DNA from: Candidatus Methylopumilus universalis
Lineage (GTDB): Bacteria; Pseudomonadota; Gammaproteobacteria; Burkholderiales; Methylophilaceae
DNA length: 64,000 nucleotides
Assembly (NCBI RefSeq): GCF_006364435.1
Contig: NZ_CP040977.1
Span: 1,054,001 to 1,118,000, forward strand
Direction of reading: 5' to 3'
Shown here: one piece after another, positions 1 through 64,000 of the stretch
Numbering within the stretch: position 1 is the first letter of the stretch
How the letters are laid out: each line of letters opens with the position of its first letter
Notes under the pieces: model-generated
Seen by the model: only the letters and a program-made list of their open reading frames with translations
Told to the model about the DNA's origin: nothing
The model's database searches: none
Position numbers and translations under genes: made by a program

Positions 1-626
1 GCGATATTAAGAAAATTGCATTTGATGGATTTTGGAAGCAAAATCCAGGAGTGGTTCAACTGCTTGGACTATGCCCGACTCTTGCTGTCACAACATCTGT
101 GATCAATGGCTTAAGTCTTGGTATAGCAACAGCCCTTGTAATGGCTGCATCAAACGCCTCTGTCTCGCCGATTAGAAAATTTATACCCACTGAAATTAGG
201 GTGCCTGTTTTTATTCTTATCATAGCTTCACTTGTAACAATCATCGATTTCAGCATTCATGCTTATATTCATCCGCTTTACAAAGCTTTAGGCATTTTCA
301 TTCCTCTGATTGTTACAAACTGTATTGTATTAGCGCGCGTTGAATCTTTTGCAGCCAAGAATGAAACAGCCCCTTCTTTTTTTGATGGCCTTTTTATGGG
401 TCTTGGTTTAGCTCTGGTGTTGGCACTTCTTGGTGGAATGAGGGAATTTTTTGGTAAAGGTACTTTATTTTCTGGTATTGATCTCATATTTGGCGCTTCT
501 ACCAGCAATCTAGTGATTCATTTTTTTAGTGATTACAACGGTTTTCTTTTGGCTATCTTACCTCCCGGAGCATTTATTGGGCTGGCTTGTCTCATCGCAC
601 TAAAAAATCGTATCGAAACACGTTAG
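1..626 (+). CDS. rsxE: RsxE/RnfE, electron transport complex subunit E (5' end cut by window)
   Basis: Integral membrane subunit of the Rsx/Rnf ion-translocating electron transport complex. The reading frame is open from base 3 (starting DIKKIAFDGFWKQNP), so the gene begins just outside the window and only a few codons are missing. An ATG-like start near 51 would be internal. The family signatures VQLLGLCPTLAVT and LGIFIPLIVTNCIVLAR are present, as is the GTLFSG region near the C-terminus. Several hydrophobic helices are visible. It ends 10 bp before nth, the same neighbour order as in E. coli. The C-terminal tail is shorter than in E. coli RsxE, which is common in small genomes. Confidence 0.93.
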   Translation, partial: DIKKIAFDGFWKQNPGVVQLLGLCPTLAVTTSVINGLSLGIATALVMAASNASVSPIRKFIPTEIRVPVFILIIASLVTIIDFSIHAYIHPLYKALGIFIPLIVTNCIVLARVESFAAKNETAPSFFDGLFMGLGLALVLALLGGMREFFGKGTLFSGIDLIFGASTSNLVIHFFSDYNGFLLAILPPGAFIGLACLIALKNRIETR

Positions 627-636
627 TCCATTTCCT

Positions 637-1272
637 ATGAATCCTCAAAAGCGATTTAAAATTTTTGAGGCGCTATCTAAAGCTACACCCCATCCTACGA
701 CAGAGCTTATTTACCAGACACCTTTCCAGCTTCTGATCGCAGTTATTTTATCTGCTCAAGCCACTGATAAATCAGTCAATAAAGCAACCTTGTTGTTGTT
801 TAGTAAAGCGCCTAATGCAAAACAACTTGCCCAAATGAAATTAAGCGATGTTGAGCTTTGTATAAAAACAATTGGGTTATATAAAACAAAAGCTAAAAAC
901 ATACTTGAAACTGCGAAGATCATCAATAAAGAATTTCAAGGTGAAATACCTCAAGATCGATTAGCTCTTGAAGCGCTTCCTGGGGTAGGAAGAAAAACTG
1001 CGAACGTTATTTTAAATACTATCTTTAATGAGCCGACTATTGCAGTAGACACTCATATATTTAGGATTGCGAATCGCATTAACTTAGCACCAGGAGAAAA
1101 TGTGCTTCAAGTAGAAAAAAAATTAATTAAATTAACGCCTAAAGAATTTTTGCAAGATGCGCATCATTTATTGATACTACACGGAAGATACACTTGTATT
1201 GCAAGACAACCAAAATGTGGTGTTTGCGTCATTTATGATTTATGCGAATATAAGAAAAAGCTTAAAAACTAA
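637..1272 (+). CDS. nth: Endonuclease III, base-excision repair DNA glycosylase/AP lyase
   Basis: Removes oxidised pyrimidines from DNA and cleaves the abasic site. The 211-residue length is normal. The helix-hairpin-helix LPGVGRKTANVIL carries the catalytic Lys, and VDTHIFR carries the catalytic Asp. The C-terminal iron-sulfur cluster motif C-x6-C-x2-C-x5-C is complete (CIARQPKCGVCVIYDLC). It lies directly downstream of rsxE, probably in the same transcript. Its stop overlaps the end of the convergent DUF1289 gene by 4 bases. Confidence 0.96.
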   Translation: MNPQKRFKIFEALSKATPHPTTELIYQTPFQLLIAVILSAQATDKSVNKATLLLFSKAPNAKQLAQMKLSDVELCIKTIGLYKTKAKNILETAKIINKEFQGEIPQDRLALEALPGVGRKTANVILNTIFNEPTIAVDTHIFRIANRINLAPGENVLQVEKKLIKLTPKEFLQDAHHLLILHGRYTCIARQPKCGVCVIYDLCEYKKKLKN

Positions 1273-1445
1273 AACGAAATAAGCTTAATCTGTCTTTCAG
1301 ATGCTAATTCAACAATCTCTTTTTTTTGTGTTTCATCTAACGCTATCCATTGAGCAATTTCATCTTGGCTTCTAAAACACCCTTCACAAAAATGGTGCTC
1401 TTTATTGATGAGACAAACGCCAATACAAGGAGATTCAATCAACAT
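1269..1445 (-). CDS. Small DUF1289-family cysteine-rich protein (58 aa)
   Basis: A short gene with an ATG at 1445 and a TAG at 1269-1271. The protein starts MLIESPCIGVCLIN and continues with CEGCFRSQDEIAQW. This is the DUF1289 pattern: two CxxxC/CxxC-type pairs, then a helix rich in acidic residues and Trp. The family is described as a predicted Fe-S or Zn-binding small protein of unknown role. It sits 16 bp after secA on the same strand and probably shares its transcript. It overlaps the end of nth by 4 bp. The motif is clear; the function is unknown. Confidence 0.82.
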   Translation of the reverse strand: MLIESPCIGVCLINKEHHFCEGCFRSQDEIAQWIALDETQKKEIVELASERQIKLISF

Positions 1446-1461
1446 AATTAACTTTCTTTAA

Positions 1462-4131
1462 CTATTCTAAAGCGCCATGGCAATGTTTATATTTTTTATC
1501 GCTTCCGCATGGACATGGGTCATTTCTACCCACTTTAGGTAACACATCTTCTGTGTCAGCTTTTTTGCTCGATGACTTTTTAACTTCATCTTTATTTTTT
1601 TTATCAATCTCATTAACTTCATCTTCATTCTTAATCTTCACGACCATCGTAATACGAGTCACCTCAGACTTAACCGTATCTAGAAGATACCCAAATAATT
1701 CAAAAGCTTCTTTCTTGTATTCTTGTTTTGGGTTTTTTTGCGCATAAGAACGTAAATGAATCCCTTGCCTTAAATGATCAAGTGAAGATAAATGCTCTCT
1801 CCAATGGTGATCTATACTTTGCAACATAACCGTTTTTTCAAAATGTCGAATGACATCCGGGCCTACCAAAGATTCTTTTTCTTGATATTGTTTATTCGCA
1901 AGAGAAATAACTCTTTCATAAATGTCTTCAATATTAATCTGGGGTTCTTTTTCAATCCATCCTTGGATAGAAAGACTTAATCCGTAATCTGAGAATAAGA
2001 CTTTTTCTAAGGAAGGAATATCCCACATGTCTTCCATGCTGCCTTGAGGAATATGACTTTGTGAAAGGTTGCGAAGAACGTCAGCTCTCATTGCTGACAC
2101 TGTTTCAGCAGTTTGATCTGAATCAAGCAATTCATTTCTTTGCTCATAAATCACTTTTCTTTGGTCATTTGCAACATCATCATATTCAAGTAACTGTTTC
2201 CTGATATCAAAATTACGACCCTCGACTTTTCTTTGTGCATTTTCAATGGCTTTTGTGACCCATGAATGTTCGATCGCTTCACCTTCTGGCATTTTTAGCT
2301 TTTCCATAATGGCTGACACGCGATCAGATGCAAATATTCTTAATAGCGAATCTTCTAATGATAAGTAGAAACGACTCGAGCCAGGGTCTCCTTGCCTTCC
2401 TGCACGGCCTCTTAATTGATTATCTACACGTCTTGATTCATGTCTTTCAGTGCCGATAATATGAAGACCGCCTGCTTTAACTACTAAGCTGTTTTGTTCT
2501 TTCCATGCATCTCTAATATCTTTAATTGCTTTTTCTTTTTTGCTTTCAGTTAATTTATCGTTTAATTTAATTTCATGAATATCAGCCTCGATACTTCCAC
2601 CAAGTACAATATCTGTTCCGCGACCTGCCATATTCGTCGCAATAGTAATCATCCCAGGACGGCCTGCTTGCGCAATAATATGCGCTTCTTTTTCATGATG
2701 TTTTGCATTCAATACTTGATGTTTTAATTTTACTTTTGTAAGTAATGCTGAAATGAGCTCTGAATTTTCAATCGAAGTAGTTCCTACTAATACGGGCTGA
2801 TCAATTTTTTGACATGCTTTAATATCTTCAATCACGGCAGCATATCTCTCTTGTGAAGTGCGATACACTTTATCCATCATATCTTTTCTTTGCGTGGTTC
2901 GATGCGGAGGAATAATGATGGTTTCTAGTCCATAGATTTGATTAAATTCAAAAGCCTCAGTATCAGCTGTGCCTGTCATACCAGATAATTTCTCATACAT
3001 CCTAAAATAATTTTGGAATGTAATAGAGGCTAGCGTTTGATTTTCTTTTTGTATCTCAACGCCTTCTTTTGCTTCAACAGCTTGATGAATACCTTCTGAC
3101 CATCTGCGGCCAGGCATCATTCTTCCGCTAAACTCATCGACAATAATGATGCTATTGTCTTTCACCACGTAATGTTGATCTTTGTTGAATAGGTTTCTAG
3201 CTTTTAATGATGCGTTGATATGGTGAACGAGCGAAATATTGGTTGCATCGTATAAGCTCGACTCCTCAGACAATAGACCTGCTTTAATTAATAGCTTCTC
3301 TACATTCTCATGACCACTCTCGGACAGAACTACTTGATGTGCTTTTTCATCTATCCAATAATCACCGCCTTCTTCTTCGGTTTTTTGTTTGGAAAGCTTT
3401 GCCACAACTAAATTAATTTTAGTATAAAGATCAACGTTATCTTCAGCCTGCCCTGAAATGATTAAAGGTGTCCGCGCCTCATCAATTAAAATTGAATCAA
3501 CTTCATCTACTAAACCGTAATGTAACTTTCTCTGAACACGCTCTTCTTTAGAGAAGATCATATTATCTCTGAGATAGTCAAAACCAAATTCGTTGTTTGT
3601 GCCATAGGTAATGTCAGCCTCATAAGCTTTTTTCTTCTCTTCGCTTGAAATATTAGATAGATTAATACCTACTTCAAGACCTAAGAATCTATAAATCTGG
3701 CCCATCCATTCTGCATCTCTTTTTGCAAGATAATCATTTACAGTAATGACATGAACGCCCTTACCCAAAAGCGCATTAAGGTAAATCGGTAAAGTTGCAA
3801 CAAGCGTCTTACCTTCACCTGTTCGCATTTCTGAAATTTTTCCGTCATGAAGCGCCATGCCGCCAATGAGCTGAACATCGAAGTGTCTCATTTCTAATAC
3901 GCGTCGACTTGTCTCTCTGACAACAGCAAAAGCCTCAATTAATAAATCATCTAACTTTTGTCCTTCGTTAAGCCGTTTTTTAAATTCAGTGGTCTTAGCT
4001 TTTAAAGCTGCATCACTAAGTTTTTTAGTTGCATCTTCTAGTGTATTTATTTGCTGGGCTTTTTTGCCATAATCTTTGAGAAGCCTGTCGTTTCTGCTTC
4101 CAAATAAATTCTTAACAAGGGTCTTTAACAT
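1462..4131 (-). CDS. secA: SecA, preprotein translocase ATPase
   Basis: Motor of the Sec export pathway; it pushes unfolded preproteins through SecYEG using ATP. The 889-residue length is normal. Walker A MRTGEGKT is at about residues 102-109, and a DEVD-type motif ([16 protein letters not shown]) and the helicase-like motif [14 protein letters not shown] follow. The C-terminal zinc-binding tail [13 protein letters not shown], which binds SecB and ribosomes, is intact. It follows the M23 peptidase gene by 36 bp, a neighbourhood usual in Betaproteobacteria. The periplasmic XoxF, XoxG and XoxJ of this window depend on export machinery of this kind or on Tat. Confidence 0.98.
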
Positions 4132-4167
4132 AATGTGAATATTCTTAATCGAAATAATTTGAAATAA

Positions 4168-5058
4168 TTAATATTGTAGATATTTTCGAGGATCTAAAGA
4201 CTCACCATTCATTCTGATTTCATAATGAAGATGAGGGCCTGTCGACCTTCCAGTATTGCCTACTAATGCTACAACTTGATTCTTTTTAATGCGATCACCT
4301 TCTTTAACTAATAATTTAGACGCGTGCGCATATCTTGTTTCAAGGCCAGATCCATGAGAGATCCTAACCATATTGCCATACTCAGGCGTGACTTCAGCTG
4401 CTATCACTATGCCTGCAGCAGTTGCCTTAATGGGCTGGCCAGCGTCTGCACTAAAATCTAATCCTTCATGAAAAGCCCTAACACCTAAAAAAGGATCTAC
4501 TCTCCAGCCATAGCTAGATGAATTAAAAGGAGCGTTAACCGGTGAAGCATTTGGCAAAGTATCTTTAAAAACACTTTGTTTTAGATAAATGGCTTCTAAA
4601 TTATTGTAGTGCTCTTCGTGTTTTTCAATATCAAGCGTTAACTTATCAATAAATGACTGAAGCTCAGCTTCTGAAAAATTCTTTCCAGGCACAAAAGGAC
4701 CCCCTTGGCCAGATGATTTGATAGGGGCTGGTTTGGGAATTTTTTCATTTGTTTTTAATTTTTCATTAGCAAAGTCTTGCAGTCTTTGAGATTGATTATC
4801 TATGCGCATCAATCGGGCCTGGAGCTCGCCAATTTGAGTTGCATAAACATCTAAATTCTTTTGAAAACTTCCCAAATTAAGGTCAAGCTTAAGATTAATT
4901 AATGATTTTTTTTCTTCAACGTCGCCGTTATATTTTGAATCAAGCCAGCTAATCCCTTGAATGAAACCAATAAAGAACAAAAATAGTATGGCAATAAAAG
5001 TCACTAAATGGACACTTTTTGGCTTTGATGTACTATTTGTTACAAAGATAATTCGCAT
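4168..5058 (-). CDS. M23-family (LytM-type) peptidoglycan endopeptidase, membrane anchored
   Basis: Predicted cell-wall hydrolase or hydrolase activator of 296 residues. One N-terminal membrane helix (about residues 18-38) is followed by a long polar coiled-coil-like region (about 50-170). The C-terminal LytM domain has the zinc ligands HEGLD and HLHYEIR, so it should be catalytically competent. It lies upstream of secA on the same strand and is divergent from dciA, an arrangement found in many Betaproteobacteria. Exact substrate and partner are unknown. A NlpD/EnvC-like activator role is unlikely because the zinc ligands are kept. Confidence 0.9.
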   Translation of the reverse strand: MRIIFVTNSTSKPKSVHLVTFIAILFLFFIGFIQGISWLDSKYNGDVEEKKSLINLKLDLNLGSFQKNLDVYATQIGELQARLMRIDNQSQRLQDFANEKLKTNEKIPKPAPIKSSGQGGPFVPGKNFSEAELQSFIDKLTLDIEKHEEHYNNLEAIYLKQSVFKDTLPNASPVNAPFNSSSYGWRVDPFLGVRAFHEGLDFSADAGQPIKATAAGIVIAAEVTPEYGNMVRISHGSGLETRYAHASKLLVKEGDRIKKNQVVALVGNTGRSTGPHLHYEIRMNGESLDPRKYLQY

Positions 5059-5100
5059 TGAAATCTAAAATTTAGCTTAAATAATAGATAATTATAACTT

Positions 5101-5544
5101 ATGAAGCCCGTGAACAAGCTTTTGGAAAGTGAAGTATTTTCCTTGATTAGAGAGAAAAATCGCTCTATTTCTGGCTACCAAAAGCTATGGTCTATCAAAG
5201 CTCCAAGCAAACTAGCCCCTTTATCTCATGTCGGTGGAATTCAGGATGATGTTTTGACCATTTATGTTGAAAATAGTGGCATTGCGAGCAAATTAAAATT
5301 TATCGAGTCCACGCTGCTTAAGGACTTGAATGAAGGCATTAAAAAAGAAATCCCCTTTGCTAATCCTATTAAATCCTTAAAAATAAAATTAGTAATTAAA
5401 AACTCCAAAATCACCCCGCCTCGTGATAAAAGCTTTCCTGCTCAAGCTAAATTTGCCTTAGAAAATTTATTAAATAACCTCGAAGATTCACCTTTAAGGC
5501 ATCGCCTTATTAGATTGATTAAACATCATACCAATGCTGACTGA
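5101..5544 (+). CDS. dciA: DciA-like protein (DUF721), predicted replicative helicase loader/operator
   Basis: A 147-residue protein of the DUF721 family. It has an N-terminal basic region, then LWSIKAPSKLAPLSHVGGIQDDVLTIYVENSGIA, which matches the family core of a short KH-like fold. In bacteria without DnaC, DciA helps DnaB at replication start. Its divergent position next to an M23 peptidase and secA is a recurrent betaproteobacterial arrangement and supports the call. It overlaps the next gene by 11 bp. The sequence is divergent, so the assignment rests on the core motif plus context. Confidence 0.75.
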   Translation: MKPVNKLLESEVFSLIREKNRSISGYQKLWSIKAPSKLAPLSHVGGIQDDVLTIYVENSGIASKLKFIESTLLKDLNEGIKKEIPFANPIKSLKIKLVIKNSKITPPRDKSFPAQAKFALENLLNNLEDSPLRHRLIRLIKHHTNAD

Positions 5545-6331
5545 AGCAATCATCCTTATCCTTGCTGGAAGTATCGTCGGGATTTTATCAGGGCTTCTAG
5601 GTATTGGCGGAGGCCTTATCATCGTCCCCGTCCTGACGTTTGTCTTAGTCCATTTTCATCAACTTGCCTTTGATCAATCGATTTTAATGGCAATTGGGAC
5701 ATCACTCGCTTCCATTGTTTTTACAGGAGGGATGTCAAGCTTCTACCATACAAAACGAAATAATATGAACTGGTCGACAGCCGGTCCCTATATTCCTGGG
5801 GTTTTATTAGGCTCAACTATTATGGCTTTTGTCATGCCTCATTTAAATATCACACTTATTAAACATGTTTTTATTGCCTATACTTTTCTTGCTGCCTATG
5901 AGATTTTTAAGGCACCTATAATCAAAAGTGTTGTTCAATTGCCGTCGGTATTTCTTGCTAATATTTATGGATTTACCATCGCTTCTATCTCGACCGTTAT
6001 TGGGATTGGAGGCGGAACAATGTTTGTACCTTATTTCATTTATCATAAAGTTAATCCACGGCTTGCTGTCGGACTTGCAAGCTCATTAGGCATATTTATC
6101 GGGTTAGGCGCTTCTTTTGGATTTATCAAAAATGGCTTACATGGTAGCCATTTTCCTCAATTTAGTATCGGTTACATCTATCTACCTGGACTTATATTGA
6201 TGACATCCTCAAGTCTCATTTTTGTTAGATTAGCAACAAAATGGATTCATCAAATTTCTGTTTTATCATTAAAAAAAATATTCGCTTGTTTATTATTTTT
6301 AATCGGCTTGTCAATGATTTTCGCAGGATAA
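5534..6331 (+). CDS. TSUP-family (TauE/SafE) membrane permease
   Basis: A membrane protein of 265 residues with about eight hydrophobic helices. It has the family's duplicated glycine-rich motif: GLLGIGGGLIIVPVL near residue 20 and STVIGIGGGTMFVPYF near residue 155. TSUP proteins transport sulfite, sulfonates or other small organic anions; the substrate cannot be told here. It overlaps the 3' end of dciA by 11 bp, so the two are probably translated from one message. Confidence 0.88.
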   Translation: MLTEAIILILAGSIVGILSGLLGIGGGLIIVPVLTFVLVHFHQLAFDQSILMAIGTSLASIVFTGGMSSFYHTKRNNMNWSTAGPYIPGVLLGSTIMAFVMPHLNITLIKHVFIAYTFLAAYEIFKAPIIKSVVQLPSVFLANIYGFTIASISTVIGIGGGTMFVPYFIYHKVNPRLAVGLASSLGIFIGLGASFGFIKNGLHGSHFPQFSIGYIYLPGLILMTSSSLIFVRLATKWIHQISVLSLKKIFACLLFLIGLSMIFAG

Positions 6332-6377
6332 TTTGTAATTAAAATATCTAGTTTTCTAGTCACAAAGTTATTGAATG

Positions 6378-6433
6378 TGATAATTTATTAAATTAGTTTT
6401 TCATTTTAAGATTTCCAAAATTTAGGAGAATGT
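6378..6433 (+). promoter_or_regulatory. hppA leader with candidate extended -10 and strong ribosome binding site
   Basis: An extended -10-like TGTGATAAT lies at about 6376-6384 without a convincing -35. A clear AGGAG at 6424-6428 sits 5 bases before the ATG at 6434 and fixes that start. The promoter call is tentative; the ribosome binding site is clear. Confidence 0.4.
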
Positions 6434-8458
6434 ATGTCAGAACTTAACCTTATTATTGGCGCAGCACTATTGGCAATTCTTTATGGTGCAGTGATGAGCG
6501 CTTGGATATTTAAACTGCCTGCTGGCAATGCAAAAATGCAAGAAATTGCCCTGGCTATTCAAGAAGGGGCAAAGGCTTATCTCGCAAGACAATACAAAGC
6601 CATATCGATCGTAGGTGTCGTGCTAGCCATTTTAATTGGCATCTTTATTTCAAAGGATACTGCGTTAGGTTTTGTTGTAGGCGCTTTCCTATCGGGTGCT
6701 TGCGGGTTTATTGGCATGAATGTCTCAGTCAAAGCGAATGTCAGAACAGCACAAGCCGCCACAAAAGGCATCGTTCCAGCACTTGATGTAGCTTTTAAAG
6801 GTGGTGCTATCACGGGTTTATTAGTCGTTGGGCTTGGGCTTCTCGGAGTCACTGGGTTTTATATGTACTTAGGTGGGGCTGACGCAACTAATTTAAATCC
6901 TCTTATTGGGCTCGCTTTTGGTTCCTCACTTATTTCAATTTTTGCCCGTTTAGGTGGTGGAATATTTACTAAGGGCGCTGATGTAGGTGCTGACTTAGTA
7001 GGTAAAGTTGAAGCTGGTATTCCAGAAGATGATCCAAGAAATCCTGCTGTGATTGCAGATAACGTCGGTGACAATGTGGGTGATTGCGCAGGTATGGCAG
7101 CAGATTTATTTGAAACTTATGCAGTAACTTTAATTGCAACCATGCTCCTTGGTGGTCTCGTGATTACAAATAGTGGCGCAAGCGGAATTATTTATCCGCT
7201 TCTATTGGGTGCAGCTTCTATCGTGACATCGATTGTTGGATGTTTCTTTGTAAGAGCAACGCCTAAAATGAAAAATGTAATGCCTGCTTTATATAAAGGT
7301 CTCATCGTTGCCGGTGGACTTTCACTTATAGCTTTCTACTATGTAACAAACTTTGTATTTCCTGAAGGCGTTTCAATCCAAGATGTAAATGTTTCATCTA
7401 TGGCTTTATTCCAAGCATGTATCGTAGGCCTAGTGCTAACAGCAGCTTTAGTATGGATTACGGAATATTATACGGGCACAGATTATGAGCCAGTAAGACA
7501 CGTTGCACGTGCTTCTAAAACTGGTCACGCAACAAATATTATTGCTGGCATTGGCATCTCAATGAAATCAACAGCCTTGCCTGTAATATCTGTTTGTATT
7601 GCAATTTTCGTATCTCATCATCTTGCAGGTCTTTATGGTGTCGCAGTTGCTGCTACATCCATGTTAAGTATGGCGGGTATTATTGTGGCATTAGATGCTT
7701 ACGGTCCTATAACCGATAACGCAGGTGGCATTGCTGAAATGGCCGGCCTACCTAAAAGCGTTCGTGATGTGACTGATCCATTAGATGCTGTTGGCAATAC
7801 AACTAAAGCAGTTACTAAAGGTTATGCGATTGGCTCAGCCGGTCTTGCAGCGCTTGTTCTTTTTGCAGACTACACACATAAATTAGAATCGGTAGGTATT
7901 GCAACTACATTTGATCTAAGTGACCCGTTAGTTATTATTGGATTAATTATTGGTGGCCTTATCCCTTACCTTTTTGCTGCGATGGCTATGGAAGCTGTAG
8001 GAAGAGCCGCAGGTGCAGTCGTTGAAGAAGTAAGACGTCAATTCAAAACGATTAAAGGCATTATGACTGGTAAAGGCAAACCTGATTATGCGCGCGCCGT
8101 AGATATGTTAACGACAGCAGCAATTAAAGAAATGATTGTGCCTTCATTGCTTCCTGTTGCAGTGCCAATTGTTGTAGGTTTAACTTTAGGTCCTAAAGCA
8201 TTAGGCGGTCTTCTCATGGGAACGATTGTGACCGGTTTATTTGTAGCTATCTCGATGTGCACAGGTGGTGGTGCTTGGGATAATGCAAAAAAATATATTG
8301 AAGATGGTAACCATGGCGGTAAAGGTTCAGAAGCCCATAAAGCAGCCATTACAGGAGATACCGTAGGTGATCCGTACAAAGATACTGCTGGCCCAGCTAT
8401 TAATCCGCTTATTAAAATTATAAATATAGTGGCTCTTCTTATTGTGCCGCTTCTGTAA
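6434..8458 (+). CDS. hppA: K+-independent proton-pumping membrane pyrophosphatase
   Basis: Hydrolyses pyrophosphate and pumps H+ across the membrane, saving energy from biosynthetic PPi. The 674-residue length and about 16 hydrophobic helices are typical. The substrate site motifs GADLVGKVE and [21 protein letters not shown] are intact, and a second acidic site lies near the C-terminus ([18 protein letters not shown]). Lys is at residue 458 in GNTTKA; in this family Lys here marks the K+-independent, H+-pumping class, while Ala marks K+-dependent enzymes. It is a single gene with its own leader and a strong terminator just after it. Confidence 0.97.
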
Positions 8459-8470
8459 TTGTTAAATGAA

Positions 8471-8500
8471 AAAAGGCGCCTTAATCAAGGCGCCTTTTTT
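8471..8500. terminator. Bidirectional terminator between hppA and purC
   Basis: A perfect 12-bp stem (AAAAGGCGCCTT, loop AATC, AAGGCGCCTTTT) is flanked by an A-run on the left and a T-run on the right. It can end both the plus-strand hppA message and the minus-strand tkt-gap-pgk-purC message. Confidence 0.92.
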
Positions 8501-8512
8501 ATTTCATTCAAT

Positions 8513-9412
8513 TTACTTTTTAATGTCTTGGCCTGTAAGTTTTTTAAAGGCTTCTAAATATTTTTGACTTGTTTTGTTAATAACATCTTCGGGTAATGAA
8601 GGGGGCGGCGGTGTTTTATTCCATCCGCTATTTTCTAGCCAGTCCCTAATAAATTGCTTATCAAAACTTGGCTGAGAAGCGCCTTCGCGATATTGATCTA
8701 GCGGCCAAAACCGAGAAGAATCTGGCGTTAATATTTCATCAATAAGCACTAAACGATTTTGATCATCCAAACCAAATTCAAACTTAGTGTCTGCGATAAT
8801 AATGCCCTTTGTGAGAGCGAAGTTTGATGCTTCTTGATATAACTTAATACTAATTTCTTGAATTTGGGATGCAATATCTTTTCCGACACGAGCTTCGCAT
8901 TCCTCATATGAAATATTTTCATCGTGACTGCCAACTGCTTCTTTGCTTGAAGGTGTAAATATAGGCTCACTTAATTTTGCAGACTCTTTTAAACCTTGTG
9001 GAAGTTTTATGCCACACACTGATTGTGTTTTTTGATAATCTTTCCAGCCACTACCTGACAAATAACCTCGGACAATTGCTTCAATAGGTAACGCCTTTAA
9101 TTTTCGCGCCACAATGGCGCGATTTTTTACTTGAATTACTTCATTTTCAGCTACGACGCTTTCCGGGGCAATTCCAGACAAATGATTTGCAACGACAAAA
9201 GAGAGTTTATTAAACCAAAAATCAGCCATTTGCGTAAGAACAAATCCCTTAAATGGAATCGGCTCACTCATTACAACGTCAAATGCAGATAGTCGATCTG
9301 TTGTAACAATCAATAGATGTTTATCATCAATTTCATAAATATCTCTTACCTTGCCTTTGTGAAGTAAAGGCAGACTCTTAATTGATGTCGCTATTAATTG
9401 ATTTTCTGGCAT
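8513..9412 (-). CDS. purC: SAICAR synthase (phosphoribosylaminoimidazole-succinocarboxamide synthase)
   Basis: Purine pathway enzyme that joins CAIR and aspartate using ATP. At 299 residues it is the longer form seen in many Betaproteobacteria and eukaryotes rather than the roughly 237-residue E. coli form. Visible signatures are LLHKGKVRDIYEID, the nucleotide region VARKLKALPIEAIVRGYLSGSG, and LVLIDEILTPDSSRFW. The ATG at 9412 abuts the stop of pgk at 9413 with no gap, so translation is likely coupled to pgk. Confidence 0.97.
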   Translation of the reverse strand: MPENQLIATSIKSLPLLHKGKVRDIYEIDDKHLLIVTTDRLSAFDVVMSEPIPFKGFVLTQMADFWFNKLSFVVANHLSGIAPESVVAENEVIQVKNRAIVARKLKALPIEAIVRGYLSGSGWKDYQKTQSVCGIKLPQGLKESAKLSEPIFTPSSKEAVGSHDENISYEECEARVGKDIASQIQEISIKLYQEASNFALTKGIIIADTKFEFGLDDQNRLVLIDEILTPDSSRFWPLDQYREGASQPSFDKQFIRDWLENSGWNKTPPPPSLPEDVINKTSQKYLEAFKKLTGQDIKK

Positions 9413-10588
9413 TTAGAATCTTCTTTCTAAGATTTCAATTGCAGGAAGTTTTTTGCCTTCTGCAAACTCTAAAAATGCGCCACCTGCTGTTGAAATATAT
9501 GAAATATCTTTTGCAACTTTAAATTTTTCAATTGCAGCAATAGTGTCACCACCGCCTGCTAATGAAAATGCGGGCGAGTCTGCAATTGCTCGCGTCATTG
9601 TTTCAGTACCTTTTGCAAATTGATCGAATTCAAATACACCGATAGGACCGTTCCAAATGATAGTTTTAGCATTTTGAATACATTTCACAATTGTATCCAC
9701 CGAGTCTTTTCCTAGATCAAAGATCATGTCATCTTTGTTAATGTCTTTAATATTTTTTGTGGTGGCTCTTTCATTTGCGTCTAATTTCTTACCACAAACA
9801 ACATCGGAAATAATAGGCAACGATGCACCACGCTTAGATAGTTTATCAATAATTTTTTTTGCTGCAGGTACGAGTTCTTCTTCGAACAAAGAGCTACCGA
9901 CTTCAAAACCCATCGCTTTGATAAAAGTATTTGCAATTCCACCGCCAACAATAAGCTGATCAACTTTGTCAGACAATGTATCTAATATACTTAACTTAGA
10001 TGAGACTTTACTACCCCCTACAATAGCAATCATAGGTCTTGAGGGGTTTAATAAGGCTTTTTCAAGGGCTTCTAGTTCAGCCAAAAATAGAATACCTGCA
10101 CATGCAATATCTACGTGTTCTGCAATACCATAAGTTGATGCTTCTTTGCGATGTGCCGTCCCAAATGCATCCATGACAAAAATATCTGCGAGTGAAGCGT
10201 ATTTTTTTGCTAAAACTTCATCATTTCGTTTTTCGCCAATATTAAATCTACAATTCTCTAAAACTACTAGCTGGCCTGGAGCTGTATCAAAGGGAGTAAT
10301 AGCCCAATCTGACACAAGACGCACTGGATAATCAAGATGATTTTTTAAGAACTCTACTACAGGCTTTAACGAATCACTCTCATTAAATTTTCCCTCTTCA
10401 GGCCTGCCTAGGTGAGATGTCACCATAACACTTGCGCCTTTTTGAAGTGCAAATGTAATGCTCGGAATTGAAGCTAGAATTCTTTTAGGGGAGGTAATTT
10501 TTCCATCTTGAATAGGGACATTCAAGTCAGAGCGAATAAAAACTCTTTTATCTTTAAGATTTAAATCGACTAGTTTTTTGATGTTCAT
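9413..10588 (-). CDS. pgk: Phosphoglycerate kinase
   Basis: Interconverts 1,3-bisphosphoglycerate plus ADP and 3-phosphoglycerate plus ATP. The 391-residue length is normal. It shows the substrate-binding RSDLNVP near residue 19, the hinge region IVGGSKVSSK, and the C-terminal nucleotide motif SLAGGGDTIAAIEKF. It lies 10 bp after gap and directly abuts purC. In an RuMP methylotroph it works in C3 metabolism downstream of sugar phosphate rearrangement. Confidence 0.98.
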   Translation of the reverse strand: MNIKKLVDLNLKDKRVFIRSDLNVPIQDGKITSPKRILASIPSITFALQKGASVMVTSHLGRPEEGKFNESDSLKPVVEFLKNHLDYPVRLVSDWAITPFDTAPGQLVVLENCRFNIGEKRNDEVLAKKYASLADIFVMDAFGTAHRKEASTYGIAEHVDIACAGILFLAELEALEKALLNPSRPMIAIVGGSKVSSKLSILDTLSDKVDQLIVGGGIANTFIKAMGFEVGSSLFEEELVPAAKKIIDKLSKRGASLPIISDVVCGKKLDANERATTKNIKDINKDDMIFDLGKDSVDTIVKCIQNAKTIIWNGPIGVFEFDQFAKGTETMTRAIADSPAFSLAGGGDTIAAIEKFKVAKDISYISTAGGAFLEFAEGKKLPAIEILERRF

Positions 10589-10598
10589 TAATCAAATA

Positions 10599-11618
10599 TT
10601 ATTTGGCAGCAATCATAGCCAAAGCTGTATCAATCATTCGACAGCTAAACCCCCACTCATTGTCATACCACCCAAAAACTTTTACGAGCAATCCATCCTC
10701 ACTCACTTTGGTGAGATTAGCATCAAAATGAGATGAGGCTTCTGTGTGATTGAAATCAACAGATACCAATGGCTCGTCATTGTAAATTAATATACCTTTT
10801 AATAGGCCTTGGTTGGCTGCTTCTTTCATGATGCGATTTACTTCTTCTTTTGATGTCGTTTTTTTAGGTGTGAAAGTAAGCTCTACTAATGATACATTTA
10901 ATGTAGGTACTCTAATTGCAATACCATCAAGCTTACCTTTTAATTCAGGTATGACTAATGCAACGCTCTCTGCGGCACCTGTTTTGGTAGGAATCATAGA
11001 GGCTGTTGCAGAACGCGCTCTTCTTAGATCTTTATGTTGATTGTCATTTAAATATTGGTCATTTGTATATGAGTGAATGGTTGTCATAAGTCCTGTGACA
11101 ATCCCCAGTTTTTCATGCAATGGTTTTACCATTGGCGCTAAGCCATTCGTTGTGCAAGAAGCATTAGAAACAATAAGGTCAGAAGCTTTTAAAGTAAGAT
11201 GGTTTACGCCATAAACAATAGTTGCATCAACATCTTTATCTCCCGGTGAAGAAATCAATACTTTCTTAGCGCCTTGTTTCAAATGTATGTTCGATTTTTC
11301 TTTACTAGTAAAAGCACCGGTACATTCCATAACCACGTCTACATTTAATTCACCCCAAGGTAAGTCTTCAGGATTCCTTGTGCTATAAAATTTAATAACA
11401 TCACCATTTATAATAATTTCATGGTCATTGGTTTTGATGTCAGCATTAAATTTTCCATGCGCGCTATCGTATTTTAATAAATGGGCATTAGATGCTGTAT
11501 CACCCCGACTCGAATTAATAGCAACTACTTTAATATCTTGATGATTTAACTCATAAATCGCTCTTAATATTAAACGGCCTATTCTTCCAAATCCTGTGAT
11601 TGCTATCTTAACTGCCAT
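10599..11618 (-). CDS. gap: Glyceraldehyde-3-phosphate dehydrogenase, possibly NADP-accepting
   Basis: Oxidises and phosphorylates glyceraldehyde 3-phosphate, or runs in reverse. The 339 residues include the Rossmann GFGRIGR near residue 9 and catalytic Cys155 in SNASCTTNG. Two differences from the E. coli GapA pattern are visible. Ser36 in AINSS replaces the Asp that normally contacts the adenosine ribose of NAD and excludes NADP. Gly159 replaces the second Cys of SCTTNC. The first suggests relaxed or NADP-type cofactor use; this is inference. A strong GAGGAAA ribosome binding site precedes the ATG. It has an upstream terminator separating it from tkt. Confidence 0.96.
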
Positions 11619-11640
11619 AAAGATTTCCTCGGTAAAAAAT

Positions 11641-11666
11641 AAGGCATCTCAAAATTGAGATGCCTT
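11641..11666 (-). terminator. Terminator of tkt, ahead of gap
   Basis: A 12-bp perfect inverted repeat (AAGGCATCTCAA / TTGAGATGCCTT) is followed on the minus strand by a run of six T (ATTTTTTACC). It lies 21 bp after the tkt stop and just before the gap ribosome binding site. gap may therefore depend on partial readthrough or on a promoter within about 30 bp. Confidence 0.85.
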
Positions 11667-11687
11667 ATTAAACTTACTCAATAATAA

Positions 11688-13679
11688 TTACAGAATTGAT
11701 TTAACAGTTGAAACAACATTTTCTACTGTAAATCCAAAGTGTTTAAATAATGCGCCGCCAGGAGCTGATTCGCCAAATGTATCGATACCAACAGCTGCGC
11801 CGTCTAAACCAATATATTTTCTCCAGAAGTCGGTCACACCCGCTTCAATCGATACACGTTTTACACCTTTAGTTAATACGCTATCTTTGTATGCCTGATC
11901 TTGGCGATCATATACATTTGTTGATGGCATAGAAACAACACGTGCTTTGATATTTTGCTCTTTTAATGCCGCTTGTGATTTCAATGCAAGATCGACTTCT
12001 GATCCAGTTGCTATCAGAATGATATCTGCCTTGCCACCTTCAGCTTCTGATAATACATAAGCGCCTTTGCGAATTAAATCAATTTGCGCATCAGTTCTTT
12101 TTGTAAATGAAGTATTTTGTCTGCTTAATACTAAGCTTGTTGGGTTATGAATGCTTTCAACTGCAACTACCCATGCTACTGCTGTTTCAGTTGAGTCTGC
12201 TGGTCTCCATACATCCATTCTAGGAATGTAACGAAGACCTGAGGTAGTTTCGATCGGTTGATGTGTTGGGCCATCTTCACCTTGACCAATCGAGTCATGC
12301 GTTAAAACATAGATCACTCTTTGTTTCATAAGCGCTGCCATTCTCATGCCGTTCTTCATATAGTCTGTAAATATATGGAAAGTGCCACCGAATGGAAGCA
12401 CGCCACCATGAAGCGCCATGCCATTCATAATAGCTGCCATACCAAATTCACGTACGCCATAGGAAATATAATTACCTGGTGTTTTGCCGCTTACGTGCTG
12501 GAATGATGAACAGCTTGTTAAGTTAGACCCTGTTAAGTCTGCTGAACCGCCCACAAATTCTGGCAACATTGGCGCAAGCGCAGCAATAGCATTTTGTGAG
12601 GCTTTACGTGTCGCTAATACTTCAGCTTTTTCATTTACTGATTTAATCATGGCATCAGTTGATGCTTTCCAATTTTTTGGAAGATCGCCTTTCATGCGAC
12701 GTTTAAATTCAGCAGCTAAATCTGGAAATTCTTTTTCATAAGCCGCGAATTTATCATTCCATGCTGCTTCAGCTTTAGCACCTTTATCTTTAGCGCTCCA
12801 TCCTGCGTATACGTCTTCAGGAATTACAAAAGGATCGTGCTTCCAACCAATGGCTTCTCTTGTAGCTGCGACTTCAGCATCACCTAATGCTGATCCATGA
12901 CAATCATGTGATCCAGATTTATTAGGTGAGCCTTTGCCAATAATAGTTTTGCAACAAATTAATGATGGCTTGTCTGTTATTTTCTTCGCCGCTTCTACTG
13001 CTTTGTTAATGGCTTCAAAATCATGGCCATCTACATTTGGAATTACATGCCAACCATATGATTCGAAACGTTTGGCTGTATCGTCCGTATACCAACCTTC
13101 GATGTGACCATCGATAGAAATTCCATTGTCATCCCAGAATGCAATTAAATTTCCAAGGCCCCATGTTCCTGCAAGGGCAGAAGCCTCATGAGAAACTCCT
13201 TCCATCATGCAACCATCACCTAAAAATACATATGTGTGGTGATCTACAATTTTATGATTAGGTTTATTAAATTGGTTAGCAAGTAATTTTTCTGCCATTG
13301 CAAAACCTACCGCATTGCTTATGCCTTGTCCTAAAGGCCCTGTGGTTGTTTCTACACCTGGTGCATAACCGTATTCGGGGTGGCCTGCACACTTAGAATG
13401 AAGTTGACGAAATGTTTTGATTTCATCCATTGGTAAATCGTAACCTGTGAGATGAAGCAATGAATAAATCAACATCGAACCATGTCCATTCGAAAGAATA
13501 AAACGATCACGATTAGCCCAGTTTGGATTAGAAGGGTTATGTTGTAAATGATGATTCCATAAAACTTCGGCAATTTCAGCCATACCCATAGGCGCGCCTG
13601 GGTGACCTGAGTTTGCTTTTTGAACTGCATCCATTGATAACGCACGAATCGCGTTAGCTAAATCTTGACGTGTTGCCAT
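11688..13679 (-). CDS. tkt: Transketolase
   Basis: Thiamine-diphosphate enzyme moving two-carbon units between sugar phosphates; it acts in the rearrangement phase of the RuMP cycle used by methylotrophs. The 663-residue length is normal. Visible motifs are the N-terminal [18 protein letters not shown], the ThDP-binding [19 protein letters not shown] with its Mg ligands, and the pyrimidine-domain region [19 protein letters not shown] strong GGGAGG ribosome binding site precedes the ATG at 13679. The 168-bp stretch upstream to the thioredoxin-fold gene is AT-rich with no clear promoter. Confidence 0.98.
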
Positions 13680-13847
13680 TATTGCCTCCCGAAATTGACA
13701 GCATTACAAATATTTTTTAAGTATTTGCGTACTAAATGTAAAGTTAAAAAATTGATGTTATTTTTATCTAAATTATTGCTTAAATACCCCTTTTCAGCAA
13801 GGTGAATAGGGTCTTTTTGCCCCTTGATTATTTGAGCTAAATGCTTT

Positions 13848-14402
13848 TCATTCTCGCCATTTGATTGAGCAGCCTATACTCGATTTTTGGTCAACGGGGC
13901 CTTGCTGGGTCTTAGCAACAAGAAGCATTGCCTCATATAAATCTCGCGTATTATTGGGTGGCGGCTCTCCTCGACCAGTTGCATCGAAGCGCCCACGATA
14001 TTGCAGTTCTAGATTACGATTAAAACCAAAAAAATCAGGTGTACAAATAGCATTATAGGAACGCGCAGTTTCTTGACTGTGATCAATTGCGTAAGGAAAA
14101 GGAAAGTTAAATTGATGCGCAACGAGTTTCATATTCTCAAATGAATCCTCAGGATAATTCTCAGTGTCATTACTTTGAATGGCAACCGTTTCAATGCCGA
14201 GATCTTTTAGTGCTCTAACATCTTTCACCAGTCTTGGCAAAATTGCTTTCACATATGGGCAGTGGTTACATATGAACATGATAAGCAAACCATTAGCCCC
14301 TTTTGATTTTTCTAGGTTCCAAAAGGTATCATCGACCCCCTGCAAATTAAAATCGATCGCTTTCCAACCAAAATCGCAAAGTGGAGTATTTAAACTAACC
14401 AT
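13848..14402 (-). CDS. Thioredoxin-fold (AhpC/TSA-like) protein with CxxC
   Basis: A 184-residue protein without a signal peptide, so probably cytoplasmic. The redoxin-like pattern includes FWNLEKSKGANGLLIMFICNHCPYVKAI, with CNHC as the likely redox-active pair, and a later cis-Pro region NAICTPDFFGFNR. This family of thioredoxin-like proteins with an NHCPYVK motif is common in Proteobacteria and Cyanobacteria, but its substrate is not established. It is divergent from rsmE. A role as thiol peroxidase or reductase is plausible but unproven. Confidence 0.8.
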   Translation of the reverse strand: MVSLNTPLCDFGWKAIDFNLQGVDDTFWNLEKSKGANGLLIMFICNHCPYVKAILPRLVKDVRALKDLGIETVAIQSNDTENYPEDSFENMKLVAHQFNFPFPYAIDHSQETARSYNAICTPDFFGFNRNLELQYRGRFDATGRGEPPPNNTRDLYEAMLLVAKTQQGPVDQKSSIGCSIKWRE

Positions 14403-14445
14403 GTTTTATGCCTTAATATAGCTTATCTTTTTAATAGAATTGACT

Positions 14446-15186
14446 ATGGAAGAAAATCGATTTTACCACTCCGAAAACCTGGAACTCAAACATGTCGTTG
14501 AGTTAATTGTGCAGACACATATCCATGCTACAAAAGTTTTAAGATTAAAGGTGGGCGATCAATTCGCACTCTTTAATGGTGACGGTTATGATTATGTCGC
14601 AAAAGTAATTGAATTATCTAAGCATAAAACTTCTGTTGAGATTATCGATAGGTATGAAGTGAATCATGAGTCACCCTTAAAAATTACCCTCGCACAAGGT
14701 CTTGCAGCTGGAGATAAAATGGACTGGATTATTCAAAAAGCGGTTGAGCTTGGCATCCAATCCATACAGCCTCTGTTGACTGAACGATCTATTGTTAAGC
14801 TTGACCGTGAAAGAGCAGATAAAAAACTTGAGCACTGGAGAACTGTTGCTATTTCAGCCTGCGAACAAACCGGGCGAAGCATCATTCCGGATATTTTAAG
14901 TCCGATTCACCTAGTCCAATGGCTCAGTAATCAAAACCAAACAGCTAACAGTTTGAAGTTAATCCTTACGCCAGCGAAAGCTCAAAATATCAATCATTTA
15001 GAAAAACCTTCTTCTCCTGTTGTTTTTATGGTGGGACCTGAGGGCGGCTTTTCAGAAAAAGAAATGAATTTAGCTTTAAGTAGCTCATTCGTTCCAGTAA
15101 ATTTTGGCAAGAGAGTTCTAAGAACGGAAACCGCCTCCGTCGTAGCGCTATCGATTATGCAAAATTTATGGGGTGATTTTGCATGA
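14446..15186 (+). CDS. rsmE: 16S rRNA m3U1498 methyltransferase RsmE
   Basis: SPOUT-class methyltransferase that modifies 16S rRNA U1498 using S-adenosylmethionine. It has the N-terminal PUA-like domain (HIHATKVLRLKVGDQFALFNGDG) and the C-terminal knot region with MVGPEGGFSEKEMNLA and GKRVLRTETA, both typical. I place the start at ATG 14446; an in-frame TTG at 14440 would add only two residues. It ends 68 bp before the HTH-argA gene, and a promoter for that gene lies in the gap. Confidence 0.96.
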   Translation: MEENRFYHSENLELKHVVELIVQTHIHATKVLRLKVGDQFALFNGDGYDYVAKVIELSKHKTSVEIIDRYEVNHESPLKITLAQGLAAGDKMDWIIQKAVELGIQSIQPLLTERSIVKLDRERADKKLEHWRTVAISACEQTGRSIIPDILSPIHLVQWLSNQNQTANSLKLILTPAKAQNINHLEKPSSPVVFMVGPEGGFSEKEMNLALSSSFVPVNFGKRVLRTETASVVALSIMQNLWGDFA

Positions 15187-15198
15187 AACGCAAAATTT

Positions 15199-15254
15199 TT
15201 GATTTTTTTATAAAAATACATGTAAAATATGCATTTTAAGCAAATTATAAACCT
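15199..15254 (+). promoter_or_regulatory. Candidate promoter and operator of the HTH-argA gene
   Basis: A -35-like TTGATT (15199-15204) and a -10-like TAAAAT (15223-15228) are separated by 18 bp. An inverted repeat (AAAATACAT at 15213-15221 and ATGCATTTT at 15229-15237, 8 of 9 positions matching, 7-bp spacer) covers the -10. That placement is what a repressor site would look like. The region is very AT-rich, so chance is possible. Confidence 0.4.
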
Positions 15255-16808
15255 ATGTCTCTTGGCGAAGCAATCAGAAAAAGAAGGAAGTCTCTAGGGT
15301 TCACCCTGCAGGCATTAGCAAAAAAAATTGCGAGCGACCCCGGTAATCTTTCTAGAATAGAAAGGGGTGAGCAAAATATAGGTGAAGCGCAATTATTAAA
15401 AATATGTGAAGCGCTTAATTGCGCCCCCTCTAGTCTTTTTCAAAACAACGTGCCTGCAAACACCATTCCAAAACTAGACAGCCAAACATTTGCAAGATGG
15501 TTTAGATTAGCGGCCCCGTATATCAATACTTTTAGCAATAAAACATTTGTTATTGCTTTTGGCGGGGAGCTTCTTGATGAAGATCAGTTTACCGCTCTCT
15601 CTCACGACATCAATTTATTAACTTGCTTAAATGTCAAAATTATCCTCGTTCATGGGGCAAGACCTCAAATCGACCAAAAGCTAAAAGAGAAAAAAATTTC
15701 AACTCAGCTTGTAAGAAATGTTCGAGTCACTGATGATTTAAGTATGGAAGCTGTTAAAGAAGCTAATGGCCTTATTAAGATCAATATTGAATCAACACTT
15801 TCTTCAAGTCTTTTAAACTCGCCCATGGCGGGTAGTGATATTAAAGTCTCTAGCGGAAATTTTATTACTGCAAAACCTTTGGGTGTAATTGATGGTATCG
15901 ATATGCAACATACAGGGGAAGTAAGAAAAATTGACAGCGCTGCCATCAAGAAAAAATTAGACAACAAAGAATTAGTAGTGATCTCACCCATCGGTTATTC
16001 GCCTACAGGTGAAGTATTTAACCTCACAATGGAAGATGTGGCCCTCAAAACCTCTATAGCTTTAGAAGCGGATAAACTTATTCTTCTTATAGATTCCGAT
16101 GGTATCTTTAATCTAAGGAATGAACTTCTGCATGAGATGACATTAGAAAAGGCAATTAATCTTTATAAAAGCACTTCAAAAAATAATCCAAAAAAACATG
16201 AGCTTATTAATATCAACTCCAATGAGTTAGATCTTCTTGAAATTGCTATTAAAGCCTCTGAAGCAGGTATAAATAAAATTCATCTCATTAATAGGCACAT
16301 TGATGGTGCGATTCTGCAAGAATTATTTACAGATGAAGGTGTAGGAACAGTTATTACCGAAAAAGCTCTAGATGCTATTAGGCCAGCTTCTCATAACGAC
16401 GTTAAAGGAATTCATAAGCTAATTAATCCCCTGGAGGCTGGAGGGTATCTTGTTAAAAGAGGCAGAGAAAGAATTGATCATGAGATAGAAAACTTTTTAG
16501 TGATAGAACATGATAATAAAATTATAGGTTGTGCAGCTTTATATTCTTATGATGATTATGTTGAATTTGCATGCTTTGCTATTAACAAAAATTACCAGTC
16601 TAAAGGCTTTGGGTCAAAGCTCTATAATTATTGCGAAGAACTTGCACGACAAAGAAATTATAAATATCTATTTGCCTTAACAACAAGAACTGAGCATTGG
16701 TTCATTGAGAAAGGTTTTAAAGAAGAGAATATTCAAAAGCTTCCTAAAAAAAGAATAGAGTCTTATTTGCCACAAAGAAATTCAAAATTTTTTATTAAAA
16801 AGCTTTAA
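15255..16808 (+). CDS. argA: N-acetylglutamate synthase with N-terminal XRE-type helix-turn-helix fusion
   Basis: First enzyme of arginine synthesis, making N-acetylglutamate from acetyl-CoA and glutamate. Of 517 residues, about 75 more than E. coli ArgA, residues 5-62 form an XRE/Cro HTH domain (IRKRRKSLGFTLQALAKKI, then NLSRIERGEQ). From about residue 80 the order is classical ArgA: an amino-acid kinase-like domain (APYINTFSNKTFVIAFGGE, VHGARPQID) to about 365, then a GNAT domain with the acetyl-CoA loop YQSKGFGSKL at 447-455 and the ending LPQRNSKFFIKKL. No ATG lies between the HTH and the ArgA part (the next Met is 164), though a GTG exists at residue 66 without a good ribosome binding site. 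argB follows by 27 bp. The added domain suggests a DNA-binding, perhaps arginine-responsive, regulatory role; this is inference. Confidence 0.9.
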   Translation: MSLGEAIRKRRKSLGFTLQALAKKIASDPGNLSRIERGEQNIGEAQLLKICEALNCAPSSLFQNNVPANTIPKLDSQTFARWFRLAAPYINTFSNKTFVIAFGGELLDEDQFTALSHDINLLTCLNVKIILVHGARPQIDQKLKEKKISTQLVRNVRVTDDLSMEAVKEANGLIKINIESTLSSSLLNSPMAGSDIKVSSGNFITAKPLGVIDGIDMQHTGEVRKIDSAAIKKKLDNKELVVISPIGYSPTGEVFNLTMEDVALKTSIALEADKLILLIDSDGIFNLRNELLHEMTLEKAINLYKSTSKNNPKKHELININSNELDLLEIAIKASEAGINKIHLINRHIDGAILQELFTDEGVGTVITEKALDAIRPASHNDVKGIHKLINPLEAGGYLVKRGRERIDHEIENFLVIEHDNKIIGCAALYSYDDYVEFACFAINKNYQSKGFGSKLYNYCEELARQRNYKYLFALTTRTEHWFIEKGFKEENIQKLPKKRIESYLPQRNSKFFIKKL

Positions 16809-17720
<912 letters not shown>

Positions 17721-18347
17721 TTGTCAAAAATTTGGATTTTTGATTTAGACGACACGCTCCACGACGCAAGTTCTAAAATATTTCCACGCATTAATCAGTC
17801 TATGACTACATATGTAAGTCAAAAACTTAATATTAGCAATGATGCTGCACATGAAATTCGGGACCAATATTGGAAAGTCTATGGTGCGACTTTGAAGGGG
17901 CTCATGGAAATTCACGGTGTCGATCCAAAAGAATTTTTACTGAAGACACACGATGCATATGAACTTTCTAAATTCGTTAAGCAATCTCACGCCTTAAAAA
18001 ATACCTTAAAAAAACTCAGGGGTAAAAAGATTGTTTTTACAAATGCCCCTCTTCATTATGCAATAGCAATTATTAAATCATTAAACATTGAAAAATATTT
18101 TTCAGCAATTTATAGCATTGAGTCAACGAAATATAATCCAAAACCTTCTCTCATTGCGTTTAGGAAAATTTTAAGGCATCTCGGAAAAAAGGCTTATCAA
18201 TGCACAATGGTAGAAGATGATCTTGCTAATTTAAAAACAGCATACAAGATAGGCATGAAAACAATATTAGTCTCAAGACAGAATAAAAAAACAATTTTTG
18301 TAAATAAACGAATTACAAAAATTACTCAGCTTACTCAGTCAAGCTAG
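17721..18347 (+). CDS. HAD-superfamily pyrimidine 5'-nucleotidase-like phosphatase
   Basis: A 208-residue HAD hydrolase with motif [11 protein letters not shown] at residues 7-16, motif II IVFTNAP, the conserved Lys in KYNPKPS, and motif [19 protein letters not shown]. This layout fits the pyrimidine 5'-nucleotidase (SDT1-like) group often found next to argB in Betaproteobacteria. The start is a TTG at 17721, immediately after the argB stop, so translation is probably coupled. It overlaps the convergent cca stop by 4 bases. The substrate is inferred from family only. Confidence 0.82.
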
Positions 18348-19468
18348 ATAAGCTTGACCAATTCAGCAAGTCGCGCTTCATAAATAGCAGCCTTAATATC
18401 GACGCCACTTTTATTTTGGCTAATAGCGCCAAGATTTAATTTATTAAGGCGTTTCAAATACTTTTGTAATAATTTCAAAGCAGTCTGTGCTGTTTTTTTC
18501 TGACTTTGCTGGCCTTCGATATAAGCCTCGAAAATGCACATTACGTCTGGAAGAATGTCCGGATTCCTAAATAAATCCATTTTGTAGATCAAATCTAAAA
18601 CTTGACGCGGTTTAAGTTTTTGAAATTGCTTCAATTCAGATAGATTAAATATTACCTTTTCTACTAATTTTTTTACGGCATTCGGTATAGAAAGTCTCAT
18701 ATAAATTTTGTCATTACATTTAGTGCTGACTTTTAAAGGGTAGGTATACAAAAAAAATATTGCTGCTCTAATATCATTTGAGTATTTGTTTTTAGCTGCA
18801 TACTCTAAACTTTTTTTAATTGAGTTTTTATTTTTTTGATAATCTAATTCTGGTAGTATTAATTTAAGAGCGCCACATCGGTTAAGCACATCAAGCATCA
18901 AATAAGATTTTTTCTCTGTAAAACCAACTGAAAATTCATGCCAGACTCTTTCAGACGCTAAGGTTTCGATTTCTTTATTTTTTACAATCTTCTTGAGCAA
19001 TGCTTCTGTCTTGGGATGAATTTTAAACTTGTAAAATCGAGCAGAAAATCTGGCGATACGTAACACTCGAATTGGATCTTCCACAAAGGCAGGGCTCACA
19101 TGGCGTAACACTCTATTTTTAATATCTTTCATGCCACCAAAGGGATCAACAAACTGTCCTTTTTTGTCTTTTGCTATCGCATTAATTGTAAGATCTCGTC
19201 GTTGCAGATCTTCTTCTAGCGTCACCTCTTTTGAAGCGTAAACTTTAAAACCCTTATACCCTTTTGAAACTTTACGCTCCGTTCTTGCCAATGCATATTC
19301 TTGATGTGTTTTAGGATGCAAGAAAACAGGGAAATCTTTGCCTACAGGCTTATAACCTAACTTAACCATTTCTTCTGAAGTCGATCCTACAACTACATAG
19401 TCTTTATCTTTAACAGATAAGCCCATAATTTGATCCCGAACAGCTCCACCTACAAGATATACTTTCAT
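18344..19468 (-). CDS. cca: CCA-adding tRNA nucleotidyltransferase, HD domain apparently lost
   Basis: Adds or repairs the 3' CCA of tRNAs using CTP and ATP. Core motifs are intact: VGGAVRD at residues 6-12, the metal-binding Asp residues in [20 protein letters not shown], and [17 protein letters not shown]. coli Cca has 412 residues and a C-terminal HD phosphohydrolase domain. Here the protein is 374 residues, and the region after LKLILPELD has no HD signature. The enzyme is thus probably a pure nucleotidyltransferase. It is the last gene of the long minus-strand run and abuts the epimerase gene. Confidence 0.94.
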
Positions 19469-20419
19469 TTATCTTCCAGATTTACTTCTATAAACATCAT
19501 ATTTTGAACGCGCTAGAGGTCTATTTTTCTTATTACATAGGTAATGCTCTAAGCGCTCTAAAGAATATCGGTAAGAGATTGCGCGTTTTGGATTCACTAC
19601 ATTATCAACTTGCATAGACCTCCAATTGTCGCGCGTCAATATTTTAATTGGCATCATTTCCATACTTAAAGCAAATAGATATGAAAGGCTTCTATTGAGA
19701 GGGATGATTAGCCGAGTCAATTTCTCTGATCGAATAATAAGACGAATAATATCTTTAAGTGAGTAAATATCAGGCCCACCAAGATCATAAATGTTGCCGT
19801 ATGTCTTTTTATCAAAAAGTGTCTTAATTAGAATTTTTGATACATCCTCAATAAAAATGGGTTGAAATTTAGATTGGGGTGACAAAAGAACTATTCCTGG
19901 CAGCCACTTCACAAGAATTCTAAACATATTAATAAAGTTATCTTTTGCCCCAAAGATGATAGACGGTCTTAGTATAGTTACGTTTAGATCTTTTTGTTTA
20001 AACAATTCAGACTCGCCAAGAGCTTTAGATTTAAGATATAAACTCGGAGCATTGCTACTTGCACCTAACGCGCTTACATGAAGCAATCGCTTAATACCTA
20101 AATCCTTCATGACTTTTGCCAAATGATCTGGCCAAATATGGTGAATATTCTCAAAAGTCTCTTTTTTAGATTGGTGAAGAATACCTAAGAGGTTAATTAC
20201 AACATCTGTCTTTTTTAAATCTTTTTTTACTTGCGCAAGATTATCTAAATCCAAGTCAAATATTTGAACATATGGATTGACGGTCCATAATTTAATTTTT
20301 TCTTTATTTCTAGAGAATAATTTTAGATTGTGATTAGATTGGCTTAGAGCTAAAACGAGGCTGGACCCTAAAAATCCTGATGCTCCAAAAATTGCAATTG
20401 TTTTTTTTGAATTAGCCAA
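19469..20419 (-). CDS. NAD(P)-binding epimerase/NDUFA9-like short-chain reductase
   Basis: A 316-residue atypical SDR protein with the N-terminal Rossmann motif IFGASGFLGSSLV and the YLKSKALGES Tyr-x-x-x-Lys-type site near residue 130. It resembles the complex I NDUFA9-like family, which binds NAD(P)H and is of uncertain function in bacteria; betaproteobacterial genomes commonly keep it next to cca. No membrane helix or signal peptide is evident. The stop abuts the cca start (19469/19468). The reaction is unknown. Confidence 0.8.
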   Translation of the reverse strand: MANSKKTIAIFGASGFLGSSLVLALSQSNHNLKLFSRNKEKIKLWTVNPYVQIFDLDLDNLAQVKKDLKKTDVVINLLGILHQSKKETFENIHHIWPDHLAKVMKDLGIKRLLHVSALGASSNAPSLYLKSKALGESELFKQKDLNVTILRPSIIFGAKDNFINMFRILVKWLPGIVLLSPQSKFQPIFIEDVSKILIKTLFDKKTYGNIYDLGGPDIYSLKDIIRLIIRSEKLTRLIIPLNRSLSYLFALSMEMMPIKILTRDNWRSMQVDNVVNPKRAISYRYSLERLEHYLCNKKNRPLARSKYDVYRSKSGR

Positions 20420-20426
20420 TTCGAAA

Positions 20427-20588
20427 TTAAAGCATTCTTAAGATAAATATAAGAATTAAAATTAATGTGACATTTGTAGTAAGTTTTAAATACTTCAAAT
20501 ATTTTTTATTCTTTGTATTTAGATACAAAAATGTGAATACAACTAATATTGCAAGCAATAAAAATATAAAAAGTCTTAAAATATTCAT
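20427..20588 (-). CDS. Small two-helix membrane protein downstream of lpxC (53 aa)
   Basis: A short gene starting with ATG at 20588, overlapping the lpxC stop by the ATGA tetranucleotide, and ending with TAA at 20427-20429. The protein begins MNILRLFIFLLLAILVVFTF. It has one hydrophobic helix (about 4-23), a lysine-rich loop (NTKNKKYLKYLK) and a second helix (about 40-52). The overlap with lpxC and the clean TM-loop-TM pattern support a real gene. Its function is unknown; proximity to lpxC hints at an envelope role, which is inference. Confidence 0.68.
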   Translation of the reverse strand: MNILRLFIFLLLAILVVFTFLYLNTKNKKYLKYLKLTTNVTLILILIFILRML

Positions 20589-21538
20589 TGATAAACTCCT
20601 ACCATTTCTTGATTTAAAATTCCATTCTTAGAATTAGCATAACGCATTGCTAAATTAGAAGTCTTGGGATCTTGGCTATCTAATGTTGTTAAGCTCCAGC
20701 ATTTCTTATTTGAAAGTAATGCAAGTAATAATTTGTTATTCAATTCATGGCCAGATTTGTATGCTTTGAAATTACCTATGATTGAGTAGCCTAGCATGTA
20801 TAAATCGCCCACAGCATCAAGTATTTTATGTCTCACAAACTCGTCGTTGTATCGCAATCCGTCTGTATTAATAATTTTGTACTCATCTAAGACAATTGCA
20901 TTATCGAGTGAGCCACCTCTAGCTAGACCATTAGATCTTAAGTATTCAACTTCCTGCATAAATCCAAATGTACGTGCTCGACTAATTTCTGTGATATAGG
21001 ATTCATCGTAAAAGTCCAAAGCGACTTTGTTGGTCGATGTATCAAACACGGGATGGGGAAAATCGATAGTAAAATCAATTTTAAATCCATCGTAAGGCTC
21101 AAACCTCGCCCACTTGTCTTTATCTTTTACTTCAATTACATCGTTAATCAAGACAAATTTTTTCGCAGCATCTAGTTCTTTAAGCTTCGCTGTTTGAAGA
21201 AGATAAATAAAGGGTATTGAGCTTCCATCCATAATGGGCACTTCAGGCCCATTCAGTTCAATAATAATGTTATCAACACCTGTGGCTGATAATGCAGACA
21301 TTAAATGTTCAACGGTAGCTACACGCGAAGTATCTTGACCAATAGCTGAACACATTTTGGTATCTTTCACAGCATCAGGGCTTACTTTTATCTCATTACT
21401 TTTCTTTTGATCAACTCTTCTAAAAACAATGCCTTGATCCGCTTCGGCAGGCTTTAAAGTCATTGTCACTTTTTCACCATTATGAAGACCGACACCAGAA
21501 GTCTGCACAGATTTTTGAATAGTTCTTTGTTTAATCAT
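20585..21538 (-). CDS. lpxC: UDP-3-O-acyl-N-acetylglucosamine deacetylase LpxC
   Basis: Committed, zinc-dependent step of lipid A synthesis, cytoplasmic. The 317 residues contain the zinc ligands in VEHLMSALSATGVDN and RHKILDAVGD, plus the catalytic His in YKSGHELNN. The start region QRTIQKSVQTSGVGLHNGEKV is typical. Its presence shows an outer membrane with lipopolysaccharide. It follows ftsZ by 7 bp, the classical end of the dcw cluster in Proteobacteria. Confidence 0.97.
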   Translation of the reverse strand: MIKQRTIQKSVQTSGVGLHNGEKVTMTLKPAEADQGIVFRRVDQKKSNEIKVSPDAVKDTKMCSAIGQDTSRVATVEHLMSALSATGVDNIIIELNGPEVPIMDGSSIPFIYLLQTAKLKELDAAKKFVLINDVIEVKDKDKWARFEPYDGFKIDFTIDFPHPVFDTSTNKVALDFYDESYITEISRARTFGFMQEVEYLRSNGLARGGSLDNAIVLDEYKIINTDGLRYNDEFVRHKILDAVGDLYMLGYSIIGNFKAYKSGHELNNKLLLALLSNKKCWSLTTLDSQDPKTSNLAMRYANSKNGILNQEMVGVYQ

Positions 21539-21545
21539 TGAGTAC

Positions 21546-22697
21546 TTACTCGCCTTTTTTTCTCAAAAATGCAGGGATATCATATTCTTCCATACCTGAC
21601 ATTTTCATGATTTCAACTTGAGCCCTATTTTCATTAGAGCTAAATACATCTGGTTCGTCATCTAGAGATGGCTCTTCTTGGGTCGTGCTTTGTTTATTTT
21701 GCATCATAGATCTGGGTTCGATTCGGGGCATCCTTTGTTTTACGTTTTGAGCCAGCCCTGTCGCTACAACAGTAACTCGAATAGAATCTCCCATTGCCTC
21801 GTCAATTACATTACCGACGATCACTGTGGAATCAATAGCTGCAAATTGTTTAATCGTTTCCATAACTTCATGGTATTCCTTGAGTGTAAATTTACTACTT
21901 GCAGAGATATTTACTAATACACCGCGCGCATTTACTAAATTCACATCCTCTAAAAGAGGACTTGCAACTGCAGCTTGAGAGGCTTTATATGCTCGATGTT
22001 CACCCTGAGCAACACCAGAACCAATCATCGCCATTCCCATTTCACTCATAACAGTTTTAACGTCAGCAAAATCAACATTTACCAACCCTGGGCTATTGAT
22101 AATTTCTGAAATACCTGAAACTGCGTTATGGAGAACGTCATTTGCTGCATTAAAGGCTTCTAAGAATGGGATGTGCTCACCTAAAACTTCCATTAACTTT
22201 TCATTTGGGATAACAATTAGAGAATCTACATGCTGAACTAATTCATTAATACCATCAGTTGCAATCGCTGTTCTTTTACCTTCAAATAAAAAAGGTTTAG
22301 TTACAACTGCAATAGTTAAAATACCTAATTCTTTTGCAATTTGTGCAATTACAGGTGCAGCGCCCGTGCCAGTTCCGCCTCCCATACCTGCTGTAATAAA
22401 TAACATATCAGCACCTTTAATAGAGCTAATAATTTTTTCTTTATCATCAAGAGCGGCTTGTTTTCCAATTTCAGGCTTGGCCCCTGCGCCTAAACCTTTA
22501 GTCATCTCCTGACCAATCTGCAATATATGGCTTGCCCGACTTTTTTTCAGTGCTTGCATATCAGTGTTGGCACAGATGAATTCAACGCCTGTTAAATTCT
22601 TATCGATCATATGATCAATAGCATTTCCGCCACAGCCACCGACACCAATGACTTTTATGATGGCATTTTGTGACTTGCTATCAACAACTTCAAACAT
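21546..22697 (-). CDS. ftsZ: Cell division GTPase FtsZ
   Basis: Tubulin homologue that forms the division ring. The 383 residues include the GTP-binding signature GGGTGTGAAPVIA, the T3 to T7 loops and the NVDFADVKTVM region. An acidic, variable linker is followed by the conserved C-terminal peptide EEYDIPAFLRKK, which binds FtsA and ZipA. It is 16 bp after ftsA on the same strand. Confidence 0.98.
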   Translation of the reverse strand: MFEVVDSKSQNAIIKVIGVGGCGGNAIDHMIDKNLTGVEFICANTDMQALKKSRASHILQIGQEMTKGLGAGAKPEIGKQAALDDKEKIISSIKGADMLFITAGMGGGTGTGAAPVIAQIAKELGILTIAVVTKPFLFEGKRTAIATDGINELVQHVDSLIVIPNEKLMEVLGEHIPFLEAFNAANDVLHNAVSGISEIINSPGLVNVDFADVKTVMSEMGMAMIGSGVAQGEHRAYKASQAAVASPLLEDVNLVNARGVLVNISASSKFTLKEYHEVMETIKQFAAIDSTVIVGNVIDEAMGDSIRVTVVATGLAQNVKQRMPRIEPRSMMQNKQSTTQEEPSLDDEPDVFSSNENRAQVEIMKMSGMEEYDIPAFLRKKGE

Positions 22698-22713
22698 ATC
22701 CTATCTCCAAGAA

Positions 22714-23952
22714 TTAAAAGTTACCTTGAAACCAATTCTTCATTTTCATAAAGATTTGATTTATTGAATTACCATCAATTTGATCCATCATTTCTTTCTC
22801 TAACTGCCCCTTACCCATCAGTAACAACCCAATACCTGTTGAGTACCTAGGATTGTCGACAACTTCAGACAAACCGCCTACATTTCTGGGCGTGCCAATT
22901 CTGACCGGCATCCTAAATACACTTTCTCCAAGGTTGACCATACCTTTCATCAATGATGATCCGCCAGTAATCACAATTCCAGAAGCTATCATATCTTCCA
23001 TACCGCTTCGTTTCAACTCGTGAGCTACAAGTTCATAAAGCTCAACTAGGCGAGCTTCAATGACCTCTGCCAATGACAGTGTTGAGATAGTTTTAGATTC
23101 TTTTCCATCTACTACAGGAATTTCAATTTGCTCTGAAGCAGAAGCCAAGCTTCTTGCGGCGTAACCATGTTTGATTTTTATCTCTTCTGCTGATGGTAAA
23201 GGTGTTCTAAATGCTACTGCAATATCATTATTTATCTGATCACCTGCAATCGGAATCACAGCCGTATGTCGAATAGACCCATGTCTTAATACTGCGATAT
23301 CAGTTGTACCTCCTCCAATATCAACCAAACAAACGCCCAATTCTTTTTCATCATCAGTAAGGACAGCCATGCTTGAAGCCAAAGGCTGAAGGACTAATTC
23401 AGACACTTCAAGCCCACAACGCTTAATACATTTAACAATATTTTGCGCGGCTGCAATCGCGCCTGTGACAATATGAACCTTCACTTCTAACTTCATACCG
23501 CTCATACCAAGTGGCTGTCTAACATCTTCCTGCCCATCAATCACATATTCTTGCGTCAATATGTGTAGAACTTGTTGATCGTTGGGGAGTGTAATAGCAC
23601 ATGCAGTTTCAATCACTTTATCAACGTCTAATTGAGAGACCTCAGCATCTTTAATTTTGACCATCCCATGAGAATTTATACTTTTTATATGGCTTCCTGC
23701 GATACCAGTATAAACATCGGTAATCTTACAATTTGCCATCAATTCCGCTTCTTCAATAGCTCTTTGAATCGCCTCCATAGTGGCATCAATATTAATGACC
23801 ACGCCCTTCTTTAATCCTTTTGAGCTATGTTGACCTAATCCGATCACATTCAATAAACCATCTGGTTGTAATTCAGCGACAATAGCCACAATTTTGGATG
23901 TTCCAATATCAAGCCCTACGATGAGATTTTTTTCTTCTTTTTGTTTGATCAT
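22714..23952 (-). CDS. ftsA: Cell division protein FtsA
   Basis: Actin-like ATPase that tethers FtsZ to the membrane. The 412 residues show the phosphate loops VGLDIGTSKIVAIVAEL and CLVDIGGGTTDIAV and the adenosine region GIVITGGSSLMKG. The C-terminal MKMKNWFQGNF is an amphipathic membrane-targeting helix. Its start overlaps the ftsQ stop by 4 bp. Confidence 0.98.
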   Translation of the reverse strand: MIKQKEEKNLIVGLDIGTSKIVAIVAELQPDGLLNVIGLGQHSSKGLKKGVVINIDATMEAIQRAIEEAELMANCKITDVYTGIAGSHIKSINSHGMVKIKDAEVSQLDVDKVIETACAITLPNDQQVLHILTQEYVIDGQEDVRQPLGMSGMKLEVKVHIVTGAIAAAQNIVKCIKRCGLEVSELVLQPLASSMAVLTDDEKELGVCLVDIGGGTTDIAVLRHGSIRHTAVIPIAGDQINNDIAVAFRTPLPSAEEIKIKHGYAARSLASASEQIEIPVVDGKESKTISTLSLAEVIEARLVELYELVAHELKRSGMEDMIASGIVITGGSSLMKGMVNLGESVFRMPVRIGTPRNVGGLSEVVDNPRYSTGIGLLLMGKGQLEKEMMDQIDGNSINQIFMKMKNWFQGNF

Positions 23953-24683
23953 ATAAGCGGCCTCTCACCACTATCAATCTTTTGGATTGGTTCAGTAGAT
24001 TTCTTAATAGCAAAACCATTTGGATATCTTAAGTCGGCAGAGCCAATTCGCTTAACGGAAGCCAAAATATTGTCGTACTGAGCCATAAAGCGAGATAGAC
24101 TTTCTTCGACATTATCTTTACTTAAAATTATTTTCATATTATTAGTGGTTCTAATGTCCCAAGTGTACCGAGAAGATAGAGAGACTTGCGCAATTTTTAA
24201 TTGTTTTTTATCTAAAATACTTTGCATTTTTTTATACTCCAGTGCTATATAGTTCTCGGTACCTTCTGGTCCAAAAAATAAAGGGAGGTCTTCATCAGAT
24301 GCTCCATGAAAAATTTCACCATTCTCATTTACTAAGGCAATGGCTCCCCACCTTCCTATAACTTGATGCTCCTCGACAAACACTTCCAATCGATCAGGCC
24401 AGACTCTTTTTAAACTTACGTTTCTTATCCAAGGTAATTTTGTAAATGCCTCTTTAGTACTATATAAATCTAGTGAAAAAAAATTGCCTTTTACAAATCG
24501 GTCTGAAATCATACTTACCTGATCTTCATCAAGGTGCTGATATTGACCTACTACCTTAATTTCTCTAATTGGAAATTTAGCAAAATGCATAAATTGGTAA
24601 CTAATTAAAAAAAGTATCAAAATAATATTAAGTAAAAAAACTAAATTGCCTAACCAATAAATTTTTAAATAGTTATTTAACAT
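23949..24683 (-). CDS. ftsQ: Cell division protein FtsQ
   Basis: Bitopic division protein linking early and late divisome parts. The 244 residues have a short cytoplasmic tail, one membrane helix (about 12-33) and a periplasmic POTRA-type domain (PIREIKVVGQYQHLDEDQVS), then the beta domain (LPWIRNVSLKRVWPDRLEVFVEEHQVIGRW). It overlaps ddlB by 11 bp and ftsA by 4 bp, so the genes are translated from one message. Confidence 0.95.
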   Translation of the reverse strand: MLNNYLKIYWLGNLVFLLNIILILFLISYQFMHFAKFPIREIKVVGQYQHLDEDQVSMISDRFVKGNFFSLDLYSTKEAFTKLPWIRNVSLKRVWPDRLEVFVEEHQVIGRWGAIALVNENGEIFHGASDEDLPLFFGPEGTENYIALEYKKMQSILDKKQLKIAQVSLSSRYTWDIRTTNNMKIILSKDNVEESLSRFMAQYDNILASVKRIGSADLRYPNGFAIKKSTEPIQKIDSGERPLI

Positions 24684-25581
24684 GTGCGGTTTTTAATATC
24701 TTCAAAACTAATTGATCAAAATCTATACCCATCTCCTTCGCAGCCATAGGAACTAAACTATGATTAGTCATTCCAGGAGACGTATTCACTTCTATAAAAT
24801 AGTGATCACTTTTTTTATCCATCATAAAATCAACACGACCCCAGCTAGAGCACCCAATTGAGTTGAAGGCCGCCAAAGCTTCTTGAGCTATTAAAGCTTC
24901 TTTATTTTTTTCTATCCCTGAAGGGCAAATATATTGCGTGTCATCTTTAAGATATTTTGCTTCGTAATCATAAAACTCATTGCTTGGCTTAATCTTAATG
25001 ACTGGAAGGGTTTGACCATCCACAATACCCACTGTATATTCTTCGCCGTCCACAAATTTCTCAACGATTACATTTGCATCAATCCTCGATGTTTTTAAAA
25101 AAGCTTCTTTATATTGTTGTTCGTTTTTTATCTTATCAATACCTATACTTGAACCTTCATTTGATGGTTTAATAAAAAATGGTGATCCAATTAAATGAAC
25201 GATTTCTGCATATAAGGTTTTCTCAGTTACCTGGAGAAAATCTGGTGTTGAAATGTTTAATGAACGCCATAATAATTTCGTTTTAAGTTTGTCCATTCCA
25301 ATGGCAGAACTTAAGGAATCGCTTCCGGTATATGCAACATTTTTCGACTTTAAAAAAGCTTGCATAGATCCGTCTTCACCGCCTCTTCCGTGTAAGGCTA
25401 TAAAAACTCTGTCGTAACTTTTAATATCTTCAATATCTCTAACTGAAGGATCAAAAGCTTCAGCATCAATGCCTAATCGGCTTAAAGCACGAAATACAGC
25501 ATCGCCACTGAGAAGTGAAACAGCTCTCTCATTAGAGTATCCACCCATAAGCACTGCAACTTTTCCAAATTCATTCATCAA
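24673..25581 (-). CDS. ddlB: D-alanine--D-alanine ligase
   Basis: ATP-grasp enzyme making the D-Ala-D-Ala dipeptide for peptidoglycan. The 302 residues include the N-terminal VAVLMGGYSNERAVSLLSG, the ATP-binding FIKPSNEGSSIGI and the metal/active-site region FIEVNTSPGMTNHSLVP. It overlaps murB and ftsQ, in standard dcw order. Confidence 0.97.
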   Translation of the reverse strand: MMNEFGKVAVLMGGYSNERAVSLLSGDAVFRALSRLGIDAEAFDPSVRDIEDIKSYDRVFIALHGRGGEDGSMQAFLKSKNVAYTGSDSLSSAIGMDKLKTKLLWRSLNISTPDFLQVTEKTLYAEIVHLIGSPFFIKPSNEGSSIGIDKIKNEQQYKEAFLKTSRIDANVIVEKFVDGEEYTVGIVDGQTLPVIKIKPSNEFYDYEAKYLKDDTQYICPSGIEKNKEALIAQEALAAFNSIGCSSWGRVDFMMDKKSDHYFIEVNTSPGMTNHSLVPMAAKEMGIDFDQLVLKILKTAHVK

Positions 25582-26456
25582 CCTAGAAAGTCCCCTAAAA
25601 TTTTAATTTCCCTTTCGAGCTTAATACCTTTTCTTTTAAAGACTTCGCATTCAACATAGTCAATAATATTTTCAATGTCTTTTGCAGACGCATTACCTAA
25701 ATTAATAATAAAATTGGCATGTTTATCTGAAACTTCAGCGTTGCCAACTCTAAAACCTTTTAATCCGCAGTCTTCAATGAGTTTTGCTGCAAAAGTATCT
25801 TTTGGATTTCTAAATGTTGAGCCTGCTGTTGGCCAATTAAGGGGTTGAGTGTTTTTCCTATGGTTAAGATATTCCTTGATCTTACTTTCTGGGTCGCCTG
25901 CCATATCTTTTTTAAAATTAAACCAGGCACCTACAAACCACTCTTTTGAATTTGGCTTAATTACTTCTCGGTAAGAAATTTTAAATTCATCTCTTAATCT
26001 TGTAACTATATTGCCATTATCATCAATCATATTTATCTGGGTCACATAATTCCATGTTTCAGAACCGTAGCATCCGGCATTCATCGCCAAAGCTCCTCCG
26101 ACTGTGCCTGGAATACCAGCAAAAAATTCTCCGCCAACGTAATGCTCTCTAGCAAGAGTTTTTGCAATTTTTGCGCAGGTATTACCTGCTTCTGCATACA
26201 CACCCTTATCAGTCATTTGAATTTCATTTAAAGCTGCATGCATTACAATAACCGTTCCCCGGATACCTCCATCTCTCACTAAAATATTTGATCCCAATCC
26301 AATAAAAGTGAGCGGCTTTAAATAGTGTTCATCTTTTAAGAAATTTTTTAAATCTTCTAAATTTTTAGGTGTAAATAAAGCATCGGCAGCACCGCCTACC
26401 CGCCAACTGTTGTATTTGGTTAATGGCACATTTTTTAATATCATTGCATTCGTCAT
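25578..26456 (-). CDS. murB: UDP-N-acetylenolpyruvoylglucosamine reductase MurB
   Basis: FAD enzyme that reduces the enolpyruvyl group to give UDP-MurNAc. The 292 residues show FAD-binding FIGLGSNILVRDGGIRGTVI and the region FFAGIPGTVGGALAMNAGCYGSETW. The catalytic Ser lies in WPTAGSTFRNP and the terminal Glu side in the VKxxFxxxGxxLExEI-like end. The size fits the compact type. It overlaps murC by 4 bp. Confidence 0.97.
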   Translation of the reverse strand: MTNAMILKNVPLTKYNSWRVGGAADALFTPKNLEDLKNFLKDEHYLKPLTFIGLGSNILVRDGGIRGTVIVMHAALNEIQMTDKGVYAEAGNTCAKIAKTLAREHYVGGEFFAGIPGTVGGALAMNAGCYGSETWNYVTQINMIDDNGNIVTRLRDEFKISYREVIKPNSKEWFVGAWFNFKKDMAGDPESKIKEYLNHRKNTQPLNWPTAGSTFRNPKDTFAAKLIEDCGLKGFRVGNAEVSDKHANFIINLGNASAKDIENIIDYVECEVFKRKGIKLEREIKILGDFLG

Positions 26457-27844
26457 GACTTCACAATATTCAATATATCTTTCGTCACTCTTCCTATTGA
26501 GCCTGCGCCCATCACAATTAAGATGGAATCTTGTTCAATATGTTGAAGCGCTGTTTTAGCTAAATCTGCAATATCTTTTTCAAAAGAAACTTTTTTCATA
26601 ATTTTATTCATACTATCCATGATCGCTATGGAACTTACCCCTGGAATTACTTTTTCGCCAGCCGAATAAATATCAGTGAGAAGTGTTTTATCTGCTTTTT
26701 GAAGCACCCTTACAAACTCATCAAAACAATCTCTCGTTCTGGTGTAGCGATGAGGCTGAAAAACAAGATAGATCGATTTACCTGGATATGCATCTCGCGC
26801 TGCGTCAAGGACTGCTTCAATTTCGACCGGGTGATGCCCATAATCATCAACCAGAGTAAAAGATTTTTTATCAAATATTAAATCTTTATAAGTCTCGAAT
26901 CTTCGGCCTACACCTTTAAAATGCTTTAATGCATCGATTGTTTTTGAAATCGGTATCTCGAGCTCGTCTGCAAGTGCTATTGCTGCCAATGCATTTCTAA
27001 CATAATGCTTGCCCGGTAGATTTAAAGTCATTGGTTTTTTAACAACATCAGTGTGTTTAATCGTCACTTTAAAATGCATTTTACCTGCATCTGCTAAAAC
27101 TTCTTCAGCATGCACATCTGCATCATTTGATAAACCATAAGTTATGATAGGTCTAGAAATTTCAGGAAGAATAGATTTGATAACTGGATCATCGATACAC
27201 ACAATTACCACGCCATAAAAAGGTAATCGATGTATGAATTCTATATATGTTTTTTTAAGTTTTTCAAAATCATTGTCATATGTTTCCATATGATCTTGAT
27301 CAATATTTGTCACGATAGAATATACAGGTGTCAAATGCAAAAATGATGCGTCTGACTCATCAGCTTCCACCACGATATACTCACCATTTCCTAATTTTGC
27401 ATTTGCATTCAAGGAAGAAAGTCTTCCGCCAATTACATAAGTAGGATCCATTGAAGCTTCGGCCAAAATGGAAGCGATTAAACTCGTGGTGGTTGTTTTG
27501 CCATGAGTGCCGGCTACTGCAATACCTTTTTTAAAGCGCATTAATTCTGAAAGCATTTCTGCCCTAGGCATAATTGGTATTTTATTTGTAATAGCAGCTT
27601 TTAACTCTGGATTATCTTGATCGATTGCAGAAGAAATCACTAAAACATCAACATCTTTAATGTTATCTGCTGCATGATTAATAAAAATCTTAATACCGAT
27701 CTCTTTTAATCTTGAGGTTACTAGTGACTCCTGAATATCGGAGCCGGAAACAAAATAGCCTAGATTGTGCATCACTTCTGCAATGCCACTCATTCCTGAG
27801 CCGCCTATACCTACAAAATGAATTCGATTGATATTGTGTTTCAT
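26453..27844 (-). CDS. murC: UDP-N-acetylmuramate--L-alanine ligase MurC
   Basis: Adds the first amino acid, L-Ala, to UDP-MurNAc. The 463 residues have the N-terminal VGIGGSGMSGIAEV, the P-loop VAGTHGKTTTTSL, the central EADESDASFLHLTP and YGHHPVEIEA. It sits between murG and murB with 4-bp overlaps on both sides. Confidence 0.98.
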   Translation of the reverse strand: MKHNINRIHFVGIGGSGMSGIAEVMHNLGYFVSGSDIQESLVTSRLKEIGIKIFINHAADNIKDVDVLVISSAIDQDNPELKAAITNKIPIMPRAEMLSELMRFKKGIAVAGTHGKTTTTSLIASILAEASMDPTYVIGGRLSSLNANAKLGNGEYIVVEADESDASFLHLTPVYSIVTNIDQDHMETYDNDFEKLKKTYIEFIHRLPFYGVVIVCIDDPVIKSILPEISRPIITYGLSNDADVHAEEVLADAGKMHFKVTIKHTDVVKKPMTLNLPGKHYVRNALAAIALADELEIPISKTIDALKHFKGVGRRFETYKDLIFDKKSFTLVDDYGHHPVEIEAVLDAARDAYPGKSIYLVFQPHRYTRTRDCFDEFVRVLQKADKTLLTDIYSAGEKVIPGVSSIAIMDSMNKIMKKVSFEKDIADLAKTALQHIEQDSILIVMGAGSIGRVTKDILNIVKS

Positions 27845-28914
27845 TTGTTAATTAGTCGCTCGCAGGCTTTATAAATAACTTCTTCAGGTTTAGTTGCTTT
27901 ATTTTCCAATGCAGCTTTTGCCATTTTTAAGCATTCATTTCTTGTCATACTTTGAAGTATGCTTCTCAATGATTCGGTTGTGAGCTCCTCCTGAATTATA
28001 AGTCGTGCGGCCTTCTTATCACTTAAGTATTTTGCGTTATAAAACTGATGGTTATCTACTGCAAAAGGGAATGGCACTAATATACTAGGAATTCCTGCTG
28101 CCGAAAATTCAGAGACCGTGAGTGCGCCAGCTCTAGCTATGACAAGGTCTGCCCATTCATATAATTTTTCAATATGATCCAAATAAGCCCTGCAATCGGC
28201 TTTAATTCCACTTTCCTTATAACTTGCTTTTAATTCTTCAAAGTGCTTCTCGCCAGATTGATGAATAATCGCCGGTCTATTCTTAGGGCTGAGTTGTTTA
28301 ACACTTAAAGGAATCGTATCGTTAAAAAATTTAGCTCCTAAACTACCGCCCACAACAAGAAGCCTCAAAGGGCCTTTTCTATTTTTAAATCTCTGGGCTG
28401 GCGGTTTAATTTGCCTAATGTTATCTCTCACTGGGTTGCCAATTTTTTGAGAGGCACGCATTAGTTTAATTGGAAACGCGGAATATATTTTTGTTGCGAT
28501 TATTGCTAAAAATCTATTAGTTAGGCCTGGGATAGAGTTTTGTTCATGCACAATGAGTGGCTTACCCATAAGCCTCGACATAAGACCACCCGGAAATGAA
28601 ACATAGCCCCCCATAGCAATGGCCACATCCGGCTTTTCTTTTTCAATTACTTTTGCACATTGTATTAACGCAATCAAAAGCATAAATGGAAGCTTTACCC
28701 AATTTAACAGGCCCTTGCCTCTGACGCCTTTAATATCAATCATGGCTTTTTGATAAGGCTTTTTATCGATTAACCTGTTTTCCATGCCATGAGAAGTTCC
28801 AAGCCAAGTGATTGAGTATCCTTTAGCTTTCAAATAATCGGCAATCGCAATTCCTGGATAGATATGTCCTCCGGTTCCTCCTGCGATAATCAATATTTTT
28901 TTATTGGGTTTCAC
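27841..28914 (-). CDS. murG: Lipid II synthase MurG (GlcNAc transferase)
   Basis: Transfers GlcNAc to lipid I on the inner face of the membrane. The 357 residues include the N-terminal glycine loop IIAGGTGGHIYPGIAIA, the second loop LLVVGGSLGAKFFNDTIP and the UDP-GlcNAc site ARAGALTVSEFSAAGIPSILVP. It overlaps murC by 4 bp and is 4 bp after ftsW. Confidence 0.98.
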   Translation of the reverse strand: MKPNKKILIIAGGTGGHIYPGIAIADYLKAKGYSITWLGTSHGMENRLIDKKPYQKAMIDIKGVRGKGLLNWVKLPFMLLIALIQCAKVIEKEKPDVAIAMGGYVSFPGGLMSRLMGKPLIVHEQNSIPGLTNRFLAIIATKIYSAFPIKLMRASQKIGNPVRDNIRQIKPPAQRFKNRKGPLRLLVVGGSLGAKFFNDTIPLSVKQLSPKNRPAIIHQSGEKHFEELKASYKESGIKADCRAYLDHIEKLYEWADLVIARAGALTVSEFSAAGIPSILVPFPFAVDNHQFYNAKYLSDKKAARLIIQEELTTESLRSILQSMTRNECLKMAKAALENKATKPEEVIYKACERLINK

Positions 28915-28918
28915 TAAG

Positions 28919-30076
28919 TTAAATTCCTCTTAAGCCTCTTCGATTTTCCCAATCAATTCTGAGTAATATCGCAAGCGCAATCATATTGGCCAAAATACCA
29001 CTACCACCGTAAGAAAGGAGTGGCAAGGTTAACCCTTTTGTAGGAAGAAGCCCCATGTTGACACCCATGTTAATAATGCCTTGCGTACCAAACCAAATGC
29101 CAATACCTTGAGATAACAGAGCTGAGTAATAACTCTCATTAATAATAGCTTCTTTAGCAATACCAAAAGCTCTAATTACAAGCCATGAGAATAATCCAAT
29201 GACAATAAGCACACCAAAGAAACCAAATTCTTCAGCTAATACAGCCAAAATAAAATCAGTGTGTGCTTCGGGCAAATAAAGTAATTTTTCGACACTACCA
29301 CCTAACCCTACCCCAAAAAATTCGCCACGACCAAAAGCTATAAGAGCGTGAGATAACTGGTAACCTTTTCCATATGGATCAGCCCATGGATTAAAAAAAC
29401 CTACTAATCTTTGGTATCTATAGTCAGAGCTATAAATTAAGGCTGCCATACCAATAGGTGCAACAATGGAAAGGCCCATCAGTATTTTTTTGTCTATGCC
29501 ACCTAAAATTAAGGTACACATTGCAATGACTAAGATTACAGCAAATGCTCCGAAATCTGGTTCAAGCAATAACAATGCTCCTAATAACATAATCACTGCT
29601 GCCATTGGAAGAAACCCTTTTAGAAAACTCCCAATTTCTTTTGATTTTCTTAAAACATAATCTGAAGCGTACATAGCAGTAAATAATTTCATAAATTCCG
29701 AGGGCTGCATATTAAATACAAATAATGAAATCCAACGCCTACTTCCATTCACAACATGGCCAATACCTGGAATGAGAACAAGAATAAGTGAGACCATGCC
29801 TGCCATAAATAAATAAGGCGACATCTTTTGCCACCAGCGAATAGGAATTTGGAAAATAATAAATCCGACAACAAATCCCAATGAAATATAAATTGATTGT
29901 CTTAATAAAAAAAAGTAATTTTGATGTTTAGTTAATTTGCTAGATTCAGCAAAAGAAATTGAGGATGAATAAACCATAATCAGGCCAATTGCAATTAATA
30001 TTAATGAAACCCAGAAAAGGCCTTGATCAAAAGAAGGTTTATCTATTGTCGATTTATTAGAAAATTTATCGATCAT
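28919..30076 (-). CDS. ftsW: FtsW, septal peptidoglycan glycosyltransferase (SEDS family)
   Basis: SEDS polymerase acting with FtsI at the septum. The 385 residues have about ten hydrophobic helices and SEDS signatures: [67 protein letters not shown] and the ending [22 protein letters not shown]. It overlaps murD by 4 bp. Confidence 0.97.
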
Positions 30077-31422
30077 GATTTATTTTTTAACTTACTCACA
30101 CAATCCTTAAAAACTTCACCGCGATGTACGTAATTTTTAAACATATCGGTACTTGCACATGCTGGAGAGAGAAGAACTACATCTCCCGCTTTAGCAAGCT
30201 CAAATGATTTGATAATTGCTGATTCAAGATTTTTTTCAATACTTGTTGGAATGGCCCCACCCTTAAATACTTCTTGTATTATTTTTGCGTCCTTACCAAT
30301 CAAAGAAATATTTTTTACTTTATCCTTAGATGGGCCTATTAATGGCTTAAAATTTTGACTTTTGCCATCCCCTCCGGCAATCAGTAAGATTGGCTTGGAC
30401 ATGCTTTGAATAGCAGCAATCGTTGCTCCAACGTTGGTACCTTTTGAATCATTATAAAAATCAATACCTGATATAGAGTTAACATATTCGACTCGATGTG
30501 GGGGAGCGTTAAATTGACTTAGTACTTTTTTGATCACATCTTTTGAAATATTAAATGGCTCACAAAGAGCCAAAGCAGCCATTACATTTAGAATGTTATG
30601 TTCACCCTTAAGTTTAATGTCTTCTAAAGAAATAATTTCAGCGCTACCTTTTGCGATGAAATATTGGTTACCATTTTTTTTAATGCCATAATTTTTCTCG
30701 TCCAAATGAGTTCCGAATGTTAAAGAGCTTTCATTAATCTGAGATTTTAGATAATCGTCTTCTCTATTTAAGATAATATTTTTAGCATGATTAAATATCC
30801 TATACTTGGCTTTAGCATACTCTTCCATGGATCCGTATCGATCCATATGGTCTTCTGAAATATTTAAGACTGCAGCAGTTTCGAGCGCTAATGAATATGT
30901 CGATTCCAACTGATAGCTGGATAACTCAAGAACATATACCTCTGGCGCTTTTTGATTTAAAGTATTTAATATAGGGATCCCAATATTTCCTCCGACAATA
31001 GTTGATATGCCGGCCGCTTTTAATAAATCCCCAACAAGTGAAGTAACTGTCGTTTTGCCATTTGAACCTGTAATGCCAATCACTTTTGAACTCACAGATT
31101 TAACTTGCGCAAACATTTCAATATCACCAATTACAGGTATGCCTTGATTTAATGCCTTTTGAATATAACTTTCTTTCAACGACATACCTGGGCTAATTAT
31201 GATTAATTCAACATCATGAATAATGGTATCGTTAAATTTTTTCCCGATCGTAAATTTAACGTCTTTAAATTTTTCTTTTATCGCATCAAAATTATCAATT
31301 ATTGGCCTTGTATCAATAGCTTGAATATCACATTCTTTGTTTGCTAAAAAATGTAGGGCAGATTGCCCTGTCTCTCCAAGACCAATCACCAAGACTTTCT
31401 TTTTATTAAAATTGATACTCAT
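30073..31422 (-). CDS. murD: UDP-N-acetylmuramoyl-L-alanine--D-glutamate ligase MurD
   Basis: Adds D-Glu to the peptide stem. The 449 residues show the N-terminal [17 protein letters not shown], the P-loop [13 protein letters not shown], the region [10 protein letters not shown] and [14 protein letters not shown]. It overlaps mraY (stop 31419) and ftsW by 4 bp, in standard cluster order. Confidence 0.98.
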
Positions 31423-32522
31423 CTAATTTTCAGCGATGAGATCCCAATTAATACTAGCATCATTGTTATGATCCAAAACCTAACAACAACCTGCGTTTCT
31501 TTCCAGCCTTTTTTCTCATAGTGATGGTGAAGTGGTGCCATAAGAAAAATTCGCTTACCAACACCATATTTAAATTTAGTATATTTAAAGTACATGACTT
31601 GAATGGCAACAGAAAAAGTCTCGACCACAAAAATACCGCCCATAATAAATAAAACAATCTCCTGTCTTACAATCACGGCAATTGTGCCAATAGCAGCGCC
31701 TAGAGCAAGTGCGCCTAAATCTCCCATGAATACTTCCGCAGGATAAGTGTTAAACCATAAAAATCCCAAACCAGCACCAGCCATTGCAGTGCAAAATATA
31801 GCCAACTCACCAGCACCGCTGATATAGGGAATGCCTAAATATTTAGCTATAACATAATTACCTGCAACATAAGCAAAAACCCCTAAAGCACTTGCAACTA
31901 ATACAGCCGGCATAATTGCTAGGCCATCGAGGCCATCTGTAAGATTAACTGCATTGCTGCTCCCTACAATGACGATATAACTTAAAAGTATAAAAATAGG
32001 TCCACTCATCGAAAAACTTACATCCTTAAAAAATGGAAGAATAAGCGAAGTCTGTTCGGGTGTAACAGCGTTAGACCAAAGATATATAGATGCACCAAGG
32101 CCTATGATTGATTGCCATAAATACTTTTGCCTGGCACTCATACCATTCGGATCTTTATAAATAACTTTTTTTAAGTCATCAATAAATCCAATAAGGCCAA
32201 AACCAAGCGTGACAATTAACAAAACCCAAATATAGTTGTTCCTTATGTCCGCCCAAAGTAATGTCGATACAATAATTGATACCAATATCAAGCCACCCCC
32301 CATTGTGGGTGTGCCTGTTTTAATTAAGTGATCTTTGGGGCCATCTGATCTAACAGCTTGTCCTATATTGAACTGATTAAGTTTCTTGATTAGCCAAGGG
32401 CCAAAAGCGAAAGAAATAACTAATGATGTGATTGTCGCCATCACAGCTCTTAATGTAATGTAATTAAATACATTAAATCCATGGATCTCTTTTGCTAAAA
32501 ACTTAAATAATTCGAGCAACAT
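31419..32522 (-). CDS. mraY: Phospho-N-acetylmuramoyl-pentapeptide transferase MraY
   Basis: Makes lipid I from UDP-MurNAc-pentapeptide and undecaprenyl phosphate in the inner membrane. The 367 residues have about ten helices. Catalytic acidic residues are seen in GFIDDLKKV and [10 protein letters not shown], and the late motif [19 protein letters not shown] is intact. A 23-bp gap separates it from murF upstream. Confidence 0.98.
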
Positions 32523-32545
32523 AATTTTTATCTTTCTTAAAAATT

Positions 32546-33892
32546 TTAAGTAAGTGCATCTACAACCTCTTCCATTTTCATGAATCTAGAGCCTTTAACA
32601 AGTACACATGAATTCTTTTTTATCTTGGTTTTGATGTAATTTATAAGTGCTTTTTTATCCTCAAACCATTTTGCATTCCCTTTACAATGGTCTATAACGT
32701 GTTTCGTCAATTTTCCTGTTCCAACTACTTCTAATATTTTATTTTTTTTGATATAAGCCCCTATTGATTTATGGTACTCAACTTCCTTTTTTCCTAACTC
32801 GCCCATATCACCAATAATTAATATTTTTTCACAGTCTTGATTTGCAAGAACATCAATTGCAGCTCGCATTGAGGCAGGATTCGCATTGTAGGTATCATCA
32901 ATCAAGATACAGCCACGAAGTCCTTTTTTGAGTTCCAATCTTCCATGTACTGACTTGATAGATTCAATACCTCGCTTAATAGCCTTTAAGGGAATTTTTA
33001 GTGCAATAGAAGCGGCAATGGCTGCTAATGCATTTTTTAAATTATGCTCGCCCTTTAATTTGACTTTAATTTCCACGATTCCTTTTGGTGTTTTAATTTG
33101 AGAAATGCCTTGAACCGTTTTCTTGACATATACATCGGATTTTGAAGTTAGTCCAAATGTCATAACTTTTTTACGAAGAGCAGCAGTCTTTAGTACGCTA
33201 TAAAATTCATCTTCTCTATTTATAACTGCAATGCCATTCTTTTTGAGCCCTGAAAATATTTCTGATTTTGCTTTTGCAATACCTGCTTTTGAACCAAAAA
33301 ATTCAATATGAGCCTCTCCTATATTTGTTATTACTGCGACATCTGGTTTTGCAATTTCACTTAAATATTTAATCTCGCCCTTATGATTCATACCCATCTC
33401 AACTACAGCAAATTTTTGAGTTTTTTTAATATTTAGTAAGGAAAGTGGAAGTCCTATATCATTATTGAAATTTCCTTTGCTCATCAGGACTTTTAATTTA
33501 CTACCAACATAGCAAGAAATAATACTTCCAATCATTTCTTTAGTGGTGGTTTTACCATTACTTCCTGTGATAGCAACAAGAGGTATTTTAGATTGGGCTT
33601 TCCAATACTGAGCTATCTTGCCTAAAGCTTCTCGCCCATTTTTAACGATTATTTTATTTTCTAAATTTTTAACGTCTTTAGATACAATTGCGGCTAATGC
33701 GCCTTTTTTAATAGCAATTTCTGCAAAATTATCCCCGTCAAATTTTTCGCCTTTAATACCTAAAAATAAATCATTATTTTTAATATCATTGCTATTGATA
33801 GAAATGTTTTTTATTGTTTTATGAAGCAAAGCGGTATCGCCAAAATATCGGCCAGAAACAAGTTTTTTAATCTTATTTAAAGTAATTCGCAT
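32546..33892 (-). CDS. murF: UDP-MurNAc-tripeptide--D-Ala-D-Ala ligase MurF
   Basis: Adds the D-Ala-D-Ala made by DdlB. The 448 residues contain the P-loop [48 protein letters not shown] and the C-terminal region [20 protein letters not shown]. The start at 33892 abuts the murE stop with no gap. The protein is notably Lys-rich, in keeping with the low GC of the region. Confidence 0.98.
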
Positions 33893-35323
33893 TCAACTCG
33901 CCTTGTACACTTTGAGCGCTTTTCTTGCACATGTTTGATCACTAAATGGATGCTTAATGCCTTTAATTTCTTGATAGGTTTCATGTCCCTTTCCAGCAAT
34001 AAGGACGACGTCATCTTTTTTAGCATTCATAATTGCTTTTTCTATTGCCTTATGTCGATCAAATTCAATACGATAAGACCCTTTCATATGCTTGCTAATT
34101 TCTTTAATAATTTTTCCGGGACTTTCATTCCTTGGATTGTCTGACGTAATAAAATTAATATCAGCTAAGTTAGAAGCTATCTCTGCCATATCTTTTCTTT
34201 TTCCGGCATCTCTATCTCCTCCACAACCAAATACACAGATAAGATTACCGTCAGTTTGATTTTTAAGAGTTTGCAGCACTTTTTTTAAAGCGTCCGGTGT
34301 GTGAGCATAATCAATAAAGATATTTGGGGTATTTTTAGATCTTAGCCTTTCCATTCTCCCTGGAACCTGAGATATGTAACTTATTTGTTTCACAATTTTT
34401 TTTATTGAATTGCCAGATGCTATCAGTGAAGTAATTACTGCTAGTAAATTATATACATTAAACTCGCCTACCACAGGCGCCTCTACTTTGTATGTTTCTT
34501 TTTTATATGCAATTTGGAAACGTGTGCTCGAATTTGAATATTCAATGTGTGTCGCTTTAATGTCGCCACTTTTTATTCCATAACTTAAAACTTTAGTTTT
34601 ATTCTTTACAAGAAAATTTTTTAGTTTTTTTCCATAAGAATCATCGATATTAATAACTGCAACTTTCAAAGATGGGAATTCAAATAACTTCTTTTTTTCA
34701 TTGAAATAATTCCGAAAGCTAAGATGGTAATCTAGATGGTCCCTTGATAAATTTGTAAAAACTGCAATATCGAAAAGAATTCCATTCACTCTCCCCTGAG
34801 ACAATGCGTGAGATGAAACTTCCATTACAGCTGATTTTATTTTTTGATTTTTAAATTGTCTTAAAATACGATGATTTGATATCGCATCAGGCGTTGTATA
34901 CGTATGTGATTTTAATTTTTTGTACCCAAACCCCAGCGTCCCTATGACGCCTGTTTTTTTGCCCAGGAGATTTTGTATTTCAGCTGTCCAGTGCGCACAA
35001 GATGTTTTTCCGTTTGTGCCAGTGATACCTATAGTGAGTATTTGCTTCGAAGGCTTTTTAAAAAATGTATGGGCAATTTCACCTTCTTTATTTTTTAATT
35101 CTGAAACAGCATAATGTTCTGTATGCCATGTTTTTTTCCATACAAAATTTTTCTTTTCATAAAGTATTATTTTCGCGCCTTTTTTAATAGCCGCTTCAAT
35201 ATAAGCTCTTCCATCATTATGCAGTCCAGGATAGGCTAAAAATAAAGAATTATTTTTTATATGCCTACTATCGTTTGATATATCAGAGATGCGATGTCCA
35301 ATTTTTTTTAACACACTCTTCAT
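33893..35323 (-). CDS. murE: UDP-MurNAc-L-Ala-D-Glu--meso-diaminopimelate ligase MurE
   Basis: Adds meso-diaminopimelate at stem position 3. The 476 residues include the P-loop ITGTNGKTSCAHW, TPDAISNHRILRQF and the motif DNPRNESP. DNPR is the signature of the meso-DAP-specific enzymes, so the wall is of the normal Gram-negative type. It overlaps ftsI by 4 bp. Confidence 0.98.
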   Translation of the reverse strand: MKSVLKKIGHRISDISNDSRHIKNNSLFLAYPGLHNDGRAYIEAAIKKGAKIILYEKKNFVWKKTWHTEHYAVSELKNKEGEIAHTFFKKPSKQILTIGITGTNGKTSCAHWTAEIQNLLGKKTGVIGTLGFGYKKLKSHTYTTPDAISNHRILRQFKNQKIKSAVMEVSSHALSQGRVNGILFDIAVFTNLSRDHLDYHLSFRNYFNEKKKLFEFPSLKVAVINIDDSYGKKLKNFLVKNKTKVLSYGIKSGDIKATHIEYSNSSTRFQIAYKKETYKVEAPVVGEFNVYNLLAVITSLIASGNSIKKIVKQISYISQVPGRMERLRSKNTPNIFIDYAHTPDALKKVLQTLKNQTDGNLICVFGCGGDRDAGKRKDMAEIASNLADINFITSDNPRNESPGKIIKEISKHMKGSYRIEFDRHKAIEKAIMNAKKDDVVLIAGKGHETYQEIKGIKHPFSDQTCARKALKVYKAS

Positions 35324-37065
35324 ATCGTTTCTTTAATGTTTTTATTATTTTGCGGTAAAACTTTATTTTGAGTTTTTATATCTTGTGGAATCTTTAATAT
35401 CTTCATGACGTCAGCCATTACACTGCTAAAAACTGGAGCCGCTACTGCTCCTCCGTAATGACTTCCAATGCTTGGTTCATCTATCATCACTGCCATAATA
35501 ATTCTTGGATTTGAAACTGGGGCTAGACCTACAAATGACCCTATATTTTTATTCTTTTCATAAGCGCCATTTGCTCCAATTTTTTCAGCGGTACCTGTCT
35601 TGCCTGCAACTCTATATCCTATAATTTTTGCATTACCTCCAGTACCCTCTTCCACAACTTGTTCCATCATTTCTACCATAGTTCTCGCTGTTTGCTTTGT
35701 GAATACTTTTGTACCCATAGGAATTTCATCTTTTTTGAATAATGTAACTGGCTTCATTTCCCCGTCGTTAGCAAAAACTGTATAAGATTGAGCCAATTGA
35801 AGAAGTGTTAAATTAATCCCATGTCCGAAAGATATAGTTGCCTGGTCTACTTTGCCCCAATTTTTATAATCACGAAGTCTTCCGGAGGCTTCCCCAGGAA
35901 ACCCTGCCGAAGTTTGCATTCCAAACCCTACTTTATTTAAAGTAGACCACAAACTCTTGGGTGTTTGCATTAATCCAATTCTTGCTGCACCTACATTGGA
36001 AGACTTTGCAATCACTTCTGAAACTGTCATAAAAGGTTTGCTACCATCAGCATGAGCATCATGTATTGTGGCTGATCCAATTTTCATCAATCCCGATGAA
36101 ATTTCTACCAATGAACTTGGATTAAGAATTCCGGCGTCTAACGCTGAAGACACTGTGAATGGTTTAATTGTTGACCCAGGCTCGAACACATCTGTCACTG
36201 CTCGATTTCTTGAAGGGCCGCCACCTTCCCTAAAATTATTAGGGTTATAAGAAGGAAGATTAGCCATAGCTAGCACCTCTCCCGTTTTTGCATCTAGCAC
36301 TATAGCCGAGCCTGCTTTAGCTTTATGAATTTCGATTGATTTAGCTAATTCTCTATATGTTAAATATTGAATTCTTGCATCTATTGAAAGCTTTATGTCG
36401 TGCCCATCTTGCGGCAGTTTCACTTCCTGGAGATCATCTACAATCTTGCCAGCACGATCTTTAATAACTTTTTTACTCCCGAGCTTGCCGGAAAGAAATT
36501 TATTTTGAGAAAGCTCAATGCCTTCTTGCCCTATATTATCGAGATTAGTAAATCCAACTAAATTGGCTGTGATGTCAGCAGCCGGATAAAACCTCTTAAA
36601 CTCTTTTTGAAAAAAGATTCCGGGTATTTTCAACGCTTGTAATCTTCTAGCATCTTCAGGTGAGATTTGTCTTTTGAGATATATAAATTCTTTTTTATTA
36701 TTTAATAATTTTTGATCAACCTCATTCGCACTTAACTTAAGAATATTTTCTAATTCTAATTTTTGATCTTTAGTTATTTTGACATTTGGTGGATTTACCC
36801 AAACCGACTCTACCGGACTGCTGATCGCTAAGATATCTCCATTCCTGTCGGTAATTTTTCCTCTATCTGCGTAAAGAGAAATTACTCGAGTGCTCGTAGC
36901 ATTTCCTTTCGACTGTAAAAATTTTTTATCTAAACTTTGTAAATAGAATGCTCTAAAAATAAGCGTTAGGAATCCAGCTAAGAATAAAAGCAAAATTAAT
37001 CTTCTTCGAATACCCGAGAGCTCAAAAAATGTTTTCTCAACTTTATTGTTGATAAATAAACTCAA
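35320..37065 (-). CDS. ftsI: FtsI/PBP3, septal peptidoglycan transpeptidase
   Basis: Class B penicillin-binding protein that cross-links septal peptidoglycan with FtsW. The 581 residues have a short N-terminal cytoplasmic part, one membrane helix (about 22-40), a pedestal region and the transpeptidase domain. All three active-site motifs are present: STIK in FEPGSTIKPFT, SSN in SKSSNVGAAR and KTGT in AGKTGTAEK. It overlaps ftsL and murE by 4 bp. Confidence 0.98.
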   Translation of the reverse strand: MSLFINNKVEKTFFELSGIRRRLILLLFLAGFLTLIFRAFYLQSLDKKFLQSKGNATSTRVISLYADRGKITDRNGDILAISSPVESVWVNPPNVKITKDQKLELENILKLSANEVDQKLLNNKKEFIYLKRQISPEDARRLQALKIPGIFFQKEFKRFYPAADITANLVGFTNLDNIGQEGIELSQNKFLSGKLGSKKVIKDRAGKIVDDLQEVKLPQDGHDIKLSIDARIQYLTYRELAKSIEIHKAKAGSAIVLDAKTGEVLAMANLPSYNPNNFREGGGPSRNRAVTDVFEPGSTIKPFTVSSALDAGILNPSSLVEISSGLMKIGSATIHDAHADGSKPFMTVSEVIAKSSNVGAARIGLMQTPKSLWSTLNKVGFGMQTSAGFPGEASGRLRDYKNWGKVDQATISFGHGINLTLLQLAQSYTVFANDGEMKPVTLFKKDEIPMGTKVFTKQTARTMVEMMEQVVEEGTGGNAKIIGYRVAGKTGTAEKIGANGAYEKNKNIGSFVGLAPVSNPRIIMAVMIDEPSIGSHYGGAVAAPVFSSVMADVMKILKIPQDIKTQNKVLPQNNKNIKETI

Positions 37066-37325
37066 GGCCGCTCCAATAAAATAATTTTTTTAGGTTCGGG
37101 GGTTTTCATTTTTAATGATTTTTTTGCAACTTCTTCGATTCTTCCGTGCATTGCCCAAGTACTCTGCTCAAGTTGCAATTGGCTATACTCAGAATTTAGC
37201 TTTTGGCTAATCTCTTTTTGTTGATCAAGTTCAAAATAAAGCTTTCTTGATTGATGTTGTGAGTTTATTTTTGCAAGCGCCATAAGTAGGATTACAAAAA
37301 ATAAAATAAAATTCACTTTTGTCAT
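37062..37325 (-). CDS. ftsL: Cell division protein FtsL
   Basis: A small bitopic protein of 87 residues with one N-terminal membrane helix (about 4-20) and a periplasmic coiled-coil segment rich in Gln, Leu and Glu, ending MKTPEPKKIILLERP. FtsL works with FtsB and FtsQ to activate FtsWI. Sequence conservation in this family is low. Position between rsmH (abutting, 37326) and ftsI makes the assignment safe. Confidence 0.92.
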   Translation of the reverse strand: MTKVNFILFFVILLMALAKINSQHQSRKLYFELDQQKEISQKLNSEYSQLQLEQSTWAMHGRIEEVAKKSLKMKTPEPKKIILLERP

Positions 37326-38276
37326 TTAATGCGCAGTCCTTTCAGCAACTCGCATAATTCCACTTCTTGCTCTTGGATTACGTTTTACCTCGGCTTCGCT
37401 TGGTCTTATAGGTTTTGTCACAATATTCAATCGGGGTTTTGGTAACTCATCATTTCTAATTGGAAAATTAGGGGGTAAAGTATCTCTATTTTTTTCATCG
37501 TTAATAAATTGCTTCACAATTCTGTCTTCAAGCGAGTGGAAACTAATCACTACCATAATGCCGTCGGTTTTTAATAACTCTAAAATTTTAGGCAGCGCTT
37601 CTTTTAACTCTTCCAGCTCTCGATTTACATAGATTCTTAATGCTTGAAATGTTCTTGTTGCAGGATCTTGTCCAATTTCTTTTTTGGGCATATGGTCTGC
37701 GACAATTTTTGCAAGCTGTTTTGTTGTTTCAATCGAGCCTACTTCATCTCTCTCTTTAATGATCGCGGTAGAAATTCTTCGCGCAAATTTCTCTTCACCA
37801 TATTCTTTTAAAATCTTTTCTAATTCTTTTTGTTCGATCTTTTTTAAAAGTTCAGCTGCCGTTAGGCCCTTTGTTTGATCCATCCGCATATCTAAGTGCG
37901 CATCGAATCTAAAACTAAAACCACGATCGCCTTGATCAATTTGTGGTGACGAAATACCCAAATCCAGTAATACGCCATCTACTTTTGAAATGCCTTTAGC
38001 GGCTAGAACTTCATCGATTTCTGAAAAATGTGCGTGCACAATTTCAAATCTCGTATCTTTAATTTTCAAACCTTCTTCATATGCAGATTTATCTCGATCA
38101 ATCGCGATTAATCTTCCTTCTTGATTTAACTTTTCTAGAATTAATCTGCTATGCCCACCCCGCCCAAAGGTGCAATCCACATAAACACCATTTTTTTTTA
38201 AAACTAAATGCTCAACTGCTTCGCTTAAAAGGACAGTAATATGCTCATGATTAAAATTATGTTGTGCTTGATTCAT
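37326..38276 (-). CDS. rsmH: 16S rRNA m4C1402 methyltransferase RsmH (MraW)
   Basis: Methylates N4 of C1402 in 16S rRNA; RsmI, also in this window, modifies the 2'-O of the same nucleotide. The 316 residues show the start HITVLLSEAVEHL, the SAM site DCTFGRGGHSRLIL and the late motif ISFHSLEDRIVKQF. It is the second gene of the dcw cluster, 24 bp after mraZ. Confidence 0.98.
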   Translation of the reverse strand: MNQAQHNFNHEHITVLLSEAVEHLVLKKNGVYVDCTFGRGGHSRLILEKLNQEGRLIAIDRDKSAYEEGLKIKDTRFEIVHAHFSEIDEVLAAKGISKVDGVLLDLGISSPQIDQGDRGFSFRFDAHLDMRMDQTKGLTAAELLKKIEQKELEKILKEYGEEKFARRISTAIIKERDEVGSIETTKQLAKIVADHMPKKEIGQDPATRTFQALRIYVNRELEELKEALPKILELLKTDGIMVVISFHSLEDRIVKQFINDEKNRDTLPPNFPIRNDELPKPRLNIVTKPIRPSEAEVKRNPRARSGIMRVAERTAH

Positions 38277-38300
38277 GAGGCATTAAATTAAATTGCATCG

Positions 38301-38747
38301 TTAAAGTGAGAACCCCTCGAGTTCAATTGGCATACTTGAAACTTCTTGTTCTGTGGCATTTTGTATTTGTAGATCCCAAGCTTCTTTATCCCAAAGCTCA
38401 AAATGACTTCCCTGTCCCACTAACATGGCTTGCCTCTCTACCTTTGCAAATTCTCTTAATACTTGAGAGAGGAGTAATCGGCCTGCTGTATCTAATGAAA
38501 TGTCTTCTGCATAACCCACGAGCAATCTTTGTAACGCGCTCGATTTTTTATCAAAACTTGAAAGTGCCATGATCTTCGACTGGATAGGTTCCCAAGCAAT
38601 CTGGGGGTAAATCAATAAACATCCATGGGGGTGAGCTGTAATGACTAAATCACCTGAAGACTGGACGAGCAAATCTTCTCTATGCTTTGTCGGCATTGCT
38701 ATTCTGCCTTTAGCATCAATATTCAAGAGATTAGCGCCTCTAAACAT
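38301..38747 (-). CDS. mraZ: Transcriptional regulator MraZ
   Basis: AbrB-like DNA-binding protein that represses the dcw operon by binding short TGG-type direct repeats in its own leader. The 148 residues contain two SpoVT/AbrB-like halves: NIDAKGRIAMPTKHRE and SLDTAGRLLLSQVLREFA. It is the first gene of the cluster. Three evenly spaced candidate MraZ boxes lie 74-98 bp upstream of its ATG. Confidence 0.96.
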   Translation of the reverse strand: MFRGANLLNIDAKGRIAMPTKHREDLLVQSSGDLVITAHPHGCLLIYPQIAWEPIQSKIMALSSFDKKSSALQRLLVGYAEDISLDTAGRLLLSQVLREFAKVERQAMLVGQGSHFELWDKEAWDLQIQNATEQEVSSMPIELEGFSL

Positions 38748-38820
38748 AATTCCCGACCTAATTATTTAATTCAAAAAAAGTGGGAAATTACTAAATACCC
38801 TTAGTTCTACTTAGAAATTT

Positions 38821-38845
38821 CCCACAAAAAACCACTTTTTTCCAC
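38821..38845 (-). promoter_or_regulatory. MraZ operator: three GTGG boxes at 10-bp spacing
   Basis: On the minus strand GTGG occurs at 38845-38842, 38835-38832 and 38825-38822, that is three direct repeats exactly 10 bp apart, the last as GTGGG. MraZ is known to bind TGG-type boxes repeated every 10 bp upstream of mraZ. The boxes lie just downstream of the candidate -10, so a bound protein would block transcription. Confidence 0.75.
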
Positions 38846-38852
38846 TAATGAC

Positions 38853-38881
38853 ACTATAGATAATAAAAAAGAGCTCTGCAA
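38853..38881 (-). promoter_or_regulatory. Candidate dcw operon promoter upstream of mraZ
   Basis: Minus-strand -35 TTGCAG (38881-38876) and -10 TATAGT (38858-38853) have a 17-bp spacer, a good sigma-70 match. The -35 lies in the loop and stem of the rnpB terminator hairpin. The MraZ boxes begin 8 bp past the -10. Confidence 0.6.
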
Positions 38882-38891
38882 GCTCTTTTTT
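38865..38891 (-). terminator. Terminator after RNase P RNA
   Basis: The inverted repeat AAAAAAGAGCT / AGCTCTTTTTT with loop CTGCA is symmetric, with T-runs on both strands. On the minus strand it lies about 64 bp after the rnpB 3' end and would terminate that RNA just before the dcw operon. Confidence 0.8.
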
Positions 38892-38954
38892 GAAGGTTTT
38901 TTCATATATGACAAGGGTTTGGAAGAATAAAGCTAGGAATTTTTATGAAAAAGT

Positions 38955-39245
38955 TGAAGCCAACCGATAAGCCGGGTTCTGTCGTGGACAGTCATTCATC
39001 TAGGCACATGATTACTCATGCACTCAAGCAGTCTACCCGGTAGCAACACGAGCCGTGCTATTACTACCCTATTTGACTTTGCTCCGAGTGGAGGTTACCG
39101 CGTTTCACCGTAACTAAATACGCTCGTCTCTGTGGCCCTATTCCTCGTTTCGCAACGTACGGCCGTTAGCCGTCACTCTGCTCTGTGGAGCCCGGACTTT
39201 CCTCTGCTTGAGTTAACAAGCAGCGACTGTCTAGTCAGCTTCGCA
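38955..39245 (-). ncRNA. rnpB: RNase P RNA (type A)
   Basis: Catalytic RNA that trims the 5' ends of tRNA precursors. Reading the minus strand, the 5' part GAAGCTGACTAGACAGTCGC pairs in family fashion with the 3' part ACTGTCCACGACAGAACCCG. The hallmark conserved blocks GAGGAAAGTCCGGGCTCC, GGAATAGGGCCACAGAGACG and AACCCGGCTTATCGG are all present. Length of about 290 is somewhat compact, with a short stem near the 5' side (GCTTGTTAACTCAAGC). The ends are set by alignment in memory to within a few bases. Confidence 0.93.
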
Positions 39246-39248
39246 TGG

Positions 39249-39254
39249 ATTTTA
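39249..39254 (-). promoter_or_regulatory. Candidate -10 of rnpB
   Basis: Minus-strand TAAAAT lies 4-5 bases before the 5' end of rnpB, which is the expected spacing from -10 to transcription start. No good -35 is visible upstream. The 184-bp gap between rnpB and the XRE gene also holds a TTGACG at 39292-39297 on plus and a perfect inverted repeat, listed separately. Confidence 0.35.
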
Positions 39255-39326
39255 ACACACCTATAAAACGTCAGTTTCGGGTGTATTTAATTGACGTGGG
39301 ACGCAACCTATATATTTGCTATTTAA

Positions 39327-39385
39327 AGTTTACAAAAAGCTATGCAACCCTTACTGGTATTTGACTTCTTAAATTTTTGTAAACT
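39327..39385. repeat. Perfect 12-bp inverted repeat upstream of the XRE gene
   Basis: AGTTTACAAAAA at 39327-39338 and its exact reverse complement TTTTTGTAAACT at 39374-39385, with 35 bp between them. It lies 45 bp before the XRE start codon. It could be a pair of operator half-sites for the regulator or a long hairpin in its leader RNA. There is no T-run after it, so it is not a typical terminator. Confidence 0.6.
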
Positions 39386-39429
39386 AAAGATGGAAGACGG
39401 TTCTGGGATAGTCATTTAAGGTTGAGCCC

Positions 39430-39660
39430 ATGACAACAAAAACAAAAGCTTTCGGTCGAGCTTTAAAAAAAATTAGACTCAAAAAAAAATTAACTCAAGA
39501 AGATTTGTCACTTGAAGCGCAACTTGCAAGGGTTTATATATCTGAACTCGAATATGGAAAGAAAACACCTTCCATTGAGACTGTATTTAAAATATCCAAA
39601 GCTTTAAATATCAAGTGTTCTAAGTTAATGGATTTAACTGAAGAAGAATTCATTAGATAA
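39430..39660 (+). CDS. Small XRE-family transcriptional regulator (C-protein-like)
   Basis: A 76-residue protein that is almost entirely one Cro/CI helix-turn-helix domain (LKKIRLKKKLTQEDLSLEA, then YISELEYGKKTPSIETVFKISKALN). Size and motif resemble controller proteins of restriction-modification systems, but no methylase or nuclease gene is near. It has its own 184-bp upstream region with a perfect 12-bp inverted repeat. It is convergent with pyrC, 10 bp apart. The target genes are unknown; self-regulation is likely. Confidence 0.85.
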   Translation: MTTKTKAFGRALKKIRLKKKLTQEDLSLEAQLARVYISELEYGKKTPSIETVFKISKALNIKCSKLMDLTEEEFIR

Positions 39661-39670
39661 TCAAACTTAT

Positions 39671-40708
39671 CTAATCAATTAAGCGCCAAGCAATTTTTCT
39701 TCCAGCATATAGCGGAATAATAGCTTCATCACCTACAGTAATTTTTTCAGGAACAAGCCAGTCTTCTTTAACGAGATTAATTGACGATTTATTTCTTTCT
39801 AGTCCGTAGAAATCAGCTCCGTAGAAACTTGCAAAACCTTCTAATTTATCAAGTGCATTGAGCTCATCAAATACTGCAGCATAAAGCTCAATAGCGCTTG
39901 CCGCAGAAAAAATACCTGCACAACCACAAGCATTTTCTTTTGTTGATTTCAAGTGAGGTGCGCTGTCGGTACCTAAAAAGAATTTAGCATTGCCTGATGA
40001 CACTGCATTTAAAAGTGCTTGACGATGTGTTTCTCTTTTTAAAACGGGAAGACAATAATGGTGCGGATTGATACCGCCTATAAACATATGATTTCTGTTT
40101 AATAAAAGATGTTGTGGTGTGATCGTAGCTGCCAGTTTTTTAGAGGTACTTAAAATAAAGTCGGCAGCATCTTTTGTGGTGATGTGTTCCAATACAATTC
40201 TCAAATTGGGAAATGTTTTATGCAGCCTTGATAAATGTTGATCAATGAATACTTTTTCACGATCAAAAATATCAACTGCTGAATCGACCACTTCACCATG
40301 AAGCAAAAGTGTTACATCTAATTTTTCCATGAGTTCAAAAATATCGTAACGATCATCAATGTTTCTAACACCCGAATCTGAATTAGTTGTGGCACCGGCT
40401 GGGTAATATTTAATCCCTACAATGTTTTGATGCTCAGGGATCTTTTTGATTTCATCAGGTGAAGTGTTATCCGTGAGATATAAAGTCATGAGTGGCTGAA
40501 AGTGGGTATCACTTTTTAAAGCCTTTTTAATTCTTGATTCATATTGAATCGCTTGATCTACAGTCGTAATTGGCGGTTTTAAATTCGGCATCACGAGTGC
40601 TCTTGCAAATTGCTTTGCGGTATAAGGCACAACGGACGCCATAAGTGCATCATCTCTTAAGTGCACATGAAAATCATCCGGCGTAGTAATCGTTAAAGTT
40701 TTAGACAT
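39671..40708 (-). CDS. pyrC: Dihydroorotase
   Basis: Cyclises carbamoyl-aspartate to dihydroorotate in pyrimidine synthesis. The 345 residues fit the class II, E. coli PyrC type. Zinc ligands are in DDFHVHLRD and LEHITT, the carbamylated Lys in GIKYYPAGATTNS, and the late Asp in FLGTDSAPH. Its start overlaps the rsmI stop by 8 bp, so both are probably on one message. Confidence 0.97.
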   Translation of the reverse strand: MSKTLTITTPDDFHVHLRDDALMASVVPYTAKQFARALVMPNLKPPITTVDQAIQYESRIKKALKSDTHFQPLMTLYLTDNTSPDEIKKIPEHQNIVGIKYYPAGATTNSDSGVRNIDDRYDIFELMEKLDVTLLLHGEVVDSAVDIFDREKVFIDQHLSRLHKTFPNLRIVLEHITTKDAADFILSTSKKLAATITPQHLLLNRNHMFIGGINPHHYCLPVLKRETHRQALLNAVSSGNAKFFLGTDSAPHLKSTKENACGCAGIFSAASAIELYAAVFDELNALDKLEGFASFYGADFYGLERNKSSINLVKEDWLVPEKITVGDEAIIPLYAGRKIAWRLID

Positions 40709-41543
40709 CTTTTTTTATTTTTAAAGCTTCGTCATATAAATAATTTTTGTTGATACTTAATATTTCTACGCCTAATTTCACAGCTGCATTCGTCGGCATA
40801 TGATTGAGTAATATTTTCAATATTCTATGCTGATCTTCGCTCAGTAATTCATTTTTTTCATGATGCATCGGGGATACCAAAATCACAAACTCACCTTTTT
40901 GAAAATTACTATCGCTTTCAATAATCTCTCTAACCTTTGAAACTTCGCCTCGATAAATACTTTCGAATGTTTTGGTGAGTTCTCGCGCCACCACAATATG
41001 ATGTTTGTCCCCAAAAAAAACAGCCATATCATTCAAGGTTTTGATGATGCGGTGCGGTGCCTCATAAAAAATTATAGGGCATGTTTGCGTTTGAAGGTTT
41101 TCAAACGCCTTAATTCTTTGGCTACTCGACGTCGGTAAAAATCCATAAAAATGAAAGCTTGTATGTTCCATCCCTGAAACTGAATAAGCCGCTGTGACTG
41201 CAGAAACGCCTGGAATAGGAATGATTTCAAAACCAGCAGCTGCCACCTCTTTGACGATAAGGCCTCCAGGATCGCTGATATTCGGGGTACCTGCATCTGA
41301 TACCAACGCAATATGTTTACCGTCTTTTAAATATTCAATGATTTTTTGTGCGGAAGCCTTTTCGTTATGCTGATGAACTGCAAACTGTTTTTTTTCAATG
41401 GAAAAATGAGACAAAAGGCCTTGGGTATGTCTTGTATCTTCTGAAGCAATGAGATCTACTGATTTGAAAGTTTCTAGCGCTCTATAAGTAATGTCATTTA
41501 GATTGCCTATAGGTGTCGCTACTACATACAATATTCCACTCAT
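40701..41543 (-). CDS. rsmI: 16S rRNA 2'-O-C1402 methyltransferase RsmI
   Basis: Methylates the 2'-O of C1402 in 16S rRNA with SAM. The start MSGILYVVATPIGNLNDITYRAL and the motifs SEDTRHTQGLL, VSDAGTPNISDPG and FYEAPHRI are canonical. I set the start at ATG 41543; an in-frame TTG at 41603 would add 20 non-conserved residues and run into the promoter region of the divergent dolP. In many Proteobacteria rsmI is followed divergently by yraN, diaA and dolP; here only dolP remains. Confidence 0.95.
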   Translation of the reverse strand: MSGILYVVATPIGNLNDITYRALETFKSVDLIASEDTRHTQGLLSHFSIEKKQFAVHQHNEKASAQKIIEYLKDGKHIALVSDAGTPNISDPGGLIVKEVAAAGFEIIPIPGVSAVTAAYSVSGMEHTSFHFYGFLPTSSSQRIKAFENLQTQTCPIIFYEAPHRIIKTLNDMAVFFGDKHHIVVARELTKTFESIYRGEVSKVREIIESDSNFQKGEFVILVSPMHHEKNELLSEDQHRILKILLNHMPTNAAVKLGVEILSINKNYLYDEALKIKKDV

Positions 41544-41621
41544 CATCAACAGCCCAATTATTTTTAAAGCACTTAAAAAAGCTCTTTTAAGTCGCTTACT
41601 CAAGACCTCTTTAAAAGAGAT

Positions 41622-41674
41622 ATAATCATTTTGTCACATATCAATGCTAAGTTAATAAAACTTTAGAGGAAAGC
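41622..41674 (+). promoter_or_regulatory. Candidate -10 and leader of dolP
   Basis: A perfect TATAAT at about 41622-41627 lies between the divergent rsmI and dolP genes, and AGAGGAAAGC precedes the dolP ATG as ribosome binding site. No good -35 at 16-18 bp is seen. Confidence 0.4.
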
Positions 41675-42244
41675 ATGCTTAAACATATCAAATTATTTTT
41701 TATTTCATTTGTCTTGTTGCAACTCTTAGGATGCCCTGCTGCCATTATTGGTGGAGGTGCTATAGGTATTGATACAGTAGCCGATCGCAGAACGCCAGGT
41801 GTCATTCTTGAAGATTCTAATATTGAATTAAAGGCTTTTGCTGGCATTCAAAAACTCGAAGGTCAGATTCATACGAATGTCACAAGTTATAACGCACATG
41901 TACTTGTATTAGGTCAGGTACCTAGTGAGGAAATTAAATCAACTATCACAACTCAGATTAAAGCGTTAGCTAATGTCAAATCGGTGATGAATGAGCTCAC
42001 GATTGAGCCTGTGAATTCTTTATCAGCAAGAGCGGAAGATACTTTAATTACATCCAGTGTGAAGGCGCGATTTTTCAAAGAAAATAAGGTTTCACCTTTT
42101 TACGTCAAAGTCATAACTGAAAATAAGGTGGTCTATCTTATGGGTCTTTTGAACGAAAAAGAGGCCAAAGAAGCTGAAGAGATTGCGAAAAATACAAATA
42201 AAGTTACAAAAGTAGTGAAGCTTTTTGAAACTATAAAAAATTAA
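41675..42244 (+). CDS. dolP: BON-domain outer membrane lipoprotein, DolP/YraP-like
   Basis: A 189-residue envelope protein. The N-terminal signal ends in the lipobox LLGC, so it should be lipidated at Cys20. Two BON domains follow, about residues 48-115 and 120-187 (VTSYNAHVLVLGQVPSEEIKS, then VVYLMGLLNEKEAKEAEEIA). DolP supports outer membrane integrity and BAM function in E. coli. Its divergent position next to rsmI matches the E. coli rsmI-yraN-diaA-dolP region with the middle genes absent. Confidence 0.88.
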   Translation: MLKHIKLFFISFVLLQLLGCPAAIIGGGAIGIDTVADRRTPGVILEDSNIELKAFAGIQKLEGQIHTNVTSYNAHVLVLGQVPSEEIKSTITTQIKALANVKSVMNELTIEPVNSLSARAEDTLITSSVKARFFKENKVSPFYVKVITENKVVYLMGLLNEKEAKEAEEIAKNTNKVTKVVKLFETIKN

Positions 42245-42328
42245 GCAAAAAATTTCTGTCTTAAGTCTTTGAAAATAAAAGACTATTAAATAGCCTAAGA
42301 CTATTCTATGCCAGGCCTTACGCGCCAT

Positions 42329-42356
42329 TTGATTTAATTAAAGATGTTGTTATAAT
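42329..42356 (+). promoter_or_regulatory. Candidate trxA promoter
   Basis: TTGATT at 42329-42334 and a perfect TATAAT at 42351-42356 with a 16-bp spacer, about 108 bp before the trxA ATG. The rest of the 219-bp gap between dolP and trxA shows no other gene. Confidence 0.55.
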
Positions 42357-42463
42357 GTTTTTCATAAGTTTTTTCAAAAAATTCAAGTTAGTTCTAAATC
42401 CCAAAATAAATTGCCCGTAACGCTAGCTAGCTTAATTACAGAATTAATCCATTAAAGGTCATC

Positions 42464-42790
42464 ATGAGCAAAAATATTATCCATTTGTCAGACGCAACTT
42501 TCGAAACTGAAGTGCTTCAATCTACCGTTCCTGTTCTAGTTGACTACTGGGCAGAGTGGTGTGGTCCTTGTAAAATGATTGCACCTATTCTTGATGAAAT
42601 ATGCAAAGACTACAATGGTAAGTTAAAAATTGCTAAACTTAATATCGATGAAAATGCACAAACCCCAGCTAAGTTTGGCATCAGAGGCATTCCTACTTTA
42701 ATGATTTTTAAAAATGGTAATGTCGAAGCGACTAAAGTTGGCGCCTTATCAAAATCCCAATTAACAACATTTATCGATAGCAATATCTAA
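42464..42790 (+). CDS. trxA: Thioredoxin 1
   Basis: General cytoplasmic disulfide reductase. The 108 residues hold the active site [13 protein letters not shown] and the cis-Pro region [11 protein letters not shown]. It is followed by rho after 60 bp, a neighbour pair conserved in many Proteobacteria. Confidence 0.98.
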
Positions 42791-42850
42791 AACTTACCTC
42801 TCTCTCCTTAAAAAACCCCTCAACGTAAGACTAATCGGAAGCCCCCAAAC

Positions 42851-44110
42851 ATGCATTTATCTGAATTAAAACACCTCCCCATTGCACAACTTGTAGAAAT
42901 GGCGATCACGGACGAAATCGAAAATGCGAGTCGCATGAGAAAGCAAGATTTAATCTTTGCAATCTTAAAAAACAAAGCAAAAAAGGGAGATAGTATTTAC
43001 GGAGACGGTACCTTAGAAGTATTACAAGATGGGTTTGGATTTTTAAGATCACCTGACACGTCTTACCTTGCAGGTCCTGATGATATTTATGTATCGCCTT
43101 CACAAATCCGTCGCTTCAATCTTCATACAGGAGACACCATTCAAGGTGAAATTAGAACGCCTAAAGATGGAGAGCGTTACTTCGCACTTGTAAAAGTAGA
43201 TGAAGTTAACAACGAAGCGCCAGAAAATACAAAGAATAAAATTCTTTTTGAAAACTTAACACCCCTATTTCCAACTATACCTCTCACGCTTGAAAGAGAT
43301 ATTAACGGTGAGGAAAATATTACAAGTCGCGTGATTGATATGATTGCGCCGATTGGTAAAGGTCAACGTGGCTTGATTGTAGCGAGTCCTAAAAGTGGTA
43401 AGACTGTCATGATGCAAAATATCGCACATGCCATCACATCAAATCATCCTGACGTATCTTTAATTGTGCTTCTAATTGATGAGAGGCCAGAAGAAGTGAC
43501 TGAAATGACGAGGTCTGTAAAAGGTGAAGTTGTTGCATCAACATTCGATGAACCTGCAACACGTCACGTTCAAGTAGCTGAAATGGTTCTTGAAAAAGCG
43601 AAGCGTCTTGTTGAACACAAAAAAGACGTAGTGATCCTCTTGGATTCCATTACGCGGTTAGCAAGAGCTTACAACACAGTCATCCCTTCATCCGGTAAAG
43701 TGCTTACCGGCGGTGTCGATGCCAATGCGCTTCAAAAACCAAAACGTTTCTTTGGGGCAGCCCGCAATATTGAAGAAGGTGGCTCGCTCACAATCCTTGC
43801 AACAGCTTTGATTGATACAGGCTCACGCATGGATGATGTGATTTACGAAGAATTCAAAGGTACTGGTAATATGGAAATTCATCTTGATCGTAAAATGGCT
43901 GAAAAACGACTCTACCCAGCAATTAATGTAAATAAATCAGGCACTCGTAAAGAAGAACTTCTTATCCCTAAAGATAATTTACAAAAAATATGGGTACTTA
44001 GAAAACTTCTCCACCCTATGGATGACTTGGAAGCGATGGAATTTTTGCTAGACAAGATTAAAGCCACTAAAAATAATAACGACTTCTTTGACAGTATGCG
44101 AAGGGGTTAA
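42851..44110 (+). CDS. rho: Transcription termination factor Rho
   Basis: Hexameric RNA helicase that ends transcription at Rho-dependent sites. The 419-residue length is the same as in E. coli. It has the N-terminal RNA-binding cold-shock-like domain ([19 protein letters not shown]), Walker [12 protein letters not shown], Walker [17 protein letters not shown] and the Q- and R-loop region [23 protein letters not shown]. Many genes of this window lack visible hairpin terminators, so Rho may be important here. Confidence 0.98.
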
Positions 44111-44183
44111 GACGTAAAATTGATTGATTTTTGGTCCTAAATCATTGATAATGCGCATCTATTGAACTAAAGTTGGAAAAATT

Positions 44184-44384
44184 ATGAAAGCTGATACACA
44201 CCCAAATTACGCTGAAATTAATATCACATGTAGCTGTGGTAATAAGTTCAAAACACAATCAACAGTTGGAAAAGATATGAACATTGAAGTTTGCTCACAA
44301 TGCCATCCTTTCTATACAGGTAAACAAAAGATTTTAGATACTGCAGGCCGTGTTGAGAAATTCAAACAAAAATATGGCATGTAA
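44184..44384 (+). CDS. rpmE: 50S ribosomal protein L31, zinc-binding form
   Basis: Large-subunit ribosomal protein of 66 residues that helps bridge the subunits. Cys16, Cys18, Cys37 and Cys40 form the C+ zinc site, so this is the zinc-dependent version, not the YkgM-like one. It is 73 bp after rho and has a strong terminator right after it. Confidence 0.97.
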
Positions 44385-44401
44385 GACTTTATCCTTATAT
44401 C

Positions 44402-44430
44402 AAAAGGCAGCATAGGCTGCCTTTTTTTTT
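44402..44430 (+). terminator. Terminator after rpmE
   Basis: A 10-bp stem AAAAGGCAGC / GCTGCCTTTT with loop ATAG, ending in nine or ten T. It is 18 bp past the rpmE stop and only a few bases before the next open frame. Confidence 0.92.
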
Positions 44431-44434
44431 AAAT

Positions 44435-46066
44435 ATGCGATTTCAACTCGAGCACGATTGGCAAGATAATATGGCCACCCCTCGCAGCCGATTAGGTGAG
44501 CGAGCCAAAATCCATTCCTTTGTCGTTTTATGTATTATTTGGGTATTTGCAGGACTTTTTGGTCATGCGCCCTGGAAAGGCTATGAGACGCAAAGTATCA
44601 GTGCGATTCATGCGGTACTGAATGGTCATATATTAGCGCCAATGGCTGCCAGTGAAGATACACTTATCAATCCACCCCTTTACTATTGGACAGGGGCCAT
44701 TCTTGGAAAAATTCTCACACCCTTAATATCACTTCATGACGCGAGCAGAATGATTAATGCCTTGTGGATGGGTCTTACCATTTTGATGATAGGTATGTTG
44801 AATCGAGAGTTATGGGGCACCGGCTCTGGAAGACAAGCGGCTCTGATTTTTATAGGTTCAGTAGGCCTCATATTTAATGTGCATACGCTTATGCCTGGTA
44901 TTGCAACATTAACAGGTCTTACCATGGCATTTTATGGTTTGGCTCTTTCTAAAAGACGCCCTTTTAGATCCGCCCTTCTTTTAGGGTTTGGTTTAGGCAT
45001 AAGTTTCTTATCAGGCGGGATCATGCCACTTCTTATTCTTATGCTTTCAAGCATACTCTTACCTATGCTTTTTCAAGTATGGCGAACACGTCGTTATGCT
45101 CTAGTTCTCAGTTTAAGTCTTCTTGTGAGTTTACCCTTTCTAATAGTATGGCCAGCACTTCTATGGTGGTATGAACACGACATATTTATGAGATGGATTA
45201 ATCATTTCCAATTATTTCAAACACAAAATTATATTTTTTATATCAAAAATCTTTCCTGGTTTGCTTGGCCAGCGCTCCCTCTTGCAGTCTGGGGCCTGTG
45301 GAAATTCAGAGGCAAGATATGGTCTCAAACTAAATTTCAATTACCAATCATCTTTTTTGTATCTGCATTAATTCTTACTTCTTCTTGTGCAACAAAAAAC
45401 CAAGCTTTCATAATGCCGTTTCTAATTCCACTATCAACAATTGCAGCGGGTAGTATTGAAAATTTAAGAAGAGGTGCTGCAAGCGCACTTAACTGGTTTG
45501 GCATCATTTTATTTTCGACCATTATTTTTCTCATCTGGCTTGGATGGAATGCCATGCTCACAGGCTTCCCAAAAAAAACATACGAGCGTATGCAATTTTT
45601 AGCACAAACTAACGAATCACATTTCAATATTTTTATTTTAACCATTGCGATACTTTTGACTCTGGTTTGGATTTTTTCTTTGGTAAAAACAAGAATTACA
45701 AATCGTTCATGTACGACAAATTGGTCTATTGGCCTCACAGTGAGTTGGGCACTCCTGATGGCTTTATGGCTTCCATGGATTAATCATAAGAAAGATTTTA
45801 GTCCGCTTTTTTTATCCATGGGAAAAGTGATGCAAGATAAAGCTTGCCTCACGACTCATAACATTAATAACGCACAAATTGATTTGATTGATTATTATTT
45901 AAATATAAAGGCTAGTAGAGAAGGTGATCGGGTTAATTGCAATTATTTACTTATTTACCAATTACACAAAAAAGATCTTCCACCGATTAGCGAAAATTGG
46001 AAACTAGTATGGAATGAAAAACAACCAGGCGATAAAAATAATTACAAATTATTTTATAAAGAATAA
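44435..46066 (+). CDS. ArnT/PMT-like glycosyltransferase-fold membrane protein
   Basis: A 543-residue inner membrane protein with about 10-12 hydrophobic helices. It has the GT-C layout of ArnT-like enzymes, which move sugars from lipid carriers to lipid A or proteins: first helix, then a periplasmic loop APWKGYETQSISAIHAVLNG, then NPPLYYW. In ArnT-like proteins the first loop normally has Asp-Glu; here the Asp position is Tyr (GYE), so activity is uncertain. The ATG at 44435 is only 4 bases after the rpmE terminator T-run; an ATG at 44471 would give a more natural leader. The acceptor is unknown. Confidence 0.75.
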   Translation: MRFQLEHDWQDNMATPRSRLGERAKIHSFVVLCIIWVFAGLFGHAPWKGYETQSISAIHAVLNGHILAPMAASEDTLINPPLYYWTGAILGKILTPLISLHDASRMINALWMGLTILMIGMLNRELWGTGSGRQAALIFIGSVGLIFNVHTLMPGIATLTGLTMAFYGLALSKRRPFRSALLLGFGLGISFLSGGIMPLLILMLSSILLPMLFQVWRTRRYALVLSLSLLVSLPFLIVWPALLWWYEHDIFMRWINHFQLFQTQNYIFYIKNLSWFAWPALPLAVWGLWKFRGKIWSQTKFQLPIIFFVSALILTSSCATKNQAFIMPFLIPLSTIAAGSIENLRRGAASALNWFGIILFSTIIFLIWLGWNAMLTGFPKKTYERMQFLAQTNESHFNIFILTIAILLTLVWIFSLVKTRITNRSCTTNWSIGLTVSWALLMALWLPWINHKKDFSPLFLSMGKVMQDKACLTTHNINNAQIDLIDYYLNIKASREGDRVNCNYLLIYQLHKKDLPPISENWKLVWNEKQPGDKNNYKLFYKE

Positions 46067-46070
46067 ATAC

Positions 46071-46283
46071 TCAAAGATGCTTTTGGATTGCATCAACCAC
46101 AATTACTTCTAAACCTTTTCCTGCGTTTTTTGCAACATGCTCTTTAATTTGATTGCGCATAGGTGGCGCCCAGAATTTTGTTAAATGATTTGCAATTTCT
46201 TCTTTCGCTTTTTCCTGGTCTGGATAAGATTTAAAAAAAGAACCGATTTGATTGGCCATCGTGACAAGTTGATCAATATTCAT
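46071..46283 (-). CDS. fdsD: FdsD, formate dehydrogenase delta subunit
   Basis: Small 70-residue subunit of NAD-dependent formate dehydrogenase (fdsD). It matches the family pattern MNIDQLVTMANQIGSFFKSYPDQEKAKEEIANHL with the late KFWAPPMRNQI. It lies last in the fdsGBACD-type operon, 2 bp after fdhD, and is convergent with the ArnT-like gene. The delta subunit is needed for assembly or stability in Cupriavidus-type enzymes. Confidence 0.92.
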   Translation of the reverse strand: MNIDQLVTMANQIGSFFKSYPDQEKAKEEIANHLTKFWAPPMRNQIKEHVAKNAGKGLEVIVVDAIQKHL

Positions 46284-46285
46284 AA

Positions 46286-47104
46286 TTAATTTTTTGTAAC
46301 TCTTTCAGTAAAAGTATAAATCACATATTGAGGGACTCTTGCAAAGCCAATCAAACATAGTCCATATTTTAACGCAGATCGAATTGCAAGTCCCGTGGGC
46401 GCCGATATTGCAATCAGCGTTGATGCACCTAGCATCACTGTTTTTTGAACCATCTCATAACTTGCTCGACTTGTAGTAATCACAAAACCTTTGCCATTAA
46501 AGCCTTTTTTTTGAAGGGCACCAATTAACTTATCCAAAGCATTATGTCGACCCACATCTTCCCGGACCAACTGAATTTCTCCTTGTTCATTTGCCCATGC
46601 ACATGCATGTGTAGCACCTGTTTTCTTTTGGAGTGATTGCGTTGTATGAAGCGCCTCCAGTGCTTTTATAATCGCAGTCTCTTTAATTGTTAATGTGATA
46701 TCTATCTTTTTTTCTGGCAATCTTAAAGCTTGATCTAAGGTCTCAGCCCCACATAAACCGCAACCAGTTCGGCCAAGAAGATTTCTACGTTTATCTTTTA
46801 ATGATTGAAAACGCGCTGATGTAATTTCAATTTGAAGTTCAATACCTTTCGGCTGATGAACAATTTCAATTCCATAAATATCGCTTTTATTTTCAACAAT
46901 ACCTTCTGAAAAAGAAAATCCTAGAGCAAAATCTTCAAGGTCTGAGGGGGAGGCTAGCATAACTGCATGTGATATGCCGTTATAGACAAATGCAATTGGC
47001 ACTTCTTCTGCAATGTCATCTTTTTCAACTGCTTTTGCATTACTTTTTAAAACTTCATAAGTCTTAAAACTATGTTCTGTGTCAATAAAAAGGTCTTGTG
47101 CCAC
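46286..47104 (-). CDS. fdhD: FdhD/FdsC, sulfurtransferase for formate dehydrogenase Mo cofactor
   Basis: Transfers the sulfido ligand to the molybdenum of FdsA, which is needed for activity. The 272 residues show the GRTGCGLCGAETL motif with the catalytic Cys-x-x-Cys and the later REDVGRHNALDKLIG and TTSRASYEMVQK. It is placed between fdsA and fdsD, as in other Fds operons. Confidence 0.95.
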   Translation of the reverse strand: MAQDLFIDTEHSFKTYEVLKSNAKAVEKDDIAEEVPIAFVYNGISHAVMLASPSDLEDFALGFSFSEGIVENKSDIYGIEIVHQPKGIELQIEITSARFQSLKDKRRNLLGRTGCGLCGAETLDQALRLPEKKIDITLTIKETAIIKALEALHTTQSLQKKTGATHACAWANEQGEIQLVREDVGRHNALDKLIGALQKKGFNGKGFVITTSRASYEMVQKTVMLGASTLIAISAPTGLAIRSALKYGLCLIGFARVPQYVIYTFTERVTKN

Positions 47105-47113
47105 TTGTTAAAT

Positions 47114-49960
47114 CTAATGAATTTTTAATTCTTTAGATTTACCTGCAAATTCAATTTGTTCTTCACTAAAATGTTGGTATTGCTTCTGCCAATCAGATAA
47201 TTGTGTCACTTTATTTACCTGCACAGCTGTTACTTTAAATTCAGGACAGTTTGTTGCCCAATCTGAATTATCAGTCGTGATCACATTAGCACCTGATTCG
47301 GGATGATGGAATGTGGTATAAATCACACCAGGTTGAACTCGCTCTGTAATTTGAGCCCTTAATACAGTCTCACCTGATCGACTCACAATACCCACCCAAT
47401 CACCTGATTGAATACCTCTTTCTTCAGCGTCATGAGGGTGAATCTCAACTAAATCTTCTTCATGCCACGCTACATTCTTCGTTCTTCTAGTCTGTGCACC
47501 CACATTGTATTGAGAAAGTATTCTTCCCGTCGTAAGGATTAGTGGGTATTTCTGAGTCACTTTTTCTGAAGTAGGCACATATTCAGTAATAATAAATTTA
47601 CCTTTGCCGCGCACGAATTCATCAATATGCATTGTCGGTGTGCCAAGAGGATGTTCATCATTGCAAGGCCATTGAATACTTCCTAATTCATCTAGCTTCT
47701 TATAACTTACACCTTTAAATGTTGGTGTGAGTCTTGCAATCTCATCCATGATGTCTGATGCATGGCTATAGTCCATTTTGTAACCTAAGGCATTAGAAAG
47801 CATCTGTGTGATCTCCCAATCTTCGTATCCATTTTTAGGAGACATTACTTTTCTCACTCTAGAAATACGTCTTTCTGCATTTGTAAATGTGCCGTTCTTT
47901 TCTAAGAATGAAGAGCCTGGCAAAAATACATGCGCATACATGGCGGTTTCATTTAAAAATAAATCTTGCACAATGACGCACTCCATCGACTCCAATGCAT
48001 GCGTTACATGTTGTGTATTAGGATCTGATTGAGCGATGTCTTCCCCTTCACAATAGAGTGCTTTAAATTGCCCATCAATAGCAACATCTAACATATTAGG
48101 AATTCTTAAGCCAGGTTCATTTTGTAATTTCACGTCCCATGCTTTTTCAAATAAAGCCAAAGTCGCTTTGTCAGATACATGTCGGTAACCTGGGAATTCA
48201 TGTGGAAACGATCCCATGTCGCAGGCACCTTGAACATTATTTTGTCCTCTTAAAGGGTTAACCCCTACCCCCTCTCGGCCGATGTTGCCTGTCAACATAG
48301 CAAGATTAGCAATGCCCATAACCATCGTTGAGCCTTGACTATGTTCAGTCACACCCAGTCCATAATAAATCGCGGCATTACCACCTTTAGCAAAAAGTTT
48401 TGCAGCGGCTCTTACATCTTTAGCATCTACGCCAGTAAATACGCTCATCGCTTCAGGTGAATTTTCAGGTTTGGTAATAAAGTCTTTCCATGATTTAAAT
48501 GCGTCATCTTCACAACGCGCTTTAATGAAAGAATCATCCATGAGTTTTTCAGTCACAATCACGTAGGCTAATGCATTTACGATAGCAACATTGGAACCAG
48601 GTTTAAGTTTTAAATGATAATCCGCTTTGATGTGAGGTGAGTTATCAACAAGATCAATAGCACGAGGATCGACAATGATAAGCTTCGCACCTTCTCGTAA
48701 ACGTCTTTTCATTTGTGACGCGAATACAGGATGGCCGTCTGTTGGGTTAGCCCCAATGATCATGATCACGTCCGAATGCATGACTGAGTCAAAATTTTGC
48801 GTCCCTGCAGACTCGCCAAGCGTTTGCTTGAGTCCATAGCCTGTGGGTGAATGACAGACGCGTGCGCATGTATCAACATTATTATTACCCAGTGCTGCAC
48901 GGACTAATTTTTGCACTACATAAACTTCTTCGTTCGTACATCGTGAAGATGAAATAGCGCCTACTGAATCACGCCCATATTTTTTTTGAATGCGCTGAAT
49001 TTCACTCGCTGCATAATTAATAGCCACATCCCATGTCACTTTTTCCCAAGGATCATGAATACTTTTACGAATCATCGGTGTAGTGATGCGATCTTTATGT
49101 GTCGCATATCCCCAAGCAAACCTTCCCTTAACACAGGAATGTCCATGATTAGCTCCACCATCTTTGTTGGGTGTCATGCGAACTACTTCTTCGCCTTTCA
49201 TTTCTGCATGAAATGAACAGCCCACACCACAATATGCACAAGTCGTTGTGACACTATGTTCTGGAACACCTGCTTCAATAATTGTATTTTCAATAAGGGT
49301 TGCTGTTGGGCATGCTTGCACGCATGCGCCGCATGAAACGCATTCTGAATCTTTAAAGTCTTTATTCCCTGCTGATACTTTGGAATCAAAACCCCGGCCT
49401 TGAATAGTCAGTGCAAATGTACCTTGAACTTCTTCACATGCTCTGACACATCTTGAACAAACAATGCATTTTGAAGGGTCAAACGTAAAATAAGGATTTG
49501 AAGTGTCTTTAACGCTCTTTAAATGATTTTCACCTTCGTAGCCATAACGCACATCTCGAAGACCAACAGCGCCTGCCATGTCTTGTAATTCGCAATCACC
49601 GTTCGTAGCGCAAGTTAGACAATCCAAAGGATGGTCTGAAATATAGAGCTCCATCACACCGCGTCTAATATCAGCGAGTTTAGGTGTTTGTGTGTGCACT
49701 TTAATACCTTCAGCAACAGGTGTTGTGCATGAAGCTGGATAACCTCGACGACCTTCAATTTCAACTAAGCAAAGACGGCATGAACCAAAGGGCTCTAGAC
49801 TATCTGTAGCACATAATTTAGGAACGGTAACACCGGATAAAGATGCTGCATGCATGACGGATGTGCCCTCAGGCACTGACACAGACACGCCGTCAATTGT
49901 TAAATTAACAGTCTTATCTGAAATTCTTTTGGGCGTTCCAAAATCTTTTACATCATCCAT
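47114..49960 (-). CDS. fdsA: FdsA, NAD-dependent formate dehydrogenase alpha subunit (Mo-bis-MGD)
   Basis: Catalytic subunit that oxidises formate to CO2; cytoplasmic. The 948 residues hold a [2Fe-2S] domain (Cys50, 61, 64, 78), a His-Cys cluster (His110, Cys114, 117, 123), two ferredoxin clusters (Cys165-175 and Cys207-217) and the Mo-domain cluster (Cys241, 244, 248, 276). The Mo ligand is Cys369 followed by His370 (ARVCHSPT), the formate dehydrogenase signature with Cys in place of selenocysteine. The C-terminal half is the MGD-binding region. It is 39 bp after fdsB. The enzyme supplies NADH from C1 oxidation. Confidence 0.97.
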   Translation of the reverse strand: MDDVKDFGTPKRISDKTVNLTIDGVSVSVPEGTSVMHAASLSGVTVPKLCATDSLEPFGSCRLCLVEIEGRRGYPASCTTPVAEGIKVHTQTPKLADIRRGVMELYISDHPLDCLTCATNGDCELQDMAGAVGLRDVRYGYEGENHLKSVKDTSNPYFTFDPSKCIVCSRCVRACEEVQGTFALTIQGRGFDSKVSAGNKDFKDSECVSCGACVQACPTATLIENTIIEAGVPEHSVTTTCAYCGVGCSFHAEMKGEEVVRMTPNKDGGANHGHSCVKGRFAWGYATHKDRITTPMIRKSIHDPWEKVTWDVAINYAASEIQRIQKKYGRDSVGAISSSRCTNEEVYVVQKLVRAALGNNNVDTCARVCHSPTGYGLKQTLGESAGTQNFDSVMHSDVIMIIGANPTDGHPVFASQMKRRLREGAKLIIVDPRAIDLVDNSPHIKADYHLKLKPGSNVAIVNALAYVIVTEKLMDDSFIKARCEDDAFKSWKDFITKPENSPEAMSVFTGVDAKDVRAAAKLFAKGGNAAIYYGLGVTEHSQGSTMVMGIANLAMLTGNIGREGVGVNPLRGQNNVQGACDMGSFPHEFPGYRHVSDKATLALFEKAWDVKLQNEPGLRIPNMLDVAIDGQFKALYCEGEDIAQSDPNTQHVTHALESMECVIVQDLFLNETAMYAHVFLPGSSFLEKNGTFTNAERRISRVRKVMSPKNGYEDWEITQMLSNALGYKMDYSHASDIMDEIARLTPTFKGVSYKKLDELGSIQWPCNDEHPLGTPTMHIDEFVRGKGKFIITEYVPTSEKVTQKYPLILTTGRILSQYNVGAQTRRTKNVAWHEEDLVEIHPHDAEERGIQSGDWVGIVSRSGETVLRAQITERVQPGVIYTTFHHPESGANVITTDNSDWATNCPEFKVTAVQVNKVTQLSDWQKQYQHFSEEQIEFAGKSKELKIH

Positions 49961-49999
49961 ATTTTATCTCTAAATAAATCACCAAATTACCCTATCAGT

Positions 50000-51553
50000 C
50001 TATGCCTTGAGCTCTTTTGCATCAACCCCAAAATCTTTAGGGAAATGATTTAAAGCACTCAATACTGGATAAGGTGTCATACCGCCCAGTGCACATAAAG
50101 AACCATTTAACATGGTATCTGAGAGATCTCTGATTAATGCGACATGTTTTTTAACTTCTTGGCCATTGATGATGTGATCGATCACTTCGACACCGCGCGT
50201 GGATCCGATCCGACAAGGTGTACATTTTCCGCATGATTCGATAGCACAAAAATCAAATGCATAGCGCGCCATCTTTGCCATATTGACTGTCTCATCAAAC
50301 GCTACAATGCCGCCATGTCCTAATACTGCCCAGATCTCAGAAAATTTTTCATAGTCAAGCGGAGTATCAAATTGAGACTCAGGCAAATAAGCACCCAAAG
50401 GTCCCCCTACTTGCACGGCCTTAATTGGCTTGCCTGACAAAGAGCCACCACCAAAATCGTAAAGGAGCTCTCTTAAAGTAATACCAAATGCTTTTTCAAT
50501 CAATCCCGTCTTTTTTAAATTGCCGGCAAGCTGAATCGGAAGTGTGCCTCTGGATTTACCCATACCAAAGTCTTGATAATACTTAGCACCTTTAGCCAAA
50601 ATAATAGGGATAGTAGCTAACGAAATCACATTATTCACAACGGTCGGTTTACCAAATAAACCTTCAATCGCAGGGAGTGGCGGCTTAAATCTAACCAACC
50701 CTCTCTTGCCTTCTAAGCTTTCTAAAAGTGAAGTTTCTTCACCACATATATATGCACCTGCCGCACGCCTTACTTCTAAATGAAAGGCTTTGCCAGATTT
50801 TAAAATATCGTCGCCTAAGTAGCCTGCGCCCTTGGCTATATCAATAGCTTGATTTAAAGTTTTTAGCGCATGAGGGTATTCAGAACGTAAATAGATATAG
50901 CCTTGTGAAGCTCCGACTGCAAGACCGGCTATGATCATCCCTTCAATGAGCACGAAAGGATCGCCTTCCATAATCATGCGATCTGAATAGGTACCTGAGT
51001 CGCCTTCATCCGCATTACATACAATATATTTTTGTGTCGCTTTAGTGTCTAAAACTGTTTTCCATTTAATCCCTGTAGGAAAAGCAGCGCCGCCTCGGCC
51101 TCGTAAACCAGAATCTGTCACTGTCTGAACAATCGCTTGTGGATTTAAATTTAGTGCATTCTTTAAACCTTGGAACCCCTCATGCTCAATATATTGATCA
51201 ATACTGGTGGGCTCAGTAATGCCCATGCGCGCAAAAGTTAGGCGCTCTTGTTTTTTTAACCAATCGATTTCTGATACCAGGCCTAAGGCAAGAGGATGCT
51301 TACCGCCATTAATAAAATCTGCATCAAATAATGACTTCGCGTCATTTGGATTAATGGGACCAAATCCTATACGACCTTGAACTGTTTCGACTTCAACCAA
51401 TGTTTCTAACCAAAACAATCCGCGCGAACTATTTCGTACGATTTGAATATCTAGTTTTCTGGCTTGCGCTTCTTTTGATATAGCTTCTGCAACTTGATCT
51501 GCGCCAAGTGATAATGCGGTGGAATCTTTCGATACAAAAATTTTAATGCTCAT
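50000..51553 (-). CDS. fdsB: FdsB, formate dehydrogenase beta subunit (NADH/FMN)
   Basis: Passes electrons from FdsA to NAD+. The 517 residues contain an N-terminal thioredoxin-like domain and then the NuoF-like part: [16 protein letters not shown] (FMN and NADH), [21 protein letters not shown] and the [4Fe-4S] motif [12 protein letters not shown]. It overlaps fdsG by 4 bp. Confidence 0.97.
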
Positions 51554-52077
51554 GATGCACGTTTTAAATCTGAAATAAGTTGATCTATTTTTTTACTGTC
51601 TACTCGGCCATAGACTTCTTCATCGATCATCACCGCAGGAGAGCATGCACAATTGCCTAAACAATAAATGGGCTCTAAAGTAATGGCGCCATCAGGGGTT
51701 GTTTCATGAAACTCGACACCGAGTTTATTTTTAATATGATTTTCAAGCGCTTCACTTCCCAAAGCCTGGCAGGATTCTGCGCGACACACTTGAAGAATAT
51801 GACGGCCAGGTTTATGAGATCTAAAATGATGGTAAAAAGTCACAACACCATGGACTTCTGCCACTGACAAACTAAGCCCTTTAGAGATTAAAGGATAGGC
51901 GATTTCTGGCACAAAACCTAAGTCATCCTGGATGGCGTGCAAAAGCGGCAATAAGGCGCCAGGCATAGATTGGTGCTCAAAAATATGCTGATTTATGATC
52001 TTAAGATCATTTGGATTTAAGACAAGGTCTTCCAACGATATCTCCAAATTTTTCTTGAGCAGTTGGCTCAAGAGCAA
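51550..52077 (-). CDS. fdsG: FdsG, formate dehydrogenase gamma subunit ([2Fe-2S], NuoE-like)
   Basis: First gene of the fds operon, a NuoE-like [2Fe-2S] subunit. The late cysteines [10 protein letters not shown] and CLGNCACSP form the cluster site, and [21 protein letters not shown] is the family core. The reading frame can start at TTG 52077, but that codon is only about 11 bp after a TATAAT and has no ribosome binding site. TTG at 52035, preceded by GGAG at 6 bp, is a better start and would give about 161 residues. Confidence 0.93.
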
Positions 52078-52088
52078 AATAAAATAGT

Positions 52089-52094
52089 ATTATA
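52089..52094 (-). promoter_or_regulatory. Candidate -10 of the fds operon
   Basis: Minus-strand TATAAT at 52094-52089 in the 72-bp region shared with the divergent oxidoreductase gene. No clear -35 is seen, so a regulator may be needed. Confidence 0.4.
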
Positions 52095-52149
52095 AATTAC
52101 CAAGATGATATTCACTTAAGTAATTTCATTATTGAAGGGGTATTTAAAG

Positions 52150-54273
52150 ATGGGAACACAAACAGAAAGCAAATATTTTCATGGGGGCTGCCCTCATGAC
52201 TGTCCTGACACTTGCTCAATGGTTTATGAGGTAGAAGACAATAAACTCATAGGCGTTAAAGGCAATGCGGATCATCCAATGACGCGTGGTGGTCTGTGTG
52301 TGAAACTTCAAGATTTTGAAAAGCGCCACTACCATCCAGACCGCCTTCTATACCCTATGAAGCGAATCGGTCCAAAAGGTACAAAACAATTTCAAAGAAT
52401 TTCCTGGGACGAAGCGCTCGATACCATAGTTGATAAATGGCAATCCATTATTAAAGAATTTGGTTCAGAAGCCATTATGCCAAACAGCTACTTGGGCAAT
52501 CAAGGCTTGGTGCATGGCATGAACGGGGGAGATTCTTTCTTTGCTCGATTAGGAGCAACCGTTACTGAAAGAACATTCTGCGGAGAAGGCTCGGCCACGG
52601 CTTGGCTGCTAACCCTTGGCCCCACTGCAGGGGTAGATCCAGAGAGCTTTATTCATTCGAAATTTATTATTATTTGGGCTTGTAATTCGGTGAGCACCAA
52701 TATTCACCATTGGCATATTGTTAAAGAAGCGCAAAAAAAAGGCTCAAAGGTTGTTGTCATTGATGCTTATGCTTCAAGAACGGCTAAAGAAGCAGACTGG
52801 CATATTTGCCCTAAGCCTGGCACTGACGGTGCTTTAGCGATGGCAATGATGCATGTGATTATTGAAGAAGGATTGGTGGATCAAGACTATGTAGACAAAT
52901 ATACAGTAGGCTTTCCAGAATTAGCAGAACTGGCAAAAAAGAGAAGTCCTGAGTGGGCAGAAGAAATCACGGGCGTCTCAGCGAATGATATTCGAAAATT
53001 AGCCCGAGAATATGCAACGACCCAACCATCAGCTATCAGAATTGGTGTAGCCCTTGAAAAAAGCTGGGGAGGCGGTCAAGCAATTAGAGCCGTTGCATCT
53101 CTTCCAGCGCTTACTGGAGCTTGGCGCCATGTAGGTGGAGGCATCCTTCAGTTCCCAGTATGGGAGCAACCTTATAGATTTGATGTCATTTGTAGGCCTG
53201 ACTTAATTCCAGAAGGCACGCAAGTTGTTAATAACCTTCAGCTGGGACGTGTTTTAACGGGCGAACAAAAACTAAAAGTGCCTATCAAATCAATGATGTG
53301 CTGGAATACAAATCCCGTCACTCAATCAACGGAAAGCGAAAAAATCTTAGAGGGCTTGAAGCGCGAAGATCTATTTTTAGTTTCCGCAGAACACTTTATT
53401 TCTGATACCGCAGCCTATGCTGATATTCTGCTTCCAGCATCCATGGGGGCAGAACAAGAAGATATCATTTTATCTTGGGGTCATTTATACCTCACCTACA
53501 ATACAAAATGTATAGAATCCCCAGGTGAAGCCGTGCCAAATTATGAAATTTTTAGACGTCTTGCTAAAAGATTTGGTTTTGAAGAAGAATGTTTTAAATG
53601 GTCAGATACTGAATGTCTTCAACATTATATCGACTGGAATTCTCCAGCCTGTAAAGATATTGATTTAGATTATTTAAAAAAACATGGTTATGCGAGAATC
53701 AATGTGGGCACAAAAGATAATCGAGCGCCTCACAAAGAAGGAAAGTTTCCGACACCATCTGGCAAATGTGAATTTAGGATAGTCGGGGCTAAGAATTTTG
53801 TTGCTGGGCCATTTAGGCAAATGTACGAGGCTTTTCAGCCAGGAGATGATATTCCTGAGTTGCCTGATTATGTGCCGTCCAAAGAAACAGCATCCGCAAA
53901 TCCAGCTTTAGCAAAAAAATATCCATTAAATATTTTGGCACCAAAAAGTCATGGTTTCATTAATTCAAGTTACGCCAATATCGACAATAAACTCAAGGCC
54001 CAAGGAGAGCAGTTTGTGATGATTCATCCATTGGACGCAGAAGAAAGAGGCATTAAAAATGGCGATCGAGCTAAAGTATTTAACGATCGAGGTTTTTTTG
54101 AAGCTGTATCAAAAATAACAACCGATGTTAATAAAGGAATTGTAGTGACAACGTTGGGCTATTGGAGACAACTAAATAATGGCGTCGTCAATTCAGTGAG
54201 CTCCAATGCTTTTGGTGATATGGGAAACTCACCAACTTCCCATGATTGCTTGGTCGAAGTTCAATTAGCTTAA
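52150..54273 (+). CDS. Second molybdopterin oxidoreductase (formate dehydrogenase-like, substrate uncertain)
   Basis: A 707-residue Mo-bis-MGD enzyme without a Tat or Sec signal, so cytoplasmic. It has an N-terminal [4Fe-4S] site Cys14, 18, 22 and 50 (CPHDCPDTC, later GGLCVK), the MGD-binding core (LTLGPTAGVDPESF, IWACNSVSTNIHHWH) and a C-terminal barrel (MIHPLDAEERGIKNGDRAKVFNDRG). The probable Mo ligand is Cys144 in RTFCGEGSA, followed by Gly rather than the His of formate dehydrogenases. I use ATG 52150, which has AAGGGG upstream, rather than TTG 52132. It is divergent from fdsG and followed by moaA, so a C1 or formate role is likely but not shown. Confidence 0.85.
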   Translation: MGTQTESKYFHGGCPHDCPDTCSMVYEVEDNKLIGVKGNADHPMTRGGLCVKLQDFEKRHYHPDRLLYPMKRIGPKGTKQFQRISWDEALDTIVDKWQSIIKEFGSEAIMPNSYLGNQGLVHGMNGGDSFFARLGATVTERTFCGEGSATAWLLTLGPTAGVDPESFIHSKFIIIWACNSVSTNIHHWHIVKEAQKKGSKVVVIDAYASRTAKEADWHICPKPGTDGALAMAMMHVIIEEGLVDQDYVDKYTVGFPELAELAKKRSPEWAEEITGVSANDIRKLAREYATTQPSAIRIGVALEKSWGGGQAIRAVASLPALTGAWRHVGGGILQFPVWEQPYRFDVICRPDLIPEGTQVVNNLQLGRVLTGEQKLKVPIKSMMCWNTNPVTQSTESEKILEGLKREDLFLVSAEHFISDTAAYADILLPASMGAEQEDIILSWGHLYLTYNTKCIESPGEAVPNYEIFRRLAKRFGFEEECFKWSDTECLQHYIDWNSPACKDIDLDYLKKHGYARINVGTKDNRAPHKEGKFPTPSGKCEFRIVGAKNFVAGPFRQMYEAFQPGDDIPELPDYVPSKETASANPALAKKYPLNILAPKSHGFINSSYANIDNKLKAQGEQFVMIHPLDAEERGIKNGDRAKVFNDRGFFEAVSKITTDVNKGIVVTTLGYWRQLNNGVVNSVSSNAFGDMGNSPTSHDCLVEVQLA

Positions 54274-54284
54274 TTAAATTGACA

Positions 54285-55289
54285 ATGCAGAGCTCTCCCT
54301 TTATGGGATTAACAGATCAATTTCATCGAAAGATTAATTATCTTCGATTATCAATTACCGATCGATGCGATTTTCGTTGTGTTTATTGTATGAGCGAAGA
54401 TATGCAATTTTTACCTCGTGACGAAGTTCTTTCTCTTGAAGAATCTGCAAGAATTATAAAAATTTTTGCTTCTCTTGGTGTCACAAAAGTAAGGATTACG
54501 GGTGGTGAGCCTTTAGTTAGAAAAAATATTTCGTGGCTTTTTCATGAAATATCAACTATTAAACCTCTAAAAGAAATTGTCATTACAACGAATGGTAGTC
54601 AGCTAGCGCAGCATGCGCATATGCTTAAAATGTCTGAAGTTAAACGTATTAATATTAGCCTTGATAGTCTTGATCCTGTTCTTTTCAAAAAAATCACACG
54701 CTCGGGTGACTTAAATAAAGTACTGCTCGGTATTGATGAAGCCATCAAAGAAGGCTTTTCGAATCTCAAACTTAATACCGTTTTAATGAAAGGAATCAAT
54801 GATCACGAAGCAATCGATTTGGTTAACTTTGCATTACATAAAAAGATGGATATTTCTTTTATTGAAGAAATGCCTTTGGGTGACATTGACCATAAAAGAA
54901 AAGATACTTTTATCAGTAATAATGAAGTCTTAAAAAAATTACAGGCTCATTTTAATTTAATCCCCACCACTTTTTCTTCTGGCGGTCCTGCTAAATATTG
55001 GCAAATTGCAAATCAATCTTCTAAGATTGGTTTTATTTCTCCGCACAGTCATAATTTTTGCGACACGTGTAATCGCGTTAGGGTTTCATCTAAGGGCGAA
55101 TTATTTTTATGCTTAGGGCAGGAAGAAAAAATTGAGCTCATGCCTCTTTTACGTCAGCACCCAAATGAAGACTGGCCAATTCAAAAAGCTATTATAGAGA
55201 GCATGGCGATCAAACCAGAAGCACACGACTTTAATCTTGATGCAACAAAACCTGCTGTTGTACGATTTATGTCGCATACCGGAGGTTAA
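54285..55289 (+). CDS. moaA: GTP 3',8-cyclase MoaA (molybdenum cofactor)
   Basis: Radical-SAM enzyme for the first step of molybdopterin synthesis. It has DRCDFRCVYCM for the SAM-bound cluster, the C-terminal cluster CDTCNRVRVSSKGELFLCLG, and the required Gly-Gly end (MSHTGG). I choose ATG 54285; the open frame reaches back to 54246, inside the previous gene, and ATG 54303 is also possible. It is 11 bp past the oxidoreductase stop. Confidence 0.96.
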   Translation: MQSSPFMGLTDQFHRKINYLRLSITDRCDFRCVYCMSEDMQFLPRDEVLSLEESARIIKIFASLGVTKVRITGGEPLVRKNISWLFHEISTIKPLKEIVITTNGSQLAQHAHMLKMSEVKRINISLDSLDPVLFKKITRSGDLNKVLLGIDEAIKEGFSNLKLNTVLMKGINDHEAIDLVNFALHKKMDISFIEEMPLGDIDHKRKDTFISNNEVLKKLQAHFNLIPTTFSSGGPAKYWQIANQSSKIGFISPHSHNFCDTCNRVRVSSKGELFLCLGQEEKIELMPLLRQHPNEDWPIQKAIIESMAIKPEAHDFNLDATKPAVVRFMSHTGG

Positions 55290-55295
55290 ATTCAA

Positions 55296-55871
55296 ATGAG
55301 TAAGTCAGCCACTGTAGTCATTTTAGCGGGTGGCCAATCAAAGCGGATGCAAGTTCAAAATAAAGCGATTATTTTATTTGAAGGTAAGCCCTTGATAGCT
55401 CATGTCATTGACCGCATGAAGGTTCAGGCAAAATATACCGTCATCAACACACATCGAAATCAAAAGGATTATGAAATATTTCATTTGCCACTTATTGATG
55501 ACATATCAGATGTCCAGGAGGGTCCACTTTTAGGTATCTTAACCAGCCTTCAAGCAATCAAAACGGATTGGATACAATTTGTACCTTGCGATACGCCCTC
55601 CCTGCCAAGCAATCTCATTGCAATATTAATGAAAGCAGTCGAATCCGAAAAAACTTTAGTTGCAGTACCTGAAACGAGTGGCGGTTTGCAGTCAACTTGT
55701 CTTTTATGTCACTCATCAACCTTAAATAATCTTCAGATTTTTTTCAATCAAGGGGGACGAAAAATTGAAGACTGGATTCGTCAGTTACCTTTTTCAATTG
55801 TGCCATTTAATGATGAGTCACAATTTTTAAATGTAAACACTCAAGAAGAATTGAAAAAAGCATATTCATGA
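55296..55871 (+). CDS. mobA: Molybdenum cofactor guanylyltransferase MobA
   Basis: Attaches GMP to molybdopterin to give the MGD form needed by the formate dehydrogenases in this window. The 191 residues show the N-terminal ILAGGQSKRMQVQNKA loop with the key Gly-Gly and Lys, and the metal site FVPCDTPSLP. It overlaps moeA by 4 bp and follows moaA by 6 bp. Confidence 0.94.
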   Translation: MSKSATVVILAGGQSKRMQVQNKAIILFEGKPLIAHVIDRMKVQAKYTVINTHRNQKDYEIFHLPLIDDISDVQEGPLLGILTSLQAIKTDWIQFVPCDTPSLPSNLIAILMKAVESEKTLVAVPETSGGLQSTCLLCHSSTLNNLQIFFNQGGRKIEDWIRQLPFSIVPFNDESQFLNVNTQEELKKAYS

Positions 55872-57145
55872 AAAATAATATACATTTAAGTGATTTAATT
55901 TCAGACTCTAGTATGGCGGATGATTATGATCCTAATGCGATGTCTGTTGAAAAGGCCAAAGCTTGGATTGCTAATTTTTTAAATCCCATCGATCAAAAAG
56001 AAACAATCCATATTAAAGATGCGCTTAATCGCATTCTTGCTGAACCTATTATCGCCACAATGAATGTGCCTAATCACGACAATTCAGCAATGGATGGTTA
56101 TGCGATAAATCTAGATTTACTCTCCGATAATGGCCCTTTCAAGCTCAAGGTCACGGGTAAACTTTTTGCAGGGAACCTCTTAGAAGGCAATGCAGAAGAA
56201 GCTGTGCGTATTATGACGGGCGCAATAATTCCTTCTGGATTAAATGCTGTAATTCCTCAAGAGCATGTTGAACTCAATGAAGGTGTTATTACATTTAAAA
56301 CAAAACCTCAAATAAACCAAAACATTCGACACATGGGTGAAGATATTAAAAGTGGGCAAATAGTTCATCAAAATGGTCGACGTATAGAGCCCTGTGATTT
56401 AGGTCTATTTGCCTCATTAGGTATCGACTCGATTAGTGTTTACAGAAAAATTAAAGTGGCTTTTTTTTCAACGGGTGACGAAATCATTTCGCTCGGTAAC
56501 CCCTTGTTACCTGGCCATGTGTATGACAGTAATCGCTACAGCCTGATTGGTCTATTAAAACGTCTTGATGTAGAAATGTTCGATCTTGGCATTATCCCTG
56601 ATGATAAAAAAGTCATTGAGGATACATTGAAAAAAGCGAGCAATATCGCTGATATCGTCATTACCACTGGAGGTGTTTCTGTGGGCGAAGCAGATTACAT
56701 GAAAGACATTTTAAAAAAAATAGGTGAAATTTTATTTTGGAAAATTTCTATGAAGCCTGGAAGGCCTCTGGCTTTTGGGAAAATTGGTAAGTGTCATTAT
56801 TTTGGACTTCCAGGAAATCCTGTGTCGACTATGGTCACTTTTTATCAATTTGTAAGAGAGGCTATTCTGACTTTATCAGGTCAAACACCCATCCCTAAAA
56901 TACCACTTATTAAAGCAAAGCTTCTAGGACCTATTAAAAAAATTCCCGGTCGAACGGAGTTTCAAAGGGGCATTTATGAGCAAGATAATCAAGGTATATT
57001 CAAAGTGAGTCCTTTAAAAGACCAAGGATCTGGAATCTTAAGATCCATGTGTGAAGCTAATTGCTTTATCCTCCTTCATGAAGATACCGCGCATTTAGAA
57101 AAAGATACATGGGTGGATATTCAATTATTTGATAGTCTTATTTAA
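55868..57145 (+). CDS. moeA: Molybdopterin molybdenumtransferase MoeA
   Basis: Inserts molybdenum into molybdopterin. The 425 residues include the N-terminal MNVPNHDNSAMDGYA with a catalytic Asp, RIMTGAIIPSGLNAVIPQE, STGDEI, VYDSNRYSL, TTGGVSVGEADYM and GLPGNPVSTMVTF. It closes the four-gene Mo operon that begins with the second molybdopterin oxidoreductase. The remaining Moa genes are not in this window. Confidence 0.96.
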   Translation: MKNNIHLSDLISDSSMADDYDPNAMSVEKAKAWIANFLNPIDQKETIHIKDALNRILAEPIIATMNVPNHDNSAMDGYAINLDLLSDNGPFKLKVTGKLFAGNLLEGNAEEAVRIMTGAIIPSGLNAVIPQEHVELNEGVITFKTKPQINQNIRHMGEDIKSGQIVHQNGRRIEPCDLGLFASLGIDSISVYRKIKVAFFSTGDEIISLGNPLLPGHVYDSNRYSLIGLLKRLDVEMFDLGIIPDDKKVIEDTLKKASNIADIVITTGGVSVGEADYMKDILKKIGEILFWKISMKPGRPLAFGKIGKCHYFGLPGNPVSTMVTFYQFVREAILTLSGQTPIPKIPLIKAKLLGPIKKIPGRTEFQRGIYEQDNQGIFKVSPLKDQGSGILRSMCEANCFILLHEDTAHLEKDTWVDIQLFDSLI

Positions 57146-57248
57146 GCTTTAAAAACTATAATTTTATTCTCACGAAAGTTCCTAAAACGTTTAAATATTT
57201 TTCTAAAATCCCGTCACTTTTTTATTAAAAATCGCTTAATATAGAGAC

Positions 57249-57716
57249 GTGGAAATCAATAAAAAAGTACCCTCATTTAAACTTCTTGGCACCAGTGATC
57301 TTCAATTTAATCTATCGGATTACAAAGGTCGTTATCTCGTTATTTATTTCTACCCCAAAGATGCCACTCCAGGCTGCACCACGCAAGGCGTTGACTTTAG
57401 AGATGCTTATAAAAAATTTCAGGCGCTTGATACAGAGATATTTGGCATTTCTCGAGACACCTTAAAGTCTCACGAAAACTTTAAAGAAAAATTTACATTC
57501 CCCTTCGAACTTTTAAGTGATGATGAAGAAAAAGCGTGCGAGTTATTCGGTGTCATAAAAATGAAAAATATGTATGGTAAACAGGTAAGAGGCATTGAAC
57601 GAAGCACATTTGTGATTGATCCAGATGGTAAATTGATTCAGGCTTGGCGAGGTGTCAAAGTCGAAGGTCATATCAAAGAAGTTTTGCAATTTATTAAACA
57701 ACACAACTCTATTTAA
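57249..57716 (+). CDS. bcp: Thioredoxin-dependent thiol peroxidase (Bcp/PrxQ)
   Basis: Reduces peroxides using thioredoxin. The 155 residues have the peroxidatic Cys in YPKDATPGCTTQ. The resolving Cys usually five residues later (as in TPGCTVQAC) is replaced, so the protein is of 1-Cys type unless Cys at KACELFG serves. The start is GTG at 57249. Two bases separate it from the PhoH gene. Confidence 0.94.
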   Translation: MEINKKVPSFKLLGTSDLQFNLSDYKGRYLVIYFYPKDATPGCTTQGVDFRDAYKKFQALDTEIFGISRDTLKSHENFKEKFTFPFELLSDDEEKACELFGVIKMKNMYGKQVRGIERSTFVIDPDGKLIQAWRGVKVEGHIKEVLQFIKQHNSI

Positions 57717-57718
57717 CT

Positions 57719-59113
57719 ATGGCCAAAAAAAATAGTACGACCAAACTTTTTGTATTAGATACCAATGTATTAATGCACGACCCCTCTAGCATTTTCCGAT
57801 TTGAAGAACATGATATTTACCTTCCTATGGTGACATTGGAAGAGTTGGACAATAATAAAAAAGGTGTCAGTGAAGTTGCCCGCAACGCAAGACAAACCAG
57901 TCGCAATTTAGAAGAGATTATAGGTACCAATGAAGAAAGCCTAGAAAAAGGTCGCTCGCTTGGGATTAAAGGTAACACTCACGTTACAGGAAAACTTTTC
58001 TTACAAACCACTGCACTCCCACATGATTTGCCAATGCTCGCTGGCAGTAAAGCCGACAATCAAATTTTAGGCGTCGTTGCCTTCCTCAAAAACGAACACC
58101 CTGACCGCCAAGTCATTCTTGTTAGTAAAGATATTAATATCCGCATCAAAGCGAGAGCTCTTGGCATTGCTGCTGAAGATTATTTTAATGACAAGGTGCT
58201 TGAAGATACGGAGATGCTCTATACCGGCATCACAGAACTCCCTGAAGATTTTTGGGAGAAGCACAGCAAAGATATGGAATCATGGCAGGAAAATGGAAAA
58301 ATGTTTTATCGACTGACTGGACCTATGTGTCTTAATTTCTCTGTGAATGAATTTATTTTTTACGAATTCGATAAACCCTTCCACGCTATAGTTAGAAAAA
58401 TTTCCGGTAAAACAGCAACGCTCGAAGTCATTAAAGATTTTATTAATGGCAAACATAATATCTGGGGTATTAACGCTAGAAATCGAGAACAAAATTTTGC
58501 ATTAAATCTTCTCATGGATCCTGATATTGATTTTGTAACGCTCCTAGGTCAGGCAGGTACAGGTAAGACGCTGCTCACGCTTGCTGCAGGATTAGCGCAA
58601 ACACTTGATAAAAAAATCTACAATGAAATTATTATGACACGTGTCACGGTTCCTGTAGGCGAAGATATCGGTTTCTTACCGGGAACCGAAGAAGAAAAGA
58701 TGACGCCATGGATGGGCGCATTAGAAGATAACTTAGATGTACTTAATAAAACAGATGAAGAAGCGGGGGAATGGGGAAGAGCTGCGACACAAGATCTAAT
58801 TCGTTCACGCATCAAAGTAAAATCGCTTAATTTTATGCGTGGGCGAACATTCCTTCATAAATACCTCATTATTGATGAAGCACAAAATCTAACGCCCAAA
58901 CAAATGAAAACGCTTATTACGCGTGCAGGTCCAGGCACTAAAGTTGTATGTCTAGGCAATATTGCACAAATTGATACGCCTTATTTAACTGAAGGCAGCT
59001 CAGGCTTAACTTATGTAGTCGATCGCTTTAAAGGTTGGGATCATAATGGTCATATTACGCTTGTTCGTGGTGAACGTTCTCGCTTAGCTGATTATGCTGC
59101 TGAAACGCTTTAA
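57719..59113 (+). CDS. PIN-PhoH ATPase (PhoH2-like RNA helicase/ribonuclease)
   Basis: A 464-residue two-domain protein. Residues 10-150 form a PIN nuclease domain (LFVLDTNVLMHDP, VTLEELDNNKKG, then ILVSKDINIRIKA). The C-terminal PhoH domain has Walker A GQAGTGKTLLTLAA and Walker B KYLIIDEAQNLTPKQ. PhoH2 proteins are RNA-unwinding ribonucleases in actinobacteria; the role here is inferred. The 3' end overlaps lplT by 20 bp. Confidence 0.92.
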   Translation: MAKKNSTTKLFVLDTNVLMHDPSSIFRFEEHDIYLPMVTLEELDNNKKGVSEVARNARQTSRNLEEIIGTNEESLEKGRSLGIKGNTHVTGKLFLQTTALPHDLPMLAGSKADNQILGVVAFLKNEHPDRQVILVSKDINIRIKARALGIAAEDYFNDKVLEDTEMLYTGITELPEDFWEKHSKDMESWQENGKMFYRLTGPMCLNFSVNEFIFYEFDKPFHAIVRKISGKTATLEVIKDFINGKHNIWGINARNREQNFALNLLMDPDIDFVTLLGQAGTGKTLLTLAAGLAQTLDKKIYNEIIMTRVTVPVGEDIGFLPGTEEEKMTPWMGALEDNLDVLNKTDEEAGEWGRAATQDLIRSRIKVKSLNFMRGRTFLHKYLIIDEAQNLTPKQMKTLITRAGPGTKVVCLGNIAQIDTPYLTEGSSGLTYVVDRFKGWDHNGHITLVRGERSRLADYAAETL

Positions 59114-60281
59114 CTTAAAAGTTTCAGAAGGTTTTGTTCCTTTATTGATTGCACAGTTTTTATCAGCGCTTGCTGATAATGCACTTTTATTTGCAGCTAT
59201 TGCATTACTCGCGCAGCTTAATTCTCCTCAATGGCATCAGCCTCTCCTGCTTCAATTTTTTGTGATCTCTTACATTATTTTGGCGCCTTTTGTAGGTGGT
59301 ATCGCAGATGCTTATCCCAAAGGTCGTGTCATGTTTTATTCCAATGCTATTAAATTTATTGGAAGTTTATCTATGTTGTTAGGTATGCAGCCTCTCTATG
59401 CATATGCGATTGTTGGTGTAGGTGCTGCGGCATACTCGCCTGCAAAGTATGGGATTTTGACTGAGCTTCTCCCGCCTAAAGAGCTTGTAATGGCTAATGG
59501 ATGGATGGAAGGTTCAACAGTCTTTGCAATTATTTTAGGCTCCATTATTGGAGGTGCACTCGCTCAATTTGACCCTCTAGTTGCCATCATTATAATTACA
59601 GGGCTTTATTTACTCGCTGCTGTTTTTAATCGTTACATTCCATTACTTCCTATCGATCACAAACTGACAAAAAAGAATCCTCTATTTATGATAAAAGATT
59701 TCTGGCATGCATTTAAAGTGTTATGGAAAGATCCCGAAGGTCAATTATCTCTTGCAGTGACCACGCTCTTCTGGGGCGCTGGGGCTTCATTAAGATTAAT
59801 TGTCATTGCATGGGCAGGCTATGCATTACACTTTAATTTAGAAGAGGCGACGCGCTTAACAGCTATGGTTGCTTTTGGAATTGCCATTGGATCAGTCATA
59901 GCAGCTCGCTATATCAGTCTTAAGGATTCAGTGAGGGTTCTGCCAGCCGGCATTCTTATGGGTGGCTTTGTGATGACTATGGTTGTGATCCATGATTGGC
60001 ATATCGCAGCTCTTATATTTTTGTTGATTGGAGCATTAAGTGGATTCTTTATTGTGCCATTAAATGCACTCCTTCAACATCGGGGTCATTTGCTTATTGG
60101 TGCAGGCCACTCGATTGCTGTGCAAAACTTTAATGAAAATATTGGGATTCTTTTATTAAGTGGTACTTACACATGGATGGTAAGAGAAGAATTTTCAATC
60201 AATACTATTATTATTCTTTTAGGTTTATTTGTCAGCGTCGCTATGCTGGCCATTTACAAACACTACAAAAAAATTATTTAG
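59094..60281 (+). CDS. lplT: Lysophospholipid transporter LplT-like MFS protein
   Basis: A 395-residue major facilitator protein with about 12 helices. The LplT signatures FLSALADNALLFAAIALL and VGGIADAYPKGRVMFYSN, and the helices with GAGHSIAVQNFNENIGILLLSG, are present. LplT flips lysophospholipids inward for re-acylation by Aas; no aas gene is adjacent. It starts inside the 3' end of the PhoH gene (20-bp overlap) and its stop overlaps the convergent ndh stop by 4 bp. Confidence 0.88.
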   Translation: MLLKRFNLKVSEGFVPLLIAQFLSALADNALLFAAIALLAQLNSPQWHQPLLLQFFVISYIILAPFVGGIADAYPKGRVMFYSNAIKFIGSLSMLLGMQPLYAYAIVGVGAAAYSPAKYGILTELLPPKELVMANGWMEGSTVFAIILGSIIGGALAQFDPLVAIIIITGLYLLAAVFNRYIPLLPIDHKLTKKNPLFMIKDFWHAFKVLWKDPEGQLSLAVTTLFWGAGASLRLIVIAWAGYALHFNLEEATRLTAMVAFGIAIGSVIAARYISLKDSVRVLPAGILMGGFVMTMVVIHDWHIAALIFLLIGALSGFFIVPLNALLQHRGHLLIGAGHSIAVQNFNENIGILLLSGTYTWMVREEFSINTIIILLGLFVSVAMLAIYKHYKKII

Positions 60282-61585
60282 TGCAACTTAACTTGCGCTT
60301 CCGTTCTGCGTGTAATGATGCGAGCGAGTGTTTGAAGCGCTGTACTCATAAATCCATGAAGTGCCATCAAATGCATTTTATAAAGTGATTGGTACATAAG
60401 TCTTGCAATAAATCCTTCAATAAACATTGATCCGCCCATTAACGAGCCCATCAAATTACCTACGGTTGAATACTCCCCCATATTCACAAGAGAGCCGTAA
60501 TCTTTATAAATGTATTGCGGTAAATTCACTTTACCTTTGACGCGCATCTTCATTGACTTGAAAAGAAGCGATGCTTGCTGATGCGCTGCTTGCGCTCTTG
60601 GTGGTACAAATTGATCGGTGCCATCAATGGGGCACGCTGCACAATCTCCAAATGCAAAAATAGAATCATCTCTCGTTGTTTGAAGTGTTGTATGAACTAA
60701 TAGTTGATTAATGCTATTCGTTTCCAATCCATCTATTTTTTTTAAGAAGTCAGGCGCTTTAACACCGGCCGCCCATACGACTAACGCTGAAGGAACAAAT
60801 CGTTTAGTGTGCGTCGTTACCCCTTTTGCTGAAACCGAAGTTACACGCTCCCCCATATAAAGATGCACACGTAATTTACGTAATTCCAATTCTACGGAAT
60901 GTGATAATTTTTTAGGCAGTGCTGGAAGTAAGCGAGGACTTGCTTCAATGATGGATATTTTAATATCTCGATCAGGATTGACGCGATCAATGCCGTATGC
61001 AGTCATTTCACGTGTAGCTTTATGAAGTTCTGCTGCAAGCTCTACGCCTGTAGCGCCCGCACCTACGATGACCACTTCAAGTTGGCCTGGCTGAATCGCC
61101 TTTTTTTGTGTTTGTGCTTTTAAAATAGCATGGTGTAATTTTTGATGAAATACTTCAGCTTGCTCTTGTGTATCTAATGCAATCGAATGTTCCGCCGCAC
61201 CCTTGATGCCAAAATCATTGGTAGTGCTGCCTACAGATATAATTAATGTGTCGTATTGAAAACTTCTTCTTGGAATAATTTCTTTACCGTCTTCATCGAT
61301 GTAGGGTGCAATCGATACTTCCTTCTTATGTCGATTTAATCGATCCATGCGGCCTAAACGAAAACGAAAATGATGCCAATGTGCTTGTGCCATGTATTCC
61401 AATTCATGCTTATCAGGATTCATGCTCCCCGCAGCAATCTCATGAAGAAGGGGTTTCCACACATGCGTTTTTGTGCAGTCGATAAGTGTAATTTCAGCCT
61501 TTTTCTTTTTACCAAGCGAATCACCAAGCTTTGTTGCAAGTTCTAGTCCGCCTGCACCGCCACCTACTATCACAATCTTATGCAT
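60278..61585 (-). CDS. ndh: NADH dehydrogenase type II
   Basis: Single-subunit FAD enzyme passing electrons from NADH to quinone without pumping protons. The 435 residues have FAD-binding IVIVGGGAGGLELATKLGD and NADH-binding VVIVGAGATGVELAAELH, then IFAFGDCAACP. A hydrophobic or amphipathic C-terminal region fits membrane attachment. It lies 24 bp before the xoxG terminator and is separately controlled. It can recycle the NADH made by Fds. Confidence 0.94.
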   Translation of the reverse strand: MHKIVIVGGGAGGLELATKLGDSLGKKKKAEITLIDCTKTHVWKPLLHEIAAGSMNPDKHELEYMAQAHWHHFRFRLGRMDRLNRHKKEVSIAPYIDEDGKEIIPRRSFQYDTLIISVGSTTNDFGIKGAAEHSIALDTQEQAEVFHQKLHHAILKAQTQKKAIQPGQLEVVIVGAGATGVELAAELHKATREMTAYGIDRVNPDRDIKISIIEASPRLLPALPKKLSHSVELELRKLRVHLYMGERVTSVSAKGVTTHTKRFVPSALVVWAAGVKAPDFLKKIDGLETNSINQLLVHTTLQTTRDDSIFAFGDCAACPIDGTDQFVPPRAQAAHQQASLLFKSMKMRVKGKVNLPQYIYKDYGSLVNMGEYSTVGNLMGSLMGGSMFIEGFIARLMYQSLYKMHLMALHGFMSTALQTLARIITRRTEAQVKLH

Positions 61586-61609
61586 TTCACTTCCTTAAAT
61601 ACAGACAAT

Positions 61610-61647
61610 AAAAAACCACTACTGTAATTATACAGGAGTGGTTTTTT
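61610..61647 (-). terminator. Terminator after xoxG
   Basis: An 11-bp outer stem (AAAAAACCACT / AGTGGTTTTTT) and an inner CTGTA / TACAG with loop ATTA, 34 bp past the xoxG stop. T-runs occur on both strands. Confidence 0.88.
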
Positions 61648-61681
61648 AAAATTTTCTAGAAATTATCTAGGGTTTTTGAAA

Positions 61682-62170
61682 TTACTCGTTACCTGTAATT
61701 GTTCCTTGCGCACGAACCCATGCAATAACTTTTAACATTTCATCGACTTTAAGTCCGTTTGTAGGATCCGTAGCATCCATCACACCTAGGCCTTTTCCAC
61801 CCATACCGCCGTTTGTGCCATGCCATAAAGTTTCAAACATACCTTTGTTTGTGGCATCTTTAGGATAACGGAATGTTGGGCCAATGAGACCTGGGCCTAC
61901 TTGACCCTTTGCATCGCCACCATGACATTGAGTGCATGAATAAAGTCCAAAAAGCTTTTTACCTTTTGCAACCGCTTCTGCATTACCCACATAAGAATTT
62001 TTACCAGTCGCTAAAAATTCTTTTGCTGCCGGCGTATCAAAGAGTGCTGGATCAAGTTTAAATGTACTTCCATCTGTTGTTTTTACAAATGAAACATCAG
62101 CAGATGCGATACCTGCAATTGTCATCATAGAAACTAAAAGTGATGACATGAGTACTTTTTTTACTAACAT
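61682..62170 (-). CDS. xoxG: XoxG, c-type cytochrome electron acceptor of XoxF
   Basis: Periplasmic cytochrome c of 162 residues. The N-terminal Sec signal peptide ends near IASA-DV (about residue 24). One heme site CTQCH is present, and a likely axial Met in the GMGGKGLGVMD region. XoxG accepts electrons from XoxF in lanthanide-dependent methanol oxidation. The assignment rests on the single heme, size and position after xoxJ and xoxF. A strong AGGAG precedes its ATG. Confidence 0.92.
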   Translation of the reverse strand: MLVKKVLMSSLLVSMMTIAGIASADVSFVKTTDGSTFKLDPALFDTPAAKEFLATGKNSYVGNAEAVAKGKKLFGLYSCTQCHGGDAKGQVGPGLIGPTFRYPKDATNKGMFETLWHGTNGGMGGKGLGVMDATDPTNGLKVDEMLKVIAWVRAQGTITGNE

Positions 62171-62294
62171 AATTTCTCCTAAAAATTGCGTTAATCTTGA
62201 AGGGTGTTCGCTCCAAAATATAAATTCTAATAAGCTGTTTTATCTTCCAAAAAATCTAAGAAAACATACAGCAATGTTACTCATTTTTTGTTAT

Positions 62295-62319
62295 AAAGTC
62301 ACCCTTTTAGAGTGACTTT
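62295..62319. terminator. Weak hairpin between xoxJ and xoxG
   Basis: An 8-bp inverted repeat AAAGTCAC / GTGACTTT with a 9-base loop just after the xoxJ stop. The T-run is on the plus side only, so terminating strength for xoxJ on the minus strand is doubtful. The 156-bp gap up to xoxG holds no other gene and no clear promoter. Confidence 0.4.
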
Positions 62320-62326
62320 TTTAACT

Positions 62327-63199
62327 TTACTTACCTGTCTTATCGCCCAGAACGACTGGCACATGAGGGATGCCATAATCATCTAAAATTTTTAAAATTT
62401 TAGATTGATTTCTATCAAGCGCACCTTGGACCATTTCCATGCGGTCTTTATCTTTCTTTCTAACTGCGAGAGAAATATTAAATTCTGCTTGACCCTTTTG
62501 AGTGTCAAATGAATTTCGTTCAGATTTAAACGCAGGAAGCGGAACAACCACTAAAGGCTCCTTAGCTTTTTTTGCATAGTAGCCTCCTAGAGGTCCCCAT
62601 ATAATAGCAACATCAATTTTTCCTGCGACTAAATCATCGATCATATGGCCTGGCGGTAAATTTAGATCTCTTTGTAATCGGTAAGGACGAGCATTCGCCA
62701 TAAGATCATAATCGCGCAATGGAATGGTCGGTGGGCTTTCACCTACGATACCAATAATACCTTTTCTTAAGTCTTCCGAATTCCAATCCTTTATATTGTA
62801 GTTACTTGATTTTCGATACACGAATACATAGCCAGAGCGATAATAAGGTTTGGAGGTACGTAATGTATCCACATCTGATCCCATCCCAATAATCACATCA
62901 CAGCGTTGCGCATTAATCGTGTTTCTTAAATAGCCCTGACGATCGAGCCAAAATTCATAAGTCAGTTCTTTACCTAAATCTTTTGCTAAAACTTCTGCAA
63001 TTTTATTTTCAAAGCCCTCGCCTTTTTGATTTGAGTAAGGCAAATTTTCTGGGTCAGCGCACACTCTAAATTCTTTATCCGTAGGAGTTCGATATGGCAT
63101 CCCAGGTAAACCATCTTCACGGTCCTGTCCTACAGCAAACGCATTCCCTACAAAAGCTAAATTCATTACATATAAAAACATTACTATTTTTTTAAACAT
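62327..63199 (-). CDS. xoxJ: XoxJ, periplasmic binding-protein-like partner of XoxF
   Basis: Extracellular solute-binding-like protein of 290 residues, with an N-terminal signal peptide (hydrophobic 5-20, cut near AFA). The core FRVCADPENLPYSNQKGEGFENKIAEVLAKDLG and VIIGMGSDVDTLRTSKPYYRSGYVFV are family features. XoxJ is thought to help mature or activate XoxF. It lies between xoxF and xoxG, the usual order, and a strong terminator separates it from xoxF. Confidence 0.93.
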   Translation of the reverse strand: MFKKIVMFLYVMNLAFVGNAFAVGQDREDGLPGMPYRTPTDKEFRVCADPENLPYSNQKGEGFENKIAEVLAKDLGKELTYEFWLDRQGYLRNTINAQRCDVIIGMGSDVDTLRTSKPYYRSGYVFVYRKSSNYNIKDWNSEDLRKGIIGIVGESPPTIPLRDYDLMANARPYRLQRDLNLPPGHMIDDLVAGKIDVAIIWGPLGGYYAKKAKEPLVVVPLPAFKSERNSFDTQKGQAEFNISLAVRKKDKDRMEMVQGALDRNQSKILKILDDYGIPHVPVVLGDKTGK

Positions 63200-63239
63200 T
63201 TTTTTTCCTTACCAGTTAAATATCAAGGGCCCTATAAAA

Positions 63240-63267
63240 AAACACCCCGCTCGAAAGCGGGGTGTTT
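63240..63267 (-). terminator. Strong terminator after xoxF
   Basis: A perfect stem AAACACCCCGC / GCGGGGTGTTT with a TCGAAA loop (closing pair and CGAA tetraloop), followed on minus by a run of T. It is 50 bp after the xoxF stop and before xoxJ, so xoxJ gets only readthrough or its own promoter. Confidence 0.92.
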
Positions 63268-63279
63268 ATAGGACATACT

Positions 63280-63294
63280 AACTAACAGTTAGTT
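63280..63294. repeat. 15-bp palindrome in the xoxF 3' UTR
   Basis: AACTAAC-A-GTTAGTT, a perfect 7-bp inverted repeat around one base, between the xoxF stop and its terminator. Function unknown; possible processing or protein site. Confidence 0.45.
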
Positions 63295-63316
63295 CTATAA
63301 AAAATCTTTCGATTAA

Positions 63317-64000
63317 TTATAGGCTAAATACTGTTAAAGCACCGCCGCCAGGAGCAGCATTGTACTTAGTAAGTTCAGCATAACCACCAGCAGCGCCAAG
63401 AGCGTCTGTTGGGTTAGTTAAGCCAAGGTTCATTGCAACGCCAGCCCAACCACCGATGCCTGATAAAACGCCAACGTGTTGTTTGCCACCGTTTGTGTAT
63501 GTGAATGCATTACCAATCACACCTGAACCAACTTGGAATTTCCAAAGTTCTTTACCTGTCTTAGCGTCAAGAGCTTTGAACCAACGATCAAGAGTTCCGT
63601 AGAATACTAAGTCTGAAGCAGTATTTAAAGAACCACCCCAAGCTGAGAACTTCTCTTTGTTGTACCAAGCTTTTTTGTTAGTCATTGGATCATAAGCAGC
63701 AAAGCCACCCATTACACCGTCTGGACCAGCAAACATCGTTAATGTTGCACCAACCCATGGTTGACCTGCTACATACTTAGACTCAACTGGTTCGTATGTC
63801 ATACATACGTGGTTAAGTGGTGAGTAGATAAGGCCAGTCTTAGGTGAGTAAGATGCTGGTTGTTGATCTTTTGTACCCAATGCAGCTGGGCATACACCCT
63901 TAGCATTGTAGTCTTGGTGTGTAGAAGCTGTAGCTAACTTGTTAGGTACACCAGATTTTTTGTCAATGTCAGTTGCCCAGTTAACAAATGGATGTACTTT
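63317..64000 (-). CDS. xoxF: XoxF, lanthanide-dependent PQQ methanol dehydrogenase (C-terminal part)
   Basis: Periplasmic quinoprotein that oxidises methanol. Only about 227 C-terminal residues are in the window; the frame is open to base 64000, so the gene continues beyond. The section starts KVHPFVNWATDIDK and includes VCPAALGTKDQQPASYSP, LIYSPLNHVCMTYEPVE, GPDGVMGGFAAYDPMTNKKAWYNKEKFSAWGGSL and LDAKTGKELWKFQVGSGVIGNAFTY, which are typical of the beta-propeller blades. Downstream xoxJ and xoxG support XoxF over MxaF. The lanthanide-binding Asp lies upstream of what is visible, so metal type is inferred. Confidence 0.94.
   Translation of the reverse strand, partial: KVHPFVNWATDIDKKSGVPNKLATASTHQDYNAKGVCPAALGTKDQQPASYSPKTGLIYSPLNHVCMTYEPVESKYVAGQPWVGATLTMFAGPDGVMGGFAAYDPMTNKKAWYNKEKFSAWGGSLNTASDLVFYGTLDRWFKALDAKTGKELWKFQVGSGVIGNAFTYTNGGKQHVGVLSGIGGWAGVAMNLGLTNPTDALGAAGGYAELTKYNAAPGGGALTVFSL

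Follow-up and report, generated by a model that had tools for sequence, protein, structure and literature searches.

A methylotroph-linked molybdenum oxidoreductase, apparently distinct from formate dehydrogenase, encoded beside the fds genes of Candidatus Methylopumilus universalis

The window, a stretch of 64,000 nucleotides from the single-contig genome (1,304,290 bases) of Candidatus Methylopumilus universalis, encodes two molybdenum enzymes back to back. The reverse strand carries the genes of an NAD-linked formate dehydrogenase (FDH), namely fdhD (formate dehydrogenase accessory sulfurtransferase; 46286..47104, TIGR00129 above cut-off), fdsA (alpha subunit; 47114..49960, TIGR01591 at 932.6 bits, above cut-off), fdsB (NuoF-like beta subunit; 50000..51553) and fdsG (gamma subunit; 51550..52077, NF004638 above cut-off). 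Divergent from fdsG, the forward strand encodes an orphan Mo-bisMGD oxidoreductase of 707 aa (52150..54273, from the ATG at 52150 to a stop ending at 54273). It is followed on the same strand by moaA (GTP 3',8-cyclase; 54285..55289, probable start ATG 54285, TIGR02666 above cut-off), mobA (molybdenum cofactor guanylyltransferase; 55296..55871, TIGR02665 above cut-off) and moeA (molybdopterin molybdotransferase; 55868..57145, NF007960 above cut-off), at spacings of 11 nt, 6 nt and a 4-nt overlap, respectively. These four genes apparently form one operon headed by the enzyme gene. The initial annotation had proposed this operon; the gene order agrees with it, and co-transcription is what we infer from that order. 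The annotation had added that the enzyme has first claim on cofactor supply, a priority that gene order does not imply.

Past moeA, peroxiredoxin-like, PhoH-like and transporter-like open reading frames were seen by eye. A C1 cluster starts ~6 kb downstream of the molybdenum enzyme (60278-64000, reverse strand) and comprises a pyridine-nucleotide oxidoreductase (60278-61585), a cytochrome c that is a candidate XoxG (61682-62170), a solute-binding-like protein that is a candidate XoxJ (62327-63199) and a XoxF-like methanol dehydrogenase whose gene is cut by the window end. Passages of PMC3728764 note that conserved xoxF-xoxJ-xoxG clusters include an oxidoreductase of unassigned function. With the fds genes and the XoxF-like cluster nearby, the neighbourhood is therefore rich in C1 genes. 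The enzyme gene adjoins fds genes in 5/5 genomes sampled from the window's genus, this one among them, and in 0/4 from the genus g15. Ten other Methylophilaceae loci, inspected by eye, have different neighbours, among which no gene for the Mo cofactor or for electron transfer was recognised; moaA lies directly 3' of the enzyme gene in one further Methylophilaceae bin (L034). Elsewhere in the window, the forward strand encodes a 517-aa protein (15255-16808) that combines an N-terminal Cro/C1-type helix-turn-helix with amino-acid kinase and GNAT acetyltransferase domains and is directly followed by an argB-like frame (16836-17720, by eye). Its make-up suggests an N-acetylglutamate synthase carrying a DNA-binding domain of its own.

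The Molybdop_Fe4S4, Molybdopterin and Molydop_binding models all scored above their Pfam cut-offs in the orphan enzyme, placing it in the Mo/W-bisMGD (DMSO reductase) superfamily and confirming that a second enzyme of this kind accompanies FdsA. Its 4Fe-4S cluster motif is C14-x3-C18-x3-C22-x27-C50 (CX3CX3CX27C), and the candidate metal ligand is Cys144, within ERTFCGEGSA and next to Gly145. As the initial annotation had stated, no signal sequence was seen by eye at the N-terminus. Structure prediction, one of the checks it had proposed, gave a confident model (pLDDT 92.1). Comparison of this model with known folds, among the 50 matches listed, returned Z scores of 28.4-35.5 that did not distinguish between FDH, Nap, Pcr, acetylene hydratase, DMSOR and Aio; the fold points to no one subfamily and was dropped as a means of choosing between them. 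Most likely, the gene product is a one-subunit oxidoreductase of the Mo (or W)-bisMGD type, predicted to be cytoplasmic, whose metal is bound by a cysteine and which has a single 4Fe-4S cluster.

Among the matches listed, the enzyme is 98% identical to a protein of an LD28 metagenome bin and 89% identical to one of Ca. Methylopumilus universalis. The best 80 loci listed, which as the nearest matches of a genome scan say little about frequency, came from Methylophilaceae, Methylophaga, Methylobacter, Methylobacterium, Methylopila, Methyloceanibacter and Hyphomicrobium, and further from Chelatococcus, Bradyrhizobium, alpha- and gammaproteobacterial bins, some actinobacteria, a cyanobacterial MAG and rhizobia. 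One plasmid copy, in Bradyrhizobium sp. CB82 (L017, 7001-9103), is interrupted by an in-frame stop, at a place where the incomplete gene table lists no gene. Within the Methylophilaceae, the enzyme was found in 14/24 genera, in 9/9 genomes sampled from g1 and g15, two genera with small genomes, and in 0/4 genomes of g20, whose genomes are also small (1.6-1.8 Mb). An even draw of 397 Pseudomonadota genomes contained 11 carriers of members at ≥53% identity. A XoxF-like dehydrogenase was present in 9/11 of these carriers compared to 26/386 of the other genomes (p 5.6e-9), where XoxF-like denotes a match at E 1e-120 or better, mostly a partial alignment of a longer frame, and the matches may include other PQQ dehydrogenases. 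These rows contain the window's own genome and are not independent; counting by genus as a check gave 7/8 carrier genera compared to 14/224 others. The proposed link of the enzyme to methylotrophy is supported. Relatives at 40-43% identity, 16/17 of them in the window's order, showed no clear link (XoxF-like genes in 4/17 genomes, p 0.05), and their neighbours revealed no informative pathway in the 7/17 read by eye.

An earlier suggestion was that the enzyme acts on another C1 compound. Its methylotrophic side stands, and the C1 substrate remains a candidate reading, in which a methylotroph-specific enzyme would oxidise a C1-linked metabolite such as a formaldehyde adduct, formamide or a methylated N or S compound. 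We regard such an oxidation as the main rival to the reductive role favoured below, given how strongly the enzyme co-occurs with XoxF-like genes in genomes and genera alike, and the presence of the enzyme in every sampled g1 and g15 genome is in keeping with it. Against it stand the carriers among actinobacteria, rhizobia and a cyanobacterial MAG in the matches listed, the absence from all four g20 genomes and the XoxF-like genes in just 4/17 of the more distant relatives. Moreover, no C1 gene was recognised, by eye and with a model search for a few clusters, in the gene clusters common to at least three of the 70 neighbourhoods described below. On balance, C1 oxidation appears rather unlikely.

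The initial annotation had contrasted the Cys-His pair of FdsA with the cysteine of the orphan enzyme, which lacks the FDH histidine, and both readings were upheld. FdsA has Cys369-His370 and, in addition, an R571-G572-Q573 loop. Across 99 distinct family sequences, Cys144 was found in 99/99 and His145 in 0/99, position 145 being G in 70, D in 13, A in 7, E in 6, T in 2 and I in 1. Gly145 is not diagnostic of the family, and Cys144 is no chance motif. This set holds sequences at ≥49% identity; it omits four loci with short sequences or unknown residues (L017, L018, L080, L105) and four rows below 49% (L019-L022). FdhF and YdeP of E. coli, the FdsA of the window and one FDH4-type protein from Methylophilaceae all have the Cys(Sec)-His pair and an RG(Q/H) loop; in an alignment of these four with 28 rows of the family, the family rows have the Cys alone and nothing that corresponds to the loop. 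In formate dehydrogenases, this His and the Arg of the loop are catalytic. The Arg site is occupied by Pro336 of the orphan enzyme in a pairwise alignment to HDCR FdhF. Lys52, which follows the last cluster cysteine, is invariant in the family alignment and aligns with an FDH lysine that is studied in passages of PMC12176258. Glu140, His186, Trp188 and Trp338 are further invariant residues. The Fdh-alpha model TIGR01591 gave 275 bits for the orphan enzyme against a cut-off of 666, and its best NCBIfam match, TIGR02166, gave 328 bits, below the cut-off of 777.7.

Phylogenetic comparison with Mo-bisMGD enzymes, another of the proposed checks, points in the same direction. Three maximum-likelihood trees with different row sets separated the family, its BelN-like relatives and DmsA from FdhF, FdsA, NapA, NasA, YdeP and an FDH4-type protein (split support 100/97, 100/99 and 100/100), and the fullest tree also put BisC and PhsA on the family's side. 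A tree joining the family with FdhF and FdsA, without the BelN-like and DmsA rows, was rejected (AU p 3e-40), a rejection that partly reflects the closeness of the BelN-like rows to the family. Since the orphan enzyme has no Arg at the FDH site, in addition to lacking the His, and lies apart from the tested FDH types on the trees, the alternative formate dehydrogenase suggested initially is unlikely; the enzyme is probably not a second FDH. A non-canonical formate dehydrogenase or CO2 reductase, coupled to ferredoxin and using Cys144 without the His/Arg pair, would be compatible with the fds genes adjoining it in 5/5 genomes of the window's genus, with XoxF-like genes in 9/11 carriers and with NADPH-ferredoxin partner genes near relatives, which could collect its electrons. 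We judge this version improbable too, as the family has neither the Cys-His pair nor the RG(Q/H) loop, scores far below the Fdh-alpha cut-off and is separated from FDH types by the trees.

FDH4, the specific likeness proposed for the enzyme, proved to be a separate family. According to passages of a Pseudomonas putida paper (PMC10308882), Fdh4A of M. extorquens (Methylorubrum) is 59% identical to FdhF/YdeP-type oxidoreductases. FDH1 and FDH4 are listed for Methylophilaceae in passages of PMC4109929 and PMC3728764 that do not name the window gene. The FdhF/YdeP model TIGR01701 gave the orphan enzyme 72 bits against a cut-off of 582, and genes above this cut-off form separate loci in 13/60 Methylophilaceae genomes. 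Both FDH4-type proteins tested have Cys-His and RGH, which the orphan enzyme lacks. In all three trees, YdeP groups with the FDH4-type protein of one Methylophilaceae genome (G053) at 100/100, apart from the family. An FDH4 identity was therefore rejected. The orphan enzyme occurs in 39/60, FDH4 in 13/60 and both in 3/60 of the genomes (Fisher p 7e-4), a pattern of mutual exclusion that was considered as a sign of shared function. It reflects few independent events and was dropped because no signal was left on a SecA tree (54/60 genomes, quick method), which offered 4-5 independent pairs and on which each trait needs at least five changes.

Two further alternatives are very improbable. A non-redox enzyme like acetylene hydratase would fit the best PDB profile match (E 1.5e-76; second by single sequence) and the lack of the FDH His in both proteins, but Asp13, a functional residue beside the cluster of acetylene hydratase, aligns with the invariant Pro19 of the family, and redox partner genes lie beside some relatives. 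An assimilatory nitrate reductase would fit the ligand cysteine, the lack of a visible signal peptide and the ferredoxin gene near relatives, but the family lies apart from NasA and NapA on all three trees, the NasC model gave 182 bits against a cut-off of 1100, and pelagic Methylophilaceae are reported, in passages of PMC6794327, to lack nitrate reduction genes, Ca. Methylopumilus and OM43 having no more than ammonia transporters.

The closest relatives with a proposed role are BelN-like proteins. BelN of belactosin biosynthesis is predicted to reduce a nitro group and is described together with belK, belL and belM in passages of PMC10764440. Relatives of the orphan enzyme occur in a belK-belL-belM-belN-like order in Streptomyces and Agrobacterium vitis, a match based on annotations, with genes for an iron-containing redox enzyme, a 2OG-Fe dioxygenase and a diaminopimelate epimerase alongside. 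The BelN-like relative is 43% identical to the Allorhizobium family member and 37% identical to the window enzyme; its best NCBIfam matches, Fdh-alpha (264 bits) and dmsA_ynfE (258 bits), are both far below cut-off. The family, the BelN-like rows and a Paenibacillus row form a clade that excludes DmsA and FDH (100/99, 100/99 and 99/99), into which the fullest tree also brings Azospirillum and Ruegeria rows. The exact sister of the family is weakly supported (85/51, fullest tree), and the tree tool flagged long branches and the uneven composition of a BelN-like row. No nitro-amino-acid biosynthesis genes were seen by eye in the window, the ten Methylophilaceae loci or the clusters of the 70 neighbourhoods. 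On the A. vitis plasmid, the BelK/BelL/BelM/BelN-like set (L121, 5197-10076) follows an iron response regulator and a fatty acid desaturase, and could be a nitro-amino-acid pathway outside actinobacteria.

Gene neighbourhoods were compared for 70 loci (L013-L016, L034, L035, L039 and L041-L112 minus L042-L044, L049-L051, L061, L075 and L078; L033, L036-L038, L040 and the plasmid loci L017-L022 were also left out). Six-frame open reading frames were clustered, antisense clusters were ignored, and labels were taken from the annotation of the records or from a model search with a single member, with moaE and moaD labelled by reading. Because many loci end near the enzyme gene, the counts are lower bounds. 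An FprA/adrenodoxin-reductase-type protein was found in at least 14/70 neighbourhoods (one tested, E 8e-82 to FprA), a 7Fe ferredoxin in at least 12/70 (one member tested) and moaA in at least 11/70; the ferredoxin and the FprA-type NADPH-ferredoxin reductase occur together in at least 12-14/70. In Methylophaga, Allorhizobium and Agrobacterium, the enzyme gene is followed by those of the ferredoxin, the reductase and MoaA, in that order; Thioclava has a moeA-type gene in last place instead. Regulators of AraC type (at least 8) and MocR type (at least 4) also recur. A small lumazine-binding-like protein, encoded near the enzyme in L056, L060, L087 and L092 (a PF12893 match in the single one tested), is a possible functional partner. 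The statement that no electron-transfer subunit adjoins the enzyme thus holds for this genome and fails for about a fifth of relatives' neighbourhoods (at least 14/70). Some ferredoxin match was present in 59/60 Methylophilaceae genomes, and an FdxA-type ferredoxin is encoded in the window's genome, as is a 2Fe-2S/FAD/NAD reductase. For the FprA-type reductase, the 60 genomes gave partial matches at 25-33% identity and no true relative. The missing electron-transfer subunit is therefore probably a soluble ferredoxin whose gene can lie elsewhere.

Kinship with BelN-like proteins and the NADPH-ferredoxin chain favour the reduction of an N-O or S-O compound. We tentatively propose that the enzyme is a ferredoxin-fed reductase of such a compound, from an apparently uncharacterised orthologous group other than FDH, without claiming that this is the larger part of the probability. 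Electrons would pass from NADPH through a flavin ferredoxin reductase and a 7Fe ferredoxin to the 4Fe-4S cluster and the molybdenum, which would remove oxygen from an N-O compound (nitro, hydroxylamine, N-oxide) or an S-O compound formed or met within methylotrophic cells. In Methylophilaceae, a general FdxA-type ferredoxin may serve as donor. Location, reductive direction, use of this ferredoxin and substrate class are all points that we infer. Several observations weigh against a reductase: the nitro role of BelN is itself a prediction and the bel gene-order match comes from annotations only; the sampled Methylophilaceae have no true FprA-type relative; acetylene hydratase and FDH chains top the profile search; and DmsA and BisC have Ser, not Cys. 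NADPH-ferredoxin chains can run in either direction, flavoprotein domains of FprA type also serve formate dehydrogenase complexes (weak matches), and the association with XoxF, like that with fds in one genus, fits C1 oxidation as much as reduction.

A bolder form of the ferredoxin-fed reductase is a long shot, less probable than either the C1 oxidation or the non-canonical FDH considered above: an unrecognised Mo enzyme of XoxF-type methylotrophy that, driven by ferredoxin, would clear or recycle an N-oxygenated compound that arises in C1 metabolism, would share its origin with the predicted nitro reductase BelN, and would have been retained through streamlining in freshwater and marine pelagic methylotrophs. 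As streamlined pelagic methylotrophs keep few genes, a conserved Mo enzyme with no assigned substrate leaves the minimal C1 pathway, as now accepted, incomplete. The enzyme is at risk of being mistaken for a second formate dehydrogenase, an error that would distort models of how formate is oxidised in lakes and oceans. The question can be put to the test, since the orthologous group is defined, has residue signatures and likely electron donors, and includes carriers that can be cultured (Methylophilus, Methylobacterium, Methylopila).

The orthologous group is not named in the literature searched (listings and passages of largely open-access papers), and is apparently an uncharacterised, methylotroph-linked group within a known superfamily, distinct from formate dehydrogenase. 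FdhF and FdsA share with the window enzyme the fold, the 4Fe-4S cluster, the position of the Cys (Sec) ligand and Lys52, whereas the window enzyme belongs to another clade and has neither a His after the Cys nor the RGQ loop. FDH4 (Fdh4A) is likewise a methylotroph Mo enzyme that accompanies FDH1, but FDH4-type proteins have Cys-His and RGH and are encoded by separate genes, which co-occur with the orphan gene in 3/60 genomes. Acetylene hydratase resembles the enzyme in its Cys ligand, its lack of the His and its rank in the PDB profile search, and differs at Asp13, where the window enzyme has Pro19. PhsA (thiosulfate reductase) also has Cys without His in the ligand column and, in the fullest tree, groups on the same side as the family, but its branch is very long, its identity is 28% over 64% of the query, and its gene is accompanied by phsB and a gene for a cytochrome b subunit. 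DmsA and BisC lie on the same side of the tree, with TIGR02166 the best NCBIfam match, but have Ser in the column of Cys144 and ~23-31% identity; E. coli dmsA adjoins dmsB and dmsC, whereas the window gene has no such neighbours in this genome. The BelN look-alikes, nearest of the relatives with a proposed role, adjoin genes for an iron-containing redox enzyme and a 2OG-Fe dioxygenase, neither of which lies near the window gene, and have Cys-Ser-Ile-Ala in place of Cys-Gly-Glu-Gly at 37% identity. They match the window enzyme in length, in domains and in a Cys followed by a residue other than His, a likeness read from the Streptomyces and A. vitis proteins rather than from BelN itself.
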